Assembly: GCF_000014745.1 (NCBI RefSeq)
Contig: NC_008347.1
Location: 248,001 to 312,000 of the forward strand
Reading direction: 5' to 3'
DNA from: Maricaulis maris MCS10
Lineage (GTDB): Bacteria; Pseudomonadota; Alphaproteobacteria; Caulobacterales; Maricaulaceae
DNA length: 64,000 nucleotides
The translations under genes were made by a program, and so were the position numbers. Below are positions 1-64,000 of this stretch, in pieces (position 1 is the stretch's first letter; each line of letters begins with the position of its first letter). The notes beneath the pieces were generated by a model. That model was not told where the DNA came from. It saw only the letters and a list, made by a program, of their open reading frames with translations, and ran no database searches.

Positions 1-366
1 CGCCAGCATAAAATCCAGGAAACTTATCCTCCCCCCTTATCCGCCATGGGACACTGCCCTTGGTTTTCGGGACGGGAGGCGCGAGCTCAGTCACTTGTGC
101 CCGGGAACGAGCGGAGCCTGTCCGCGCTTTGGATGTGACACCCCAAAGCTCCGGCAGGGCGTGCGATCAGGTCCAGGGGCACTAAACGACCGACCCTCAG
201 TACCTGGCGCATTGGAATCGGGGGCGAGAGCGTCCGGGAAAACTCCGCGAGCGGGATGCTTGTCGAAGCCTACCGTAATTAAAACAGCGCTTTATCGGCT
301 CCGGCTGACATCCCGCTCCCTCCCATCCTTCGGCGCATTTTGCGTGCGAAGTCGAGAAGGTGTGTC
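1..366. other. Left-edge intergenic region
   Basis: No convincing gene is seen. A plus-strand open frame of about 105 codons (95-412) has no family resemblance and runs into the 3' end of the dctM-like gene on the other strand, so I do not call it. A weak imperfect hairpin around 330-352 (TTCG..CGCA / TGCG..CGAA) lies just past the dctM stop on the minus strand and might help termination, but it has no clear T-tract. Confidence 0.5.
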
Positions 367-1647
367 CTACCGCATCAGATTGACCAAGCCCATGGTCACC
401 GATGGCACATAGGTCACCACCATCAGGGCGACGAAGAGGGCGCCATAGAAGGGCCAGATCGTCTTGACGGTTTCCTCGACCTTCACCTTGCCGATGGCGG
501 CGCCAACGAAGAGGACTGATCCGACTGGCGGGGTGACCAGTCCAATACCAAGATTCAGCATCATGATGACACCGAACTGGACGGGATCCATGCCCAGTCC
601 GACCACGATGGGCAGGAAAATGGGCGTGGTGATCACGATCAGCGGTGACATGTCCATGAAGGTGCCCAGCACGAGCAGTATCAGATTGATGATCAGCAGG
701 ATCAGGATCGGATTGTCGGTCACCGTGGTGATCAGGTTGGCCAGTTGCGTAGGGGCTTCCAGCAGGGCCAGCATCCAGCCGAAGCCAGAGGCGGAGCCAA
801 TGATCAACAGGACCATGGCTGTTGTCTTCACGGCCTGGATGGCGGCATCAAGGAAGGCCCGCGGGCCCATCGAGCGGTAGAGCAGGGCAGCGACGGCGAC
901 CGTGTAAAGGACGGCGACGGCTGAGGATTCGGTCGCCGTGAACAGGCCGCCCAGGACACCGCCGACGATGATGATGGCGGTAAACAGGCCGGGCAGAGCC
1001 ATGATGAAGGCGCGCAGGAAGGCCATCCAGCCCGGGAACTCGCCCTTGGGATAACCCCGCTTCACGGCAACCAGCCAGGCCGCGACCATCAAGGTCGCGC
1101 CGGTCAGGATCCCGGGCACAATCCCGCCGACGAAAAGCTCGCCGATCGACACGCCGACACCGGCTGCGGCCGCATAGATGATCATGTTGTGCGAGGGCGG
1201 GATCAACAGGCCACACACGGCCGAGGTCGAGGTCACATTGACGGCATAATCGGCGTCATAGCCACGCTCGCGCATCATTGGCATCAAGGTTGAACCCATG
1301 GCCGACACGCTGGCGATAGCCGAACCCGAGACCGCCCCGAACAGCATCGAGGCGCCGACATCCACCTGCCCCAGGCCGCCGCGGGAACGTCCGAAAGCCG
1401 CTTCGGCGACACGCACAAGGCGCTCGGCTATGCCGGACCGGTGCATGAGCTCGCCGGCGAAGACGAAGAAGGGGATGGCCATCAGCGAGAAAATGCTCAT
1501 CCCGCCCGCCATGCGCTGGAAGACGGCGATGGCCGGCATGTCCATCATGAAGAAGGTGACCAGGGTCGCGCCAAGCAGTGAAAAGGCAACCGGAACGCCA
1601 ATGATCAACAGGAAAACGAGGACGCCGAGGAGAACTGATAATTCCAT
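367..1647 (-). CDS. dctM: TRAP transporter large permease (DctM family)
   Basis: The 426-residue protein is the membrane channel subunit of a tripartite ATP-independent periplasmic transporter, which imports organic or sugar acids using an ion gradient. It is hydrophobic throughout, with about 12 apparent membrane segments starting at residue 4 (LLGVLVFLLIIGVPVAFSLL). DctM hallmarks include an early segment ending in FFVFAGELM, the stretch GSAIASVSAMGS near residue 115, and a late TPPVGSVLF. The length is normal for the family. The ATG at 1647 lies 3 bases past the stop of the dctQ-like gene, so the two are co-transcribed. The gene closes the minus-strand run pectate lyase - dctP - dctQ - dctM. 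A pectin-derived uronate or oligouronate substrate is inferred from the adjacent lyase; the sequence itself does not show it. Confidence 0.95.
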   Translation of the reverse strand: MELSVLLGVLVFLLIIGVPVAFSLLGATLVTFFMMDMPAIAVFQRMAGGMSIFSLMAIPFFVFAGELMHRSGIAERLVRVAEAAFGRSRGGLGQVDVGASMLFGAVSGSAIASVSAMGSTLMPMMRERGYDADYAVNVTSTSAVCGLLIPPSHNMIIYAAAAGVGVSIGELFVGGIVPGILTGATLMVAAWLVAVKRGYPKGEFPGWMAFLRAFIMALPGLFTAIIIVGGVLGGLFTATESSAVAVLYTVAVAALLYRSMGPRAFLDAAIQAVKTTAMVLLIIGSASGFGWMLALLEAPTQLANLITTVTDNPILILLIINLILLVLGTFMDMSPLIVITTPIFLPIVVGLGMDPVQFGVIMMLNLGIGLVTPPVGSVLFVGAAIGKVKVEETVKTIWPFYGALFVALMVVTYVPSVTMGLVNLMR

Positions 1648-1650
1648 GGT

Positions 1651-2145
1651 TCAGGACTCCGCGTCGCCGGCGATAGCCGGATTGAGTTGTTCAAGAAAGT
1701 TCTCCAGCGCGAACAGGGCGATCAATACGCCGCTGATCGGCAGTGGCAGATAGGCAAAGCCGCGTGAGATCCCGAGCGTCGGAATGGTGTGCTCCCAGGT
1801 CCTCATGATGAGTTCACCGCCCCAGAAAGCCATGGCCGCGCCAACCAGGGCGACGATGAGGTGGGACACAAGCTGCAGCCGGTTCGGCCATCGGCCGGGC
1901 AGGCTGTCGGCGAAGGCGGAAATCCGGATGTGGAAGCCTTCCTTGACCCCGGCCGCGGCGGCGAAGCTGACAAACCAGATCATCAGGACAAGTGAGGCCT
2001 GTTCCGACCAGGACGGGCTGGCATTGAGTACATAGCGGGCGAACACCTGCCAGCCGATGATCAGCGTCATAACGGCCAAGCCGATACCACCGAGCATCAG
2101 CAATGAGCGGCTGGCGAAGCTGAGAAGATTGGCAAAAACACGCAT
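1651..2145 (-). CDS. dctQ: TRAP transporter small permease (DctQ family)
   Basis: This 164-residue, four-helix membrane protein pairs with DctM and docks the periplasmic binding protein. Helices are visible near residues 14-36, 47-68, 88-110 and 130-150. The DctQ signature GWQVFARYVLNASPSWSEQ is present around residues 26-45, followed by an aromatic membrane stretch. Its ATG overlaps the stop of the upstream dctP-like gene (TGATG on the minus strand), pointing to translational coupling. The length is typical of the family. Substrate specificity cannot be read from this subunit. Confidence 0.93.
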   Translation of the reverse strand: MRVFANLLSFASRSLLMLGGIGLAVMTLIIGWQVFARYVLNASPSWSEQASLVLMIWFVSFAAAAGVKEGFHIRISAFADSLPGRWPNRLQLVSHLIVALVGAAMAFWGGELIMRTWEHTIPTLGISRGFAYLPLPISGVLIALFALENFLEQLNPAIAGDAES

Positions 2146-3128
2146 CAGGCCGCTCCCCCCAGATTTCGGATGTCCTCGACCAGGCGGCGTTGGACATCGG
2201 TGACCACGAAACGGTCCCAGACGCCTTCCATAAGGTTGGAGAAGGCTGCGATGTCGCCGATCTCATTGGCCTCGACACCGGATGCCAGCACCCGTTCACG
2301 GGAATCGGCAACACGGGCATCCCAGAGCTCACGCATGACCGGTACGCTGTCCCGCGCGGCTTGCTGGAAAATCGCCTGGTCTTCACCGGACAGGCGATCC
2401 CAGCGGTGTTTCGACATCACCAGGATTTCCGGCGCCATGACATGCCGGGTGAGGCTGTAGTACTGCGCCGCCTCGAAATGTCTGGCCGATTCATAGGACG
2501 GCCAGTTGTTTTCAGCGCCATCGATCACGCCCTGGACCAGGCCCTGATAGACTTCGCCCAGAGCCATGGGCGTCGGATTGGCGCCCAGCGCCTCGACCAT
2601 GCCGACATAAAGATCGGAGTTCTGCACCCGGATCTTCATGCCGCGAATATCATCCGGCTCGTTGATGGGGTGACGGGTGTTGTAAAAGCTGCGGGCGCCA
2701 CTGTCGTAGAAGCACAGGCCGACCAGGCCGTGTGGACGCAGCGCATCGAGGATTGTCTGGCCAGGCGCGCCATCCAGCGAGGCGCGCATGTGGTCGATCG
2801 AACTGAACAGGAAGGGCAGGCTGGGCACGATCGTCTCATTGGCGATCGAATTGAGCGGTGCCAGGTTGACCCGGTTGAGGTCGAGCGCGCCGAACACGGT
2901 CAGTTCCAGCGTATCGCGTTCGGACCCCAGCTGGGCGCCGGCGAAAATCTTCACGCGCTGGCGTCCGCCGGTCCGTTCCTCGACCATGCGGGCCATGGCT
3001 TCAACGCCCTGGACCGTCGGATAGTCGGCGACATGGGCGTCGGCGGAATAGAGGGGCCGGTCGGCTTGCCCACAACCGGCCACAGCGGCAGCGGCCCCCG
3101 TCGCGATGAGGTGTCTGCGATTGATCAT
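2145..3128 (-). CDS. dctP: TRAP transporter substrate-binding protein (DctP family)
   Basis: The 327-residue periplasmic receptor hands substrate to the DctQM permease. The N-terminus has a twin-arginine-like start (NRRHLIATGAAAAV) and a lipobox-like VAGC at about residues 16-19, so it may be a membrane-anchored lipoprotein exported by Tat or Sec. DctP features include LFGALDLNRV-like and LPFLFSS segments in the first half, the central stretch GMKIRVQNSDLYV near residue 165 that contains the arginine family members use to bind a carboxylate, and EVYQGLVQGVIDGAENN near residue 200. Together these support an acidic (uronate-type) ligand. The gene lies 30 bases after the pectate lyase and overlaps dctQ. 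A pectin-oligomer or galacturonate-derived substrate is inferred from context. Confidence 0.93.
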   Translation of the reverse strand: MINRRHLIATGAAAAVAGCGQADRPLYSADAHVADYPTVQGVEAMARMVEERTGGRQRVKIFAGAQLGSERDTLELTVFGALDLNRVNLAPLNSIANETIVPSLPFLFSSIDHMRASLDGAPGQTILDALRPHGLVGLCFYDSGARSFYNTRHPINEPDDIRGMKIRVQNSDLYVGMVEALGANPTPMALGEVYQGLVQGVIDGAENNWPSYESARHFEAAQYYSLTRHVMAPEILVMSKHRWDRLSGEDQAIFQQAARDSVPVMRELWDARVADSRERVLASGVEANEIGDIAAFSNLMEGVWDRFVVTDVQRRLVEDIRNLGGAA

Positions 3129-3158
3129 GATCCCTCCCCAGGGTCAGGTCCGTTGCGG

Positions 3159-4655
3159 CTACTCGACGAGTCCGTTCAGCCAGTCCTCAAGTTCAGTATA
3201 GCCGTTGCCATCATTGTCGCGCGAGCCGTCTTCCCGATCGTGAGGGTCGAGGCCCCGCGCGTTTTCCCACGCGTCCGGCATGCCATCCCCATCGCTATCG
3301 GTGCGCGGTGCCTCGGAGGGCAGGTCGGGCCAGCCGCCGACCTCTGCTTCGGATGAAATGATCTGCCCGGTCCCGTTGATCACGTCATCGATGATGCGTT
3401 GGTCGGCGGAATCCCGCCAGAGCGACGCCCCAACGTCCTCCAGCACGGCTGCATAGGCCTCGTCGGCGCTGTCAGTGCGGATAAAGTCAGCCTCATAAGG
3501 CTCGTCAACCCAGCTCAGATCATGGGCCGCAGAGCGCAACATCGGACGCTGGTCACGCAGTTCGTGGTCCATCGTATTGCCCGAGAAATGGGCGCGCCCT
3601 GTGGTGTTGCGCATGTAGAAAATGACCGGTCCCAGCGTCTGCGGTCCCTGGACATAGGCATTGTTGATGAAGTTGTAGCGGGCGACTGAGGCCGGATCGA
3701 GATCGGTTCCGGCAGCATGGTGGTAATCCGTGTTCTCGCGGCCATAGAGCGGATCCTGGTTGAGGCCCATCTGGGTCGACGGGTCAAAATCGGCACTCGC
3801 CGGCACCCAGTCCCAGAAATCGGTCTCGGCACCATGGCCCCAATTGTAGAAAACATTGTTGCGGAAATCGAGGAAGAGGCCGTCCGGATCCGCGAATGGC
3901 GTCGCATAATTGCCGATGCGCGGCATGCGCGAATTATGGTTGGCCCAAAGATTGTGATGCCAGGAATAGCGGGCGCCATTGTTTCCGCGGATCAGGCTGC
4001 CATAGGCGCGGTCGCCCTTCTCGTGGCCGGCCTGGTAGAGGCCTTCGGCCATGATTGACCACTGCACGGTCAGATTGGTCAGGTGTTTCTGGCCCGGCGT
4101 TCCGCGATAGCTCTGCGATGAGGACAGGGTCTCGTCAATCGCCCAGCTGGTCGAGACATGGTCGAGAATGATGTCCGACCCGCCAACAATCGAGATGGCA
4201 TCATCTTCGACATGGCTCTCGCCGCCAATGCGGGAGCGGATGTAGCGGATGATGACGTGGTTGGCGTGGACCTGGAGCGGATAGTCGCGCAGGGCGATGC
4301 CGGCACCGGGAGCCGATTGGCCGGCAATGGTGATGTGGTCGTTCAGGATCCGCAGCGGGCTTTCCAGCTGGATCGTCCCGGAGACGGCGAAGACAATCGT
4401 TCGTGGGCCGTCGGCCTCGACGCCTTCGCGCAACGAGCCCGGACCGGCGTCGCCCAGATGGGTCACCGTGTAGACATCGCCGCCACGACCGCCGCGGCTG
4501 AAACGGCCAAACCCGTCCGCACCGGGAAAGGCGATCTGGTCGGAAACGGCCGTTTCAGGCGCCGCCGAAGCAGAAAAATTTGACGTCAGGTCGCCAATGT
4601 GACCGCAACCAGTGGCCATGGCGCAAACGCCAACGAGCAAAGCGCTTCTGATCAT
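3159..4655 (-). CDS. Secreted pectate lyase-like right-handed beta-helix protein (PL1-type)
   Basis: The protein has 498 residues and a hydrophobic N-terminus with a possible lipobox (MATGC, Cys17). The body begins AFPGADGFGRFSRGGRGG, a start typical of bacterial PL1-type pectate lyases. It continues with beta-helix segments such as RTIVFAVSGTIQL, NDHITIAGQSAPG, VIIRYIRSR and SDIILDHVSTSWAIDE, the last resembling the Ca2+/substrate face of the family. The tail (about 455-498) holds DSDGDGMPDAWE and a further Asp-rich turn, a thrombospondin-3/dockerin-like calcium motif. It probably cleaves pectate by beta-elimination at the cell surface or in the periplasm. The start has a strong GGAGG-type ribosome site. 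It leads the TRAP operon and diverges from the hydratase. PL1 membership is confident; exact substrate is not. Confidence 0.88.
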   Translation of the reverse strand: MIRSALLVGVCAMATGCGHIGDLTSNFSASAAPETAVSDQIAFPGADGFGRFSRGGRGGDVYTVTHLGDAGPGSLREGVEADGPRTIVFAVSGTIQLESPLRILNDHITIAGQSAPGAGIALRDYPLQVHANHVIIRYIRSRIGGESHVEDDAISIVGGSDIILDHVSTSWAIDETLSSSQSYRGTPGQKHLTNLTVQWSIMAEGLYQAGHEKGDRAYGSLIRGNNGARYSWHHNLWANHNSRMPRIGNYATPFADPDGLFLDFRNNVFYNWGHGAETDFWDWVPASADFDPSTQMGLNQDPLYGRENTDYHHAAGTDLDPASVARYNFINNAYVQGPQTLGPVIFYMRNTTGRAHFSGNTMDHELRDQRPMLRSAAHDLSWVDEPYEADFIRTDSADEAYAAVLEDVGASLWRDSADQRIIDDVINGTGQIISSEAEVGGWPDLPSEAPRTDSDGDGMPDAWENARGLDPHDREDGSRDNDGNGYTELEDWLNGLVE

Positions 4656-4866
4656 GTCTGTCTCCTCCCCGGCAGTCCGGATTTATCCGAGAGCGCCGTC
4701 ATTTCGTGCCGCAGATTGTTGCTTGCGGCTTGATCTTGAGGGAATACCGTGAAAAATGACACCGGTTTCCTTGTTGGGAACCGTAACCAATATCGAGAGT
4801 GGCGCAAGCCCCTTCGTCAGAGTAACTCGCCGGCCGACAAGGCGAGAAAAATCAGGGAAAATCGAC

Positions 4867-5691
4867 TTGACGCCAAACCAGAAAAACATTTCCGCGGCCT
4901 TTGTCGACGCGCGCCAAGCCGCGCTCGGATTGAGTGCCTATCCAGGCAAACTTCCGGCGACGCTCGCGGAAGGCTATGCCGTCCAGGACGTGTCGATCGC
5001 CCGTTGGCCGGATGTTGTTGGAGGCTGGAAAATCGGCCTGGTCCCGCCGGCGTTTCGCGGCTCGGTCGGAGCCGAACGACTGGTAGGTCCGATCTTTTCA
5101 GATCTGATCCGCGGGCATGTTGATGGTGAGGTCCATACGATGCCGGTTTTCGCCGATGGCTTTGCCGCGATCGAGGCCGAGTTCATTTTCGTACTCGCTG
5201 AGGCGGTGCCTGTGGGTACGGAAATTACGCCCGAACTGGCACGCCGTGTTGCCGGAAAGCTGCACGTGGGTGTTGAGATCGCGTCGAGCCCCTTTCCGGG
5301 TATCAATGAACTCGGTCCAATCTGCGTTGTGACCGATTTCGGCAATAATTTCGGTCTGATCGTTGGGCCGGAGGTCACTGACTGGCAGTCACGCTCCTGG
5401 TCGGACATGCCCGCGTCAGTAACCATCAACGGGACCCGGGTCGGAGCGACTACGGCCGCATCTCTGCCGGGTGGCCCGATTGGAGCGCTGGAATTCACAC
5501 TACGATTGATGCAGACGCGCGGCATAGCTCTGGAAGCGGGTAGTCATATTTCAACCGGGGCGGTCACCGGGGTTCACGAAGCCCATGCCGCCGACAACAG
5601 CCGCGTCGATTTTGGCCCTTGGGGCGAGATCGACCTGACACTGACCGCACTCGAACCCGGCTGGGGCCGAGCCAGGCTTAGCGCGGGTTGA
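4867..5691 (+). CDS. 2-keto-4-pentenoate hydratase / fumarylacetoacetate-hydrolase-fold protein
   Basis: The fold belongs to the FAH/MhpD superfamily, whose members hydrate or cleave 2-keto acids with a divalent metal. Seen in the sequence: GGWKIGLVPPAFRG (near residue 53 of the long form), AIEAEFIFVLAE supplying the paired metal-binding acids, VGVEIASSPFPG, and the C-terminal core LPGGPIGALEF and GDHISTGAVTGVH-like segments. I prefer the TTG at 4867 (274 residues), which has AGGGA upstream. The frame is open back to an ATG at 4756, but that extension is basic and unlike the family. The gene diverges from the pectate lyase/TRAP operon, so it may act on a 2-keto-3-deoxy sugar acid. A C-terminal fragment of a close relative occurs at 53419-53751. 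Confidence 0.82.
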   Translation: MTPNQKNISAAFVDARQAALGLSAYPGKLPATLAEGYAVQDVSIARWPDVVGGWKIGLVPPAFRGSVGAERLVGPIFSDLIRGHVDGEVHTMPVFADGFAAIEAEFIFVLAEAVPVGTEITPELARRVAGKLHVGVEIASSPFPGINELGPICVVTDFGNNFGLIVGPEVTDWQSRSWSDMPASVTINGTRVGATTAASLPGGPIGALEFTLRLMQTRGIALEAGSHISTGAVTGVHEAHAADNSRVDFGPWGEIDLTLTALEPGWGRARLSAG

Positions 5692-5754
5692 ACCGGATGG
5701 TGCGCACACCACTGGCCTGGCCGTCGGACAAACGAGTCCGCTCCGCATCTGTCT

Positions 5755-5890
5755 TTTGGAGCCGCCACATATCTTCTTGAAATATTTAAATGAAATGGCA
5801 CCGCGCAATTCCCGCGGTGGTTCCGTGCCTTCGCGGAATTTTCCCTGCATGGAGACCGGGAGGATTGGGCGATCCGGGCGCGATATAGCC
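5755..5890. repeat. 136-bp dispersed intergenic repeat, copy A, with hairpin
   Basis: This stretch aligns end to end with 12943-13078, which has the same length, at roughly 75% identity by eye. Shared blocks include GCGCAATTCCCG and GAGACCGGG. The core forms a hairpin: AATTCCCGCG (5807-5816) pairs with CGCGGAATT (5832-5840) around a 15-base loop. In copy B the stem keeps pairing through a compensatory C-G to T-A change, so structure appears to be selected. Neither copy encodes a protein I can recognise. Confidence 0.65.
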
Positions 5891-5894
5891 CACT

Positions 5895-6108
5895 GGCAGT
5901 GTCAGATAAAACGCGGCCTGAGCGCGTCATCGTGATTTCGTAGCGTTCTCCGATGCGTAATCCGTTCCGATATTTCAGAACGTCGCCCGAGATCATCCGC
6001 CTTGCGGTGATGATGTATGTCCGGTGCCCGCCTTCATTGCGAAATGTTGAAGATCTGCTCCATGAGCGGGGTATCGACACCACTCACGAGACGGTTTTGG
6101 CCTCCTGA
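5895..6108 (+). pseudogene. IS6-family transposase remnant (5' part only)
   Basis: The frame from ATG 5953 reads 51 residues and stops at 6108. It carries the IS6/IS26-type N-terminus: FRYF, then SPEIIRLAVMMYVRCP, SLRNVEDLLHERGID and HETV. Full transposases of this family are about 230 residues, with a DDE domain after this point that is absent here. Upstream, 5895-5916 resembles the left terminal repeat of the copy at 40186 (shared core GTGTCAGAT.AAACGCGG). This is a truncated, non-functional element; no right end is recognisable nearby. Confidence 0.82.
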
Positions 6109-6194
6109 CGCGCTGTGGCTGGAATTCACGGCCGACGCGGTAAATTGCGACGAGATTGACTGTGCCGAACAGGTCCGCTTGGCACAGACCTAAC

Positions 6195-6228
6195 AAAAAA
6201 ACGGCGAGCCTGGTAACCGGCTCGCCGT
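6195..6228 (-). terminator. Intrinsic terminator of the sqr gene
   Basis: Read on the minus strand, a perfect 10-bp stem (ACGGCGAGCC / GGCTCGCCGT) with an 8-base loop is followed by a run of seven T. It sits 35 bases past the stop of the sulfide:quinone oxidoreductase gene, which also reads on the minus strand. This is a textbook rho-independent terminator. Confidence 0.93.
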
Positions 6229-6262
6229 TGCTGTGTCGGCTGTCCGCGTCAGTCGCGGCAGG

Positions 6263-7543
6263 TCAGGTGTCGGGTTTGAGCTTGTGCACGCCCATCATCT
6301 CAAACAGGGCACGCTCATAGAAGGGTTCGGCCTGGCCCGAGCGGATCTTGCCGAGGAAGTACTTCTCGAAGGCGATCTTGCCGAGATGGACCCAACCGCC
6401 CTCCGCAGACCAATTGACATTGCGCGGCGGAATTTGCGGCATGGCGACAAAGGCGACCCCCCCATCGCCGAAATCGGCCAGGCAGACCGCATTCCAGGTC
6501 GCCACATGGCGCGCTTCCTTGCCGTCCAGCTCGTCGCGGATATTGCGCGCGGCGGCCATCACCATCGACTCGATCATGAAGCCGGTCTTGGGCACGCCGA
6601 CAGGGACCGCATACGTGTCCATCGGCGGAATGGCGACGCAGACACCGACCGAAAAGATATTGGCATGGGCGGGATTGCGCTGGTGTTCGTCGATCAGCAC
6701 GAAGCCGCGCGGATTGACCAGGCCTTCAACGCCCCGGACAGCCGGAATGCCGCGGAAGGCCGGCAGCATCATGGAATAGCCGAAGGGCAATTCATGGGTC
6801 TTCTTGACCGTGCCGTCTTCATTGACTTCCTCGACATGCATCACCCCGTCCTCGACCTTGGTGACGCGGGCCGATGTGATCCATTTGATGTGCCGGTTGC
6901 GGAGCTCGCTTTCCAGCAACCCCTTGGTGTCGCCAACCCCGTCAAGGCCGAGATGGCCGATATAGGGTTCCGAGGTAACGAAGGTCATCGGCACCTGGTC
7001 GCGGATCTTGCGCTTGCGAAGGTCGGTTTCCAGGATCATCGCGAATTCATAGGCCGGGCCAAAACATGAGGCGCCCTGGACAGCGCCGACCACGATCGGG
7101 GCCGGGTTCTCGACGAAGTTGTCCCAGACGCCGCTGGCGTCATCGGCATGGTCGACATGGCAGACGGACTGGGTGAAGCCGCCATGCGGTCCCAAACCCT
7201 CGATTTCGTCAAAGGCGAGCTCGGGGCCGGTGGCGATCACCAGATAGTCATAGGTGAGCGTTTCACCATTCTCGAGCGCGATCTGATTGGCCTCCGGCCG
7301 GACCTCGGTCGCGGCGGCGTGGACGAATTCGATGCCCTTTTTGGCGAACATGGGGGCCAGATCGACCTTGATCTGCTCGGCCTTGCGCCAGTTGACCGCG
7401 ACCCAGGGGTTGGACGGTGTGAAGTGGAATGTGTCCTTGTCCGACACAACGGTGATCTTGTGATCGCGACCGAGTTCGCGGCGGGCTTCCAGAGCCATGG
7501 GCACGCCGCCCAGGCCGGCGCCGAGTACAACGATATGAGCCAT
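6263..7543 (-). CDS. sqr: Sulfide:quinone oxidoreductase (SQR) family flavoprotein
   Basis: The protein has 426 residues. SQR oxidises sulfide to sulfane sulfur at the inner face of the membrane and passes electrons to quinone. The FAD-binding start is VVLGAGLGGVPMA, followed by the SQR-typical FTPSNPWVAV near residue 41. Three cysteines fall at 128 (SVCH), 160 (QGASCFGP) and 354 (NAVCLADFGDGG). The spacing is close to the catalytic trio (128, 160, 356) of the Acidithiobacillus enzyme as I recall it. There are no membrane helices, as expected for a monotopic protein. The gene follows the ArsR regulator on the same strand with a 42-base gap, so the two probably form one transcript ending in a strong terminator. 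A generic NADH-dehydrogenase-like flavoprotein is the alternative, but the cysteines argue against it. Confidence 0.92.
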   Translation of the reverse strand: MAHIVVLGAGLGGVPMALEARRELGRDHKITVVSDKDTFHFTPSNPWVAVNWRKAEQIKVDLAPMFAKKGIEFVHAAATEVRPEANQIALENGETLTYDYLVIATGPELAFDEIEGLGPHGGFTQSVCHVDHADDASGVWDNFVENPAPIVVGAVQGASCFGPAYEFAMILETDLRKRKIRDQVPMTFVTSEPYIGHLGLDGVGDTKGLLESELRNRHIKWITSARVTKVEDGVMHVEEVNEDGTVKKTHELPFGYSMMLPAFRGIPAVRGVEGLVNPRGFVLIDEHQRNPAHANIFSVGVCVAIPPMDTYAVPVGVPKTGFMIESMVMAAARNIRDELDGKEARHVATWNAVCLADFGDGGVAFVAMPQIPPRNVNWSAEGGWVHLGKIAFEKYFLGKIRSGQAEPFYERALFEMMGVHKLKPDT

Positions 7544-7585
7544 GATACCTCCCTGATCTCCGCCTGTTTCGGGATGCGGAGTGAG

Positions 7586-7918
7586 TTAGCGGTCGAAAGC
7601 CTCGGCCGCGGTGCAGAATTGGGCCTTGAGATGGGACAGAATGCCGACAAGGCGCGGATCGGCGATGGAGTAGTGGACCTGAAGACCGGTCTTGCGGCCT
7701 TCCACCAGACCGTCCGCGCGCATCTTGGCGAGGTGCTGGGACGCGGCTGATTGCGATAACCCGGCGACCTCCCGAAGCTCGCTCACAGTCGCTTCGCCGC
7801 CAACGAGATGACAGAGGATGAGCAGTCGCCGCTCATTCGCCAGCAATTTCAGGAGGGATGCGGCTTCGCCAGCCTGCTGCTGCAGCTCGTGCAGCGGGGA
7901 AGAATTCGTATCGGGCAT
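7586..7918 (-). CDS. ArsR-family regulator of BigR/SqrR type (persulfide sensor)
   Basis: From the ATG at 7918 the protein has 110 residues; a GTG at 7924 would add two. The winged helix shows LLANERRLLILCHL and the recognition helix LSQSAASQHLAKMRADGLV. Two cysteines, at 36 (LILCHL) and 102 (AQFCTAA), match the pair that BigR, YgaV and SqrR use to form an intramolecular (poly)sulfide link when sulfide rises, releasing DNA. The metal-box cysteines of ArsR/SmtB (CVC) are absent. The gene is divergent from the rhodanese-RND operon and upstream of sqr, exactly the expected targets. Inverted repeats in the shared promoter fit an operator. Sulfide/persulfide sensing is inferred from family knowledge and context. 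Confidence 0.9.
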   Translation of the reverse strand: MPDTNSSPLHELQQQAGEAASLLKLLANERRLLILCHLVGGEATVSELREVAGLSQSAASQHLAKMRADGLVEGRKTGLQVHYSIADPRLVGILSHLKAQFCTAAEAFDR

Positions 7919-7932
7919 GGTCACTCATTTCA

Positions 7933-7973
7933 TTAGTTGACACTAAAGTAGATATAACTAAATTAGATGTCAA
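7933..7973. promoter_or_regulatory. Divergent promoters and likely BigR/SqrR operators
   Basis: Plus strand: TTGACA (7937-7942), 16-base spacer, TAAATT (7959-7964), leading to the rhodanese operon. Minus strand: TTGACA (7973-7968), 17-base spacer, TACTTT (7950-7945), leading to the regulator and sqr. Two short inverted repeats overlap these elements: TTAGT-TGAC-ACTAA (7933-7946) over the plus -35, and CTAA-A-TTAG (7958-7966) over the plus -10. This AT-rich TTAG/CTAA pattern is what an autoregulating ArsR-type repressor would need. Promoter boxes are assigned by eye. Confidence 0.65.
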
Positions 7974-8003
7974 TCATGCTTCACAACCCGACGGGAGAGA
8001 GTG

Positions 8004-8360
8004 ATGACACTACGAGAACTGGAACCGCAGGACGTGTCCGCCGCCATTGCGGACGACAAGGCTGTTGTCATTGATGTGCGCGAGCCGGGCGAGTTCGCCA
8101 CCGAGCGTTTGCACGGGGCCAGCCTGCACCCATTGTCCACCTTCGATCCGCAACGGCTTCCCGTTGACGTCAGTCGCGACGTGGTGCTGCACTGCGGCTC
8201 CGGCAAGCGGTCGATGGATGCGCTGAAGCGGTGCCAGGCGGCCGGTGTGAATATCACCGCCCATGTCCGCGGTGGTCTGATGGCCTGGAAATCGGCTGGC
8301 CTGCCCACCGTTCGCATCGACCCGGCTACCGGCCAGGTCATCGATCCCCAGGCTGTTTGA
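8004..8360 (+). CDS. Single-domain rhodanese (thiosulfate:cyanide-type sulfurtransferase)
   Basis: The 118-residue protein is a lone rhodanese domain. Features are VVIDVREPGEFATERLHGA near residues 21-39 and the active loop LHCGSGKRS with the persulfide-carrying Cys64. There is no signal peptide, so it acts in the cytoplasm, moving sulfane sulfur produced by SQR. I start at ATG 8004, which has GGGAGA at a good distance; the GTG at 8001 is too close to it. It is the first gene of the operon that continues with the RND pump, 8 bases before the adaptor. In E. coli YgaP a rhodanese is fused to a DUF2892 membrane hairpin; here the two parts are separate genes at opposite ends of the operon. Confidence 0.93.
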   Translation: MTLRELEPQDVSAAIADDKAVVIDVREPGEFATERLHGASLHPLSTFDPQRLPVDVSRDVVLHCGSGKRSMDALKRCQAAGVNITAHVRGGLMAWKSAGLPTVRIDPATGQVIDPQAV

Positions 8361-8368
8361 GGTCTCCC

Positions 8369-9337
8369 ATGTTGCGCGCCCTGATCCTGTCTCTCCTTCT
8401 GGCCGCCCCGGCGTCGGCCCAGGACACTGTCCCTCATGAAGTGACCCTGAGCCGAGTGGCGGACCGCAAGGCGGTATTCGCAACGGTCGAAAGTGTCGAC
8501 ACGGTGCGGGCGCGGGCCCGGATTGGCGGCACGATCGGCGAATTGCGGGTCGATGAGGGCGATGCGGTTGAGGCTGGCGACGTGCTCGCCGTCGTCATCA
8601 ATGATCAACTGGCGCCGCAGATCGGCTCTGCCAATGCCGCCGCGGCGGCGCTCAATTCCCAGCTCGCGCAAGCACGGATCGATCTGGAGCGGGCTGAAGA
8701 CCTGTTCGCCCGGGGCATTTTCCCGCAAGCGCGGCTGGACGAGGCCGAAACCCAGGTCAATGTGTTGGCCAACCAGCTTGATGCCGCTCGCCGCGGGCGC
8801 GATGTGCTGGTCCAGCAGGCCCGCGAAGGTGATGTGCTGGCGCCATCGAGTGGCCGGGTCCTGTCGGTTGACGTCACCGCTGGCAGTGTGGTGCTTCCCG
8901 GCGAGCCGCTCGCCGTGATCGCCTCGGAGCTCTATCTCCTGCGCCTGCGACTGCCGGAGCGTCATGCCCGGTCCATCGAGGTTGGTGATACGGTCGAAGT
9001 CGATGCGGCCGCCCTCGGGGATGCCGTGGCGCAAAGCGGCCAGATCCGCCAGGTCTACCCGCGGATTGCCGAGGGACGGGTCGTCGCCGACGCAGTGGTG
9101 GAGGGGCTCGGAAGCTTCTTCGTCGGTGAGCGGGTCCGGGTCTATGTGTCGGTCGATGAGCGCGACGCGCTGCTGGTCCCGGCTGGTCTGATCGTTACCC
9201 GTTACGGCACCGACTATGTCCGTCTCGATACCCCGGAGGGCGAACGCGATGTCGCGGTCCTGCGCGGTGAAACGCATCCGGGCGGCATTGAAATCCTCAG
9301 CGGCCTGTCGGTCGGCGACCTCTTGGTGCAGCCATGA
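8369..9337 (+). CDS. RND efflux periplasmic adaptor (membrane-fusion protein)
   Basis: The protein has 322 residues from ATG 8369. A signal peptide (MLRALILSLLLAAPASAQ) precedes a lipoyl/biotinyl-like half motif (GGTIGELRVDEGDAVEAGDVLAVV) at about 49-74. An alpha-hairpin rich in Ala, Gln and Glu follows (about 85-150), then the second lipoyl half (VLAPSSGRVLSVDVTAGSVVLPGEPL) and a beta-barrel domain. It bridges the inner-membrane pump to an outer-membrane channel, which is not encoded here. It overlaps the pump gene by 4 bases. Cargo is unknown. Placement in a sulfide-responsive operon suggests export of sulfur compounds or of something formed under sulfide stress. Confidence 0.92.
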   Translation: MLRALILSLLLAAPASAQDTVPHEVTLSRVADRKAVFATVESVDTVRARARIGGTIGELRVDEGDAVEAGDVLAVVINDQLAPQIGSANAAAAALNSQLAQARIDLERAEDLFARGIFPQARLDEAETQVNVLANQLDAARRGRDVLVQQAREGDVLAPSSGRVLSVDVTAGSVVLPGEPLAVIASELYLLRLRLPERHARSIEVGDTVEVDAAALGDAVAQSGQIRQVYPRIAEGRVVADAVVEGLGSFFVGERVRVYVSVDERDALLVPAGLIVTRYGTDYVRLDTPEGERDVAVLRGETHPGGIEILSGLSVGDLLVQP

Positions 9338-12300
9338 AACTCGGTATTTCGGGCCATCTCACCCAGGCCTTCATCCGGTCGCCCCTGACCCCCTTGCTCC
9401 TGCTGGCTTCGCTGGCTGTCGGCTTGATCGCGCTGATGGTGATCCCGCGTGAGGAGGAGCCGCAGATTTCCGTGCCCATGGTCGATATCATGGTGCGCGC
9501 CGACGGCTTGCGCGCTGCTGATGCGGTCGAGCTGGTGACCGAGCCGCTGGAAGCCGTCATCCGCTCCATCGATGCGGTCGAGCATGTCTATTCCCAGACC
9601 GAAGATGACAGCGTTCTGGTCACCGCCCGCTTTGATGTCGGAACAGACCGCGACGCCGCCATCCTGCGTGTCCATGAGCGCATCCGCGCCAATATGGACC
9701 GCATCCCGCACGGTATTCCCGAGCCGCTCATCGTGGCGCGCGGCATCAATGATGTCGCCATTGTCGCGCTGACCCTGTCGCCGCGACCCGATCGGGCCGA
9801 GCGCTGGGATGACCGCGCTTTGCACACGCTGGGTGAGGAATTGCGCGCCGCCCTGACAAGTGTCGAGGAGGTCGGCCTGACCTATCTGGTTGGCGGCCGT
9901 GCCGACCAGATCCGGATCGAGCCCGATCCCGAGCGCCTGTCGCAATATGGCGTGACGCTGCAACAATTGGCCGGGCGGGTTGCCGAGGCGAACCAGTCCT
10001 TCCCGGCCGGACAGATGACCGCGCTCGACCGCACGGTGTCTGTGGCTGCCGGCCAGACCCTGCAGGGCCAGCGCGATATAGGGCTTCTCCTGCTGACCTC
10101 GCGCGATGGCCGGCCGGTCTACGTGCGCGATGTCGCGGATGTCATCACCGGCGCTGAGCCGGCCAATGCCCGCGCCTTCACGCTGACCCGGACCGATCAT
10201 GACAGTGACTGGACCGCCCTGCCGGCCGTCACCCTGGCCATCGCCAAGCGCGAGGGGGCCAATGCGGTCGTGGTCTCCGAGCGCATTCTCGAACGACTGG
10301 ACTTGCTGCGCGGCACGCTGCTGCCGGACGACATCCAGGTCGAGGTGACACGCAATTACGGCGAGACCGCGAACGAGAAGGCCAATGAGCTGCTCTTCCA
10401 TCTCGGTCTGGCGACGGTTTCCATCGTGCTTCTCGTCACCTTCGTGATCGGCTGGCGCGAGGGTATTGTGGTCTTCATCGTTATTCCGACGACCATCCTT
10501 CTGACCCTGTTTGCCTCCAATCTGATGGGCTACACAATCAACAGGGTCTCGCTGTTCGCGCTGATCTTCTCGATCGGTATCCTGGTCGATGACGCCATTG
10601 TGGTGATCGAGAATATTGCCCGACACTGGGCCATGCGCGACGGGCGACCGCGCCTGCGTGCGGCGGTCGAGGCAGTGGCTGAGGTGGGCAATCCGACCAT
10701 CGTCGCCACCCTGACCGTGGTCGCCGCCCTTCTGCCCATGCTGTTCGTGTCAGGGCTGATGGGCCCCTATATGGCGCCGATCCCGGTCAATGCCTCGGCG
10801 GCGATGATATTCTCCTTCTTCGTGGCGATGATCCTGACGCCCTGGCTGATGATGCTGGTCGCCGGTCGGGCCAAGTCCGGCGGAGACGCCAAGCCGGCGG
10901 AGGGCGGGCATCATGGCGAGAGCGAGGGCTTGCTCGGCCGGCTCTACCGCCGTGTCGCGACGCCGATTGTTGCCAGCCGCCGCTCGGCCTGGGTCCTGCT
11001 TCTGGTGGTCGGTGTCCTGACTGTGGCGTCCATGACCCTGTTCGCGACCCGCACGGTCACGGTGAAATTGCTGCCGTTCGACAACAAGTCGGAATTCCAG
11101 GTCATTGTGGACCTGCCTGAAGGCGCCACTCTGGAGCGCACGGAACGTGTCCTGATGGCCGCCGCCCAGCGCCTCGCCGCGCTGCCGGAGGCGCATTCGA
11201 TCCAGCTCTATTCCGGTACGTCGGCCCCGTTCAATTTCAACGGGCTGGTGCGCCACTACTATCTGCGTGAGCGACCCGAGCTGGGCGATCTCCAGGTCAA
11301 TCTGGAAGCCAAGCATCATCGCGACCGGTCTTCGCACGAGATCGCGCTGGAAGCGCGGGAATTGCTGGCCGGGCTGGAGCTGCCGGATGGTGCCACCATC
11401 CGGATCGCCGAGATCCCGCCGGGTCCGCCGGTCATCGCCACCTTGCTGGCAGAGATTTACGGCCCGGACGCCGAGACCCGCCGCGCTGTCGCGCAAGAGG
11501 TTCGGGCGGCCTTCCAGTCCGTGCCCTATGTCACCGATATTGACGACAGCTTCGGTCAACCCCGGCCCCGTCTGCGGCTGCAGATCGATCAGGACAGCCT
11601 CGAGTATTTCCGGGTCCTCCAGAGCGATGTCTATGACACCATCCTGGCCCTGACCGAGGGCGTGCCGGTCGGCTATTCGCATCGCGGCGAGGGTCGCGAC
11701 CCGATCGAGATTCGCGTTGGTCTGCCGCGCGAGGCGCTGAGCTGGTCAGAACGCCTGGCCTCGACACCGGTGCCGGCCAATGTCCTGCCGGGCGATCGCG
11801 GTGTGGTCGAACTGGGCGATGTCGTCTCGGTCAGCGAGGAGATGGGCTCACACCCGATCTTCCGTCGTGACGGCCGCTATGCCGAAATGGTGATGGCCGA
11901 GCTGGCCGGCGATTTCGAGGCGCCGATCTATGGCATGTTCGCAGTCGAGGACGCGCTTGCTGAACGCAATTGGAGCGAGGCGGTGCCGCAGCCGGAAATC
12001 CGGATGTATGGCCAGCCGGACAGTGATGACACGGCGACCCTCCTTTGGGACGGCGAGTGGGAGATCACCTATGTGACCTTCCGCGATATGGGGGCTGCCT
12101 TTGGTGTCGCCATTCTCGCCATCTATGTTCTCGTCGTGGCGCAGTTCGGCTCCTTCCGGGTGCCCCTGATCATCCTCACGCCGATCCCGCTCACCTTCAT
12201 CGGCATCATCCTCGGCCATTGGCTGTTCGACGCCGCCTTCACCGCGACCTCGATGATCGGATTTATCGCCTTGGCGGGGATCATTGTGCGCAACTCCATC

Positions 12301-12606
12301 CTGCTGGTGGACTTCATCCGCCATGGTGCGGAGGTTGGCGAGCCCTTGCGCGAAACCCTGCTGCGGGCCGGCGCGATCCGTTTCAAGCCGATCCTGCTCA
12401 CCGCTATCGCCGCCATGATCGGGGCCTCGGTCATCCTCGGTGATCCGATCTTCCAGGGGCTGGCCATTTCGCTCCTGTTCGGGCTGGCCTCCTCCACCTT
12501 GCTCACCGTGCTCGTCATTCCGGCGATCTACGTGATCTTCAAGGACGGCGATGCCGCCCATCTTCCTGAAACCGAGTCCGTTAGCCTAGAAGGAGATGCG
12601 TCATGA
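9334..12606 (+). CDS. RND-family efflux pump, inner-membrane permease (AcrB/HAE1-like)
   Basis: The 1090-residue protein has the RND plan. An N-terminal helix (about 13-34) leads to a large periplasmic loop, a block of membrane helices (about 345-510), a second helix near 550 opening a second periplasmic loop, and a terminal helix block (about 910-1070). The proton-relay motif GILVDDAIVVIENIARH in the fourth helix carries the paired aspartates essential in AcrB. GIIVRNSILLVDFIRHG is the usual motif in the second half. A His/Glu-rich cytoplasmic insert (about 510-530) separates the halves. It is a proton-driven exporter working with the adaptor. Similar pumps next to sqr and BigR-like genes are common in alphaproteobacteria, but the substrate is not known to me. 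Confidence 0.93.
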   Translation: MKLGISGHLTQAFIRSPLTPLLLLASLAVGLIALMVIPREEEPQISVPMVDIMVRADGLRAADAVELVTEPLEAVIRSIDAVEHVYSQTEDDSVLVTARFDVGTDRDAAILRVHERIRANMDRIPHGIPEPLIVARGINDVAIVALTLSPRPDRAERWDDRALHTLGEELRAALTSVEEVGLTYLVGGRADQIRIEPDPERLSQYGVTLQQLAGRVAEANQSFPAGQMTALDRTVSVAAGQTLQGQRDIGLLLLTSRDGRPVYVRDVADVITGAEPANARAFTLTRTDHDSDWTALPAVTLAIAKREGANAVVVSERILERLDLLRGTLLPDDIQVEVTRNYGETANEKANELLFHLGLATVSIVLLVTFVIGWREGIVVFIVIPTTILLTLFASNLMGYTINRVSLFALIFSIGILVDDAIVVIENIARHWAMRDGRPRLRAAVEAVAEVGNPTIVATLTVVAALLPMLFVSGLMGPYMAPIPVNASAAMIFSFFVAMILTPWLMMLVAGRAKSGGDAKPAEGGHHGESEGLLGRLYRRVATPIVASRRSAWVLLLVVGVLTVASMTLFATRTVTVKLLPFDNKSEFQVIVDLPEGATLERTERVLMAAAQRLAALPEAHSIQLYSGTSAPFNFNGLVRHYYLRERPELGDLQVNLEAKHHRDRSSHEIALEARELLAGLELPDGATIRIAEIPPGPPVIATLLAEIYGPDAETRRAVAQEVRAAFQSVPYVTDIDDSFGQPRPRLRLQIDQDSLEYFRVLQSDVYDTILALTEGVPVGYSHRGEGRDPIEIRVGLPREALSWSERLASTPVPANVLPGDRGVVELGDVVSVSEEMGSHPIFRRDGRYAEMVMAELAGDFEAPIYGMFAVEDALAERNWSEAVPQPEIRMYGQPDSDDTATLLWDGEWEITYVTFRDMGAAFGVAILAIYVLVVAQFGSFRVPLIILTPIPLTFIGIILGHWLFDAAFTATSMIGFIALAGIIVRNSILLVDFIRHGAEVGEPLRETLLRAGAIRFKPILLTAIAAMIGASVILGDPIFQGLAISLLFGLASSTLLTVLVIPAIYVIFKDGDAAHLPETESVSLEGDAS

Positions 12607-12809
12607 CACTCGGACGCGCCGTCATGCTGTTCGCCGGATCCATGGTGATCCTGTCCGCCATTCTTGCCTGGCAGGTAAGCCCCTGGTGGCTCCTGCTCAC
12701 CGGGTTTGTCGGTCTCAATCTGATCCAGACCAGCTTCACCGGGTTCTGCCCGGCGGCGATGGTGTTGCGGGCGCTGGGTTTGAAGGAGGGCACAGGCGAG
12801 TATCGTTGA
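12603..12809 (+). CDS. DUF2892 (YgaP-tail-like) two-helix membrane protein
   Basis: The 68-residue protein has two membrane helices (about 6-24 and 28-46) followed by TGFCPAAMVLRALG. That TGFCPM-like motif and cysteine also mark the C-terminal membrane part of YgaP. Its ATG overlaps the pump stop (ATGA), so translation is coupled. In YgaP the same hairpin is fused to a rhodanese. Here it is a stand-alone protein closing an operon that opens with a stand-alone rhodanese. A role with persulfides at the membrane is inferred; the molecular function of DUF2892 is not established. Confidence 0.88.
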   Translation: MTLGRAVMLFAGSMVILSAILAWQVSPWWLLLTGFVGLNLIQTSFTGFCPAAMVLRALGLKEGTGEYR

Positions 12810-13313
12810 CACAATTGCCCGCGCCAGCGGAAAACTCCCGGCAGTAGCAAGTGCATCTGATCCCGGCGCTTGGACGGTGTGGCTCAAACCGCCGCCCAGC
12901 GACAATGCTCCAAGAGTGCACCCGAGACCCGATCGCACCAAATTTGGTCCACCGCCAAATGTCTTCCTGAAATGGTTACATAAACCGGCGTCGCGCAATT
13001 CCCGTGGTGATTACGCGCCTTCACGGAGTTTTCCTGCATCGAGACCGGGCGTCTTGGCGATTTGGGCGTGATGTAACCTTTGCGGAGACTGAGGCGAGCT
13101 TGGGAGGCGGGTACGGGATTGCCCAGCAATGGCTCCTGGGCGAGGCGTCCGTCAGGACTGAATGGCGAAACCCCTTTCCCTGGCACGTGACGAGCCGGCG
13201 CATCCGGTCGGACAGCACGTTCTCATTGCGCCTTGGGCAGCACTGAACGATTGTTGGACCGAGAAACTCATCTTGAGGCGGATGAGCGTCCGCGCAATCA
13301 GTGAAGCTTTGAT
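12810..13313. other. Intergenic region before the LacI gene
   Basis: No gene is called. Around 12929-12960 a short block (GATCGCACCAAATT and flanks) resembles 35808-35838, another degenerate shared remnant. The 136-bp repeat copy B lies at 12943-13078. The final 230 bases must hold the lacI promoter, but no clear -35/-10 pair stands out. Several short open frames on both strands look like chance. Confidence 0.55.
12943..13078. repeat. 136-bp dispersed intergenic repeat, copy B, with hairpin
   Basis: This is the partner of 5755-5890, in the same orientation and of identical length. The stem here is AATTCCCGTG (12997-13006) with CACGGAGTT (13022-13030). Relative to copy A, stem position C-G has become T-A and one A-T pair has become a G-T wobble, so pairing is kept while sequence drifts. 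The function is unknown: a REP/MITE-like element or a structured transcript are both possible. Confidence 0.65.
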
Positions 13314-14333
13314 ATGGCAACAATCTTCGATGTGGCTGATCTGGCCGGGGTCTCGATCAAGACCGTATCCCGCGTCCTCAATGGCAGTACCTCTGTTCGG
13401 GCGACCACAATCGAAAAGGTCCGGGCCGCGATGAGCGAGCTGGACTACCGACCGAGCTCGGCTGCTCGTGAACTGCGCAAAGGCAAGTCCAATGCGATTG
13501 GCATGCTGTTCGGGGATCCGAGCAGCGGTTTCCAGTCCCGGCTTCATCATGCCGCCCTTCAGGCGTGCAATGACGCAGGATACTTTCTGACTGCGGGCCT
13601 CTTTCGGGAGGAGGAGGACAACTGGGATGAGCAACTGACCCAGTTTTTGAACCGCACCTCGATCGAAAAAATGATTCTTGTGCCGCCCCTTTGCGGATCA
13701 ACGGCCCTCCATGACCGGTTGATCGAGCAGGGTGCCTCGTTCGTGCTGGTGTCACCATCCCGGGCGGTTGCTGTCGCACACGCTGTTTGCATGGACGATC
13801 GCCGCGCCGCGCGCGAGATCACCGAGCATTTGCTGGGATTAGGTCACCGCCGCATAGCTCACATAACCGGACCGTCTGACCATGCTGCCACGCGATTGCG
13901 GCGCGAGGGGTTTGAGGACGCGATGCGGGCGGTTGGAGACGGGGCGTTGCGTCCGGATTGGATCCGGCCAGGTCTGTTCCGCTTCAAGCCCGCTCTCGAG
14001 TGCGCGCGCCAAATCCTGACGGGGCCGGACCGGCCTACCGCCATTTTCGCGGCGAATGACGAGATGGCCGCGGCGGTTTGTTTTGCGGCAAACAGCCTGG
14101 GCTTGCGGGTTCCGGATGATCTCTCCGTTGTGGGCTTTGACGATGTTGCGATCGCGACCACCATGTGGCCTCCCCTGACAACAGTCGCGCAGCCCTATGC
14201 ACAAATGGCCCGTGAATCGGTGCGCTTGCTGACCGAGGTCGGGCCGCCCGGAGATGCCGGCCAGGCTGCCGAAAAGGTCACGATCGATCACGCCCTGAAA
14301 GTCAGGCAGTCGACAGCCGCACTGGCGGACTAG
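13314..14333 (+). CDS. LacI/GalR-family transcriptional regulator
   Basis: The protein has 339 residues. The N-terminal helix-turn-helix MATIFDVADLAGVSIKTVSR plus hinge VLNGSTSVRATTIEKV is diagnostic. The remainder is a periplasmic-binding-protein-like effector domain ending with FAANDEMAAAV and LSVVGFDDVAIATTMWPPLTTVAQP, both standard LacI landmarks. It precedes a TonB receptor, GH16, MFS and GH3 run in the same direction, so it most likely represses that beta-glucan locus and is relieved by a glucose- or glucan-derived sugar. The effector is not readable from sequence. No clear LacI palindrome was found in the 141-base gap downstream. Confidence 0.93.
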   Translation: MATIFDVADLAGVSIKTVSRVLNGSTSVRATTIEKVRAAMSELDYRPSSAARELRKGKSNAIGMLFGDPSSGFQSRLHHAALQACNDAGYFLTAGLFREEEDNWDEQLTQFLNRTSIEKMILVPPLCGSTALHDRLIEQGASFVLVSPSRAVAVAHAVCMDDRRAAREITEHLLGLGHRRIAHITGPSDHAATRLRREGFEDAMRAVGDGALRPDWIRPGLFRFKPALECARQILTGPDRPTAIFAANDEMAAAVCFAANSLGLRVPDDLSVVGFDDVAIATTMWPPLTTVAQPYAQMARESVRLLTEVGPPGDAGQAAEKVTIDHALKVRQSTAALAD

Positions 14334-14369
14334 CACTGAAAAGCAATCGGAGCCGGTTATGCCGCGAAA

Positions 14370-14409
14370 TGACAAGGTTGGACATTTTGATTGACAAGGT
14401 TGGACATTT
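14370..14409 (+). repeat. Tandem 18-bp direct repeat upstream of TonB receptor gene
   Basis: TGACAAGGTTGGACATTT occurs twice without mismatch, at 14370-14387 and 14392-14409, a 22-bp period (about two helical turns). It lies 66 bases before the receptor start, in the only sizeable gap of the beta-glucan locus. Identical spaced copies suggest paired binding sites on one DNA face, for LacI or another factor. Each copy begins with a -35-like TTGACA or ATGACA. Confidence 0.7.
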
Positions 14410-14474
14410 AGCGAAGTCTGACCTCAATTCGTCGCCATAAAACCGATAACGGGGCGCTTTTAGGGGAGATATTC

Positions 14475-17321
14475 ATGTTCAATCTTGGATTCAAGAAGGC
14501 GTTTCTTGGCTCGACATCGCGCGTCGCGATTGCCAGCTTGGTCAGCCTTTCCGGCGCCATGGGGGCGTCAAGCTTCGCTCAGGTCAGTGACGACGGAGAC
14601 GAAGCTGAGGACGTCATCGTTATTACGGTGGAGCGCCGAGAGCAGAGCCTTCAGGACCTTGCCGGCACAGCAACCGCGTTCGATGGCGACGAGATGAAAT
14701 TGCTGGGGGTGCAGAGTATTGCTGACCTCAACGGACGTTATCCCGGCCTTCAGATCGGTAACAACCAGGGCAATATCGAAGTCTTCATCCGCGGTGTCGG
14801 CTCGACCAACAACACCGAGCTGGGTGAACCCGCTGCCGCAACCCATATGGACGGCATCTACATTCCGCGTCCAAGCGGGTTTGGTTCGGCCTTCTTTGAC
14901 ATCCAGCGTGTCGAGGTCAATGTCGGTCCGCAAGGAACCCTTCGCGGGCGAAACGCGACAGCCGGTTCGGTCAACGTCATTCCATGGGGGCCGGGCCTGG
15001 GTGTGTTTGACCTGGCTGCCGAGGCGAGCATCGGCAATTATGGCGAGCGCTCCTTCGAGGGGGTGATCAACGTACCGGTGAGCCAGAACGCCGCGTTCCG
15101 CCTTGCCGGTTACGCGATGTCGCATGACTCCTATTACGAAAATGCCTCTCCGACGAGTTCCGACCTGGGCGTCAGTGTCCCGACCGCGTCTTCAGAGGGC
15201 GTTGAAGTAGCGGAAGCCGCTGACAATTGGGGCGCCCGCGCCAGCTTCCTGGTCGAGCCGACCTCGCGTTTGACCATGACATTTACTGCTGACTATCTGT
15301 CCGAAGGCGGAACGGGATACACCGGAACAAATTACGCCAACCCGTTGGGCAATGGGCTCACCCCGTCCGAAATCAGCGACCCGCGTTCGGTTATCGGTCG
15401 CGCAATGTCGCCGGAGCTCGACACGGTTCACTGGGGCCTGAGGGCCCACCTTGAGTACGAAACAGACTGGTTCAATGTCGAATATATCGGCGGTCATCGG
15501 GACCTTGTTTATGACTACAAGGCTGCGACACCCCTCTCGCCCTTCTACCCAGGCGTCATCGACAACCTCCGCAACCCGGCCGACGGCAATCTCGACGAAG
15601 CCTTCGATAATTTCTCGTTGTTCCAGTCGGTTACGGACTCCGTGTCCCAGGTCCACGAAATCCGGTTCTTCGATGAACTGGACAATGGCGCGGTCTGGAA
15701 TGCCGGCGTTTTCGCGTTCTCGGAAGACCAGCGGACCTTCCTGGGAACAACTGGCGATCGGGGGCTTTTCTTCTCGGGTCTGGAATTCAACCAGCGGACC
15801 GAAACCGAAGCGTTTGCCGTCTATGCGGACGGAACCTACCCGATCACCGATACGTTCCGGGTGACCGCGGGGGTCCGCTACTCTGAAGAAGAGAAGACGA
15901 GAACCGGGGTCAATGCGCGGTACGGGTTCGCCATAGGTGGCGCCGGCTATAGCTGTTGCGGTGGTGTCCGGGTGGGCACCGAAGGCTTTGAATTCAACGT
16001 CTTCGACCGGACAATCATGAATCCGGACATTGATGGTGACGGCACCGTCACCGAGGCGGAAACGCTGGCTTTCTACATGGACGGCATTCGCACATTCGGT
16101 GCCCGCGACAATGTCGATGACATCTTCGCCAATGGCCCGCTTGTCGGCGTCGACCTCGCCAACCCGACTCAGATCGCGTCCTATCCTGTCTGTGTCGATA
16201 CGATCGCCGGTGACTTCTTTACCTGTCCGTCGCCGACGGACGGCATCCCATGGGATGACGCCGCAACCGGTATCTTTACGTTCGCGCTTCCTTTCCTTGG
16301 CCAGATCGCACCGCAGAACGGATTTGCGTCGTTCGACTTTGTCGATTGGCGTCTGCGTGGTGAGTGGGACCTGACCGAGACCAACCTGTTGTATGCCTCG
16401 GTCAGCACCGGCCACAATGGCGGCGGCTTCAATGACAACCTGCCATCTGTAACCGGCGTCACGATCAATCCGGCCGGCGGCGGAACGGCGCCGTTTGATA
16501 CGTCTGAACTCGCTCCGACCTTCAATGAGGAGAGTGTCGTCGTTTATGAGGTCGGCTCGAAAAACGAGTTCGACACACCGGATGGGCGCGGCTATTTCAA
16601 CGCCTCCGCGTTCTACTATGACTACTCTGACCTGATCCAGAATGTCCTGCTTTCTGTCGGCCAGATCCTGGACACGTCTGATGTGCCGCTGGACACGACG
16701 GCGGCCCCCGGCTCGGCATTGGGCCTCGTGGTCAATTTCAATTTCAACGCTTCCGACGCCGAAATCTACGGTGCCCAGTTCGAGGCAGGCTATGACCTGC
16801 CCTATAACCTGCAATGGAAGGGTACATTGCTCTGGATGCCGGTGGCCCGAATCCAGAACTCGGAGCTGATTGCGGACTCCCGATTCCAGGCCGATGTGGC
16901 GCCCTTGCAGGCCATTCCGCAGTCGATCGACGGCTTCCGCCTGCGCCGGACGCCGGAATGGAGTATTCAGACCTCGATCAGTCAGGCCCTGAGCTTCGAT
17001 CACGGGGACGCGGACTGGATCATCTCATTGGGCTATCGCACCGAGCAGCATCAGGATCTGTTCAACGGCGAGGTTTATCCCGAGTTTGATTTTGCGAATG
17101 ACGACCCACTTCGCCTCAATGATCTCGTGGATGGATATCTGACCGTCGACGCCGGTGCCGGCTACAATCCGGGCGGCAATGAAAACCTCCGGATCGAAGC
17201 CTATGTCCAGAATGCCACGGACGAGCAAAGGGAGCAGGCGATTGTCATCACCCAGTTTGACAACACTCGTTTCTTCTCGCGCCCGCGCACTTATGGTCTG
17301 CGTTTCCGCTGGCGCCGGTAG
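14475..17321 (+). CDS. TonB-dependent outer-membrane receptor (beta-glucan locus)
   Basis: The protein has 948 residues. A signal peptide (about 1-36, ending SSFAQ) is followed by a TonB-box-like segment (EDVIVITVERREQSLQDL) and the plug domain. In the plug, GNIEVFIRGVGSTNN and DGIYIPRPSG precede the conserved VEVNVGPQGTLRGRNATAGSVNV. The rest is a 22-strand barrel rich in aromatic strands, ending LRFRWRR; the last residue is unusual because most such barrels end in Phe. The family imports siderophores or oligosaccharides using TonB energy. Here, 22 bases before a GH16 glucanase, uptake of beta-glucan oligomers is the sensible inference. No SusD-like partner is present, as usual in Proteobacteria. 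Confidence 0.93.
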   Translation: MFNLGFKKAFLGSTSRVAIASLVSLSGAMGASSFAQVSDDGDEAEDVIVITVERREQSLQDLAGTATAFDGDEMKLLGVQSIADLNGRYPGLQIGNNQGNIEVFIRGVGSTNNTELGEPAAATHMDGIYIPRPSGFGSAFFDIQRVEVNVGPQGTLRGRNATAGSVNVIPWGPGLGVFDLAAEASIGNYGERSFEGVINVPVSQNAAFRLAGYAMSHDSYYENASPTSSDLGVSVPTASSEGVEVAEAADNWGARASFLVEPTSRLTMTFTADYLSEGGTGYTGTNYANPLGNGLTPSEISDPRSVIGRAMSPELDTVHWGLRAHLEYETDWFNVEYIGGHRDLVYDYKAATPLSPFYPGVIDNLRNPADGNLDEAFDNFSLFQSVTDSVSQVHEIRFFDELDNGAVWNAGVFAFSEDQRTFLGTTGDRGLFFSGLEFNQRTETEAFAVYADGTYPITDTFRVTAGVRYSEEEKTRTGVNARYGFAIGGAGYSCCGGVRVGTEGFEFNVFDRTIMNPDIDGDGTVTEAETLAFYMDGIRTFGARDNVDDIFANGPLVGVDLANPTQIASYPVCVDTIAGDFFTCPSPTDGIPWDDAATGIFTFALPFLGQIAPQNGFASFDFVDWRLRGEWDLTETNLLYASVSTGHNGGGFNDNLPSVTGVTINPAGGGTAPFDTSELAPTFNEESVVVYEVGSKNEFDTPDGRGYFNASAFYYDYSDLIQNVLLSVGQILDTSDVPLDTTAAPGSALGLVVNFNFNASDAEIYGAQFEAGYDLPYNLQWKGTLLWMPVARIQNSELIADSRFQADVAPLQAIPQSIDGFRLRRTPEWSIQTSISQALSFDHGDADWIISLGYRTEQHQDLFNGEVYPEFDFANDDPLRLNDLVDGYLTVDAGAGYNPGGNENLRIEAYVQNATDEQREQAIVITQFDNTRFFSRPRTYGLRFRWRR

Positions 17322-17343
17322 GCGATAGCCAGGAGGTACAGCC

Positions 17344-18330
17344 ATGACGATGACCAATGGTCTGGCCCGGGGCTTGGTCGCCCTGGGCCTCCTCGCCCTT
17401 TCTTCACCGGTCGTTTCAGCTCAGGAGGCACCGGGCCCGGCGGACAGTCCCTGGCGCTTGGTCTGGGCGGACGAGTTCGATGGCGATTCAATCGATCCCG
17501 AGCGCTGGAATCTGGAGCAGGATTGCTGGGGCGGCGGCAATGCCGAACGTCAATGCTATACCGCCTTTGAAGAGAACGCCCGGATTGAGGATGGCAAGCT
17601 TGTCATCGAGGCCCGTCTGGGCGAAGCGAGGGGCCCGGCTTTGCCGGCACATCTTCGTGCCGGTGCCTCCGCGGAGGAGCGGCAGGCGACAACAGCACAA
17701 CCATTCACCTCGGCGCGATTGAATACACGCGACAAGGGCGATTGGCGCTACGGACGGATCGAAGTCCGCGCGCAATTGCCCGAGGGGCAGGGAAGCTGGC
17801 CAGCGATCTGGATGTTGCCGACCGATGAGGTCTATGGCGGCTGGGCGGCGTCAGGCGAGATCGACATCCTTGAGGCTGTAAATCTCGGTGAGCCATGCAG
17901 GGAATGTCGGGGCGACGTTGAAAACCGGGTGTTCGGGACGCTTCACTACGGGGGTGAGTGGCCGGAGAATACCTACCAGAACCGTGAAACCACGCTTCCT
18001 CCCAGCGAAAATGGCGAACAGGACTTCCATGTCTTCGCCGTCGAGTGGTCCGAAGGCCGGATCGAGTGGTTTCTTGACGGAGAGTCCTACGGATATCTGA
18101 CACAACGCCGCTGGCGGTCATCGTCGGAGGCGGCCCGAGGGCGACCTTTTGCTCCCTTCGATCAACGATTCCATTTGATCCTCAATCTCGCAGTGGGTGG
18201 GCATCTGGCCGAGGGGCGCAATGTTGGCGGCGTGCGGGTCGAGGCCTTTCCCCAGCAATTCATCGTCGATTGGGTGCGGGTCTACGATTGCCCGCAGGAC
18301 CTGGAAACAGCGCAAGCCTGCGTCAATTGA
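17344..18330 (+). CDS. Secreted GH16 endo-beta-1,3-glucanase (laminarinase-type)
   Basis: The protein has 328 residues with a signal peptide (about 1-27, SPVVSAQE). The GH16 fold opens with WRLVWADEFDGDSIDPERWN. The catalytic motif GEIDILE places the nucleophile at Glu172, the assisting Asp at 174 and the acid/base at Glu177. The extra residue in the motif (E-I-D-I-L-E) is the beta-bulge form of laminarinases and lichenases rather than agarases or carrageenases. PAIWMLP just before it and FHLILNLAVGGHL near the end complete the signature. It should cut laminarin-like glucan outside or in the periplasm to feed the TonB receptor and the MFS carrier. Substrate linkage is inferred from the family. 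Confidence 0.92.
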   Translation: MTMTNGLARGLVALGLLALSSPVVSAQEAPGPADSPWRLVWADEFDGDSIDPERWNLEQDCWGGGNAERQCYTAFEENARIEDGKLVIEARLGEARGPALPAHLRAGASAEERQATTAQPFTSARLNTRDKGDWRYGRIEVRAQLPEGQGSWPAIWMLPTDEVYGGWAASGEIDILEAVNLGEPCRECRGDVENRVFGTLHYGGEWPENTYQNRETTLPPSENGEQDFHVFAVEWSEGRIEWFLDGESYGYLTQRRWRSSSEAARGRPFAPFDQRFHLILNLAVGGHLAEGRNVGGVRVEAFPQQFIVDWVRVYDCPQDLETAQACVN

Positions 18331-18372
18331 CGCTGATGCGCTGAGCCGGACGAGCGAAACAGGAAGCCAATC

Positions 18373-19833
18373 ATGAGCGCCATCCAGTCCCAGACTCGAC
18401 CGGAGGATCGTGTATCCTTCGCACACAGATTGGCTTACGGGTCTGGCGCGTTCGCCAATAACCTTCTCGCGGGCGCGATCGTTGGCATGATCGTTCTGCT
18501 CTATGAAGAGCTTGGCGTCAGCTTGATCATGCTCGGCATCATCACCGGGGCGCCACGCTTCTTTGACGCCCTCACCGACCCGATCGTCGGGTATATTTCC
18601 GACAATTTCAAATCGCGTTGGGGAAGACGGCGCCCCTTCATCTTTGTCGGTGCGATCCTGGTCGGAATCAGCTTTTTCTTTCTGTGGCAGTTTCCAGATG
18701 GACAGAGCCCGACCTTCTATTTCTGGTACTATCTGATCGGGTCCCTGGTCTTCTTCCTGGCCTATACGATCTTTGCCACACCCTGGGTGGCCCTGGGATA
18801 CGAGCTGACGCCTGACTACGACCAGCGCACCCTCCTCATGGGTACGCAGAACTTCATCGGTCAGCTGGCCTTCTTTCTGCCGCCCTACATGTTGTTTATT
18901 GCCAAGCAATCGGAGTGGTTCCCCGATCCGATTACCGGGGCCCGCTGGGTCGCAACCGGGGTCGCGATCATAGTGATCATCGCGGGCGTCATTCCGGCGA
19001 TCTTCTTGCGGGAACGCCTTTCTGAGGTGGCGATCAAGGAGAGCAAGGCCAGTCACGCGACCACGGGTGGCTTCCTGACCGAGATCCGAAGCTTCTTTGT
19101 CAGCATGGGTCAGGCGCTCAGCTTCGTTCCCTTCCTGAAAATTTGCCTGGTCACCTTCCTGGTCTTCAACGGGTTCATCCTGATCGCTTCGTACGGTTAC
19201 TTCGTGCTGAGCTATTATGTGTTCAATGGAGACACCGAGGCAGCGGCCGGCATGGGCGCGCTGGTGGCAACGGTCGCGACCTTCGCGAACTTCTTCATCG
19301 TTGCCTTTGTGACCTTTCTCGCGACCAAGATTGGTCAGAGACGGACTTTTATTATAGCAATTGGCCTGGCGATCCTGGGCTATGCCCTCAAGACTTTTGC
19401 CTACAGTCCGGAGCACCCGTGGCTCATTTTGCTGCCCGCCCCACTCATGGCTTTCGGCCTGGGGTCGCTGTTTACGCTCATGCCCTCAATGATGGCGGAT
19501 ATCGTCGATCAGGACGAGCTGCGGACCGGGCAGCGTCGGGAAGGCATGTTTGCATCGATTTACTGGTGGGTGGTCAAGCTCGGTCAGACCGCTGCCTCGA
19601 TGGGCGGAGCCTGGCTCCTCGCCAGCACCGGACTCGATGCCGATCTTGGCGGCGATCAAACGGAAATGACGCTTCTCTTGTTGCGAGTCTACGATATTGG
19701 CCTGCCGATCCTGTTGTACGTATTGGCGATCGCGCTCGTCGCGACAATCAATGTCTCCCGAGAAAAGTCAGAGGCCGTTCGGCGTGAGCTGGAGGTTCGC
19801 CGCGCCGCCGCGGGCCAGACGCCCGCTCAGTGA
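18373..19833 (+). CDS. GPH-type MFS sugar:cation symporter
   Basis: The protein has 486 residues with about 12 membrane segments. The N-terminal segment FAHRLAYGSGAFANNLLAG and the loop FFDALTDPIVGYISDNFKSRWGRRRPFI are characteristic of the glycoside-pentoside-hexuronide (MelB-like) family, including the TDP..G...D motif before the third helix. It sits between GH16 and GH3, so it probably carries glucose or short beta-glucosides across the inner membrane by cation symport. Start is ATG 18373 with AGGAAG upstream. Specificity cannot be read directly. Confidence 0.9.
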   Translation: MSAIQSQTRPEDRVSFAHRLAYGSGAFANNLLAGAIVGMIVLLYEELGVSLIMLGIITGAPRFFDALTDPIVGYISDNFKSRWGRRRPFIFVGAILVGISFFFLWQFPDGQSPTFYFWYYLIGSLVFFLAYTIFATPWVALGYELTPDYDQRTLLMGTQNFIGQLAFFLPPYMLFIAKQSEWFPDPITGARWVATGVAIIVIIAGVIPAIFLRERLSEVAIKESKASHATTGGFLTEIRSFFVSMGQALSFVPFLKICLVTFLVFNGFILIASYGYFVLSYYVFNGDTEAAAGMGALVATVATFANFFIVAFVTFLATKIGQRRTFIIAIGLAILGYALKTFAYSPEHPWLILLPAPLMAFGLGSLFTLMPSMMADIVDQDELRTGQRREGMFASIYWWVVKLGQTAASMGGAWLLASTGLDADLGGDQTEMTLLLLRVYDIGLPILLYVLAIALVATINVSREKSEAVRRELEVRRAAAGQTPAQ

Positions 19834-19868
19834 ATCCGATCAAAGGGTAGTGGGCGGATCGCTCCGCC

Positions 19869-22121
19869 ATGAACAACGAGAAAGCCGTGATGGCCAAAGT
19901 GCAAGAAATCAACGCTTCGACCAGCAAGGATCGCGTGGAGGTCCGGGTTCGCGACCTCCTCGATCGCATGTCGCTGGAAGAAAAGATCGGGCAGCTCAAC
20001 CAGGTGGAAGCGTCAGCCGACAACGTCCTGGACTTGCTAGGCGATGACATTCGGGCTGGCCAGGTTGGGTCGATCATTAATCAGGTGGATCGAGATACTG
20101 TCCTCGAGCTCCAGCGCATTGCGCGAGAGGAAAGCCGACTTGGTATTCCGTTGCTTGTCGGCCGTGATGTGATCCACGGTTTCAAGACGGTTGTTCCACT
20201 TCCGATTGGGCAGGCGGCGAGCTGGAACCCGCAACTTGTTGAAGCCTGCGCGCGCCTGGCCAGTGAGGAGGCTTCAACGGTTGGCGTCAACTGGACGTTC
20301 GCCCCGATGATCGATGTTTGCCGTGATCCAAGATGGGGGCGGATTGCAGAGTGTTTGGGCGAAGACCCTGTTTTGACCAGTGTGCTGGGCGCCGCCATGG
20401 TGCGAGGTTTCCAGGGCGCGTCGCTTGATGACCCATCAAGTCTGGCAGCTTGTGCGAAACACTTTGCCGGATATGGCGCGTCCGAGAGTGGCCGCGACTA
20501 CAACACCACTAACTTGCCGGAAAACGAACTGCGCAACGTTCACTTCCCGCCCTTCAGGGCCGCGGTTGAGGCAGGGGTGGCTTCATTGATGACGTCTTTC
20601 AGCGATATCGATGGCGTGCCGGCAACAGCTAACAGCTTTCTCCTGCGTGACGTCCTGCGCGAGGAGTGGCGCTATGATGGATTGGTGGTCAGTGACTGGG
20701 ATGCCATCCAGCAATTATGCGTTCACGGGCTGACCGAGACCCGTGACGAGGCGGCTTTCCAGGCGGCATCCGCCGGGGTCGATATGGATATGGTCGCCGG
20801 GGCCTACCTGCAACACCTCGCAGGTCTGGTTGCGAGCGGTCGTATCGAGCTGGAAACCGTGGACCGCATGGTCGCCAATGTCCTGCGATTGAAGTTCCGG
20901 CTGGGTTTGTTCGATTCTCGCCCTGTTCTGGCCGACGAACCTGCCCGTATGACCTCGCGCTCGCTCGCCAAGGAGGCGGCCCTTCAAAGCTGTGTTCTTC
21001 TGAAAAACGAGGGCCGGGCCCTCCCTCTGGACCCGGCGTGCCTGGATCATCTCGCAGTGATCGGGCCCCTCGCCAATGAACCGGCCGAACAATTGGGAAC
21101 CTGGGTGTTTGACGGTGATCCTGAGCGCAGTGTCACGCCGCTTGCTGCCATCGAGAGCCTCGCTGCCGACGCTGGAATGTCGGTTTCACATGCCCGTGCG
21201 ATGCCGACGACGCGGAGCTTGGATGAGACAGCCTTCGCCGAGGCGGAGGCGATTGCCCGGAACGCTGATGTGGTCGTGGTGTTCCTGGGCGAAGAGGCGA
21301 TCCTCTCAGGGGAGGCGCACTGCCGGGCCGATATCGATCTGCCAGGCGCCCAGGTCTCCCTGGTCAAGCGTCTGAAAGCTGTCGGCAAGCCTGTAATTGC
21401 TGTGATTCAGGCCGGAAGGCCGCTGACCTTGACGAGTGTCATCGACGATCTCGACGCCATTCTCTTCGCTTGGCATCCGGGAAGCCTCGGCGGGGCGGCT
21501 ATAGCCGACCTGTTGTTCGGGCGAGCGTGCCCGTCAGGAAAATTGCCGGTGAGCTTTCCAAAAATGGTCGGCCAGATCCCGGTCTATTACGGACACAAGA
21601 ATACCGGTCGACCGCCAACGCCGGACTCGATTGTGCTCATTGACGACATCGCCTCGGGCGCGGCACAGACCTCACTGGGGATGACGGCCTTTCACCTCGA
21701 TGCCGGCTATGAGCCACTCTACCGGTTCGGTTTCGGCCTCAGCTACACCGAATTTGCCTATTCTGAGCTTTCTCTGAGTGCGGTTCGTATCACGCCGAGC
21801 GAAACGCTGACCGTCGCTGTGAACGTCACAAACTCGGGTGAAGTCGAGGGCGACGAGATCGTGCAGCTCTACCTTCGAGACCGCTTCGGCAGCGTCACCA
21901 GGCCTGTGCGCGAACTGAAGGCATTCCAGCGTGTGACCCTCGCACCCGGTGAAACCCGTGAAGTCCGTTTTTCCCTCACAGTCGAAGATCTGAAGTTCTA
22001 CAAGCGCGACCAGACCCGGGGTGCGGAAGCAGGAAAATTTGACGTCTGGATTGGCGGTGACTCCGCCGCTGGCCGCAAAGCCGAATTCACGCTGACCCAG
22101 GACAGTCCGGCGATGGCCTGA
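19869..22121 (+). CDS. GH3 family beta-glucosidase (apparently cytoplasmic)
   Basis: The 750-residue protein has three domains: a TIM barrel (about 30-340), a sandwich domain (about 370-600) and a C-terminal fibronectin-like domain (about 640-740). GH3 landmarks are LLVGRDVIHGFKTVVPLPIGQAAS-like sequence near 95-117, CAKHFAGYG near 195-203 and the nucleophile motif GLVVSDWDA with Asp276. The C-terminal domain shows GEVEGDEIVQLYLRD. The closest known relatives (BglX) have signal peptides, but here the N-terminus (MNNEKAVMAKVQEINAS) is hydrophilic. The enzyme therefore probably hydrolyses imported gluco-oligosaccharides inside the cell, in line with the MFS carrier 35 bases upstream. ATG 19890 is an alternative start. 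Confidence 0.91.
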   Translation: MNNEKAVMAKVQEINASTSKDRVEVRVRDLLDRMSLEEKIGQLNQVEASADNVLDLLGDDIRAGQVGSIINQVDRDTVLELQRIAREESRLGIPLLVGRDVIHGFKTVVPLPIGQAASWNPQLVEACARLASEEASTVGVNWTFAPMIDVCRDPRWGRIAECLGEDPVLTSVLGAAMVRGFQGASLDDPSSLAACAKHFAGYGASESGRDYNTTNLPENELRNVHFPPFRAAVEAGVASLMTSFSDIDGVPATANSFLLRDVLREEWRYDGLVVSDWDAIQQLCVHGLTETRDEAAFQAASAGVDMDMVAGAYLQHLAGLVASGRIELETVDRMVANVLRLKFRLGLFDSRPVLADEPARMTSRSLAKEAALQSCVLLKNEGRALPLDPACLDHLAVIGPLANEPAEQLGTWVFDGDPERSVTPLAAIESLAADAGMSVSHARAMPTTRSLDETAFAEAEAIARNADVVVVFLGEEAILSGEAHCRADIDLPGAQVSLVKRLKAVGKPVIAVIQAGRPLTLTSVIDDLDAILFAWHPGSLGGAAIADLLFGRACPSGKLPVSFPKMVGQIPVYYGHKNTGRPPTPDSIVLIDDIASGAAQTSLGMTAFHLDAGYEPLYRFGFGLSYTEFAYSELSLSAVRITPSETLTVAVNVTNSGEVEGDEIVQLYLRDRFGSVTRPVRELKAFQRVTLAPGETREVRFSLTVEDLKFYKRDQTRGAEAGKFDVWIGGDSAAGRKAEFTLTQDSPAMA

Positions 22122-22500
22122 ACGTCTGGTGCTGTCGGGAGCCCCAATCGACCCTGTCGATGGTAGCGCCGGAGCAATTCGTTCTTGAGCGCCGCACCCC
22201 CACCTGACTGGACGGCAAGGCGCCGGGCTCGGTCGCTATGGCTGCATGGCGCCATGTCGCGATCTGAGTTGAGGGCGGTCCAGTCTTTCAAGACCGTCCC
22301 GCTCCTGTCTGACAGCGCCAACCCCCTGGTTGGAGGGCCTCGCCTGCACGCAACAAGCAATCAGCGAAGTGATCGCGGGAAACCCTGAGTTGTCGAGGTA
22401 TAGAATGCGTCTAAGTCCTTAAAAGTTTTTCGTTTTCCTAAGGCGCTGTTTACCGGGTGCGGAATAATAATGTGCGAATTCTGTACCCGTGGGGGAAACT
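22122..22500. other. Intergenic region before the first giant autotransporter
   Basis: No gene is called. A short inverted repeat (GGCGGTC / GACCGTC, around 22273-22297) has no T-tract, so termination after GH3 is uncertain. The AT-richer stretch at about 22395-22470 (containing TTAAAAGTTTTTCG and AATAATAATG) probably contains the promoter. A strong GGGGGAAA ribosome site directly precedes ATG 22501. Confidence 0.5.
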
Positions 22501-25500
22501 ATGACCAAGACAATTCAGTCTTACTCGATCTGCGATGCGCGTCATCTGCAGAATAAAGCGGATGCGCTGAACAAGCGGTCCCTCCTCACGGGAACCATCC
22601 TGTCACGCCTTGGCCAACTCGGCGTTGCCGCAGTGCTGTCCGGAGCAATGATGGCCGCCGGAAGTGGCGACGCGCTCGGGCAGGCCGGGGGAGTCATTGT
22701 TCACCCTGACACCAATGCGAATTTGACCATCCAGGCGACTGAGGGCGGTCAGGTTCTCACCAGCAACTATCTGATCATCTATACCACATTGACCGCACTG
22801 ACGGCCGCCAGTATTGGCACAACCATCGCGGACCCGACCAATCAGGGCGAAGCTGTCGAAGTGATCTCTGTCGTCGTCAACCCGACAACCGGTCTGGCGA
22901 CATCCATGGTCGTGCGCCCGGTTGTGGGAGGGGCCAATCGGACCGTCACGACCTACCGTGACGCGAGTGCGGACTATGAGCCCGTCAGTGCAGGTTCGCC
23001 AGCAGGCACGACGCTGACCGCCCCCAATGCGGCTGTTGGGGATAGCAACCTGTTTTATAGTGTCTCGCGCGGCCGCACTGGGGCCGATGGCAATAATGGC
23101 GGCGGCATCGGTTTCCTGAGCTATCCCGCAGGGGATGGCGAGCCTGGCGGCAGTGTCCTGGTCCCTCACACAGCGGTTGCGGCCTTGTCACATGGCCCGG
23201 TCGAGGTGATCTCCGACGGCGTTGCCGGAGTTGTTATTGGCAGCCAGGGGGGATCCGGTGGTGACGGCGGCTATACTATCGGCATTGGCACCGTGGCCGG
23301 TCGAGGCGGTGCGGCCGGTAGCAGCGGAAATGTAACCGGGACCAATTTTGTGGATGTCGTCACGGGGCGAGATCCGGAATCGCTGGCTCAGCCCGCCTGT
23401 GCACCACGGGCAACTGTTAATGCCTGTGATCCGACAGGTGCCTACTCTCACGGTGTTCATGTCTTTAGCCGATCCGGTACTGCGGGTGAGGGTGGAGCCG
23501 GCATCATTCTTGGCTTCGGTGGTGCCGGGGGAAGCAATGATACGACCGCTGGAACAGCGAGCGGAACGAATTACGGCCAGGTGACAACCTGGGGTGAAGG
23601 CGCGATCGGTTTTCTGGTTCAGAGCGTTGGCGGGTCGGGTGGCGAGGGCGGCGGCAGCTATGGCCTCGTTTCATTGCCAGGAGGCGGGAGCTGGGCAGGC
23701 AATGCCGACAACGCTATCGGCACGAATTATGGGAATATACTGACGCATGGCGTTGGTGCCCATGGAATGTATGTCCAGAGTGTCGGCGGATCCGGCGGCG
23801 TCGGCGGTCTGGGTGTCGGCCTGGTCACGCTTGGAGATAGTGGCGGAGCTGGCGGGGACTCCGGTGCGGCGACAGCAATCAACCACGCTGACAACATCAC
23901 CACTCATGGTGACTACGCAATTGGGGTCGGCGCCCAAAGCGTTGGCGGCGGCGGCGGTGATGGGTCAACCGCTGCCGGCTTGGTGGCATTGGGTGGTGAT
24001 GGATCAACAGGCGGTGAAGTCACGCTTGGCTCCCTTGTTTTTGTTCATCAAGGCGCTGGGCGGATCGACACTTATGGTCGTGGCAGCCACGCGATCTTCG
24101 CGCAGAGCATCGGCGGCGGCGGAGGGAATGGAGGCATAGGCGGCGGTCTTGTCGGTCTTGGGGGTGATGGCAGTGCAGCGGGCGATGGCCGCGATGTCGA
24201 AGTCCAAACAGAAGCCGGAGCACAGATCCGCACGCGGGGCGAGTTCGCTTATGGCATTTTTGCCCAGAGTATCGGTGGCGGCGGTGGTGCAGGTGCTGTT
24301 GGTGCCGGCCTGATCGGGCTGGGTGGTGACGGTGCCGGCGGCGGAAGTGCCGGTAATGTCCTTGTGGTCAACAATGCCGAAATCACGACAGTCGGCCGTG
24401 AGGCTCGCGGACTCTTTGCCCAGAGCATTGGTGGTGGCGGTGGAGCCGCACACGCAGCCGGCGGGCTTATCGCTGTCGGTGGCAGCGGCGGCGGGGCCGG
24501 CAATGCCGGGGCCAATGTTGATGTTGAAAACTACAGCCTCATCTCGACACACGGCATTGGCGCGGATGCGGTCTTTGCCCAGTCCATTGGCGGGGGCGGT
24601 GGAGCTGGTTCTCCGACAGGTGGATTGGTCGCCATCGGGGGCGATGGCGGTAGCGGCGGGGATGCTGGCGAGGTCGACGTCCAAAATCACGGAAATCTGC
24701 ATACTCGTGGGGATCGCGCGCGCGGTATCTTTGCCCAAAGTATCGGTGGCGGTGGCGGCAGCGGCGGCGATACGGGTGGCCTGATTGCCATTGGCGGCGA
24801 TGCTGCGCCTGGAGGTAACGCCGTTATAAGTGATGGTGCCCTTGTCTATGTTCGCAATTCGGGTGCTATCGAGACTGAAGGTAACGTATCCAGCGCTATC
24901 CACGCGGCTTCGGTCGGCGGTGGCGGCGGTGATGGCGGCACGACCGGGGGCGTCTTCTTTACCATCGGTGGAGATGGTGCCGCAGGCGGTGATGGTGGGG
25001 ACGTACGTGTTGATCATGCCAATAATCTGAGGACGAGCGGGAATGATTCCCATGGCATTTTCGCCGAGTCGGTCGGCGGTGGCGGCGGCAGTGGCGGATC
25101 CACTGTTTCGGTCAGCGCATTCATCGGTGTTGCGCTGGGCGGCGATGGCGATGTTGGCGGCGATGGCGGCGATGTAAGGGTCAATTTCCAGAGCCGAACC
25201 ATTACTCTGGCCGGTGCACCGGTCGAAGTTGACCCGCTTATCGAGACGAGCGGCGACCGGTCGCGGGGCGTGTTTGCCCAGTCAGTCGGCGGTGGCGGCG
25301 GAGCCGGCGGTTTCTCTGTCCAGGTTGCGCTAGGATATATCGGGGCCTTGAGCATCTCTCTGGGCGGCGACGGCGCAGGCGGCGGCGACGGCGGCGAAGT
25401 GCTGATCTGTGAACCCGGCACTGCGAGTTCGGTGCTGTGCAGTGACGTCAATATCCGCACCAGCGGCGAGTTTTCGGAAGGTCTTCTGGCGCAATCTGTT

Positions 25501-28500
25501 GGCGGCGGGGGTGGCGCGGGTGGATTCGCCATCTCCTTCGCAGGCGCCGCAGGCGAGACGGCCGCCGGAGCGATTTCCATCGGACTTGGCGGTGATGGCG
25601 CCGGAGGTGGATCGGCCGAGCGCGTGTTTGTCGATCTTGGTGGCAGCATTGCCACGCTGGGTGACTTCTCAACCGGCATGATTGCCCAGTCGGTTGGCGG
25701 CGGTGGCGGCGCGGGTGGTTTCAGTGTCGCGGCTGGTGTTGCGGCAGCTGGAGTCGCGTCGGGGTCGATCACGGTTGGTCTGGGCGGAGACGGCGGCGCT
25801 GGTGGCGCTGGCCGTTCAGTCGATGCAACTTTCGACGGGACGATCTCGACCCGGGGTGATCATTCACTGGGCGCTGTTATTCAGTCCGTGGGTGGCGGCG
25901 GCGGCAATGCCGGATTCAATCTTTCGGTGCCGATCGGCCTGTCCAGCACGGTGGCCGGCGGTATCGGTGTCGGCCTCGGCGGCTCTGGCGGCAACGGCGG
26001 AAGTGGCGGCCTTGTGACGGGGACCATCGGCGGCCTGGTAACCACCAGCGGCGATTTTGCGTCTGGCGCCCTGATCCAGTCCGTCGGCGGCGGCGGTGGT
26101 AATGGCGGCTTCAATATCAGCGGATCGATCACGCTTGCCGGTGTCGCCGCGGGCGGCATTACGGTTGGACTGGGCGGGTCGGGCGGCCTTGGCGGCGCGG
26201 GCGGTGAAGTGATCGCCGCGGCGAGCAGTATTGCAACCTCGGGCGATTTCTCGAACGGATTTGTAGCCCAGAGCGTCGGTGGCGGCGGCGGCAACGGTAA
26301 CTTCAACGTCTCGGGCAATATCGCAATTGGCGGGACAGTCGGCGGCGGAATTGCGGTCGGCCTTGGCGGTTCGGGCGAAGCCGCCGGCAGCGGCGACGTT
26401 GTCAATGCGACCCTCACCGGCGTAGCAGCCACCCGGGGTGACCAGTCCACGGCCATCTTTGCCCAAAGCCTCGGCGGCGGCGGTGGCAATGGCGGCATCA
26501 ATGTCTCAGGCAATCTGGCATTCAGCGGCGCCGTTGCCGGCGCGATCGGTGTCGGCCTCGGCGGTTCCGGGGAAGGCGGCGGTTCGAGTGAAAGTGTCAC
26601 GCTGACAGTCGTCGGATCAGCCCATACGGGGTATGTCGACGAGTTCGATGTCCGTCATGGTGATGAAAGCACAGCTATTTTTGTCCAAAGCCTCGGCGGC
26701 GGCGGCGGTAATGGCGGCATCAATGTGACTGGCGGAATTGTCGCCGCGAGTACAGGCGCAGGGACGCTCGGTTTCGGCCTCGGTGGTTCCGGCGGTGACG
26801 GCGGTAACGGCTGGACCGCAACGCTGGCACTGAATGCCGGTGTGGCAGATGACGACAATACGCTGATCGCAGCGACGACTGCAGGCGACCGGTCCGGCGC
26901 GATTGTCGTCCAGAGCCTTGGTGGTGGCGGCGGCAATGGCGGCCTCAATGTGGCCGGCTCTCTGGCGTTCGGAACGAGCTTCGCTGGCAATCTCGGAGTT
27001 GGAATTGGCGGAACCGGTGGCGATGGCGGTCACTCGAACCTGGCGATTGTCCCCGGCGTCCCGGTCACCTACATGGCCGATGCCGGCATCAACGGAGATG
27101 TCGTCACCCTGGGCAATGAATCGCGCGCGATCGTAATCCAGAGCGTCGGTGGCGGTGGCGGAAATGGTGCCGTCAACGTCGCTGGCGGCATTTCAGGCAC
27201 GACGTCCGGCCTTTCGGGCAACATCCTTGTCGGCGTTGGCGGCTTCGGTAGTGACGGTGGCGATGGTGGCGCTGTAATTGGCACCATCAATTCAGATATT
27301 CAAACGGGACAATTCGCGCCGGGCACCACGACAACGATCTCGGGAGACGGCGCATCGGGTCTGACGATCCAGAGCCTTGGCGGCAGTGGTGGGATCGGGG
27401 GCGTCAATGTCACCGGAGGCATCTCTGTCGGTCTCGGGAGCGGCGGCACCGGAACCTTGGGTGTCGGTATTGGCGGTTTCGCAGGCGGCGGCGGGTCGGC
27501 TTCCACGGTGGACGGAACGTTCACGGGCAGCATTCTCACGCGGGGTGACGATGCCTACGGCGCGTTGCTGCAAAGTGTCGGCGGCGGCGGCGGCGCGGGT
27601 GGCGTCAATGTGACGGGAGCGGTCGCACTCAGCGCAGGAACCACGGGTTCAATCGGTTTCGGCCTCGGTGGCTTCGGGGGCGATGGCGGTCGGTCTGACC
27701 GCGTGACGGGCCATCTGAGCGGCAATGTCACCACCTTTGGCAATGATGCTTTCGGCGCCATGATTCAAAGCCTTGGCGGGGGCGGTGGCGTCGGTGCGGT
27801 CAATGTGACCGGAACACTGGCGGCGAGCCTGGGCGGCAGCAGTAATTCGGGCGCTCTGAGTATCGGCGTCGGTGGGTTCGGAGGAGATGGCTCACCGTCC
27901 GGTGATGTCGTGGCGACGGTAAACGGCACCTATTTGACGCACGGTCTGCGCTCGTCAGGCGTGATTGCGCAAAGTGTCGGCGGCGGCGGCGGCAATGGCG
28001 GTGTCAATGTCTCCGGAGCAATTCAGTTTGGCTTGGCCGATGGAGCTGCCGGCACTATCGGCGTCGGTGGTTTCGGTGGGGATGCAGCGTCGAGTGCTGG
28101 CAATGTCAATCTCGTGCGGAACGGCGATACAATCACCCGCGGTGCCGACTCGATTGGCGTGCTGGCGCAGAGCCTGGGCGGCGGAGGCGGCGCCGGGGGC
28201 GTCAACGCGTCGGCCGGCATTTCCGTTACCCTTGACGATGGCGCCAGCCTCGGCTTCGGCCTGGGTGGTTTCGGTGGCGACGGCGGCAGTGCCGGCAACG
28301 TAACCGCCAATATCCAGGGCAGTGTCATCTCGACTGGCGTGCTCAGCGATATCACGACGGATGATGAACCCGTCCTGATCACAGATTTCGGCGACTCCTA
28401 CGGGCTGCTTGGCGAAGGTGGCAGGCGTCGCCTCGGCGGATCGCATGGTATTGTCGTTCAAAGCCAAGGCGGCGGTGGTGGCATCGGTGGCGTCAACGTC

Positions 28501-31500
28501 ACCGGGCAACTGGCCATCGGCGGTGATAACGGGCGCGGTGTTTCGATCGGTATCGGTGGCTTCGGTGGCGATGGCGGTGACGCTGGCAGTGCCCACCTGA
28601 CCTTCGGCAATGCCGACAATACCGTGTTTGCCCAAGGGGTTGGCGATGATCGCGCAGCCGTAATCGTCCAATCTGTCGGCGGAGGCGGAGGTGTCGGGGG
28701 GATCAATGTATCCGCTGGCATTACCACAACCGGCAATCTGATTGCCGGCATCGGCGGATTTGGTGGGGATGGCGGCCTAGGTGGCGCGGTCACAGCGGAT
28801 ATCAACGCTAACCTTCGCGCCGACGGTCGACGTGCGCGCGGCTTGCTTGCCCAGAGTGTCGGCGGCGGCGGCGGGTTCGGTGCCATCAATGTATCCGGCG
28901 GCATAAACGCGACCGGTTCTGCGAGCGTCAGCGATGATCCCTCCCTCGTCTTCGGTCTTGGCGGGTTCGGTGGCGACGGGAATCGAAGTGGCAATGTGGC
29001 TGTAAATTACAGCGGAAATGTCGCAGTTACCGGCGAAGATTCGATCGGCATGCTGGTCCAAAGCGTTGCCGGTGGTGGCGGCGATGGCGGCATTAATGTT
29101 CTGGGCAATCTGGCGCTGGGTGACGGCGAGGGCTTTGCCGCATCGATTGGTATTGGTGGTACCGGTGGCGATGGAGCCAATGCTGGAGATGTGACGTTCA
29201 ACAGCACTGGCAATGTGTCGGTGGCGACGTCTGAGCCGATTGACGATGATACGCCCGAGTTTGATCCGAGGCGGACCAGCCATAATGCGGTCGGCGTGCT
29301 GGTCCAGAGCGTGGGCGGCGGCGGCGGAGCCGGTGGTGTGAATGTTACCGCCGCGCTGTCTCGCGCGGGGCAACCGATTGCCGTCGGCGTTGGTGGCTCC
29401 GGTGGTTCTGGCGGTGATGCGGGAGCTGTCCGGGTCGTGCGCGGGTACAGCGACCCTGGCGCAGCAGCGACAAGTACAACCGATGAAATTGCTCCCAGTG
29501 GTGCCACGCCCGGTTCGATCTGGACCGCCGGCGATGATGCGACCGGGTTGATTGCCCAGAGCGTCGGTGGCGGCGGTGGCAATGCCGGAATCAATGTGAC
29601 CGTTTCGGGCGCAAAGCCCGGTGACAACAACCCCGTCACGGCACAATTCGTGATTGGTGGGAGTGGTGCTGGCGCGGGCGCTGGGTCCACGGTTGACGTT
29701 CACCATGCCGGAAACATCCTGACCACAGGCACGCAAAGTCGCGGCTTGGTAGCCCAGTCGATTGGCGGCGGCGGCGGTAATGCCAATATTAATCTGGGCC
29801 TCGGTTATGTGAAGGGCGCGAGCGCGCTGAACCTGTCTGTCGGCGGGGCCACGGGCGCTGCCGGTGGGGCAGGGGCGGTGACGGTGTCTCACTCTGGCGT
29901 GATCGCCACAGAGGGCGATGACTCCGATGGATTGACGGCTCAGAGCATTGGCGGTGGTGGCGGCAATACAGCCATGAATACTGCCATGGGTTTGGGTTCC
30001 AGCCGTCAACTGGACATTGCCATCGGCCGTTCTGGCGGAACGGGCGGCCTCGGCGGCTCGGTCACGGTTACTTCCGCGGGTACCATTCTCACTCAGGGTG
30101 ACCGTTCGCGGGGAATCATCGCGCAAAGCATCGGAGGCGGCGGTGGCATCAGTGGCTCAATCGCAGTCGGTGCCGCAAGCGTGTCAGGCGCGGGAACCAG
30201 CCAGAGGTCCTACGGAGGCAAGCTTATTGTTGGCCTTGAAGGCGGCTCTGGTGCAGAAGCCAGCGACGTCGAGGTAACATCCTCAAGCACGATCTTGACG
30301 GCCGGCGCCGGGTCGCATGCGATCCATGCCCAAAGTCTCGGCGGCGGTGGCGGCGTTGGCGGAGTCGCGGTCAATACGCTGATTGGCCGTTCGGGCGCGC
30401 TGAACCTTGGCGTCGGTGGCTCTGGCGGGTCCGGTAACTTCGCCGGGAGAGTTGATGTCATATCGACCGGAAATCTGCAGACCGGCGGCGTCGCCGCGGA
30501 CGGGATCCTGGCACAAAGCATCGGAGGCGGTGGCGGCACAGGTGGTTATGCGGCAACCATAGGCCTGCAATTCCTCGGTGCGGCCAAGAACGGTTCATCG
30601 ACCTTGGGCGTCAATGTCGGCGGAAGAGGTGGCAATGCCTCTGATGGAGGCATCGTAACGGTCCTCAACCAAGGCCTCATCAGCACATTGGAGCGACGTT
30701 CATACGGCATTCGCGCGCAGTCGATCGGCGGCGGTGGCGGCGATGGCGGCATGGTCTTTAACGGTCGCATCCAGGGCAGTGGCGACAATATGGATGCCAC
30801 GTTCAACGTCGGCGGCGAGGGTGCCGGAGGCGGGATCGGACAGGACGTCACCGTTACGAATGAAGGCGCGATCTATACCGGAGGCGACCAGTCTGCAGGC
30901 ATCAGTGCCAACAGCATCGGTGGTGGCGGTGGCGATGGCGGCTTGCTGTTGAACGGCGATGTCGGGTCGACCGGCAGCAACAATATGAGCGGGCGTTTCA
31001 CCGTCAATATCGGCGGCTCTGGCGGCATGGGCGGGGTGTCCGGGAATGTTGTGGTCAACAATACACCGACCGCGGCCGCAGATAGCGGACTCATCGTTAC
31101 GAGAGGCCGTGAGGCCTACGGTATCCTTGCGCAAAGCATCGCCGGCGGCGGCGGCAATGGATCGTCCATCATTTCGCTGACGGCGCTCGGCGGTGACAAT
31201 GACAGCGCCCAGCTCGGCCTGAATGTGGGCGGCAGCGGTGCCGACGCCAGCAGTGCCGGTACGGTCACGGTCAATAATGGTGGCCGGATCGACACCAGCG
31301 GGTTTGGCGCTCACGGCATTCTCGCCCAATCGATTGGCGGCGGTGGCGGCAATGGCGGCCTCGTCTTCTCCGGCAATGCTGTCTTGAACGCACGGTCGAT
31401 CGCGAATGCCTATTCACCCTTCATCTCTGTCGGTGGTTCCGGCGGTGATGGCGGCGATGCCAATACGGTTTCTGTTATCAACACCGGTCACATCGTGACG

Positions 31501-34500
31501 CGCGGTGCAGGTGCCCACGGTATCTTGGCCCAGAGTATTGGTGGCGGCGGCGGTAGCGCGCAGATGGGCTTCGGCCTCTCCAACAATGTCGCATCGGTTG
31601 CCATGTCCAACAGTATCGCCGCGATAGCGGGTGCGACCGGCGGTGGCGATGGCGGACTGGGCGGTGATGTCATCGTCAACCATACCGGTGATATCACGAC
31701 GCTTGGCGAAGGCTCCGTCGGTATCAAGGCGGAGAGCATCAATGGAGGCGGTGGCTCGCTGGGCTTTGACCTGACGGGTATTACAACGCTTCCAGGCCGA
31801 CCGGCTGTTGTCGATAGCGTGTTCGGTTCCGATGCTTTCGGCGGTTCGCCGGGTGGAACTGCTGCGGACCCGCTGATCATGGTGCGGCTCGGCTCCATGG
31901 ATTCAGGCGATATGAATCCCGGCTCGGTGACCCAGACCGGAAATGGCACTTTCGGCGCGGCTGGTGATCATAGCGTCGCTGAAATGGCCCAGTCTATTGG
32001 CGGCGGCGGCGGCACGCTTACTTTGGCGGGTGTCCTCGGAACTGAAGCGGTCTCAGCGGCCCCGGTAGCGGCCCAGGAGCAAGAGGGCAAGTTGGCTGCG
32101 GGACCTCTCCCGGGCATTGATCTCGGCCTGGTTCTCGGCTCGCTGAACGGTACCAACAACCATGGCGGCTCGATTGAATCCGCCCATGTCGGTGCCTTGC
32201 TGACCAATGGCGTCATGTCGCCCGCGCTTCTGCTGCAGTCGATCGGTGGCGGCGGCGGACGCGGCACGATTGATGTCACAGCACCGTCCGGAGCCTCGCT
32301 CAACCCGATCGATCTCGCACTGGGCTCCGTCAATGGCCAAGGCGAAACCGGGGGCGACGTCACGCGCACCCAAACGGGTTCAATCAGCACGACCGGAGCC
32401 TTTTCCGCAGCCAGCCTGATCCAGAGCATTGGCGGCGGCGGCGGTGTCGCAAACGTCCAGATCGACGCAGTGGACCAGTCCAATCTGCGGGCGCGGCCAA
32501 ATCTGGGAAGTCTTGGCGGCACTGACCTTGGATCTGGCGATATTGTCAGCGGGCTTGCAGGCGATGTCTACACCACCGGTGACGCTGCCAGCGGCCTGGT
32601 GCTGCAATCAATCGGTGCTGGGGGCGGCGATGTCCGCATAGCCGGAGTTGACCGGGTTGGGGTGACCCTGGGCGGTCAGCTCGACGCGCATGGCGACGGT
32701 GGCGCGGTCACGTTGAGCCATGTCGGTCTGGTTCAGACAATGGGCAATCGCTCCCACGGTGTGATGCTGCAGTCGATCGGTGGAGGCGGTGGTGCCGTCA
32801 CCACAAATGCCAGCGAAATTGAGTACCAGCTGATGTCGGATAACTCTGGCGCGGGCGGAAACATTCGCTTCACTCAGACTGGCAACATCATCACCGTTGG
32901 CGAAGGTTCATTCGGAATCATTGCGCAGAGCCTTGGCGGCGGTGGCGGCTGGGTCGATGGTGTATTTGCCGGCACGGCCGGTGGCGCCGGCAGCGGTGGC
33001 GAGATCACATTGACCGTTGACGGAGCCCTGCTTGCGACGGGCCTCGGTTCGACTGCCGTATTTGCGCAGAGTGACGGCGTTGACGGTGCTGGTAACATCA
33101 GCATCGCTCTGCTTGAGTTCGCGCGCGGTGGCAGCGGCCTCGGACAAGGCGCCTTTATCGACGGGGGCGCGAACAATACCTTGCTGACGACGACGTCTTT
33201 GTCCGCGGTGTCGACTTGGGCTGTCCGGTCGACCACGGGTAATGACGCGGTGGCCAATACCGGCCTTGTGGTCGGTAACCTGGATCTTGGCACGGGGGTC
33301 AACTCCTTCGACAACCTGGCCGGTTCGACTTTCATCGCCATCGACACAATCGATCTACGCGATGCCCCGGGCGAAACTCAGCTTTCAACCTCGGACCAGA
33401 TCTTTGATGCCGCGGCTGAGCTTCCGGTCATACCGCCAGCGGACACGGCCGCGGAACCGGTGTCGGTCAATGGGGCGGAGGACCGGACGAATGCAGCTGA
33501 CCCGATTGATGGACCGCTGGCATCCGAGCCTTCGCGTCCGGTTGTAAGCGATCTTTCCGATGCACCGGCACCGGCGCTGGTCTCCATTGACCAGGTTCTT
33601 GGCGGTGCTGGTCCGGCTGCGCTACCGGCGGGGCCGAACTCGCTTGGTGTGGCCCGTGCGGCGGCGTCCCGGCCCGAGTCGGCCACGCTCTCTGCCGCAG
33701 ATGTATCGGGTGAAAGGCATACGCTGCAGGCCGCTCTGACGGCGTCGCCGCAGACTGGGACGGCAGCCCCGTCAGTAGCCGAGCATCCAGGGGATACCAA
33801 ACGCCCGGTCCAGGCGGACCTGTCGGAGGTCTCGCAGCCGGCAATGGTCTCGTTGGCGTCTGTTGACGTGTCGGGCGGAAGCAAGCGTCCGGTTCAGGAG
33901 AGAGGCCTGTCCCTGCCGCCCACCGGTCCGGAATTTGAGCCGGCCCCCGGCACGGAACTGGCAGGCAAGCCAGGCGGTGTCCAGGTGATGGCGGTTCTCG
34001 ATTTGGACGACATTCCGGCACCGAGTGAGCGGGAGCAGTCGGCCTTGTTGGCATCAGCAGATCCGATGAATGCCGCAACCTTCCGCAATTCGGGCACGTT
34101 CCTGATGGGATTGTCGGCTTCGGACGCTCCGATCGATCTGCTGAATGGTGAGCTGTTCGGTAACCTGGACGATCGGGATGATCCGGCGACGAACCTGTTT
34201 TACGGCGTACGTGTCATCAACACGGTCGAACTGGATGGTCATTTCGAGCAGACAGCCGATGGCCATATGGTCTTTGACGTGGCCTTCGGTCCTTATGCTT
34301 CGGACCGGGTCAATGTGACCGGACTGACGACGGTCGACGGTACCGGTGACATCACCCTGATCTGGCTCGAGAACACCGATCGGGTAACGCTGTTTGCGGC
34401 TGGTGAGGGCGGTGTCGATAATGGCTTGTCCTTCCGCGACACGCTGGCGATCGATTACTCGGTGGCGGCCGATGCGGCGGGCGTCCACCTGCTGATCGAT

Positions 34501-35607
34501 ACCGATTTCGGTCTGGCCAGCCTCAATGGCAATGGCCGGGCTCTCGGTGGTCATATGGACTCGGCTCTTCAGGCCGGCGGCTCAGCCGGCCTTGGTCGCT
34601 TGCTTGGGTTCTTGGGGAATCTGCAAAATGATCAGCTGGATACGTATGAGGCGGTCTTTGCGGAGCTCAATCCCGAGCCCCACACGGCGGTCATGCGGGG
34701 ACAACTGACTGCGGCGAACAGCTTTGCCGATGATCTATTCAACTGCGGCTCTCCGGTCGCAAACGGCGGGGACGATTGTGTCTGGTCACGTCTGGAGATG
34801 ACCGCGAGTAGCAGTGACGCCACGGTTGAGAGCCTGCCCACCGAAACGCAGGCGATGCGCTTTACCGGCGGGTTCGAACGACGCCTTGGCAATGACTGGT
34901 CGGTCGCGGCCGGTGTCAGTTTTGAGGACACCTCACCAATCCGCGTCGACGGCCAACGCGCCATGACCGAAAGTCAGGGTTTCTCTGTCGGTCTTGGTTT
35001 CGAGCGCAACCAGGCGACGGGTCCCTATTACGGGGGCTCGGTGTCGGGCGGCTGGTCCTGGCATGAGACCGAGCGGGTGGTAACCGTGTTCGAGGCCGGC
35101 GTCGGTACTTCGACACCTGAATCCGGGTATGCGCGGATCGGTGGACATATCGGCGACAGCTTCCGGAACGGCAGTTTCTTTGCCCGTCCGCAGGTCTCGG
35201 CCTCGCTGACCGCGCTCCATCATGACGGTCTGATTGAGGACGGTCTGGACGGTCTGGGCGTAGAGGTTCTCTCCGAGACAGAGTTGGTTGCGGCCATCAA
35301 TCCGCAACTGACAGTGGGCCATATCTTCCGGGAGACCGAGGACATGATGGGCGTTGTTTCGCTGGCAGCCGGCGCACGGTTGATGTCGCAGGATAGTCTG
35401 GAACTGCCCATGCGTTTCCTGGGCGCCAACCCGCTCGCCGAGCCGGCGCTCATCGGAACCGTGCTCGATGACGTTGTCTACCAGATCGGTGCCCGGATTG
35501 AGATCGTCGGTGACGAACGGGGCAGCCTGTCGATTGGCTACGATGTCGAGTTCGGTGAGCAGACCGAGCACCGGCGCGCCGGTATCGACTTCCGCGTTCG
35601 CTTCTAG
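22501..35607 (+). CDS. Giant Gly-rich repeat autotransporter 1 (type Va secretion)
   Basis: The protein has 4368 residues from ATG 22501; the frame is open back to a GTG at 22489. A long N-terminal signal (about 1-62) has a 25-residue polar leader, then a hydrophobic stretch ending GDALGQA. From about 240 to 3560 the passenger consists of some 48 repeats of roughly 60-90 residues. Each carries a motif such as AQSVGGGGGNGG after a TxGDxxxGI segment, followed by a Gly-rich strand pair and GGxGGDGG. This suggests a long beta-solenoid. A Pro/Ala-rich linker (about 3630-3850) with KRPVQ words leads to a cap domain (about 3860-4010) and a C-terminal barrel (about 4080-4368) ending FRVRF. The barrel has a Cys pair (FNCGSP...DCVWSR). 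It is probably an adhesin or surface fibre; the role is inferred. It is a paralogue of the gene starting at 54046. Confidence 0.93.
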   Translation: MTKTIQSYSICDARHLQNKADALNKRSLLTGTILSRLGQLGVAAVLSGAMMAAGSGDALGQAGGVIVHPDTNANLTIQATEGGQVLTSNYLIIYTTLTALTAASIGTTIADPTNQGEAVEVISVVVNPTTGLATSMVVRPVVGGANRTVTTYRDASADYEPVSAGSPAGTTLTAPNAAVGDSNLFYSVSRGRTGADGNNGGGIGFLSYPAGDGEPGGSVLVPHTAVAALSHGPVEVISDGVAGVVIGSQGGSGGDGGYTIGIGTVAGRGGAAGSSGNVTGTNFVDVVTGRDPESLAQPACAPRATVNACDPTGAYSHGVHVFSRSGTAGEGGAGIILGFGGAGGSNDTTAGTASGTNYGQVTTWGEGAIGFLVQSVGGSGGEGGGSYGLVSLPGGGSWAGNADNAIGTNYGNILTHGVGAHGMYVQSVGGSGGVGGLGVGLVTLGDSGGAGGDSGAATAINHADNITTHGDYAIGVGAQSVGGGGGDGSTAAGLVALGGDGSTGGEVTLGSLVFVHQGAGRIDTYGRGSHAIFAQSIGGGGGNGGIGGGLVGLGGDGSAAGDGRDVEVQTEAGAQIRTRGEFAYGIFAQSIGGGGGAGAVGAGLIGLGGDGAGGGSAGNVLVVNNAEITTVGREARGLFAQSIGGGGGAAHAAGGLIAVGGSGGGAGNAGANVDVENYSLISTHGIGADAVFAQSIGGGGGAGSPTGGLVAIGGDGGSGGDAGEVDVQNHGNLHTRGDRARGIFAQSIGGGGGSGGDTGGLIAIGGDAAPGGNAVISDGALVYVRNSGAIETEGNVSSAIHAASVGGGGGDGGTTGGVFFTIGGDGAAGGDGGDVRVDHANNLRTSGNDSHGIFAESVGGGGGSGGSTVSVSAFIGVALGGDGDVGGDGGDVRVNFQSRTITLAGAPVEVDPLIETSGDRSRGVFAQSVGGGGGAGGFSVQVALGYIGALSISLGGDGAGGGDGGEVLICEPGTASSVLCSDVNIRTSGEFSEGLLAQSVGGGGGAGGFAISFAGAAGETAAGAISIGLGGDGAGGGSAERVFVDLGGSIATLGDFSTGMIAQSVGGGGGAGGFSVAAGVAAAGVASGSITVGLGGDGGAGGAGRSVDATFDGTISTRGDHSLGAVIQSVGGGGGNAGFNLSVPIGLSSTVAGGIGVGLGGSGGNGGSGGLVTGTIGGLVTTSGDFASGALIQSVGGGGGNGGFNISGSITLAGVAAGGITVGLGGSGGLGGAGGEVIAAASSIATSGDFSNGFVAQSVGGGGGNGNFNVSGNIAIGGTVGGGIAVGLGGSGEAAGSGDVVNATLTGVAATRGDQSTAIFAQSLGGGGGNGGINVSGNLAFSGAVAGAIGVGLGGSGEGGGSSESVTLTVVGSAHTGYVDEFDVRHGDESTAIFVQSLGGGGGNGGINVTGGIVAASTGAGTLGFGLGGSGGDGGNGWTATLALNAGVADDDNTLIAATTAGDRSGAIVVQSLGGGGGNGGLNVAGSLAFGTSFAGNLGVGIGGTGGDGGHSNLAIVPGVPVTYMADAGINGDVVTLGNESRAIVIQSVGGGGGNGAVNVAGGISGTTSGLSGNILVGVGGFGSDGGDGGAVIGTINSDIQTGQFAPGTTTTISGDGASGLTIQSLGGSGGIGGVNVTGGISVGLGSGGTGTLGVGIGGFAGGGGSASTVDGTFTGSILTRGDDAYGALLQSVGGGGGAGGVNVTGAVALSAGTTGSIGFGLGGFGGDGGRSDRVTGHLSGNVTTFGNDAFGAMIQSLGGGGGVGAVNVTGTLAASLGGSSNSGALSIGVGGFGGDGSPSGDVVATVNGTYLTHGLRSSGVIAQSVGGGGGNGGVNVSGAIQFGLADGAAGTIGVGGFGGDAASSAGNVNLVRNGDTITRGADSIGVLAQSLGGGGGAGGVNASAGISVTLDDGASLGFGLGGFGGDGGSAGNVTANIQGSVISTGVLSDITTDDEPVLITDFGDSYGLLGEGGRRRLGGSHGIVVQSQGGGGGIGGVNVTGQLAIGGDNGRGVSIGIGGFGGDGGDAGSAHLTFGNADNTVFAQGVGDDRAAVIVQSVGGGGGVGGINVSAGITTTGNLIAGIGGFGGDGGLGGAVTADINANLRADGRRARGLLAQSVGGGGGFGAINVSGGINATGSASVSDDPSLVFGLGGFGGDGNRSGNVAVNYSGNVAVTGEDSIGMLVQSVAGGGGDGGINVLGNLALGDGEGFAASIGIGGTGGDGANAGDVTFNSTGNVSVATSEPIDDDTPEFDPRRTSHNAVGVLVQSVGGGGGAGGVNVTAALSRAGQPIAVGVGGSGGSGGDAGAVRVVRGYSDPGAAATSTTDEIAPSGATPGSIWTAGDDATGLIAQSVGGGGGNAGINVTVSGAKPGDNNPVTAQFVIGGSGAGAGAGSTVDVHHAGNILTTGTQSRGLVAQSIGGGGGNANINLGLGYVKGASALNLSVGGATGAAGGAGAVTVSHSGVIATEGDDSDGLTAQSIGGGGGNTAMNTAMGLGSSRQLDIAIGRSGGTGGLGGSVTVTSAGTILTQGDRSRGIIAQSIGGGGGISGSIAVGAASVSGAGTSQRSYGGKLIVGLEGGSGAEASDVEVTSSSTILTAGAGSHAIHAQSLGGGGGVGGVAVNTLIGRSGALNLGVGGSGGSGNFAGRVDVISTGNLQTGGVAADGILAQSIGGGGGTGGYAATIGLQFLGAAKNGSSTLGVNVGGRGGNASDGGIVTVLNQGLISTLERRSYGIRAQSIGGGGGDGGMVFNGRIQGSGDNMDATFNVGGEGAGGGIGQDVTVTNEGAIYTGGDQSAGISANSIGGGGGDGGLLLNGDVGSTGSNNMSGRFTVNIGGSGGMGGVSGNVVVNNTPTAAADSGLIVTRGREAYGILAQSIAGGGGNGSSIISLTALGGDNDSAQLGLNVGGSGADASSAGTVTVNNGGRIDTSGFGAHGILAQSIGGGGGNGGLVFSGNAVLNARSIANAYSPFISVGGSGGDGGDANTVSVINTGHIVTRGAGAHGILAQSIGGGGGSAQMGFGLSNNVASVAMSNSIAAIAGATGGGDGGLGGDVIVNHTGDITTLGEGSVGIKAESINGGGGSLGFDLTGITTLPGRPAVVDSVFGSDAFGGSPGGTAADPLIMVRLGSMDSGDMNPGSVTQTGNGTFGAAGDHSVAEMAQSIGGGGGTLTLAGVLGTEAVSAAPVAAQEQEGKLAAGPLPGIDLGLVLGSLNGTNNHGGSIESAHVGALLTNGVMSPALLLQSIGGGGGRGTIDVTAPSGASLNPIDLALGSVNGQGETGGDVTRTQTGSISTTGAFSAASLIQSIGGGGGVANVQIDAVDQSNLRARPNLGSLGGTDLGSGDIVSGLAGDVYTTGDAASGLVLQSIGAGGGDVRIAGVDRVGVTLGGQLDAHGDGGAVTLSHVGLVQTMGNRSHGVMLQSIGGGGGAVTTNASEIEYQLMSDNSGAGGNIRFTQTGNIITVGEGSFGIIAQSLGGGGGWVDGVFAGTAGGAGSGGEITLTVDGALLATGLGSTAVFAQSDGVDGAGNISIALLEFARGGSGLGQGAFIDGGANNTLLTTTSLSAVSTWAVRSTTGNDAVANTGLVVGNLDLGTGVNSFDNLAGSTFIAIDTIDLRDAPGETQLSTSDQIFDAAAELPVIPPADTAAEPVSVNGAEDRTNAADPIDGPLASEPSRPVVSDLSDAPAPALVSIDQVLGGAGPAALPAGPNSLGVARAAASRPESATLSAADVSGERHTLQAALTASPQTGTAAPSVAEHPGDTKRPVQADLSEVSQPAMVSLASVDVSGGSKRPVQERGLSLPPTGPEFEPAPGTELAGKPGGVQVMAVLDLDDIPAPSEREQSALLASADPMNAATFRNSGTFLMGLSASDAPIDLLNGELFGNLDDRDDPATNLFYGVRVINTVELDGHFEQTADGHMVFDVAFGPYASDRVNVTGLTTVDGTGDITLIWLENTDRVTLFAAGEGGVDNGLSFRDTLAIDYSVAADAAGVHLLIDTDFGLASLNGNGRALGGHMDSALQAGGSAGLGRLLGFLGNLQNDQLDTYEAVFAELNPEPHTAVMRGQLTAANSFADDLFNCGSPVANGGDDCVWSRLEMTASSSDATVESLPTETQAMRFTGGFERRLGNDWSVAAGVSFEDTSPIRVDGQRAMTESQGFSVGLGFERNQATGPYYGGSVSGGWSWHETERVVTVFEAGVGTSTPESGYARIGGHIGDSFRNGSFFARPQVSASLTALHHDGLIEDGLDGLGVEVLSETELVAAINPQLTVGHIFRETEDMMGVVSLAAGARLMSQDSLELPMRFLGANPLAEPALIGTVLDDVVYQIGARIEIVGDERGSLSIGYDVEFGEQTEHRRAGIDFRVRF

Positions 35608-35633
35608 GACTTGACCTCTAGCCTGTACGAAAG

Positions 35634-35672
35634 GCGGCCGTCCGGAGACAATCCGGGCGGCCGCTTGCTTTT
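35634..35672 (+). terminator. Intrinsic terminator of giant autotransporter 1
   Basis: A 13-bp stem with one G-T wobble (35634-35646 pairing with 35652-35664, GCGGCCG..CCGGA arms) and a GACAA loop is followed by TTGCTTTT. It lies 27 bases past the stop codon. Stem strength and T-tract make this a confident rho-independent terminator. Confidence 0.92.
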
Positions 35673-36032
35673 GGGGGCGGCGGGCAAGCTCGCTGCGGAC
35701 AAGGGCGCCAGCGGAGGTTTTTCCAGACCGCTCCGCTTCAGTCTGACACCACCTCTTGGAGATCGAAGCGAACCTTCATGACGGGCAGCGCGATCTTTGC
35801 CTTCCAGAGACCAGCTCGCACCAAATTCCGTCCTCCCCCTTTGGTTTGGCGGCGTCCACGCCAAATAACTTCGCATTGTGCCCTTTTGGCGTTGCAATCA
35901 ACTCTCCAGCCGTTAGAAGCGTGGTTAACAAAGCGTTGAGAATTCCACGAGCCTAGGGACAGGCGCGGAGGCAACTCAGCCTGGTTGGCGGTAAAGCGGT
36001 GCTTTGACACCGCGGTGTTGGGGACGAAATCC
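35673..36032. other. Intergenic region before the Ig-repeat autotransporter
   Basis: It holds a solo IS6-type right end (35725-35762, listed separately) and a block near 35808-35838 related to sequence at 12929-12960. Otherwise no gene is seen. The last 100 bases include GTTAACAAAGCG and a GGGGAC ribosome site before ATG 36033. Confidence 0.5.
35725..35762. repeat. Solo IS6-type right-end sequence, 38 bp
   Basis: These 38 bases (starting AGACCGCTCCGCTTCAGTC) are identical to 40469-40506, in the same orientation. There they form the right end of a deleted IS6-family element. No transposase sequence adjoins this copy. The two copies bracket the Ig-repeat autotransporter gene at 36033-40139. 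Confidence 0.8.
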
Positions 36033-39000
36033 ATGTTTGCTTTTCTTACGGGTCGGCCGATGGCTGCGGTCAATCGGGGTGTGCGGACAGATGCCAAGGC
36101 TGGCGCGCCGCGCCGTGTGTCCATGCTGCTGGCCGGGATCGCGCTGGGTTTTTCGGCGCCGGTTCACGCGGCTGATAATGCCAGTGTGAGCCGGGTTCAG
36201 CTTTTGATAGACCGTCAATGTACCGCCGCGTCTCCCACAGTTTTCGGTACGACTGTTGCATACACTGGCACTGTCGATGACTTGCCGGGAAACGCCAATG
36301 TCGGCGACATTGTCCAAATCTATCACCTGGATGGAAATAATTCTGTTGTTGCGCGAAATTCTGGTTACGCGGGCTCTCTGAATGCGCAGGTCGGAGTGCA
36401 AAGCGGTGCGAACGCCGCCACTTTGATGATCGCAACGCCGGCAACGCATCCCTATACCGCCGTGCTGTGGGACGCGACGACTGACACTTTCGCCTTCAAC
36501 GCCGGCGACACGCTGGATGTTAACGCGCCGGAAGTGCTGGCCACCATGTCATTTGACATGAATGCGCTGGACGCTGATTGCCCGGGCGGCCCTGCGGCGG
36601 ATACGACTCCGCCGCAGCTGGCGAGCATTGAGCGTAGTACCCCTGCGGATGAGTTCACAAGCTACGATTTTTTGGTCTGGCGGGTCACGTTTGACGAGGA
36701 CGTTCAGGGGCTCGATACCAACGATTTCGCGATTTCTGGAACAACAGCCAGCATAGACACCGTAACCGCAGGATCAGGCGCATCAGAGTATTCGGTGAGA
36801 GCACGCGGTGGCGACCTCGCGACGCTGGACGGTGTGGTCAGCTTGTCGATCAGCGGCTCGGCGACCATCGAGGACACGGCCGGAAACAGCCTGACCAACA
36901 CGGCTGCGACTGGCGCGACCGAGACTTATACGCTCGACAACACGGCGCCGACCGTGACCTTCACGAATGGCACACCTGACCCGGCCACGGGTGCTTTCCA
37001 GCTGACAGCGACCCTCTCGGAAGCGGTCGATCAATTCAGTACTGACGGCATAACCGTCGGCAATGGGACCCTCTCAAACATCGTGGCCGTCAGCGGGACG
37101 GTTTACACCGCGACTGTCACGCCAACCACGCGCACATTGGTTACAATTGACATGCCGTTTGGTTGGGCCGTCGACCTCGCTGGCAACATCAATTCCGCAG
37201 CCACACAGCTCGTCGTCGACGTGTCCATCGATACTACGCCGCCGACGGTGGCGCTAACGTCATCAGCGACCTCGCCGACCAATGCGCCGTTCACTGTCAC
37301 CGCCACCTTCTCGGAAGATGTCACAGGTTTTGATGCCTCGGACCTCCAGGTCACGAACGGTGCGGCGTCCAATACCCAGATGGCCAGCGCCAGCGTCTAC
37401 ACCGCTACCGTTACGCCGGCGGCGGATGGCGATGTCGTCATCACCGTCCCGGCCGGCGCGGCGCAGGACGGCACGAGCAATGCCAGCCTGGCGGCAACGC
37501 CGGTGACGATAGTCTTCGACGCCACAGCCCCGACCGTGGCCATAGCGGCCAATGTTGGCCCAACAGTGGGCGGACCGTTCGAAGCTACTTTCACCTTCTC
37601 TGAAAGCGTTACCGGGTTTGCCGAGGGCGACATTACCGTCGGCAACGGCACAGCCTCCAACGTCAACGGCGTCAGCCAGAGTGTCTATACAGCGACGATC
37701 ACACCGGCCGCTGATGGCCAGGTCACCATCGATGTCGCCGCACAGGCGGCCTTCGACCTGGCCGGTAATTTCAGTACAGCTGCTGCACAATTCACCATCA
37801 CCAAGGTGTCCGATGCAATTCCGCCAGATGTGGTGCTGAGCACCAGCGCCACCGATCCGGTGTCGGGCGCATTCGCCATCACCGCAACCTTCTCGGAAGA
37901 TGTGACGGGCTTTGAGCTCGCCGATCTGGTCGTCGGCAATGGCGTGGCGTCGAATTTCAGTGCAGTCAGTGCCAGCGTTTATACAGCAGACATCACGCCT
38001 ACGACCGACGGTGCGGTGACTGTGGACGTCGCGACCGGTGCCGCCAATGATGGCGCCGGCAATCCCAGCACGGCGGCCGCACAATTCTCGATCAGTTCCG
38101 ACGCGACGCCACCGGGTCTGGCGATCAGCCTTCCAGGTGCCACTGTCGAGGGCACGTTCACCGCGACTTTCACCTTCTCTGAAGGCGTCACCGGGTTCGA
38201 GTTGAGCGATATCACGGTCACCAACGGTGCGGCCTCGGCGCTGACCCCGGGCGCAACCGGTGTCTACACGGCCACCATCACCCCCGAAACAGTCGGCGCG
38301 CTGACGGTTTCAGTGGCCGAGGGGGCGGCGCAGGACTCGGCCGGCAACGGGTCGGCAGCTGACAGTGCCAGCGTTGAAGTGGTTTTCCCGGCGGTGGATG
38401 TTGATCTCGACCTGGGCTCGACAGTCCTTGATCCCAACAGCGTCACGACGACCGTGACGCTGTCGAATCCGGGCAGCCTGGCGGTCGATTTCGTTGCTTC
38501 TGTTGATGTGCCCTGGGCTGACGTGACGCCTTCAAGCGGGACGATCCCGGCATCAGGAAGTATTCAATTCACCGTTGGCCTCAACGCCGAGGCAGACGGA
38601 CTCGATCCGGGCGACTATTCCGGCACGGTGACGGTCACGACGGCCGCGCCGGCAGGCCAAGCAGCCCAAGCGTCGCGCGGGCCGGCATCGGCTGGCTCCA
38701 CCGTCCTGGCCAATATTCCGGTCACCGCCTCAATCGCAGCACGCTTTGGTTCGCTTCAGGTCGTTGCCACCACGCCGGGCGGGACCCATGGCGACGAAAC
38801 ATTCACCTATGCCTCCAGCGACGCCGATCTGGGTGGTCTGAGTCTGACCACATCTGGTGGTGCGGCTAGCTCGGCCCCGATCCAGAAGATCTTCGGCACC
38901 TACGACCTCGCCCAGAGCCTGCCGCAGGGCTGGGCGCTCGAGAGCCTGACCTGCGCCGGCGACACCGATGGCGGTTCCGTGATCGACCTGGCAGCCGGTT

Positions 39001-40139
39001 CGGTGGATATCGACCTGGATCCGTCCGAGACCATTGTGTGCACATTCGCCAACACTCGCGATGCAGACGCAGTCCGTCTGGCGACCTTGCGGGCGATCAA
39101 CAACTACATGGTTCGCCGCGCTGACCGTATCCTGACCGGTGCTCCGGACCTGTCCACTCGCCTGCGAGACCGGACTGCGACGACGCCAGGTCGTTTCTCG
39201 GCTGATGTCGATGGTGCCAATGTCACCATGAATTTTGCTGGCAGCCTGTCGGGCCTGCGCAACCACGCCAAGGCCAATGAGCGCCAAGTGCCTGACGGTC
39301 CGCAGCTGGCGGAGTCGGGCGCGGCCCGCTTCGACGCCTGGTTCTCTGCAAGTTATGATGCGCTGGATGATGACAGGGCGGGCGACCAGGCCGACAGCCG
39401 GTTTGGTCTGTTCCAGCTGGGCGCGGACTGGCTTGTGGCCGACAATGCGTTGGTCGGCATCATGGTCCAGATCGATCAGATGAGCGAGACTGCAGACAAT
39501 CCGGTCGAGGCCGCGGGTGCAGTCAGCGGCGCGGAGATAGACGGGACGGGCTGGATGGCCGGCCCCTATGCCGTCTGGGAATTCGCCCCGGGTACCACGC
39601 TGGATGTCCTCGCCATGTGGGGCCGGTCGGAGAACACCATCAATCCACTTGGCTTCTACGAGGATGAGTTCGAAACGACGCGTTACATGATTCGCGCAAA
39701 CCTCACCGGGGAGTGGTCTGCGCCGCGTTCCGACGCTGGCCAGCTCAAAGTCCGTCCGGGCATTTCCTGGGCGCATTATGAAGAGACGCAGGATGGATAT
39801 ACCGACAGCCTGGCGATCGCGATCCCGGAGCAGACAATCTCGGTCGGACGGCTGGAAGCCGGGCCGGAGATCGCCTATCGAATGGATGGCCAGCGGCCGG
39901 GCAGCTGGTGGGAGCCAACTGCAGCTGTCAGAGCCGTCTGGGACTATGATGGTGCCGATCTGATGGATGAAACCGGGCGCAGCATTGATGATGGCCAGCT
40001 TCGCGCTGATGCCTCATTGGGGCTGCGAGGACAGTGGGCCAATGGTGCTCATGTGTCGGCGCAAGCGCGCTTCTCGGGCCTCGGGAACAATGACTTCAGC
40101 GCCAATGGCGTGAGGGTCGAATTGCGAATGCCATTCTAG
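36033..40139 (+). CDS. Ig-like-repeat autotransporter
   Basis: The protein has 1368 residues from ATG 36033, which has GGGGAC upstream; the frame is open further back but lacks a better start. The signal peptide has an extended polar part and ends near Ala47 (SAPVHAAD). A first domain (about 50-190) is unrecognised. Six Ig-like domains of about 95 residues follow (about 190-790), with the recurrent pattern TPPTVALTSS..TATFSEDVTGF..D..V.NG.AS..VYTATVTP. A BACON-like segment with WADVTPSSGTIPASGS comes next (about 790-880). A further domain ending IVCTFANTRD (about 900-1020) precedes a C-terminal barrel (about 1090-1368) ending VELRMPF. This type V surface protein is unrelated in passenger to the two Gly-rich giants beside it. 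An adhesive or sugar-binding role is inferred from the Ig repeats. Confidence 0.9.
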   Translation: MFAFLTGRPMAAVNRGVRTDAKAGAPRRVSMLLAGIALGFSAPVHAADNASVSRVQLLIDRQCTAASPTVFGTTVAYTGTVDDLPGNANVGDIVQIYHLDGNNSVVARNSGYAGSLNAQVGVQSGANAATLMIATPATHPYTAVLWDATTDTFAFNAGDTLDVNAPEVLATMSFDMNALDADCPGGPAADTTPPQLASIERSTPADEFTSYDFLVWRVTFDEDVQGLDTNDFAISGTTASIDTVTAGSGASEYSVRARGGDLATLDGVVSLSISGSATIEDTAGNSLTNTAATGATETYTLDNTAPTVTFTNGTPDPATGAFQLTATLSEAVDQFSTDGITVGNGTLSNIVAVSGTVYTATVTPTTRTLVTIDMPFGWAVDLAGNINSAATQLVVDVSIDTTPPTVALTSSATSPTNAPFTVTATFSEDVTGFDASDLQVTNGAASNTQMASASVYTATVTPAADGDVVITVPAGAAQDGTSNASLAATPVTIVFDATAPTVAIAANVGPTVGGPFEATFTFSESVTGFAEGDITVGNGTASNVNGVSQSVYTATITPAADGQVTIDVAAQAAFDLAGNFSTAAAQFTITKVSDAIPPDVVLSTSATDPVSGAFAITATFSEDVTGFELADLVVGNGVASNFSAVSASVYTADITPTTDGAVTVDVATGAANDGAGNPSTAAAQFSISSDATPPGLAISLPGATVEGTFTATFTFSEGVTGFELSDITVTNGAASALTPGATGVYTATITPETVGALTVSVAEGAAQDSAGNGSAADSASVEVVFPAVDVDLDLGSTVLDPNSVTTTVTLSNPGSLAVDFVASVDVPWADVTPSSGTIPASGSIQFTVGLNAEADGLDPGDYSGTVTVTTAAPAGQAAQASRGPASAGSTVLANIPVTASIAARFGSLQVVATTPGGTHGDETFTYASSDADLGGLSLTTSGGAASSAPIQKIFGTYDLAQSLPQGWALESLTCAGDTDGGSVIDLAAGSVDIDLDPSETIVCTFANTRDADAVRLATLRAINNYMVRRADRILTGAPDLSTRLRDRTATTPGRFSADVDGANVTMNFAGSLSGLRNHAKANERQVPDGPQLAESGAARFDAWFSASYDALDDDRAGDQADSRFGLFQLGADWLVADNALVGIMVQIDQMSETADNPVEAAGAVSGAEIDGTGWMAGPYAVWEFAPGTTLDVLAMWGRSENTINPLGFYEDEFETTRYMIRANLTGEWSAPRSDAGQLKVRPGISWAHYEETQDGYTDSLAIAIPEQTISVGRLEAGPEIAYRMDGQRPGSWWEPTAAVRAVWDYDGADLMDETGRSIDDGQLRADASLGLRGQWANGAHVSAQARFSGLGNNDFSANGVRVELRMPF

Positions 40140-40185
40140 GGTCCGGCTTTCGCAAGGAAGCTTGTCCAGGCTGAAGCCTTTGGAC

Positions 40186-40497
40186 GGTCGTGTCAGATTA
40201 AACGCGGGTTAAGTGCGATCGCTTGATTTCGAAGCGTCGTCCGACGCGTAACCTGCTCAAGTATTGCAAGAGTTCTCCAGAGGTCATTCGCCTGACGGTG
40301 ATGATGTATGTCCGCTTTCCGCAGTCGTTGCGGAACGTGGAAGATCTCCTCTGTGAGCGAGGCATCATCATCACGCACGAGACGGTCCGGTTCTGGTGGA
40401 ACCGGTCCGCCGCCCTGGCCGAATGGCCCCAACTCGCCGCCTGAATCAAGGTCGGTGGACGATTTCGGAGACCGCTCCGCTTCAGTCTGACACCACC
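40186..40497 (+). mobile_element. Internally deleted IS6-family element
   Basis: The left end 40186-40207 and right end 40477-40497 form imperfect terminal inverted repeats: GTGTCAGAT.AAACGCGG against the complement of CCGCTTCAGTCTGACAC. Between them a TTG-started frame (40223-40444, 73 residues) gives the IS6 transposase N-terminus: SPEVIRLTVMMYVRFPQSL, RNVEDLLCERGI and THETVRFWWNR, then unrelated residues and a stop. The DDE domain is missing, so it could move only with help from a full transposase. At about 312 bp it is less than half the usual length. Confidence 0.85.
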
Positions 40498-40759
40498 TCT
40501 TGGAGAGATTGAAATGCGCCTGAGACGGCACCGGCGACCGTTATGGCGGTGTCCGTCGGCGGTGCGGATTGTGGGCGTGTGCACGATGAGGGTCGGGTTG
40601 GACTCTCCATTGCACGTGCCGTTCTGCCGGATTGTCCCGGGCCATCGGATTGGGTGAGGCCCGGTTGCAGGAGGTGCGGAGCTTCCCTGTCACGACAGGG
40701 CTTTCCTCGTTGGTGGCAAGGTCGCAGGGTCCCCGAAGTTCGCGCGTAAATACAAAGTG

Positions 40760-40769
40760 GTTAGTCCAA
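40760..40769 (+). promoter_or_regulatory. Candidate GntR operator, site 1 (TAGTCCAATT)
   Basis: TAGTCCAATT lies 120 bases before the TonB receptor start, inside TGGTTAGTCCA, which has the TGG-N5-CCA look of FadR-type GntR sites. The same ten bases occur before the GntR gene (44050), with one-base variants at 40857-40866 and 44926-44935. Confidence 0.6.
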
Positions 40770-40856
40770 TTTTTCCGATTTAATATACCAGTTGAATATA
40801 CCGAATCTGAAAAATGGCCTAGTAAAATGGTTGACAGAACCGGATTCTTGATCCCC

Positions 40857-40866
40857 AATCGGACTA
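40857..40866 (-). promoter_or_regulatory. Candidate GntR operator, site 2 (inverted)
   Basis: On the minus strand this reads TAGTCCGATT, one base different from site 1. It is inverted relative to site 1 about 97 bases away and overlaps TATAAA at 40865. A repressor here would block transcription of the receptor or loop with site 1. Confidence 0.55.
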
Positions 40867-40888
40867 TAAAAACCTAAGGGGAGTGAAT

Positions 40889-43800
40889 ATGTTTGAATTA
40901 CGAGGGGAGCGTCGTCTGTCGCGCTCCAGGTTGACCCGTGCTCTGATGTTGAGCTGTGCGGTCACAGCATTTTCGGCGCCGGCTTTCGCGCAGAATGATG
41001 AAGTCGAAGACGTCGTCGTCATCCAGGGGATTCGGCAGACCATCCAGGACTCGATCGAGACCAAGCGCAATTCCGACACGGTCGTTGAAGCACTGTCTTC
41101 CGACGACATCGGCGACCTGCCGGCCCTGTCGATTGGTGAGGCGCTGGAAACCTTGACCAGTGCGGCCTCCCATATCGAACAGGGTGGCGCGACCGAGATT
41201 TCCATCCGAGGCCTCGGCCCTTATCTTGGCTCGACTGTCATTAATGGCCGGGAAGCGGCCAATGGCAGTGGCGACCGTTCAGTCAATTTCAGCCAGTTTC
41301 CATCGGAATTGTTCAACTCCCTTGCCGTTTACAAGACGCAGGAAGCGAGCTTCATCGAAGGTGGCGTGTCGGGTCAGATTTCGCTCTCGACCCTTCGTCC
41401 CATTGATTACGGCCGTAGCCGGATCCAGCTGGAGCTGAAGGGGAATTACAATCCGGACAATTCGGATCTGAACATCAGTGAGCGGGGCATCGGTCACCGG
41501 GCGACGCTCAGCTTCGTCGACAGTTGGGAGACCGGCGCTGGCGAGTTCGGCCTGTCCTTCGGTTATCAGAACAACCGCTCGACCAATCCCGAACAGGAAG
41601 CGCGCACGACCAGTTCATTCCGTGATTGCCGCAATGTTGTCTCCGGAGATCCCAACAGCGATAATTTCGGCGTAGACAGCCTCGGTGACCCGGATCAGAA
41701 CTGCGATAGCGGCGGTGGCGATCTTGTGCTTGAGGTCGATCCCGCAACCGGTGTTGCGCCGGACGCGAACACCCCCTTCGTCTTTGTTCCGAGCCAGCGC
41801 CATTTCCGCCAGAACATTACGGATGATGCGCGTGACTCGATTTTCTTTGCGGCCCAGTGGCAGCCGAACGCGCGCTGGGACATCAATGTCGATTACCAGC
41901 AGTCCGATCGCGAATTCACTGAACTGCGCAGTGACCTGACGATCGACGGCAACTCGGTCCTGAACGTCGGTGAAAGCGGCGAAATCGTCCCGTTGTCCGT
42001 GAGCCCGACCGGCGCTTTTCTGGGTGGCACGACCTATGACGGCGCAGAAGTCAGCTCGCACTATATGGAGCGCATCGAGGAATACACCGGCTATGGATTG
42101 CAAGCCGAATACCAGCTGACCGACGATCTGACGATTTCGGCCGACTATTCGTATTCGGAAACGATGCGGCGCGAGAACATCATCCAGTCACGCTTGCGCA
42201 GTGACACGGACGGTGACTCCGGTTCAGAGGATGTTTTCGTCGGAATTATCGTCGAGGACGATGCGCAACGGTTTGTCTTCGGGGACTTTGATGTCACCGA
42301 TCCGGCAAACTTTGACGTCGGCCCCCGTACCCGGGAAGACCTCAACCAGTTCCGCAACAACAGCATCGAAGCCTTCCGGGCCGACTTCGACTATCTGTGG
42401 GACAACGGGTTCATCACCAATGTTCGCGGTGGTGTCCGGCATTCAACGCTGGAATATGATTCCGTGCCTCGCGTGCGCCGCGAGAGCGATGGCAGCCCGC
42501 TCTCTGTGGGTGATGGTGCGGCGGCAAGCGCGGCCTGCATGAACACTGTCTTCCCGGAAGATGACTTCCTTGCGGACGTCGTGGATGGCCCGCTGATCAC
42601 GAATGTCGACAGTGCCGGGAATGTCATCGCCAACGGCACCGGTAACTCCTATGTGACTTTCGACCCGCTGTGCCTTGCCGAGGCCATCCTGGGTCGTGCA
42701 CCGAGTATCCCGGATGCGAGCGATGTCTTTTTGACCTCGGCTGAAATGGGTACCGGTCAAAACCCGCTCCAGATTGTCGATGTTGCGGAAGAAACGATCG
42801 CTGCCTATCTGCAGGCCGACTTTACCGGAGAAATGGGTGAGCTGCCCGTGCGCGGTAATTTTGGTGTTCGTGTGGTGGATACGGAAGTCACGTCGAACGG
42901 GTATCGCGGTTCGCTGACGATTGACCGCGACGGGGCCAATGTCATCACCGGCATCGGCGTCGACAACAGCAATCTCGTCGAGATCACGGCCAATCACAGC
43001 TATACCGAGGTTCTGCCGAGCGCGAACCTGGTTGTGGAGCTGCGCGATGACGTGCTGTTGCGCGGTGGCATCTACCGTGCGCTGTCGCGTCCGGACCCGT
43101 CCGATCTGGGTGTGGGGCGCAGCTTCTCGAGCAGCATCGACAATGACGGCGGGTCGACCGACGTGGCCGATGTCATCGCCCAGGTCACCGGCTTCGGAAA
43201 CCCGGAGCTCGACCCTCTGATGTCGTGGAATTATGACGCGGCGCTCGAATGGTATCCCAATGAGGACACCATTCTGGCCTTCGGGGTCTACTACAAGAGC
43301 TTCAATGGTGGTTTCACAAACGTCGGGCAGGTGGAGACTTTCACCGTCGACGGCCAGGACCTCCAGGCTGTTGTCACGACCCAGTCGGTAGACAGCGAGG
43401 AGAGCACGATTTCAGGCTTTGAAATCTCGGCAGCGCACGCCTTCAGCTACCTGCCGGGTGCCTGGAGCGGTCTCGGCTTCCGGGTCGGATACAACTACGC
43501 CGACTCTGATTTCGAGTTCGAAGATGCCGTCTTTGGTGCGTCGACGATCATCGCCGCCGATGGCACCGAGATCGAACGGGTCGGAATCGTGGCGCCAGCC
43601 AATGTCCCCGGCCTGTCGGAGCATGTCGCATCGGCGCAGCTGTACTACAGCATCGGGGATCTCGATCTGCAGGGTGTCTACAAATATCGTAGTGGCTACT
43701 TCCAGCAGTTCATCTCGACGCCGGGCAATCTGCGCTACATCGACGAACGCGGCATCTACGAAGCCCGCGCCTCGTATCAGGTCAATGATGCGGTGCGTGT

Positions 43801-43924
43801 CAGCGTTGAGGCGATCAATATCTTTGACGAGCCGCGGGTCCAGTACAATCCGACCCTCGACAACTTCGCTGAAGTCAATGTCTACGGACCCCGTATCTAC
43901 TTCGGAGTGCGGGGGCGGTTCTAA
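40889..43924 (+). CDS. TonB-dependent outer-membrane receptor (alginate locus)
   Basis: The protein has 1011 residues. I take ATG 40889, six bases after the GTG at 40883, because AAGGGGAG is then correctly spaced. The signal peptide ends at SAPAFAQ (about 33). The N-terminus then has EDVVVIQGIRQTIQDSIETKRNSDTV, the TonB box and start of the large Caulobacter/Xanthomonas-type receptor family, with plug landmarks EISIRGLGP, STVINGREA, VYKTQEASFIEGGVSGQI and STLRPID. The barrel ends GPRIYFGVRGRF with the classical terminal Phe. Position before the GntR gene and alginate lyases, plus shared operator-like motifs, makes alginate oligosaccharide uptake the likely role. Ligand choice is not readable from sequence. 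Confidence 0.93.
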   Translation: MFELRGERRLSRSRLTRALMLSCAVTAFSAPAFAQNDEVEDVVVIQGIRQTIQDSIETKRNSDTVVEALSSDDIGDLPALSIGEALETLTSAASHIEQGGATEISIRGLGPYLGSTVINGREAANGSGDRSVNFSQFPSELFNSLAVYKTQEASFIEGGVSGQISLSTLRPIDYGRSRIQLELKGNYNPDNSDLNISERGIGHRATLSFVDSWETGAGEFGLSFGYQNNRSTNPEQEARTTSSFRDCRNVVSGDPNSDNFGVDSLGDPDQNCDSGGGDLVLEVDPATGVAPDANTPFVFVPSQRHFRQNITDDARDSIFFAAQWQPNARWDINVDYQQSDREFTELRSDLTIDGNSVLNVGESGEIVPLSVSPTGAFLGGTTYDGAEVSSHYMERIEEYTGYGLQAEYQLTDDLTISADYSYSETMRRENIIQSRLRSDTDGDSGSEDVFVGIIVEDDAQRFVFGDFDVTDPANFDVGPRTREDLNQFRNNSIEAFRADFDYLWDNGFITNVRGGVRHSTLEYDSVPRVRRESDGSPLSVGDGAAASAACMNTVFPEDDFLADVVDGPLITNVDSAGNVIANGTGNSYVTFDPLCLAEAILGRAPSIPDASDVFLTSAEMGTGQNPLQIVDVAEETIAAYLQADFTGEMGELPVRGNFGVRVVDTEVTSNGYRGSLTIDRDGANVITGIGVDNSNLVEITANHSYTEVLPSANLVVELRDDVLLRGGIYRALSRPDPSDLGVGRSFSSSIDNDGGSTDVADVIAQVTGFGNPELDPLMSWNYDAALEWYPNEDTILAFGVYYKSFNGGFTNVGQVETFTVDGQDLQAVVTTQSVDSEESTISGFEISAAHAFSYLPGAWSGLGFRVGYNYADSDFEFEDAVFGASTIIAADGTEIERVGIVAPANVPGLSEHVASAQLYYSIGDLDLQGVYKYRSGYFQQFISTPGNLRYIDERGIYEARASYQVNDAVRVSVEAINIFDEPRVQYNPTLDNFAEVNVYGPRIYFGVRGRF

Positions 43925-43981
43925 TCGACCGTCGTGACTTTGCGGACTTCCCCCTTGCCCTCAAGGGGACTGTGGCGCCTC

Positions 43982-44008
43982 CTGGTGCCCGGCTTAGCCG
44001 GGCGCCAG
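43982..44008 (+). terminator. Strong hairpin after TonB receptor gene (terminator-like)
   Basis: CTGGTGCCCGGC pairs with GCCGGGCGCCAG over 12 bp (one G-T wobble) around a TTA loop, 58 bases past the receptor stop. No T-tract follows, so it may be a transcript-stabilising structure or a rho-assisted stop rather than a simple terminator. Confidence 0.55.
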
Positions 44009-44049
44009 CGGGGCGCCGCTTCATTCGCGGGTATGGCCTGGAAAATTTG

Positions 44050-44059
44050 TAGTCCAATT
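44050..44059 (+). promoter_or_regulatory. Candidate GntR operator, site 3
   Basis: TAGTCCAATT, an exact copy of site 1, lies 79 bases before the GntR start in an otherwise featureless gap. It fits autoregulation. Confidence 0.6.
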
Positions 44060-44137
44060 ACGATAATGCTATGATTTTCAGGTGGTCCGAGCGATCGGGC
44101 CGAATCTTGAGAATGGTCAGAAACGGCATCAAACAAA

Positions 44138-44899
44138 ATGACAACAGATAAGCGCCTGTACAACCAGATCGCCCGCCGCATCATCGCCCTGATTGATGAT
44201 GGCAAATTCCCTCCGGGAAGCCGCTTGCCAGGTGAGCGGGATCTCGCGGTACAGCTGGGCGTCAGTCGGGTGACCGTGCGCGAGGCGCAGATCGCTTTGC
44301 AGGCGCAGGGGCGGATCGAGGTGCGGACCGGTTCCGGCGCAAAAGTATTGCCGGCGGCCCCTTCCAATGACGCGTTGCCAACAATCGAGGCCTTCGAATT
44401 GACCCAGGCGCGGACGCTGATCGAAAGCGAAGCGGCCGCCCTGGCAGCGACGATGATCAATGATGACGAGCTGGCACAACTCGACCTGTTGGTGTCGAAA
44501 ATGTCAGATGACAGCGAGAATGACGAAGCGTTGCATCAGGACGCGGACCGTGAATTTCACCTGACGATCGCGCGGGCCTCAAAGAATGCCGCGATCATCG
44601 ACATGATCGAGCGTTTGTGGCGCTTTCGCACCGAAATTGATGAAATTCGCAATGCCTATGACTCCATCTGCGGCATTTCCCCGGAGATGCGACTGTCAGA
44701 GCATCGCGATATTGCCCTTGCGCTGCGGGCGCGGGATCCGGACCAGGCCCGGGCGGCCATGCGTCGGCACTTTGCCTGCATCGTCGAGGCGATGCTCAGC
44801 ACAGCCGAGCAGAGGGCCATCGAAGAAGCCCGGCGCCGCACCAGCGAGGCGCGTGAGCGCTATCTTGGGAACGGTGAAAGCGCCCCGCAAAATGCTTAG
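44138..44899 (+). CDS. GntR-family regulator, FadR/FCD subfamily
   Basis: The protein has 253 residues. The winged helix-turn-helix (about 8-72) shows RLPGERDLAVQLGVSRVTVREAQIALQAQGRIEVRTGSG, the GntR signature. The FCD domain (about 85-225) keeps its metal-binding set: DREFH near 142, SEHRDI near 187 and MRRHF near 208. FCD proteins commonly sense small acids, including uronate intermediates, and usually repress. The gene lies between the TonB receptor and the alginate lyase operon, all in one direction, and TAGTCCRATT motifs precede each of the three units. A 2-keto-3-deoxygluconate-type effector is inferred from analogous alginate and pectin systems. Confidence 0.92.
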   Translation: MTTDKRLYNQIARRIIALIDDGKFPPGSRLPGERDLAVQLGVSRVTVREAQIALQAQGRIEVRTGSGAKVLPAAPSNDALPTIEAFELTQARTLIESEAAALAATMINDDELAQLDLLVSKMSDDSENDEALHQDADREFHLTIARASKNAAIIDMIERLWRFRTEIDEIRNAYDSICGISPEMRLSEHRDIALALRARDPDQARAAMRRHFACIVEAMLSTAEQRAIEEARRRTSEARERYLGNGESAPQNA

Positions 44900-44925
44900 G
44901 CCAATTGCCTAGGCCATTTTGAACA

Positions 44926-44935
44926 AATTGGACTG
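44926..44935 (-). promoter_or_regulatory. Candidate GntR operator, site 4
   Basis: On the minus strand this reads CAGTCCAATT, one base off the consensus. It lies 80 bases before the PL6 start, in the only gap between the GntR gene and the lyase operon. Just upstream (44897-44911) TAGGC-CAATT-GCCTA can form a small hairpin at the end of the GntR gene. Confidence 0.55.
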
Positions 44936-45014
44936 TGAAACCTCTTGTCCGCTTGATCGCGGGTGGTTATGCTCCCTCTTGAAGCTTCATCAATAGAAGC
45001 AAAGCGGAGGAAGT

Positions 45015-47237
45015 ATGACCCGGACCCGACCCCAGTCTTCGTGGCTGTTGCGCAGCGCTGTGCTCCTTTTGGCGGCCTTGGCCTGGCAACCGGCCTCCGC
45101 ATCCGCGACCGACTACCTCGTCAATGATCAGCAGGCCTATGAGGCCGCGCTGGACCGGGTTGAGCCGGGCGACCGGATTGTGCTCGCAGACGGTGTCTGG
45201 GAGGACTTCGAAATCGTGTTTGAGGCGACCGGCACGGCCCAAGCACCGATCTACCTGATGGCGCAGACGCCGGGGCAGGTCATTCTCACTGGTCAGTCCA
45301 ATTTGCGGATTGGTGGCTCGCACCTCGTCGTGTGGGGGCTGACCTTCCGTGACGGTCATTCGCCGACAAGCGAAGTGATTGCCTTCCGGCGCGACAGCCG
45401 GACGCTGGCAAATCATACCCGCCTGGTGGAAACCGTGATCGAGGACTTCAACCAGCCGGACCGCGAAATGCAGGATTCCTGGGTTGTCGTCTATGGGCAG
45501 AACAATCGCATCGACCGGAACGCCTTTGTCGGCAAGACCAACCGGGGTCCGACCATGGTGGTGCGCCTCAATTCCGAGGGCAGCCAGAACAACAACCATG
45601 TGATTGAAAACAATTATTTCGGGCCGCGCCCGCCACTCGGCGGGAATGGCGGCGAAACCCTGCGAATTGGCGTCAGCCAGTACTCACGAATACATTCGGG
45701 CACCATCGTCCGGCGGAATTATTTTGATCGTTGCGATGGCGAGGTCGAAATCATCTCGATCAAGTCCGAAGGCAATCTGATCACGGAGAACGTGTTCTAC
45801 GAATCGCGCGGGTCCGTAGTCTTCCGCCATGGCGGGCGCAACGAAGTGTCGCGGAATGTATTCTTCGGGAACGGGGTTTCCGATACCGGTGGCATCCGCG
45901 TCATCAATGATAATCAGGTGGTGCGCGACAATTATCTGGAAGGTTTGCGTGGTCGCAAATTCCTCGGCGCCCTGGTGGTGATGAATGGCGTGCCGAATTC
46001 ACCGGAGAACCGATACCATCAGGTTGATGGCGCGGTGATCAGCCAGAACAGCTTCGTTGACGTGCTCGAGCTGGGCTTCGCTGTTGGCAGCGATGAAGAG
46101 CGCAGCGCGCCGCCTATCAACAGCGAAATGACGCGCAATATCCTGCTGTCAGACGAGCAGGAGCCCGTCGCCATTTTCGACGATGTGTCCGGTATCCGGT
46201 TTGCTGACAATGTCGCCAACAATCGTCGTTTCGACGTGATTGGCTCCACTGCCCTGGCCGACTTCACCCTGTCCCGCCACGAAAACGGGCTCGTCTATAT
46301 GCAAAGCGATGCGCTGGACGGTCCGGTCGGTGCGCCGCTCGACCTTCAGCCGATCGCCCGCAGCCAGACCGGGCCACGCTATTACGACAAGCCGGCCCAG
46401 ACCCGACAGGACGGCGCTGCTGTCGAGGTCGAGGCCGATGAGGCGGCCCTGTTGCAGGCAATTGCCGAAGCTGAGCACGGGGATATCATTCGACTGGGAG
46501 GTGGTGACATTGCGCTTTCCGGACCAATCCTGGTCGATCAGGCCATTGCCATCGAGGGCAGTGACGACACCCGGTTGATCGCATCGCCGGGTGGTCTGTT
46601 CCGTCTGCTTGCCGGCGGCGAGCTGACGCTTCGCGGCCTCACCCTGCGCCAGGAAAGTGCCGAGACGGCACTGATCCATGGCGCCGGAGACCGGTACCGA
46701 GGCGCTTACCGACTTCACCTCGAGGACGTCAGCCTCGAGGCCGGCACCACGGGCGCCGTTGCCCCCTTGCTCGCTGCTGACAGCACAACATTTGCCCAGC
46801 TTGTCACCCTGACCGGACTGCAGGTCACCAACTGGCCGGGTGCGATCATCGAACTGAGTGGGGACGGGCTTGACGGCTGGTACCTGGCCGATGAAATCCG
46901 CATTGAGGACAGTTCGTTCCGCACAATCGGTGGTCCATTGGTCCGGTTTGGCCGCGAAGGCCGCGATGAGAGCACCTTTGGTCCGCGCTTCAGCCTGACA
47001 GGCTCGACGCTGGCAGGGGTGGCCGAGGACGGTGCGGCGATCGCACTGAACGGAATCGACCAACTGCACCTGACAGGCAATCAGATCGCCGAGACGGGCA
47101 CCTTCCAGATCCGCCGTCGTGTGCTGGGTTGGCCGTTCGAGATCGGCGGCAATGACGTCGATGCCCAGGCCAGCTTGAACCTCCTCGGTGTCGATGGTGA
47201 GGCGCTGGATGCAAGCCTCTCGGGTGACAGCCAATGA
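45015..47237 (+). CDS. Secreted PL6 alginate lyase, two beta-helix domains
   Basis: The protein has 740 residues with a signal peptide (about 1-31). The first domain (about 32-440) is the chondroitinase-B/PL6 beta-helix. ISIKSEGN gives catalytic Lys250 and FRHGGRN gives Arg271; the 21-residue spacing equals that of the base and acid in AlyGC. NNNHVIENNYFG and Asn-rich turns support the fold. The second region (about 470-740) is another beta-helix-like unit (TLRGLTLRQES, LHLEDVSLEAG), as in two-domain AlyGC-type enzymes. It cleaves alginate, probably polyG or mixed blocks, by beta-elimination in the periplasm or outside the cell. It opens the catabolic operon, overlapping the PL17 gene by four bases. 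Confidence 0.93.
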   Translation: MTRTRPQSSWLLRSAVLLLAALAWQPASASATDYLVNDQQAYEAALDRVEPGDRIVLADGVWEDFEIVFEATGTAQAPIYLMAQTPGQVILTGQSNLRIGGSHLVVWGLTFRDGHSPTSEVIAFRRDSRTLANHTRLVETVIEDFNQPDREMQDSWVVVYGQNNRIDRNAFVGKTNRGPTMVVRLNSEGSQNNNHVIENNYFGPRPPLGGNGGETLRIGVSQYSRIHSGTIVRRNYFDRCDGEVEIISIKSEGNLITENVFYESRGSVVFRHGGRNEVSRNVFFGNGVSDTGGIRVINDNQVVRDNYLEGLRGRKFLGALVVMNGVPNSPENRYHQVDGAVISQNSFVDVLELGFAVGSDEERSAPPINSEMTRNILLSDEQEPVAIFDDVSGIRFADNVANNRRFDVIGSTALADFTLSRHENGLVYMQSDALDGPVGAPLDLQPIARSQTGPRYYDKPAQTRQDGAAVEVEADEAALLQAIAEAEHGDIIRLGGGDIALSGPILVDQAIAIEGSDDTRLIASPGGLFRLLAGGELTLRGLTLRQESAETALIHGAGDRYRGAYRLHLEDVSLEAGTTGAVAPLLAADSTTFAQLVTLTGLQVTNWPGAIIELSGDGLDGWYLADEIRIEDSSFRTIGGPLVRFGREGRDESTFGPRFSLTGSTLAGVAEDGAAIALNGIDQLHLTGNQIAETGTFQIRRRVLGWPFEIGGNDVDAQASLNLLGVDGEALDASLSGDSQ

Positions 47238-49402
47238 TCCGGATTGTCGGACTGGTCGCTGCCGCCTTGCTGGCAACGACCTCCTGCGCGTCGGCGCAGC
47301 CAAACCTGATCCTCACGGGCGAGGGCGTTGAAGCCTTCCGTGAAGCGGGGGCGCTGCCGCCACTGATGCAACGGGCCCTGGACGCCGCAACGCGACGGGT
47401 GGAGGCCAGCATCCAGGCCGGCCCGATTGTCCCGGAGCCTGTCGATCCCGGTGGCGGTTATTCGCACGAGCGCCACAAGGAAAACTACAAGATCATCCAC
47501 GATGCCGGCTTGCTCTTTCAGCTTACCGGAGAGCGGCGCTATCTCGAGCATGCCGAGACCTACCTGCTGGCCTATGCGGACATGTATGGTGACCTGCCAT
47601 TGCACCCTGAGCGTCGCAACCAGGCGCCGGGCCGGTTGTTCTGGCAAAGCCTGAACGAAGCTGTCTGGCTGGTCTATTCGATCCAGGGCTATGACGCGAT
47701 CCGAGCTGAACTCTCTGATGCGTCGCGCGATCGCATCGAGGCGGCCCTGTTCCGTCCCATGGCAGAATTCCTGTCGACAGAGTCGCCGCAGACTTTCCAA
47801 CGCATCCACAATCACGGCACCTGGGCCGCTGCAGCCGTCGGCATGACCGGCTATGCGCTGGACGATCCTGCGCTTGTAGAGCGTGCGCTGTTTGGGCTCG
47901 AGCTCGACGGTGAGGCAGGCTTTTTGGCCCAGCTCGACCAGCTTTTTTCACCGGACGGGTACTACACTGAGGGCCCCTATTATCAACGCTACGCACTCAT
48001 GCCGTTCGTGTTGTTCGGACAGGCGGTGCAGAATAACGAGCCCGAGCGGGGCATATTCGAGCATCGCGACGGCATTTTGCTCGAAGCCATCCTTTCGACC
48101 ATCCACCAGAGCTATGCGGGCCGTTTCTTTCCGATCAATGATGCGATCCGGGAAAAGGGTCTCGACACGGTTGAGGTCGTCTACGGGGTCGCGGCCGCCT
48201 ACTCCCTGACGGGAGATACCGGTCTGCTGTCGATTGCCGATCAGCAGGGCGCGACGGTTCTGACCGGCGACGGGCTGGCCGTGGCGACCGACCTTGATGC
48301 CGGAATGGCCTCTCCCTTTGCCTTTGACACACGACTGCTTCGCGATGGCCCTGACGGAAATCAGGGCGGCCTTGCCATCCTGCGCATGGGCGCGGGAGAG
48401 CTCGCGCAGACGCTTGTGGCCAAGCACACCGGTCAGGGCATGGGGCACGGGCATTTCGACAAGCTGTCGCTCATTCTCTACGACGGCGGACAGGAGATCC
48501 TGACCGATTATGGCGCCGCCCGCTTCTTGAATGTCCCCTCCAAGGATGGTGGACGTTATCTGCCGGAGAACAGCAGCTGGGCCCGCCAGACCATTGCCCA
48601 CAATACCGTGGTCCTGAACGAGACCAGCCATCATGGCGGTGACTGGCGTCGCGCTCAGGAGAGCTGGCCGAGCATTGCCCTGTTCGAGCAGCGCGATGGC
48701 GTCAATGTGGTTTCGGCGAGTATCTCAGATGCCTATCCGGATGCGACGCTGACCCGAACCACTTTCCAGCTGCAGAGTGAAAACACCGCCAGTCCGCTCA
48801 TCCTGGACGTCTTTGACGTTGTTGCCGACGAGCCGTCGCAAATTGACCTGCCCACCTATTTCGCTGGCCAGCTGACGGATTTCGATATCGCGTTTGAACG
48901 CTTCGGAAGTCAGCAAACGGCGCTGGGGGCGGGCAATGGCTATCAGCATTTGTGGGTGGAAGCCCAAAGCGAGATTGCGGCCGATCGGGCACGCTTCACC
49001 TGGCTGACGGAAAACCGGTTCTACACCTATCATGCCCTGGTCAGCGAGCCGTTCGAGGCTCGAATTGTCAGAACCGGCGCGAACGATCCCGATTTCAATC
49101 TCCGGACCCAACAGGGCATCCTGTTGCGTGTTCCCAGCGCGGAATCAGCCCGTTTCATTTCGGTGTTCGAACCGCATGGTCGATACGACCCGGCCCAGGA
49201 AATCACGGTCGCGAGCGAGAGCGGCATTGACGAGATCCGTTCCGTTGAAGGCGAGACCGCCACGCTCATCCAGATCGTTTTCAACTCAGGTCAACGCCTC
49301 AGCGTTGGCCTGGCTCATGATCTCCATGCCGGAGCTCACACGATAAACGCCGACGGCCATCGTTACGAATGGACCGGGGCTTACAACATATTTGGGGAGT
49401 GA
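47234..49402 (+). CDS. PL17 oligoalginate lyase (exo-type)
   Basis: The protein has 722 residues. The N-terminus is a signal peptide (SCASAQ near 17-22). An (alpha/alpha) toroid domain (about 30-340) leads to a heparinase II/III-type beta-sheet domain. Catalytic positions can be matched to Alg17c at a constant offset of -8: Asn193 and His194 (IHNHGTWA), Tyr250 (TEGPYYQRYA) and His405 (GQGMGHGHFDK). All four are present. PL17 enzymes release unsaturated monouronate from alginate oligomers, completing what PL6 starts. The ATG overlaps the PL6 stop (ATGA), so translation is coupled, and the KdgF gene starts 3 bases after the stop. Location is periplasmic or outer-membrane-associated. Confidence 0.94.
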   Translation: MIRIVGLVAAALLATTSCASAQPNLILTGEGVEAFREAGALPPLMQRALDAATRRVEASIQAGPIVPEPVDPGGGYSHERHKENYKIIHDAGLLFQLTGERRYLEHAETYLLAYADMYGDLPLHPERRNQAPGRLFWQSLNEAVWLVYSIQGYDAIRAELSDASRDRIEAALFRPMAEFLSTESPQTFQRIHNHGTWAAAAVGMTGYALDDPALVERALFGLELDGEAGFLAQLDQLFSPDGYYTEGPYYQRYALMPFVLFGQAVQNNEPERGIFEHRDGILLEAILSTIHQSYAGRFFPINDAIREKGLDTVEVVYGVAAAYSLTGDTGLLSIADQQGATVLTGDGLAVATDLDAGMASPFAFDTRLLRDGPDGNQGGLAILRMGAGELAQTLVAKHTGQGMGHGHFDKLSLILYDGGQEILTDYGAARFLNVPSKDGGRYLPENSSWARQTIAHNTVVLNETSHHGGDWRRAQESWPSIALFEQRDGVNVVSASISDAYPDATLTRTTFQLQSENTASPLILDVFDVVADEPSQIDLPTYFAGQLTDFDIAFERFGSQQTALGAGNGYQHLWVEAQSEIAADRARFTWLTENRFYTYHALVSEPFEARIVRTGANDPDFNLRTQQGILLRVPSAESARFISVFEPHGRYDPAQEITVASESGIDEIRSVEGETATLIQIVFNSGQRLSVGLAHDLHAGAHTINADGHRYEWTGAYNIFGE

Positions 49403-49405
49403 ATC

Positions 49406-49798
49406 ATGCCGTCAGCGAATGCGGAAACGGTCGATCGGACCGCTTTTGATGCGCCATCGAATTTCGTCAGGGCCGATGTCGCCGGGGCGGAGGAGGTCGC
49501 GCCGGGAATTCGACGCCAACTCCTCGGTTTCGGGGATGCCCTCATGGGCGCCCGGGTCTGGTTTTCGACGGGGGCTGTTGGCGAACTTCACGCCCATCCC
49601 CATGCGCAGATGTCCTATGTCGAATCCGGTGAATTCAAGGTCACCGTCGGCGCCGAACAACAGACCCTGTCCGCTGGCGACAGCTTCTTCGTTCCATCCC
49701 AAAGCCGGCACGGTGCTGTCTGCCTGCAAGCGGGTGTCCTGATCGATGTGTTTGCGCCAGCCCGCGAAGACTTCATTCCGGCACGGGGAGAGGTCTGA
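49406..49798 (+). CDS. kdgF: KdgF-like cupin (unsaturated uronate to DEH converter)
   Basis: This 130-residue single cupin carries the metal-binding cluster HAHPHAQMSYVESGEF at 62-77 and a late histidine (SRHGAV, His102), followed by LIDVFAPAREDF, a KdgF-typical ending. KdgF accelerates opening of 4,5-unsaturated uronate rings to the linear keto form used by downstream reductases. There is no signal peptide, so it acts in the cytoplasm. It is embedded between PL17 and the transporter, overlapping the transporter start by one base (TGATG). Other small cupins look alike, but position and tail make KdgF likely. Confidence 0.88.
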   Translation: MPSANAETVDRTAFDAPSNFVRADVAGAEEVAPGIRRQLLGFGDALMGARVWFSTGAVGELHAHPHAQMSYVESGEFKVTVGAEQQTLSAGDSFFVPSQSRHGAVCLQAGVLIDVFAPAREDFIPARGEV

Positions 49799-51120
49799 TG
49801 CAAATTCCCCGACTTCGCTGGTGGATTGTCACCCTGGTCGCGCTGGCGACCGTTATCAACTATATCGACCGGCAATCGCTGAATGTCCTCTGGCCGGAAA
49901 TTTCGGCGGAACTCTATCCTGACCGGACCGAAGACCAGCGAAAGGAAATCTACGCCCTTATCTCGGTCATCTTCGTGTTCGCATACGCGTTCGGACAGGC
50001 GATTTTCGGAAAGATTTTCGACTGGATCGGCACCCGAATGGGGTTTGCCCTGTCGATTGCGGTCTGGTCGCTGGCCACGGCGGCCCATGCTTTCGCCCGA
50101 GGTTTGGGAACCTTTGCGCTTTTCCGTGCGATCCTGGGCGCCGCCGAGGCCGGTAACTGGCCGGGCGCGACCAAGGCCAATGCCGAATGGTTTCCGACCA
50201 AGGAACGTGCGCTCGCGCAGGGCATTTTCAATTCCGGTGCCGCGATTGGCGGCATTGTTTCGATCCCGCTCATTGCGTTCTTGTCGGTGTTTTTCGACTG
50301 GCACATCATTTTCATCATCATCGGCCTGACCGGCTTGCTCTGGCTCATTCCGTGGATGGTTCTGGTCAAGGCGCCCCCAGGTTCCCACCCGTGGGTCACC
50401 GAGGATGAACGCCAATATATTCTGACTGGCCAGACCCGCACGGAAAGCGAGGGTGACAGCGCTCAAACACCGGCTGAATCAGATAGCTACGCACCGGGGA
50501 CGGTAGAGCTTTTGTCGCGGCGGCAGAGCTGGGGTGTCATCATCGCCTCTGCGGCGATCGATCCGATCTGGTGGTTGTTTGTCTTCTGGATCCCGATCTA
50601 CCTATCTGAAGTCTATGGCTTCAACGTCCGTGAAATCGGCATCTACGGCTGGGTCCCTTATGTCGGCGCCATGTTCGGAGCCTGGTTCGGTGGCTTGCTG
50701 GCCCAGAACCGGATCAAGGCCGGCTGGAGTGTCGATGGCGCTCGCAAACTGACCATCACGCTCGGTTGCCTGATCATGCTTCCCTGTCTGCTTGCGATGT
50801 CACAGGCGGCCAATCCGGTCGTCGCGGTCCTGATCATGGCGGCGATCCTGTTCGGCTTCCAGACCGCCATTGGCAACGTGCAGACGCTGGCCAGTGACTT
50901 CCTCAGTGGCAAGTCGGTTGGCACGCTGGCCGGATTCGCCGGAATGGCCGCCAAGCTGGGCGCTGCCGGTCTGACCTATCTCGTGCCGTGGCTGACGATG
51001 GGTGGCAACTACACGCCTGCTTTCATCATTGGTGCAGGTCTCGCCCTGCTGGCTCTGGCCAGCGTGTGGATCGTGTGTGGCCGGATTGAACCTCTCAAAC
51101 CGAAAAAAGAACAAGCCTGA
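49798..51120 (+). CDS. MFS transporter, ACS/ExuT-like (uronate or DEH importer)
   Basis: The protein has 440 residues with about 12 membrane segments. The start WWIVTLVALATVINYIDRQSLNV is the hallmark of the anion:cation symporter family (ExuT, GarP, DgoT). FGKIFDWIGTRMGF and GAAEAGNWPGATKANAEWFP are the other family motifs, the latter containing the residues that contact hexuronate in relatives. Translation is coupled to kdgF (one-base overlap). The expected job is import of unsaturated monouronate or DEH released by PL17. Galacturonate-type substrates are the alternative. Confidence 0.92.
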   Translation: MQIPRLRWWIVTLVALATVINYIDRQSLNVLWPEISAELYPDRTEDQRKEIYALISVIFVFAYAFGQAIFGKIFDWIGTRMGFALSIAVWSLATAAHAFARGLGTFALFRAILGAAEAGNWPGATKANAEWFPTKERALAQGIFNSGAAIGGIVSIPLIAFLSVFFDWHIIFIIIGLTGLLWLIPWMVLVKAPPGSHPWVTEDERQYILTGQTRTESEGDSAQTPAESDSYAPGTVELLSRRQSWGVIIASAAIDPIWWLFVFWIPIYLSEVYGFNVREIGIYGWVPYVGAMFGAWFGGLLAQNRIKAGWSVDGARKLTITLGCLIMLPCLLAMSQAANPVVAVLIMAAILFGFQTAIGNVQTLASDFLSGKSVGTLAGFAGMAAKLGAAGLTYLVPWLTMGGNYTPAFIIGAGLALLALASVWIVCGRIEPLKPKKEQA

Positions 51121-51146
51121 CGGCTTCCAGATTCTAGGAGACGAAA

Positions 51147-51899
51147 ATGAAACTCGCCGGAAAAACCGCGATTGTTGTTGGTGGTGGCCGTGATATCGGG
51201 CGTGCCGTCTCGATCAGCCTGGCCCGCGAAGGCGCCAAGGTGGTCGTCAATTTCAACAATGATGAAGCCGCCGCCCAAGCGACAGTTGATGATATTACCA
51301 AGGCTGGCGGCGACGCCATCCTGGTCAAGGCTGATGCGACCAAATTCGCCGAGATGGAAGCGCTCGTGGCGTCAGCCCAAAGCGCCTTCGGCCCGCAAAT
51401 CGACATTCTCGCGACTGTCGCCGGCGGCATGGTGGCCCGCAAGACCCTCGCCGAAATGGACGAGGAGTTTTTTGACTTCGTCATGAGGCTCAATGTGCAC
51501 TCGGCATTCTTCGCGATGAAAGCGACCGTGCCGCACATGAAGGAAGGGGCGTCGATCATCAACTTTTCCTCCCAGGCTGGCCGTGATGGCGGGGGGCCCG
51601 GTGCTACCGCCTACGCGACGGGCAAGGGCGCCGTCATGACATTCACCCGCGGCATGGCCAAGGAGCTTGGCCCGAACGGAATTCGGGTCAACGCCGTGTG
51701 CCCGGGCATGATTGCCACCAGCTTCCATGACCGTTTCTCGAAGGATGAAGTGCGCGAGAAGGTGGCCGGCATGACGCCGCTTCGTCGCCAGGGTGCAGCC
51801 GAGGAAGTGGGCGATGTGGTCAGCTATCTGGCCTCGGATGAAGCTTCCTTCCTGACGGGCGTTTGCCTCGACGTGAATGGCGGTTTGCTGTTCTCCTAG
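51147..51899 (+). CDS. SDR-family oxidoreductase, probable DEH reductase
   Basis: The 250-residue protein is a classical short-chain dehydrogenase. The nucleotide loop is VVGGGRDIGRA (GxxxGxG type), the structural Asn is in RLNVHSAF, and the catalytic Ser142 (NFSSQAG), Tyr156 and Lys160 (AYATGKG) are all present. PLRRQGAAEEVGDVVSYLASDEASF and LDVNGG close the fold. In alginate pathways such an enzyme reduces 4-deoxy-L-erythro-5-hexoseulose uronate to 2-keto-3-deoxygluconate. Here it stands between the uronate transporter and the KDG kinase, which fits exactly. Whether NADH or NADPH is used cannot be decided here. Confidence 0.9.
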   Translation: MKLAGKTAIVVGGGRDIGRAVSISLAREGAKVVVNFNNDEAAAQATVDDITKAGGDAILVKADATKFAEMEALVASAQSAFGPQIDILATVAGGMVARKTLAEMDEEFFDFVMRLNVHSAFFAMKATVPHMKEGASIINFSSQAGRDGGGPGATAYATGKGAVMTFTRGMAKELGPNGIRVNAVCPGMIATSFHDRFSKDEVREKVAGMTPLRRQGAAEEVGDVVSYLASDEASFLTGVCLDVNGGLLFS

Positions 51900-51918
51900 G
51901 CTTCAAGGCAGCTGAAAG

Positions 51919-52896
51919 ATGAATGCGATGGGGCATCCGACCAAGTTCAAGGCTGACCGCAAAGCGGTCACCTGCTTTGGCGAGGTCATGGCAGAGCTCG
52001 CAGATCTGGGCGCGGAACAGGTCCGTGTCGGTGTTGGCGGCGATACCTTCAACACGGCGGTTTACCTGGCCCGGCTCGGAACGCCGGTTCGCTATGCAAC
52101 GGCACTGGGCCAGGACCCGTTCAGCGAGCGGATACGCAAACGCATGGCGCTCGAGGGTGTGGACGCTGAGCTGGTCGCAACCTCAAGCGATCGCAATTGC
52201 GGCCTGTACGCGATTGAAGTCGACGAGACGGGAGAGCGGAGCTTCACCTATTGGCGCTCGCACAGCGCGGCGCGCCAGTTCTTCGATCTTGCCGGGGCCC
52301 GACAGGCGCTGGATGCGATGGCAGAGGCCGATGTGTTGTACCTCTCCGGCATAACACTGTCGCTCTTTGCGGAATCGTCGAAGACGGGACAGATCATCGA
52401 TCTGGCGCAATCTGTTCGCCGAAAGGGTGGGCAAGTCGTTTTCGACACCAACTACCGTCCCGCCGGCTGGCTTTCGCCAGGGCAAGCGCGGGACACAATC
52501 TGCGAGTTGATGCCGCACATCTCCATCGCCCTGCCCACGCTCGAAGATGAGCAGGCCCTGTTCGGCTTCCAGAGCGTCGAGGAATGTGTGGAATACTGGT
52601 GCCGCGCCGGCGTTGACGAAGTCGTCGTCAAGCACGGTCCTCGAGGCGCCTGGTCGACGGGCGTTGGGGAATGGGTCGAGCCGCCGGCAATTATTGCGCC
52701 GGTTGACACCACAGGTGCCGGGGACAGTTTCAATGCCGGCTATCTCCACGCACGCCTGAGCGGCGCGTCCGGCCGGGAATCAATCATAGCCGCGCATCAA
52801 TTGGCCGCATTGGTCCTGGGAGTACGCGGCGCACTGCTACCGGCGGATGAGCCACTCCCGGCCTGGACGAAGGAGCTGAGCAAACAGAATGTGTAG
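51919..52896 (+). CDS. kdgK: PfkB-family 2-keto-3-deoxygluconate kinase
   Basis: The 325-residue sugar kinase belongs to the ribokinase/PfkB family. FGEVMAELADL at the start, GVGGDTFNTAVYLARLG (first PfkB signature, about 38-54), FDTNYRPAGW (about 175) and the ATP/anion-hole motif DTTGAGDSFNAGYL with the catalytic Asp (about 263-276) are visible. In this operon it should phosphorylate KDG to KDPG for the Entner-Doudoroff branch; the aldolase is not in the window. The ATG follows the SDR by 19 bases; nearby in-frame ATG 51928 is also possible. Its stop overlaps the next open frame by 8 bases. Confidence 0.92.
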   Translation: MNAMGHPTKFKADRKAVTCFGEVMAELADLGAEQVRVGVGGDTFNTAVYLARLGTPVRYATALGQDPFSERIRKRMALEGVDAELVATSSDRNCGLYAIEVDETGERSFTYWRSHSAARQFFDLAGARQALDAMAEADVLYLSGITLSLFAESSKTGQIIDLAQSVRRKGGQVVFDTNYRPAGWLSPGQARDTICELMPHISIALPTLEDEQALFGFQSVEECVEYWCRAGVDEVVVKHGPRGAWSTGVGEWVEPPAIIAPVDTTGAGDSFNAGYLHARLSGASGRESIIAAHQLAALVLGVRGALLPADEPLPAWTKELSKQNV

Positions 52897-53419
52897 TCCC
52901 GTTCAACGCCCCGCCAATATCATTGCGCCTGCCCACCTTGCCGCGACTTATCCGATCGGGTCCGGCATTCCCGAAATCCGCATCGACGGCACGGTTTCGA
53001 CCGTGGGCGGGCTGCGCGCGAGCCTGTCGCGCTCCGAGGGTGTTCGGCTGCATCTTGAAGAGCGGACCCGCTTCGTCTTGAGGCCCCAGACAGCGTCAAC
53101 CGACCTGACCGAGGACGTCGGGAGTGAGTTCAAACCGCTGCCCCGTCTCGAGGGGGAATGCGCAAGATTGGGCCTTCTCAGATTGCTGAGCGCACCGCCT
53201 CCACTGGGCGACCGGTCACAATTTGCCGGTGTCCTTTGCACCCTGATCTTGTGGGCTCAGGAAATGGCTTGTGAACTGGACCTGCGCGGCGGGGTGAGCA
53301 TCGGTCTGGATCGCGACTGGGCGCCCTTACTGGCCGACTCCCATTGCCGATGGGTCACCATGCTCTTCGGTCGTTCATTGGCGCGCCGGGTGTCGATTGA
53401 GATAACCGCTGCGGCCTGA
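52889..53419 (+). CDS. Unrecognised protein, translationally coupled to kdgK
   Basis: The 176-residue protein belongs to no family I recognise. The ATG lies inside the end of kdgK (ATGTGTAG), so expression by coupling is likely. Codon third positions are mostly G or C, as in neighbouring genes, supporting real coding. There is no signal peptide or membrane helix. Composition is mixed, with a predicted helical second half (LEGECARLGLLRLLSA, ILWAQEMACELDL) and five Cys. The stop overlaps the ATG of a truncated hydratase (TGATG). The last residues, LARRVSIEI, faintly resemble LARRV...VGVEI of the hydratase at 4867, so part of the 3' end could derive from a decayed hydratase gene. I cannot exclude that the frame is a chimera. 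Confidence 0.55.
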   Translation: MCSPVQRPANIIAPAHLAATYPIGSGIPEIRIDGTVSTVGGLRASLSRSEGVRLHLEERTRFVLRPQTASTDLTEDVGSEFKPLPRLEGECARLGLLRLLSAPPPLGDRSQFAGVLCTLILWAQEMACELDLRGGVSIGLDRDWAPLLADSHCRWVTMLFGRSLARRVSIEITAAA

Positions 53420-53751
53420 TGGCCGGTGCGGAAATCGTCAACTGGCAGGAGCGTAGCTGGGTCGACCTGCCTGCGCGTGTCGACATCAATGGCGAGACGG
53501 TCGGCGAGACAACTGCTGCGGCCCTGCCTGGTGGTCCAATCGGAGCGCTGGAATTCATACTCCGCCTGATGCAGGAGCGGGGGATTGCGCTTCAAGCTGG
53601 CGACCATATTTCGACCGGCGCTGTCACAGGGGTCCATCAGGCCCAAGTCGGCGACAGCAGCCAGGTCAACTTCGGGAGCTGGGGTGCGGTTGATCTCAGA
53701 TTGTCCCCGCTGGGGTCCGAATGGCGAGACGTCAGACTGAATGCCGGTTAG
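53419..53751 (+). pseudogene. Truncated FAH/MhpD-like hydratase (C-terminal third)
   Basis: The frame of 110 codons matches the C-terminal part of the hydratase at 4867-5691: WQERSWVDLPARVDING, TAAALPGGPIGALEF, LRLMQERGIAL, HISTGAVTGVH and a similar tail, at roughly 65% identity by eye. Homology continues a few codons before the ATG (..GLMAGAEI against ..GLIVGPEV) until an in-frame stop at 53398-53400. This shows the N-terminal two-thirds were lost rather than never present. The metal-binding acids of the family lie in the missing part, so the fragment is unlikely to be active. It is probably the remains of a hydratase gene that once ended this operon. Confidence 0.8.
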
Positions 53752-54045
53752 CGTAACTCGGGCTACGATCCAGATCGATGCTGTGCGGCGTGCCACATAC
53801 TCTGGCGGCGCTCCGCAGAACGCGACTTCGTCATACGCGAAGCGATGGTAGCGAATGTCCTGCCCTGGCCGGCCACGACCTGCTGTGGCCCTTACCCGTG
53901 CGGTCCCAGCCCGGTTCAGAAAATCGAAATATTCCGGGCCGGCGGTCGCTAAACGGTTAATTCTCCGTTAATCTCTCTCAGAGGGGGCATAAAAATTGCG
54001 TAATCCCCGATAGTTGTTTCAGTTGCGTACGCTTGGGGGATCGTC
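53752..54045. other. Intergenic region before the second giant autotransporter
   Basis: No gene is seen. Short repeated words (CGGTTAAT, CCGTTAAT around 53955-53973) and an AT-rich stretch (CATAAAAATTGCG near 53988) mark the likely promoter. GGGGGA at 54035-54040 is the ribosome site for the TTG start at 54046. Confidence 0.5.
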
Positions 54046-57000
54046 TTGTACAAGTTTTTGAAGGCTTCTGATGGGGGCCAGAAGACGCGGTCCCGTCGTG
54101 TTTCGTCCTTGCTCCTCGGGACATCCCCACATGCAATGAGCCTGGCGCTCGCCAGCGTCAGTGTCGCCGCGATCATCGCCCCGGCTGCGTGGGCAGTTGA
54201 TGTTGGTGATACGGTCACCAACCCGATTACGGGTGCCACCGAAACTGTCGAGGCAATCCTGGGCGACAATGTCGTCATGACGGATGCTTTTAATGTCATC
54301 ATCGTCAATGCTGCCGTCGGCGACACGATTGTCGACCCGACGGCGACCTCGGACACGGAGGGCTCAGCGGCGACCTATACGGTGACCGCGGTAAACGTTG
54401 ATCCGTTCGCCAATATTGTTTCCTACACGGCCGAAGATGGGGACGGAAACAGCTTCACTTTCTCGTCTGTCACCTCTCGCAGTGGCGACATAACCACCGC
54501 TTCTTCCGGTGTTGCCGGGTCTCCCGGATCCCCGGCGGGTACCGTCAATCCAGCAATTCCGGCCGGCAATACCAACGTCTTCTCCGATCGCCAGATCGGT
54601 GCGAGCGGTTCAGACGGGGATAACGCCTGGGGCGCCCGAATCTGCATCATCAAATGTTTCACGATCGGCGAAAATGGTGATCCGGGCGAAAACGGCGATC
54701 CGGGACCGGATGTCATCCACACCCTGACCACGTCCGGATTCGGCGATATTGAGGCGATAACGGATTTTCTGCCTGGCATCAGTGCGGTTTCGATAGGCGG
54801 CAATGGCGGTGATGGCGGCAATGCGGCCGGATTCGGTTTCGACGGTTATGAGGGTGGTGCCAGTGGCGCAGGTGGAATTGTTTCTCTGACATCCTATGTC
54901 GATGTCTCGACGTCCGGCGAACAGGGGCACGGTATTTTCGCGCTCAGCCGGGCCGGTCGGGGCGGTGATGGCGGCAGTGGCTTCATCTGGTCCGATGGCG
55001 GATCATCCGGACCGGCCGCTGAAGGCGGCACGGTCGTTGTTGTCAATCATGGGGCCATCAGCACGATCGGTCTCAGCGCCAACGGTATCCTCGCGCAATC
55101 GATGGGCGGAGCATCCGGCGATGCGGGCTCCAGTTTCGGCATTGTGGGTAGCGCCGATTCCGGCAGCACCGGCGGCAATGGGTCATCGGTTGCCGTCAGG
55201 AATTACGGCTCCATCATCACCACAGGGAATTATTCCGACGGGATCGTGGCGCAGAGCATTGGTGGCTCCGGCGGCGATGCCGGCGCGTCCGGCGGCCTCG
55301 TCGCGTTTGGCGGTGGCGGCGGCGGCGCTGGCAATGGTGGTCTCGTATATGTCACCAACGCTGCGACGGGCACGATCACAACGCGCGGGGACGATGCCGT
55401 CGGCATCACCGCGCAGTCGATCGGCGGCGGCGGCGGTCGCAGTGGTGCGTCCGCCGGCATTGCGGCACTGGGCGCTGGCTCCGGGCCCGGCGGCGATGCG
55501 GGCACGGTCACCGTCTACAATGACGGCGCCATTTCGACCGGCACGGCGACGACCGGTGACCGAAGTCACGGCATCATGGCCCAGTCGATTGGCGGCGGTG
55601 GCGGCTCCGGGCGTGGCACCGGTGGCCTCGTTGCGCTTGGCGGCCAAGGCGGCGCGGGTGGTGCAGCTGGCATAGTCCATGTCGACAATGACGGTTTGAT
55701 CACGACCAGTGGCGAAGGCGCGCTTGGCATTCTGGTTCAGTCGATTGGCGGCGGCGGCGGCAATGGCAGTTCGACCGTGGGTCTGGCAGCCATTGGCGGC
55801 GACGGTGATGCCGGCGGCAGTGCCGAGACTGTCACGGTGACCGGGGACGGCACAATTTCAACGACCGGCATCGACGCCCACGGCGTGCTCGCGCAGGCCA
55901 TTGGCGGCGGCGGCGGCAATGGCGGCACCAGCGGTGGTATTGTCGGAATCGGCGGCGACGGAGATGTCGGTGGCAATGGCGGTGCCGTTGACATCACCAT
56001 GGGTAGCATCCTGACCGAAGGCGATCGTGCCTTCGGCATTCTGGCTCAATCGATCGGCGGCGGTGGCGGCAATGGCGGCGCCGGCGGCGGAATCGGTGCC
56101 ATCGGCGGTGACGGTTCGGGCGGCGGCACTGGTAACACAGTCACGGTCACGACCAGCGGCCTGATCCAGACGCAGGGCATTGGCGCGACCGGAATTGTCG
56201 CGCAATCCATTGGCGGCGGTGGCGGCAATGGTGGCGGTGCTGGCGGCGTGGTTTCTGTTGGTGGCCAGGGCGGAACCGGAAATTCGGCGGACACGGTTAC
56301 GGTCAACGCCAATGGCAACATCCTCACAACTAACGAAAACTCAAACGGCATTGTCGCGCAATCCATCGGCGGTGGCGGCGGCAATGGCGGCAGCGCCGTG
56401 TCCGGTGGTCTCTTCGCCAGCGTCGCTGTTGGCGGTGACGGTGCGGTTGGCGGCGGCGGCGGTATTGTCCGGGTCAACAGCGCCGACGGCGCTTTCATTG
56501 AAACCCGCGGGCATGGCTCGACCGGGATTGTCGGCCAGTCGGTCGGCGGCGGTGGTGGCAATGGCGGCTATTCGGTTGCCGGTTCCATCGGTGCATTCGG
56601 GTCGGTTAGTGTGGCCGTTGGCGGAAACGCCGGAGCCGGTGGCATGGGCGGCATTGTCGAGATGGATCTCGACGGTTCGATTCTGACATTCGGCGACAAT
56701 GCTCACGCCGTTCTGGCACAGTCGGTTGGCGGCGGCGGTGGCAATGGCGGCCAAAGTTTTGCCGGCGCGGTCAGTGCCGGCGTTGGCGCCTCGGCATCTG
56801 TCTCGGTGGCCGTGGGCGGCGATGGCGGAGCCGGGGGGGACTCGGATTCCGTCACGGTCAGGACCGCAGACACGATCCAGACCAGTGGCAATAACTCCTT
56901 CGGCGTGCTGGCCCAGTCGGTCGGCGGCGGCGGCGGCAATGGAGGTTGGACCGGTACGGCCAACCTGGCGGTTTCCAGCGGCGCGGCTGTCAGCCTCGGT

Positions 57001-60000
57001 GTATCCCTCGGCGGCAGTGGCGGCACGGGTGGTTTTGGCGGCACCGTGCTGATCGACGCGACCGGAAATGTCATCACCTCTGGTAGCAACGCCCATGGCC
57101 TGGTTGCCCAGTCAATCGGTGGCGGCGGCGGCAATGGCGGCTTCTCGTTCTCAGGTTCGTTCTCGGGCGGCGGTGTCGCTGGCGTGGGCGTGGATGTGGC
57201 CCTTGGCGGCAATGGCGGGTCCGGATCCTATTCAGGTCAGGTAACGCTCAACAGCGATGGCATCATCGCGACATCCGGCGACAATTCGCACGGCCTCTTC
57301 GCGCAATCCATCGGCGGTGGCGGCGGCAATGGCGGCTGGTCGGCGACGGGCACGATGAGCCTCGGCGCGACGGCGGGGGTCGGCGTTGGAGTCTCGCTCG
57401 GTGGTGATGGTGGTGGTGGCGGTATCGTCAATGGCGACGTGGTGGTCACGTCGGACGGGACGGTCTTCACTTTCGGCAATGTTTCCCACGGCATTCTGGC
57501 CCAGTCGATTGGCGGCGGTGGCGGTAATGGCGGCTTTGCTTTCTCGGGATCACTGGCCGCCGGCGGCACGGCGGGCGGAGCGGTCAATGTCGCGCTTGGC
57601 GGTGCAGCGGGCGACGGTGCCCATGCCGGTGATGTGCGAGTTTCATCGACAGCCATTGTCGAGACGACCGGGACCGGTTCCCACGGTATCGCGGCCCAGT
57701 CGATTGGCGGCGGCGGCGGTAATGGCGGCTGGTCCGCGACGGGCAATGTCGCAGCTGGCGGCACCGCCGGTGTCGGTGTCGGCGTCTCCATCGGCGGTGG
57801 CGGCGGGGCCGGGTCCTTTGCCCGGACCGTCACGGTCACGCAGACGGACCACATCATCACGCGCGGCGATGAGGCGCACGGCGTTCTGGCCCAGTCGATT
57901 GGCGGCGGTGGCGGCAATGGCGGTTTCTCGGTTGCCGCGGGCGCAGCCGGCGGGATGAGTGTTGGCGGAGCCGTCAATGTTTCGCTTGGCGGCACCGGCG
58001 GTGTCGGCGGCGCGGCATCCACCGTCAACGTCACGGTCGAAGATGTCGAGACCAGCGGTGATGGCGCAATCGGTGTCCTTGCCCAGTCAATCGGTGGCGG
58101 CGGCGGCAATGGCGGCTTCGCGGTCGCGGCGAGCCTGGTCGGTGGCGGGTCCGTCGGTGGGGCTGTCAATGTGGGTGTAGGCGGATCCGGCGGTAGCGGC
58201 GGCTCAGCCGGCAACGTTACGGTCAACGCCGAGCAGATCGCCACTCATGGCGATGGGGCCCATGGTATTTCGGCACAGTCGCTGGGCGGCGGTGGTGGCA
58301 ATGGCGGCTTCTCGGTCACCGGTGGTCTGAGCTTTGGCTCGCAGGCGGCGGCAGTTGGCGTCTCGCTGGGTGGTGGCGGTGGAACCGGCAATACGGCTGG
58401 TACCGTGACCGTCAACGCCAACGACCAGATCACGACCGACGGTGATGATGCCAACGGCATCCTCGCCCAGTCGATCGGTGGCGGCGGCGGCAATGGTGGA
58501 GCCGCGATTTCCGGCACCATCACGGCGGGCAGCTCGAACGCAGCCGGTATCAATGTGGCTATCGGTGGCGATGGCGGCAGTGGTGGAACGGGCGGGGCGG
58601 TCAACGTCAACACGGTCGAGACGATCTACACCTACGGCAATCAGTCCAACGGAATTTTCGCCCAATCTGTGGGCGGTGGCGGCGGCAATGGCGGCATGTC
58701 CATTACGGGCGGCATCAGCCTGGCCTCGTCCAATAGCGCCGCTATCGGTGTTTCTCTCGGTGGCACCGGCGGTGTCGGCAATTCCGCAGGCGACGTGACC
58801 ATTGACTCGCGTGGGCAAGTCGGGACCGAGGGTGACCAGTCCAACGGTATTTTCGCCCAGTCAGTGGGCGGCGGCGGCGGCAATGGAGGATTCTCCGGGG
58901 CCTTTGGTGCAACGGGTGGCGGAAGCAGTGCCGCGATCAATGTCGCCCTGGGCGGCGATGGCGGCAGCGGCGGCGTCGCGGGTGCGGTTGATGTGACCGT
59001 ATCCGGCAATGTTCAGACGCTGGGTGATCAGTCTTCGGCCGTGCATGCACAGTCGGTCGGCGGCGGCGGCGGCAATGGTGGCGCCAGCTTCGCGGCCTCG
59101 ATGGCCTTGGGCGATCGCGCCGGTGGTGTCGCAGTTGCTCTGGGGGGTTCCGGCGACAGCGGTGGCAATGCCTCGACGGCGGACGTGCTGAATTCGGCGG
59201 TCCTGGCGTCCTTTGGCGACAACAGCCACGGCATTCTGGCCCAGTCGGTTGGCGGCGGCGGCGGCAATGGCGGTTGGGCCGCGACGCTTGCCGGCGGATT
59301 TGGAAATAGCACAGCCGGTCTCGGCGTCTCTCTGGGTGGCTCGGGCGGTGTCGGCGGCACGGGCAACCGGGTCGAAGTGACCAATAACGGGCAAATCACG
59401 ACGGCCGGCGACAACTCTATCGGCATCCTGGCTCAATCGGTCGGTGGCGGCGGCGGCAATGGCGGCTTTGCTGTCTCCGGCGCCCTAACAGCCGGTGACC
59501 GGTCCGTCTCGATTGGCGTGTCCCTTGGTGGTAGTGGCGGAACAGGTGGCACCGCCGGCACGGTCGATGTCTCCAATGCCGCGTCCATCGGCACCGCAGG
59601 CGACATGTCCAGCGCCATCATGGCGCAGTCGGTCGGCGGCGGCGGCGGTAATGGCGGCTGGACCGGCAGCATGTCCGGTACTGTCGGCAATAATCGCGCG
59701 ATGGGAATCAGCTTCGGCCTCGGCGGAAGCGGCGGAACCGGTGGCGCGGCCGGTGATGTCATCGTCGATACCACTGGCACATTGCTGATAACAGAAGGGA
59801 ACAGGGCGCACGGCGTCTTTGCCCAATCTGTCGGTGGCGGTGGCGGCAATGGCGGCATGGCGCTGACGGCGACATTTGGTGCGTCGGACTCCGTCAATGT
59901 CGCGGCCAGCATCGGTGGTACCGGTGGCGAAGGCGGCACGGCCGGCATCGTCAATGTGACCTCGTCCTCGATCATCCAGACGGCCGGGTATCGCGCGCAC

Positions 60001-63000
60001 GGCATTTATGCCGAGTCCATTGGCGGCGGTGGCGGCACCGGCGGATCCAGCGGTTCGCTGGCGGCGGGCGGATCGGACTCGGTCAATCTGAGTTTTGCGG
60101 TCGGTGGAACCGGCGGGACCGGCAATACCGGCAACACGGTAACCGTCAACAATTTCGGTTTGATCACCGCGTCCGGAGAGGCGTCACACGCCATTTTCGC
60201 GCAGTCTGTTGGCGGTGGCGGCGGAGATGGCGGCTTTGCCGGTCTCGACTCGAGTGCCTTCGGCACTCACATCATCGGCGATCAGTGCCTGCCGGAAGCC
60301 GAAGCGCCCTGTGAGCCTGCAGGTGCGGGCGGTGCGGGTGCAGCCGGCATTGGCTCCAACACGTTTAATCTGGCGACATCGGTCGGCGGCTTCGGCGGTA
60401 CGGGCGGACACGGTGGCGATGTCTTCGTGACCAATACCGGCACGCTCGTGACGGTGAACAAGGATGCACACGTCATATTCGCTCAATCGGTCGGCGGCGG
60501 CGGCGGCAATGGCGGACCCAGCATGTCCGCAACCGGCGCGGCCGGTGCAAGCCAGTCGGCCTCGATCGCCATAACCGTCGGTGGCTCCGGCGGAGCGGCG
60601 GGCGATGGCGGAGATGTCTCTGTCACCAATGAAGGCACGGTCATATCCTGGGTTCGCGGCTCCATCGGTGTCTTCGCCCAGTCGATCGGCGGCGGCGGTG
60701 GCAATGGTGGCAGCGCGACCGGATTTGCCATCACACGCGATGCCGCGGGCATCGACGACAGCGACAAGAATCTCGAACTCGTTGCGGTCGTCGGCGGTTT
60801 CGGCGGTGCAGCCGGTGATGGCGGCGGTGTCACCGTCCTGAACGAAGGCGATATCACGACACTTGGCGCCGGCTCGGACGGCATCAAGGCGCAGTCGGTC
60901 GGCGGCGGTGGCGGCAATGGCGGCGGTACTTCGCTCGATGGCGAGGAACTCGATGCCCTGCTTTCCAGCAGCGATAGCGACTCGCTCAGCTTCACGCTGG
61001 GTGGTTTTGGCGGGGCGTCCGGTGATGGCGGCGACGTCCGGGTGACCAATAATGGCAACATCACCACCTGGGGCGATGGCGCGCGGGGTATCTTCGCGCA
61101 ATCGGTCGGTGGCGGCGGCGGTGAAGTCGGCAAGGGCGGCGCGACCGCAACCGGTACGATCGCGGTTGGCGGCTTCGGTGGCGCAGCGGGTGATGGCGGC
61201 GACGTCACGGTGATCAATACCGGCTCGATCCAGACCTCAGGAACCCGTTTCTACAGCGCCGATGACGACCCGAATTACGGTGAAGACGGCGATTTGTCCT
61301 ACGGCATCTTCGCCCAGTCTATCGGCGGTGGCGGCGGTAATGGTGGCGCCGGCAACATGGACAGCGCCCGCGATACACGAAACGCCCTCATCGAGAATAA
61401 CGGCAATCTTCAGGACACTTTCCAGCCGGACATCAGTATCGGCATGGGCGGATTCGGCGGCGCATCGGGCGATGGCGGCGATGTGGTCGTGATCAATACC
61501 GGCAGGATCACCACGACGGGCGACAATGCCCACGCCATTCTGGCGCAGTCCATCGGCGGCGGTGGCGGCAATGCGGGCGATGGATACATCTCCAATGCCG
61601 GCGCAGTTTCCTTCGGCGGTGCCGGTGGCAATGCCGGCGATGGCGGCGACGTCACGGTCACTCATTCCGGCGACATCACCACGCACGGCATCGGCGCTTA
61701 CGGCATCTTCGCCCAGTCGATCGGTGGCGGCGGCGGCAATGCCGGCGATACAACGATCGGTGTGCAGGAAGCTGGTGTGGACCTGGCCATCAATCCGTTT
61801 GGCGGCAATAGCGGTGATGGCGGTGACGTCACCATCAACTCCAGCGGCACGATCAATCTCCTCGGTGGCGGTGCCATCGGCATTTTCGCCCAGTCGATTG
61901 GCGGCGGCGGCGGCACTTTCGGGTCTGCCGACGGCCAGGGCTTCTTCGGCTCGGTGGGCGGCGAAGGTGAGGCCGGGCGTGTGACCGTCAATCATACCGG
62001 CGCCATCATCTCGACGGGCCGCAATGCGATCGCCTTCTTCGCGCAGAGCCTGGGGACCACCTTTGCTCCGGCTGAACCGATTGCCCTGATCGCTTCTGCA
62101 CAGGCTGCGGCGCAGTCCAGCGCCGACATCGTCGGACCCGTCAGCGACGTGGCCGATACAAGCTCGGAAATGCCGTCATTTGCCGATCGTTTCGGTCCGG
62201 CGGGCCTGGCCGAATTCGTTGACCCGGCCAGTCAGTCCGATGAGGTCGACGTGATGAGCGCGTTGGCAGCAGCGGCCATTACCGTGACTCTCGACAATGA
62301 CATCCGCGGCGGTTCGGATCGCGGGATAGGCGTCTTCTTCGACGGCGGGGCAGACAACACGCTGTTCACATCGGGCAGCGTCTCGGCCGTGTCCGGGAAT
62401 GCCATCGTCACAACCACGGGCAACGACCTGATCGAGAATACTGGCCTGGTCGTCGGCAATGTTGATCTCGGCTCCGGCGTGAACCGGTTTGACAACCAGG
62501 CCGGCGCAACCTTCATCGCCTTTGACACGATTGACCTGAGGGACGGTTCTGCCAGCCCTCAAACGGTTCTGCGTCAGGGGAATGTCATTCCAGTCGTCGA
62601 AACGGCCCGCGCCTCGGCCTCGCAGGCCGCGTCCGCACCGCAGGCCTCAGAGGCGGCAACGCCTGCTGCACTTGCCGCGTCGGATCTGGCATCAGCATCT
62701 CAGCCGGAGCCGGTTGCGATCGGTGAGATGGACATCTCGTCCAAGCAGCCTGTTCAGGCCGAACTGGCTACGGCATCGCAGCCCGGGCCCGTTTCTATGG
62801 GTCAGATGGACAGCTCGACCAAGCGACCGGTCCAGGCCGACCTGGCAACTGGATCGGACCCGGCGCCCGCCACCCTGTCACCGGCAAACACCGGCTCGAT
62901 GGAAGCCGTCGAAACCAAGGGCGCGCCGGTACAGGCGGTGTTGCCGACCAGCTTCCCGAGCACTTCGGCGCAAGGTGTATCTGTGGACGTCAAGCCGACG

Positions 63001-64000
63001 GTCCAGGTCATGGCGGATCTTGACCCGGCGGATGCGGCGGCCCAACTCGCCGGTGAGTCAACGACGGTTGTTTCCGCGGCCGGTCCGGTCGGTGCGGCAA
63101 CCTTCCGAAATGCCGGTCACTTCGTCATGGGTCTGTCAGCTTCGGCCTATCCGATCGACCTCCTCAATGGCGCGACGTTCGGGAATTTCGATGCCATTGG
63201 CGACCCCACGACCAACCTTCTCTATGGTGCGCGTGTCATCAACACGGTCGAACTGGATGGGCATTTCGAGCAGACGGCCAGTGGTCACTTGGTTTTCGAT
63301 GTCGCCTATGGGCCTTATGCATCGGATCGGGTGAATGTCACCGGCGGTGCCGTGGTCGACGGTACGGGCGATGTCACGCTGACCTGGTTGCAGGACCGGG
63401 AGGCGGTGACCTTGTTCGCGGCTGCCGAGGGTGGCGTCGACAACGGGCTCATCATTCGTGACACCCTGGCGGTCGATTATTCGATCGCTGCCGATGCAGC
63501 CGGCATTCATTTGCTGATCGACACCGATTTCGGTCTTCCGAGTCTGAACCGGAATGGTCGGGCGCTCGGTGGGCACATGGACTCGGCGCTTGAAGTCGGC
63601 GGGTCTGCCGGTATCGGACGTTTGCTCGCCCTCCTGGGCAATATGCAAGCCGACCAGCTTGACCTCTACGAGGAAATCTTTGCCCAACTCAATCCGGAGC
63701 CCCATCTCGCTGTGATGCATGGGCAGCTCAATTCGGCGGACAATTTCGCTGAGGATCTGTTCAATTGCGGCTCGCCAATCGGCCGTCGCGATGACCAGTG
63801 TGCCTGGTCGCGGCTGGAAATGACGGCAAGTGCCCGCGATGCAAGCGTCGAGAACCTGCACACCGAAAGCGAGTCGATGCGCTTTACCGGCGGTTTCGAG
63901 CAGCGGGTCGGTGACGACTGGTCTGTTGCCGCTGGCGTCAGCTATGAGCAGACGGATCCGATCCGCATCGATGGGCATAGGGCACGGACCGAAAGCAGTG
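54046..64000 (+). CDS. Giant Gly-rich repeat autotransporter 2 (3' end beyond window)
   Basis: The frame is open from TTG 54046 to the window edge (3318 codons). TTG is chosen because GGGGGA lies five bases upstream and a proper signal peptide follows: basic region, LALASVSVAAIIAPAAWA, cleavage near residue 50. A collagen-like GENGDPGENGDPG stretch is at about 205-217. The passenger (about 290-2690) has some 36 repeats of mostly 64 residues (about 193 bp), each with AQSIGGGGGNGG; these are more uniform than in the paralogue. Cys pairs sit near 208-212 and 2079-2086. The linker (about 2850-3000) repeats KRPVQADL-type words, then come a cap domain (about 3020-3170) and the start of the barrel (FNCGSP..DQCAWSR). 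By comparison with the paralogue about 200 residues are missing off the edge. Confidence 0.92.
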   Translation, partial: MYKFLKASDGGQKTRSRRVSSLLLGTSPHAMSLALASVSVAAIIAPAAWAVDVGDTVTNPITGATETVEAILGDNVVMTDAFNVIIVNAAVGDTIVDPTATSDTEGSAATYTVTAVNVDPFANIVSYTAEDGDGNSFTFSSVTSRSGDITTASSGVAGSPGSPAGTVNPAIPAGNTNVFSDRQIGASGSDGDNAWGARICIIKCFTIGENGDPGENGDPGPDVIHTLTTSGFGDIEAITDFLPGISAVSIGGNGGDGGNAAGFGFDGYEGGASGAGGIVSLTSYVDVSTSGEQGHGIFALSRAGRGGDGGSGFIWSDGGSSGPAAEGGTVVVVNHGAISTIGLSANGILAQSMGGASGDAGSSFGIVGSADSGSTGGNGSSVAVRNYGSIITTGNYSDGIVAQSIGGSGGDAGASGGLVAFGGGGGGAGNGGLVYVTNAATGTITTRGDDAVGITAQSIGGGGGRSGASAGIAALGAGSGPGGDAGTVTVYNDGAISTGTATTGDRSHGIMAQSIGGGGGSGRGTGGLVALGGQGGAGGAAGIVHVDNDGLITTSGEGALGILVQSIGGGGGNGSSTVGLAAIGGDGDAGGSAETVTVTGDGTISTTGIDAHGVLAQAIGGGGGNGGTSGGIVGIGGDGDVGGNGGAVDITMGSILTEGDRAFGILAQSIGGGGGNGGAGGGIGAIGGDGSGGGTGNTVTVTTSGLIQTQGIGATGIVAQSIGGGGGNGGGAGGVVSVGGQGGTGNSADTVTVNANGNILTTNENSNGIVAQSIGGGGGNGGSAVSGGLFASVAVGGDGAVGGGGGIVRVNSADGAFIETRGHGSTGIVGQSVGGGGGNGGYSVAGSIGAFGSVSVAVGGNAGAGGMGGIVEMDLDGSILTFGDNAHAVLAQSVGGGGGNGGQSFAGAVSAGVGASASVSVAVGGDGGAGGDSDSVTVRTADTIQTSGNNSFGVLAQSVGGGGGNGGWTGTANLAVSSGAAVSLGVSLGGSGGTGGFGGTVLIDATGNVITSGSNAHGLVAQSIGGGGGNGGFSFSGSFSGGGVAGVGVDVALGGNGGSGSYSGQVTLNSDGIIATSGDNSHGLFAQSIGGGGGNGGWSATGTMSLGATAGVGVGVSLGGDGGGGGIVNGDVVVTSDGTVFTFGNVSHGILAQSIGGGGGNGGFAFSGSLAAGGTAGGAVNVALGGAAGDGAHAGDVRVSSTAIVETTGTGSHGIAAQSIGGGGGNGGWSATGNVAAGGTAGVGVGVSIGGGGGAGSFARTVTVTQTDHIITRGDEAHGVLAQSIGGGGGNGGFSVAAGAAGGMSVGGAVNVSLGGTGGVGGAASTVNVTVEDVETSGDGAIGVLAQSIGGGGGNGGFAVAASLVGGGSVGGAVNVGVGGSGGSGGSAGNVTVNAEQIATHGDGAHGISAQSLGGGGGNGGFSVTGGLSFGSQAAAVGVSLGGGGGTGNTAGTVTVNANDQITTDGDDANGILAQSIGGGGGNGGAAISGTITAGSSNAAGINVAIGGDGGSGGTGGAVNVNTVETIYTYGNQSNGIFAQSVGGGGGNGGMSITGGISLASSNSAAIGVSLGGTGGVGNSAGDVTIDSRGQVGTEGDQSNGIFAQSVGGGGGNGGFSGAFGATGGGSSAAINVALGGDGGSGGVAGAVDVTVSGNVQTLGDQSSAVHAQSVGGGGGNGGASFAASMALGDRAGGVAVALGGSGDSGGNASTADVLNSAVLASFGDNSHGILAQSVGGGGGNGGWAATLAGGFGNSTAGLGVSLGGSGGVGGTGNRVEVTNNGQITTAGDNSIGILAQSVGGGGGNGGFAVSGALTAGDRSVSIGVSLGGSGGTGGTAGTVDVSNAASIGTAGDMSSAIMAQSVGGGGGNGGWTGSMSGTVGNNRAMGISFGLGGSGGTGGAAGDVIVDTTGTLLITEGNRAHGVFAQSVGGGGGNGGMALTATFGASDSVNVAASIGGTGGEGGTAGIVNVTSSSIIQTAGYRAHGIYAESIGGGGGTGGSSGSLAAGGSDSVNLSFAVGGTGGTGNTGNTVTVNNFGLITASGEASHAIFAQSVGGGGGDGGFAGLDSSAFGTHIIGDQCLPEAEAPCEPAGAGGAGAAGIGSNTFNLATSVGGFGGTGGHGGDVFVTNTGTLVTVNKDAHVIFAQSVGGGGGNGGPSMSATGAAGASQSASIAITVGGSGGAAGDGGDVSVTNEGTVISWVRGSIGVFAQSIGGGGGNGGSATGFAITRDAAGIDDSDKNLELVAVVGGFGGAAGDGGGVTVLNEGDITTLGAGSDGIKAQSVGGGGGNGGGTSLDGEELDALLSSSDSDSLSFTLGGFGGASGDGGDVRVTNNGNITTWGDGARGIFAQSVGGGGGEVGKGGATATGTIAVGGFGGAAGDGGDVTVINTGSIQTSGTRFYSADDDPNYGEDGDLSYGIFAQSIGGGGGNGGAGNMDSARDTRNALIENNGNLQDTFQPDISIGMGGFGGASGDGGDVVVINTGRITTTGDNAHAILAQSIGGGGGNAGDGYISNAGAVSFGGAGGNAGDGGDVTVTHSGDITTHGIGAYGIFAQSIGGGGGNAGDTTIGVQEAGVDLAINPFGGNSGDGGDVTINSSGTINLLGGGAIGIFAQSIGGGGGTFGSADGQGFFGSVGGEGEAGRVTVNHTGAIISTGRNAIAFFAQSLGTTFAPAEPIALIASAQAAAQSSADIVGPVSDVADTSSEMPSFADRFGPAGLAEFVDPASQSDEVDVMSALAAAAITVTLDNDIRGGSDRGIGVFFDGGADNTLFTSGSVSAVSGNAIVTTTGNDLIENTGLVVGNVDLGSGVNRFDNQAGATFIAFDTIDLRDGSASPQTVLRQGNVIPVVETARASASQAASAPQASEAATPAALAASDLASASQPEPVAIGEMDISSKQPVQAELATASQPGPVSMGQMDSSTKRPVQADLATGSDPAPATLSPANTGSMEAVETKGAPVQAVLPTSFPSTSAQGVSVDVKPTVQVMADLDPADAAAQLAGESTTVVSAAGPVGAATFRNAGHFVMGLSASAYPIDLLNGATFGNFDAIGDPTTNLLYGARVINTVELDGHFEQTASGHLVFDVAYGPYASDRVNVTGGAVVDGTGDVTLTWLQDREAVTLFAAAEGGVDNGLIIRDTLAVDYSIAADAAGIHLLIDTDFGLPSLNRNGRALGGHMDSALEVGGSAGIGRLLALLGNMQADQLDLYEEIFAQLNPEPHLAVMHGQLNSADNFAEDLFNCGSPIGRRDDQCAWSRLEMTASARDASVENLHTESESMRFTGGFEQRVGDDWSVAAGVSYEQTDPIRIDGHRARTESS

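Follow-up and report, generated by a model that had tools for sequence, protein, structure and literature searches.

The findings in this study suggested, on balance, that a giant open frame of Maricaulis maris MCS10 encodes a passenger of new architecture, in which polyglycine-II helices, arranged in two layers, would stack at the same 0.48-nm spacing as a right-handed beta-helix, giving a blade that tapers and contains about 100 glycine helices. In a widespread family of giant autotransporters, this blade would serve as the passenger, and in one branch of that family the "invasion" protein IalB would be a biogenesis partner dedicated to it. To our knowledge, no larger glycine-helix assembly than such a blade of about 100 helices has been found. 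The stretch of DNA analyzed (the window, 64,000 nucleotides) corresponds to positions 248001-312000 of a single-contig genome of 3.37 Mb, and contains the giant gene, referred to here as type A, together with most of a paralogue, missed in the original prediction and referred to as type B. Their features, in window positions, are as follows.

22501..35607, + strand: giant type Va autotransporter-like gene (type A), 4368 aa, a single open frame with a C-terminal PF03797 domain
22501..22680, + strand: probable long N-terminal export signal, residues about 1-60 (a charged and then hydrophobic stretch, judged by eye)
22669..23202, + strand: N-terminal domain, membrane-distal by analogy, residues about 57-234 (phmmer matches to the N-terminal parts of relatives)
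23203..33024, + strand: array of 49 composite repeats, residues 235-3508, each predicted as beta-helix rung, glycine helix 1, hairpin and glycine helix 2 (repeat HMM, column profile and models)
29689..30840, + strand: six repeats modeled by AlphaFold2, residues 2397-2780 (pLDDT 92.1, pTM 0.85)
34780..35544, + strand: C-terminal translocator barrel PF03797 (E 4.7e-13, profile positions 1-255 of 255)
54046..64000, + strand: paralogous giant autotransporter (type B) of the same repeat family by repeat HMM, 3527 aa and 41 units, TTG start assumed, ending at 64629 beyond the window
54181..55671, + strand: N-terminal domain and first repeats of the paralogue, modeled by AlphaFold2 (pLDDT 84.0, pTM 0.70) and used for superpositions

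The type A frame was open from a GTG at 22489 or an ATG at 22501 to the stop at 35607, and the length of 4368 residues given in the original prediction held when counted from the ATG. The C-terminal barrel proposed there was likewise recovered, as a scan of the C-terminal piece placed PF03797 within the final 308 residues; an NCBIfam row for the same piece, at 13.9 of 228 bits, was far under its cut-off and was ignored. The protein terminates in an aromatic residue (...FRVRF), and the final residue was also F in relatives whose frame is uncut by a contig end. Among its 4368 residues were 12 Lys, 243 Asp and 7 Cys, the last in agreement with the near absence of Cys noted previously. Promoter and terminator scans at the ends of the gene found none.

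The repeat number of about 48, originally counted by eye, was upheld by three counts. Gly-run motifs numbered 45 with a strict pattern and 48 with a looser one, while a repeat HMM, which had been put forward as a check, was built and delimited 49 units at a median spacing of 65 aa. In each of two separate sets of 20 shuffles, 48 of the 49 units outscored the best match (set 1, best 21.6 bits, matches in 16/20; set 2, best 16.9 bits, matches in 14/20); for the paralogue, 37 of 41 units scored above the best of 20 shuffles. At the DNA level, Tandem Repeats Finder detected only 2 short arrays, indicating that the units are much diverged. The column profile gave a strand block, V.V...G.I.T.GD.S.GI.AQS, followed by the nearly invariant run [IV]GGGGGNGG, a variable stretch and a closing GGxGGxGGxGG run of period three (GGX period at columns 54-64). 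The predicted order of elements (TxGD..GI, AQSxGGGGG, GLGGxGGxGG) was confirmed by this profile and by motif counts. Glycine was near-invariant in the first segment, and the X of GGX was frequently Asp, Ser or Asn.

Over 3895 family units, the first glycine segment measured 8.00 residues (sd 0.21) and the second 10.1 residues (sd 1.95), lengths that lean towards the match columns of the HMM, which was built from the two window proteins. The stretch between the segments ranged from 8 to 25 residues in the type A protein (46 scored units) and from 8 to 33 residues in the paralogue (36 scored units). Arrays with at least 35 units numbered 73. Of these, 56 passed a filter that called for a first unit at residue 150-450 and for scores on both glycine segments in at least 35 units; the remainder either lacked the N terminus or had too small a number of fully scored units and were excluded. 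A few of the 56 are one contig reached by two routes (e.g., L047/L067 and L051/L079). In all 56, the stretches, modeled as hairpins, were shorter in units 2-8 (median 8) than in units 13-28 (median 21), which suggested that the blade tapers.

Six type A repeats were modeled from a 48-sequence alignment (model 1), and the mean pLDDT of 92.1 and pTM of 0.85 indicated that consecutive repeats, whose structure prediction had also been proposed as a check, are ordered rather than disordered. The N terminus of the paralogue was modeled from 21 sequences (model 2; pLDDT 84.0, pTM 0.70), with L084 left out of the 21 N-terminal loci because it was cut. As both models contain the same repeat type, they are not fully independent. 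The pLDDT fell at the hairpins and over some of the N-terminal domain. DSSP assigned strands to the rung and hairpin of model 1 and coil to both glycine segments, as expected of polyproline-II (PPII) helices. Foldseek returned no match in the PDB for either model at E <= 0.001, and nothing among viral models at the same threshold. When VIA-align was used to re-align Foldseek's list, each model superposed on two kinds of solved fold, a beta-helix and a PPII bundle. Model 1 superposed on Vag8 (Z 15.4, 1.9 A, 146 residues) and pertactin (Z 13.1), and, at rank 4, on 7jjv, a springtail antifreeze protein with a nine-helix PPII bundle (2.1 A, 125/126 residues, 34% identity), with a Z of 12.5 that falls in the range, below about 13, where bundles and repeats may share only a common arrangement. 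For model 2, 7jjv was the top Foldseek row (E 4.5e-3) and superposed at Z 14.0 (1.6 A, 124/125 residues, 35% identity), with Vag8 at Z 15.7 (3.0 A, 174 residues). In the comparison with Fap2-type beta-helices, which have a V-shaped cross-section with a hydrophobic groove, 9qe7 superposed at Z 11.3 (10.4 A) for model 1 and Z 13.2 (4.8 A) for model 2; such superposition is general among beta-helices.

The 146 and 174 residues aligned to the beta-helix over about 5-7 repeats correspond to about 25 residues per repeat, which was read as one rung. The rise of a beta-helix is about 0.48 nm per rung, and 49 units would therefore amount to a passenger of about 24 nm if each 65-residue repeat contributes one rung. 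The aligned ranges, together with the sequence, suggested that the glycine segments form the PPII bundle. The beta-solenoid fiber of the original prediction was thus retained in part, as the passenger is predicted to be ordered, repetitive and beta-helical (pLDDT 92.1; superpositions on Vag8 and pertactin), while its length of 70-80 nm was not, as one rung per repeat would put it at about 24 nm. From these models, it appears reasonably probable that the type A protein and its relatives form a short, broad, tapered composite blade, not a long thin fiber.

In the proposed mechanism, the protein would be a surface-anchored type Va autotransporter, secreted through its own barrel, with each repeat of about 65 residues adding about one right-handed rung of about 24 residues. 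The chain would leave the rung as an 8-residue polyglycine-II/PPII helix (S-[IV]-GGGGG-N-GG), pass through a beta-hairpin of 8-33 residues, and be led back to the next rung by a second PPII helix, GGxGGxGGxGG. With all parts stacked about 0.48 nm apart, the repeats would build a beta-helix spine, a slab of glycine helices and an outer edge of hairpins. With minimal turns in the N-terminal, membrane-distal units and long hairpins in the middle of the array, the blade would widen away from its tip. It may then serve as an adhesin or contact organelle, in which the N-terminal domain would be the tip and the hairpin edge the variable surface.

The repeat family is broadly but thinly distributed. 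With a 480-aa query, matches at E <= 1e-10 were obtained in 13 of 101 genomes (that of the window, 10 of the 18 listed for the genus, one from the same family and one from the same order). A sample of the class gave matches at the same threshold in 5 of 385 genomes, that of the window included. At least 318 of 597 pattern stretches encoded relatives, and 80 were kept in the named scan. Among the matches listed were Caulobacter, Brevundimonas, Sphingomonas, Ruegeria, Paracoccus, Hoeflea, Ochrobactrum, Xanthobacter, Bordetella, Acinetobacter, Synechococcus, Singulisphaera and others, with many MAGs; these included many proteobacteria, as well as cyanobacteria and one planctomycete genus, and the genus names were those of soil, plant, host-associated and marine bacteria. 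Two gammaproteobacterial MAG contigs (L073 and L124) carried repeats with 56% and 53% identity to the window protein, compared with 52-58% for named Maricaulis records, a closeness that reflects either transfer or mis-binning. In Aquabacter cavernae (G483, locus L127), about ten open frames had this repeat type. A plasmid search with the C-terminal part gave no match; one with the repeats also gave none, and was uninformative as the low-complexity filter may mask repeats.

Unit numbers were similar across complete arrays, at 49, 49, 50, 50 and 52 for type A homologues and 41, 49, 49, 49 and 49 for type B. The same-numbered unit was the best match for 27, 41, 35 and 33 of the 49 type A units in L046, L047, L049 and L051, respectively, while in L050, 11 units were in register and 27 matched at a shift of +2. 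Best unit matches averaged 57-60% identity, and for 38-40 of the 49 type A units the closest unit lay in a type A orthologue and not within their own protein. Register between the paralogue and L052 was kept across all 41 units; against four others it held over the first 20, and 8-9 later units matched at +9 to +11, indicating that a block was gained or lost. Between the paralogue and L052, which are type B orthologues, dN/dS was about 0.06 in the repeats (region borders approximate). The register, the closeness across orthologues and the low dN/dS together suggested that the units are ancient, that each is under constraint of its own, and that gain or loss of a unit is rare.

Large type Va proteins commonly act in adhesion (PMC9289746), and by analogy this would be the most likely function of the giant autotransporter. 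A mainly passive coat or spacer, acting as a shield against phage, predators or desiccation, or as a mechanical brush, instead of a specific adhesin, is a possible but less probable use of the blade. The very regular glycine-rich array, with few Lys, many Asp and no recognized ligand-binding domain, would be consistent with a coat, and a near-constant number of units would suit a requirement for height. Against this, the conserved N-terminal domain and the hairpin edge of variable length suggest contacts, and a general coat would be expected to occur less patchily within the genus. Conservation covers about 180 residues ahead of the array, where 21 loci matched either window protein at E < 1e-3. 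This domain was modeled less surely, and its Foldseek rows to SH3 or tudor-like barrels were weak (E about 0.4 and above). In the paralogue (54181-55671), the domain has two Cys a few residues apart that are kept in many relatives of this otherwise Cys-poor protein.

A more specific form of adhesion, to algal polysaccharides, was considered in view of the genomic neighborhood. Three features surround the two giant genes.

13314-22121: laminarin-type cluster (LacI, receptor, GH16, MFS, GH3), upstream of the type A gene, by Pfam
35985..40139, + strand: a different autotransporter, with five Big_12 Ig-like stretches, SpaA_4 and a barrel by domain scans, start uncertain; beside the giant system and not part of it
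40883-53419: alginate-type cluster (TonB receptor, GntR, PL6, PL17, MFS, SDR, PfkB), between type A and the paralogue, by Pfam

A sequence similar to the Big_12/SpaA_4 autotransporter also lies beside the type A gene of G001. A search for operators that might indicate co-regulation found four near-palindromes and a single LacI-like pattern, the latter lying upstream of the paralogue.

That the type A protein is an adhesin working together with the adjacent laminarin-like (GH16, GH3) and alginate (PL6, PL17) clusters is unlikely, even though both clusters flank its gene in the window and a type A gene from another genus of the same family (G039) adjoins the same LacI-TBDR-GH16-MFS-GH3 cluster, with identities of 60-73%. 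In that genome (contig C14; L160, L046 and L161), the type A gene is upstream of the laminarin cluster, and in the window it is downstream. Among nine loci of the same order, with flanks of about 7-25 kb, the laminarin set was found in G039 only, the others having single distant homologues: LacI-like proteins at 39-43% (G004, G007 and G009), GH3-like proteins at 30-42% (G005) and a receptor at 25% (G001). The 80 wider loci, mostly with about 6 kb of flank, yielded LacI at one locus, the first receptor at one, SDR at four, and GH16, GH3, PL6 and PL17 at none. The glycan-utilization neighbors are therefore local and not a trait of the family.

The original statement that no characterized member of this repeat type is known was supported as far as Pfam, NCBIfam and PDB profile searches reach. 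Six-repeat pieces of both proteins had no match in Pfam or NCBIfam at E <= 1, and the repeat profile had none among PDB sequences at the same threshold. The whole type A protein gave no match in Pfam, NCBIfam or PDB sequences, scans that are blunt on so glycine-rich a protein, as the Pfam run missed the barrel shown by the C-terminal piece. In the open-license literature, no joint treatment of "polyglycine II" and "autotransporter" and nothing on Maricaulis autotransporters was found, both weak absences; "polyproline II" with "autotransporter" gave streptococcal adhesins only, by title and abstract, and the repeat motif strings gave nothing on autotransporters, by title. The protein is best described as a type Va autotransporter with a predicted composite passenger, and a description of it was found nowhere in the literature searched.

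The C-terminal PF03797 barrel and predicted beta-helical passenger resemble those of Vag8, pertactin, UpaB and Fap2, the last a giant of 3786 aa comparable in size to the window protein (PMC13432900). Unlike in those passengers, only about 25 of the 65 residues in each repeat would form the rung, and the remainder would be glycine helices and hairpin. An ordinary thin beta-solenoid, with Gly5 runs as tight turns, several rungs per repeat and a length of 70 nm or more, would be in keeping with the good superposition of the beta-helical part on Vag8 and pertactin and with the existence of giant beta-helical adhesins such as Fap2, a rod of about 45 nm (PMC13432900). It is nonetheless improbable, slightly more so than the algal adhesin, as no more than about 25 residues per repeat align to a beta-helix, nearly the whole of a PPII bundle aligns to both models, and the glycine segments, with their fixed length and GGX period, are unlike turns. 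The original prediction of Gly5 turns was not supported, as these runs are modeled as coil, constant in length, within a region that can be superposed on a PPII bundle. Its estimate of 70-80 nm at 20-25 residues per rung is replaced, once the previously missed unit of about 65 aa is considered, by about one rung per repeat and the shorter length derived above. The word "glycine" was absent from the main text of the Fap2 structure paper in a term search (PMC12397386).

The composite blade also shares features with the glycine-rich PPII bundles of springtail and snow flea antifreeze proteins, Obg, phage S16 gp38 and acetophenone carboxylase, which are described as rare (PMC8409303). The GGX pattern is common to both, and nearly all of 7jjv superposes on the predicted models at 1.6-2.1 A. 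Those bundles have about 6-13 helices (PMC8409303), whereas here a single chain would alternate between a beta-helix and about 2 x 49 short helices. The repeat profile showed no sequence homology to the springtail antifreeze family among PDB sequences at E <= 1. An ice-binding surface protein, suggested by this PPII-bundle geometry in both models, is very improbable given the lack of a sequence match to any solved structure, the different surface implied by Asp, Ser or Asn at the X of GGX, the wide ecology of the relatives, whose genera are those of soil, plants and hosts as well as marine, and the other PPII bundles unrelated to ice (PMC8409303).

Large predicted glycine-rich PPII domains also occur in bacteria as the "sails" of mycobacterial PE_PGRS proteins (PMC13243192). 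Unlike the window protein, these have an N-terminal PE domain, and in the parts of that source available no autotransporter barrel or beta-helix spine is described for them (PMC13243192). The first 483 residues of the type A protein had no Pfam match at E <= 1, to a PE domain or otherwise. This type of repeat was found in Xanthobacter and, more than once, in Aquabacter, both near relatives of Azorhizobium. A possible functionally tested relative of the repeat family, offered here as a lead, is Azorhizobium AoaA, an autotransporter needed in legume symbiosis, together with other group 13 autotransporters (PMC9289746).

An IalB-family gene, apparently exported, lay directly downstream of the giant autotransporter, on the same strand, in 11 of the 80 kept loci (L072, L077, L085, L093, L097, L102, L107, L109, L120, L126 and L138), where the IalB frame, measured stop to stop, began 4-102 bases after the end of the autotransporter frame. 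At L102, the autotransporter frame itself was broken in three. In L118, IalB was upstream, 320 bases before the autotransporter. Of the 12 IalB-like proteins, all 10 scanned belonged to PF06776; for L097 and L109, the assignment came only from blastp clustering. The 11 genomes searched had 3-7 IalB matches each, which makes adjacency by chance unlikely. The loci are partly related (three from Ruegeria and two near-identical Ochrobactrum-like) and represent fewer than 11 events. The genome of the window had no IalB beside the type A gene and one weak partial genomic match. Two further neighbor clusters, an ABC transporter and a LuxR response regulator, were each found in 8 of 80 loci; another ("d24," 15 loci) was dropped, as it overlaps the barrel on the opposite strand. 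In Brucella, IalB adjoins a trimeric autotransporter gene, an arrangement cited as bicistronic in a paper that itself questions an operon and does not settle how the two are related (PMC7688925). The Brucella neighborhood would fit a broader involvement of IalB in the display of autotransporters.

If the composite blade is correct, it would represent a new repeat architecture, in which giant surface proteins weave the rare PPII bundle into a beta-helix, and its design principle would be the matched spacing of beta-strand and polyglycine-II. The orthologue set can be used to ask how unit number stays nearly constant. The link to IalB would provide a testable role for a protein whose tie to a neighboring autotransporter has stayed open in print (PMC7688925).
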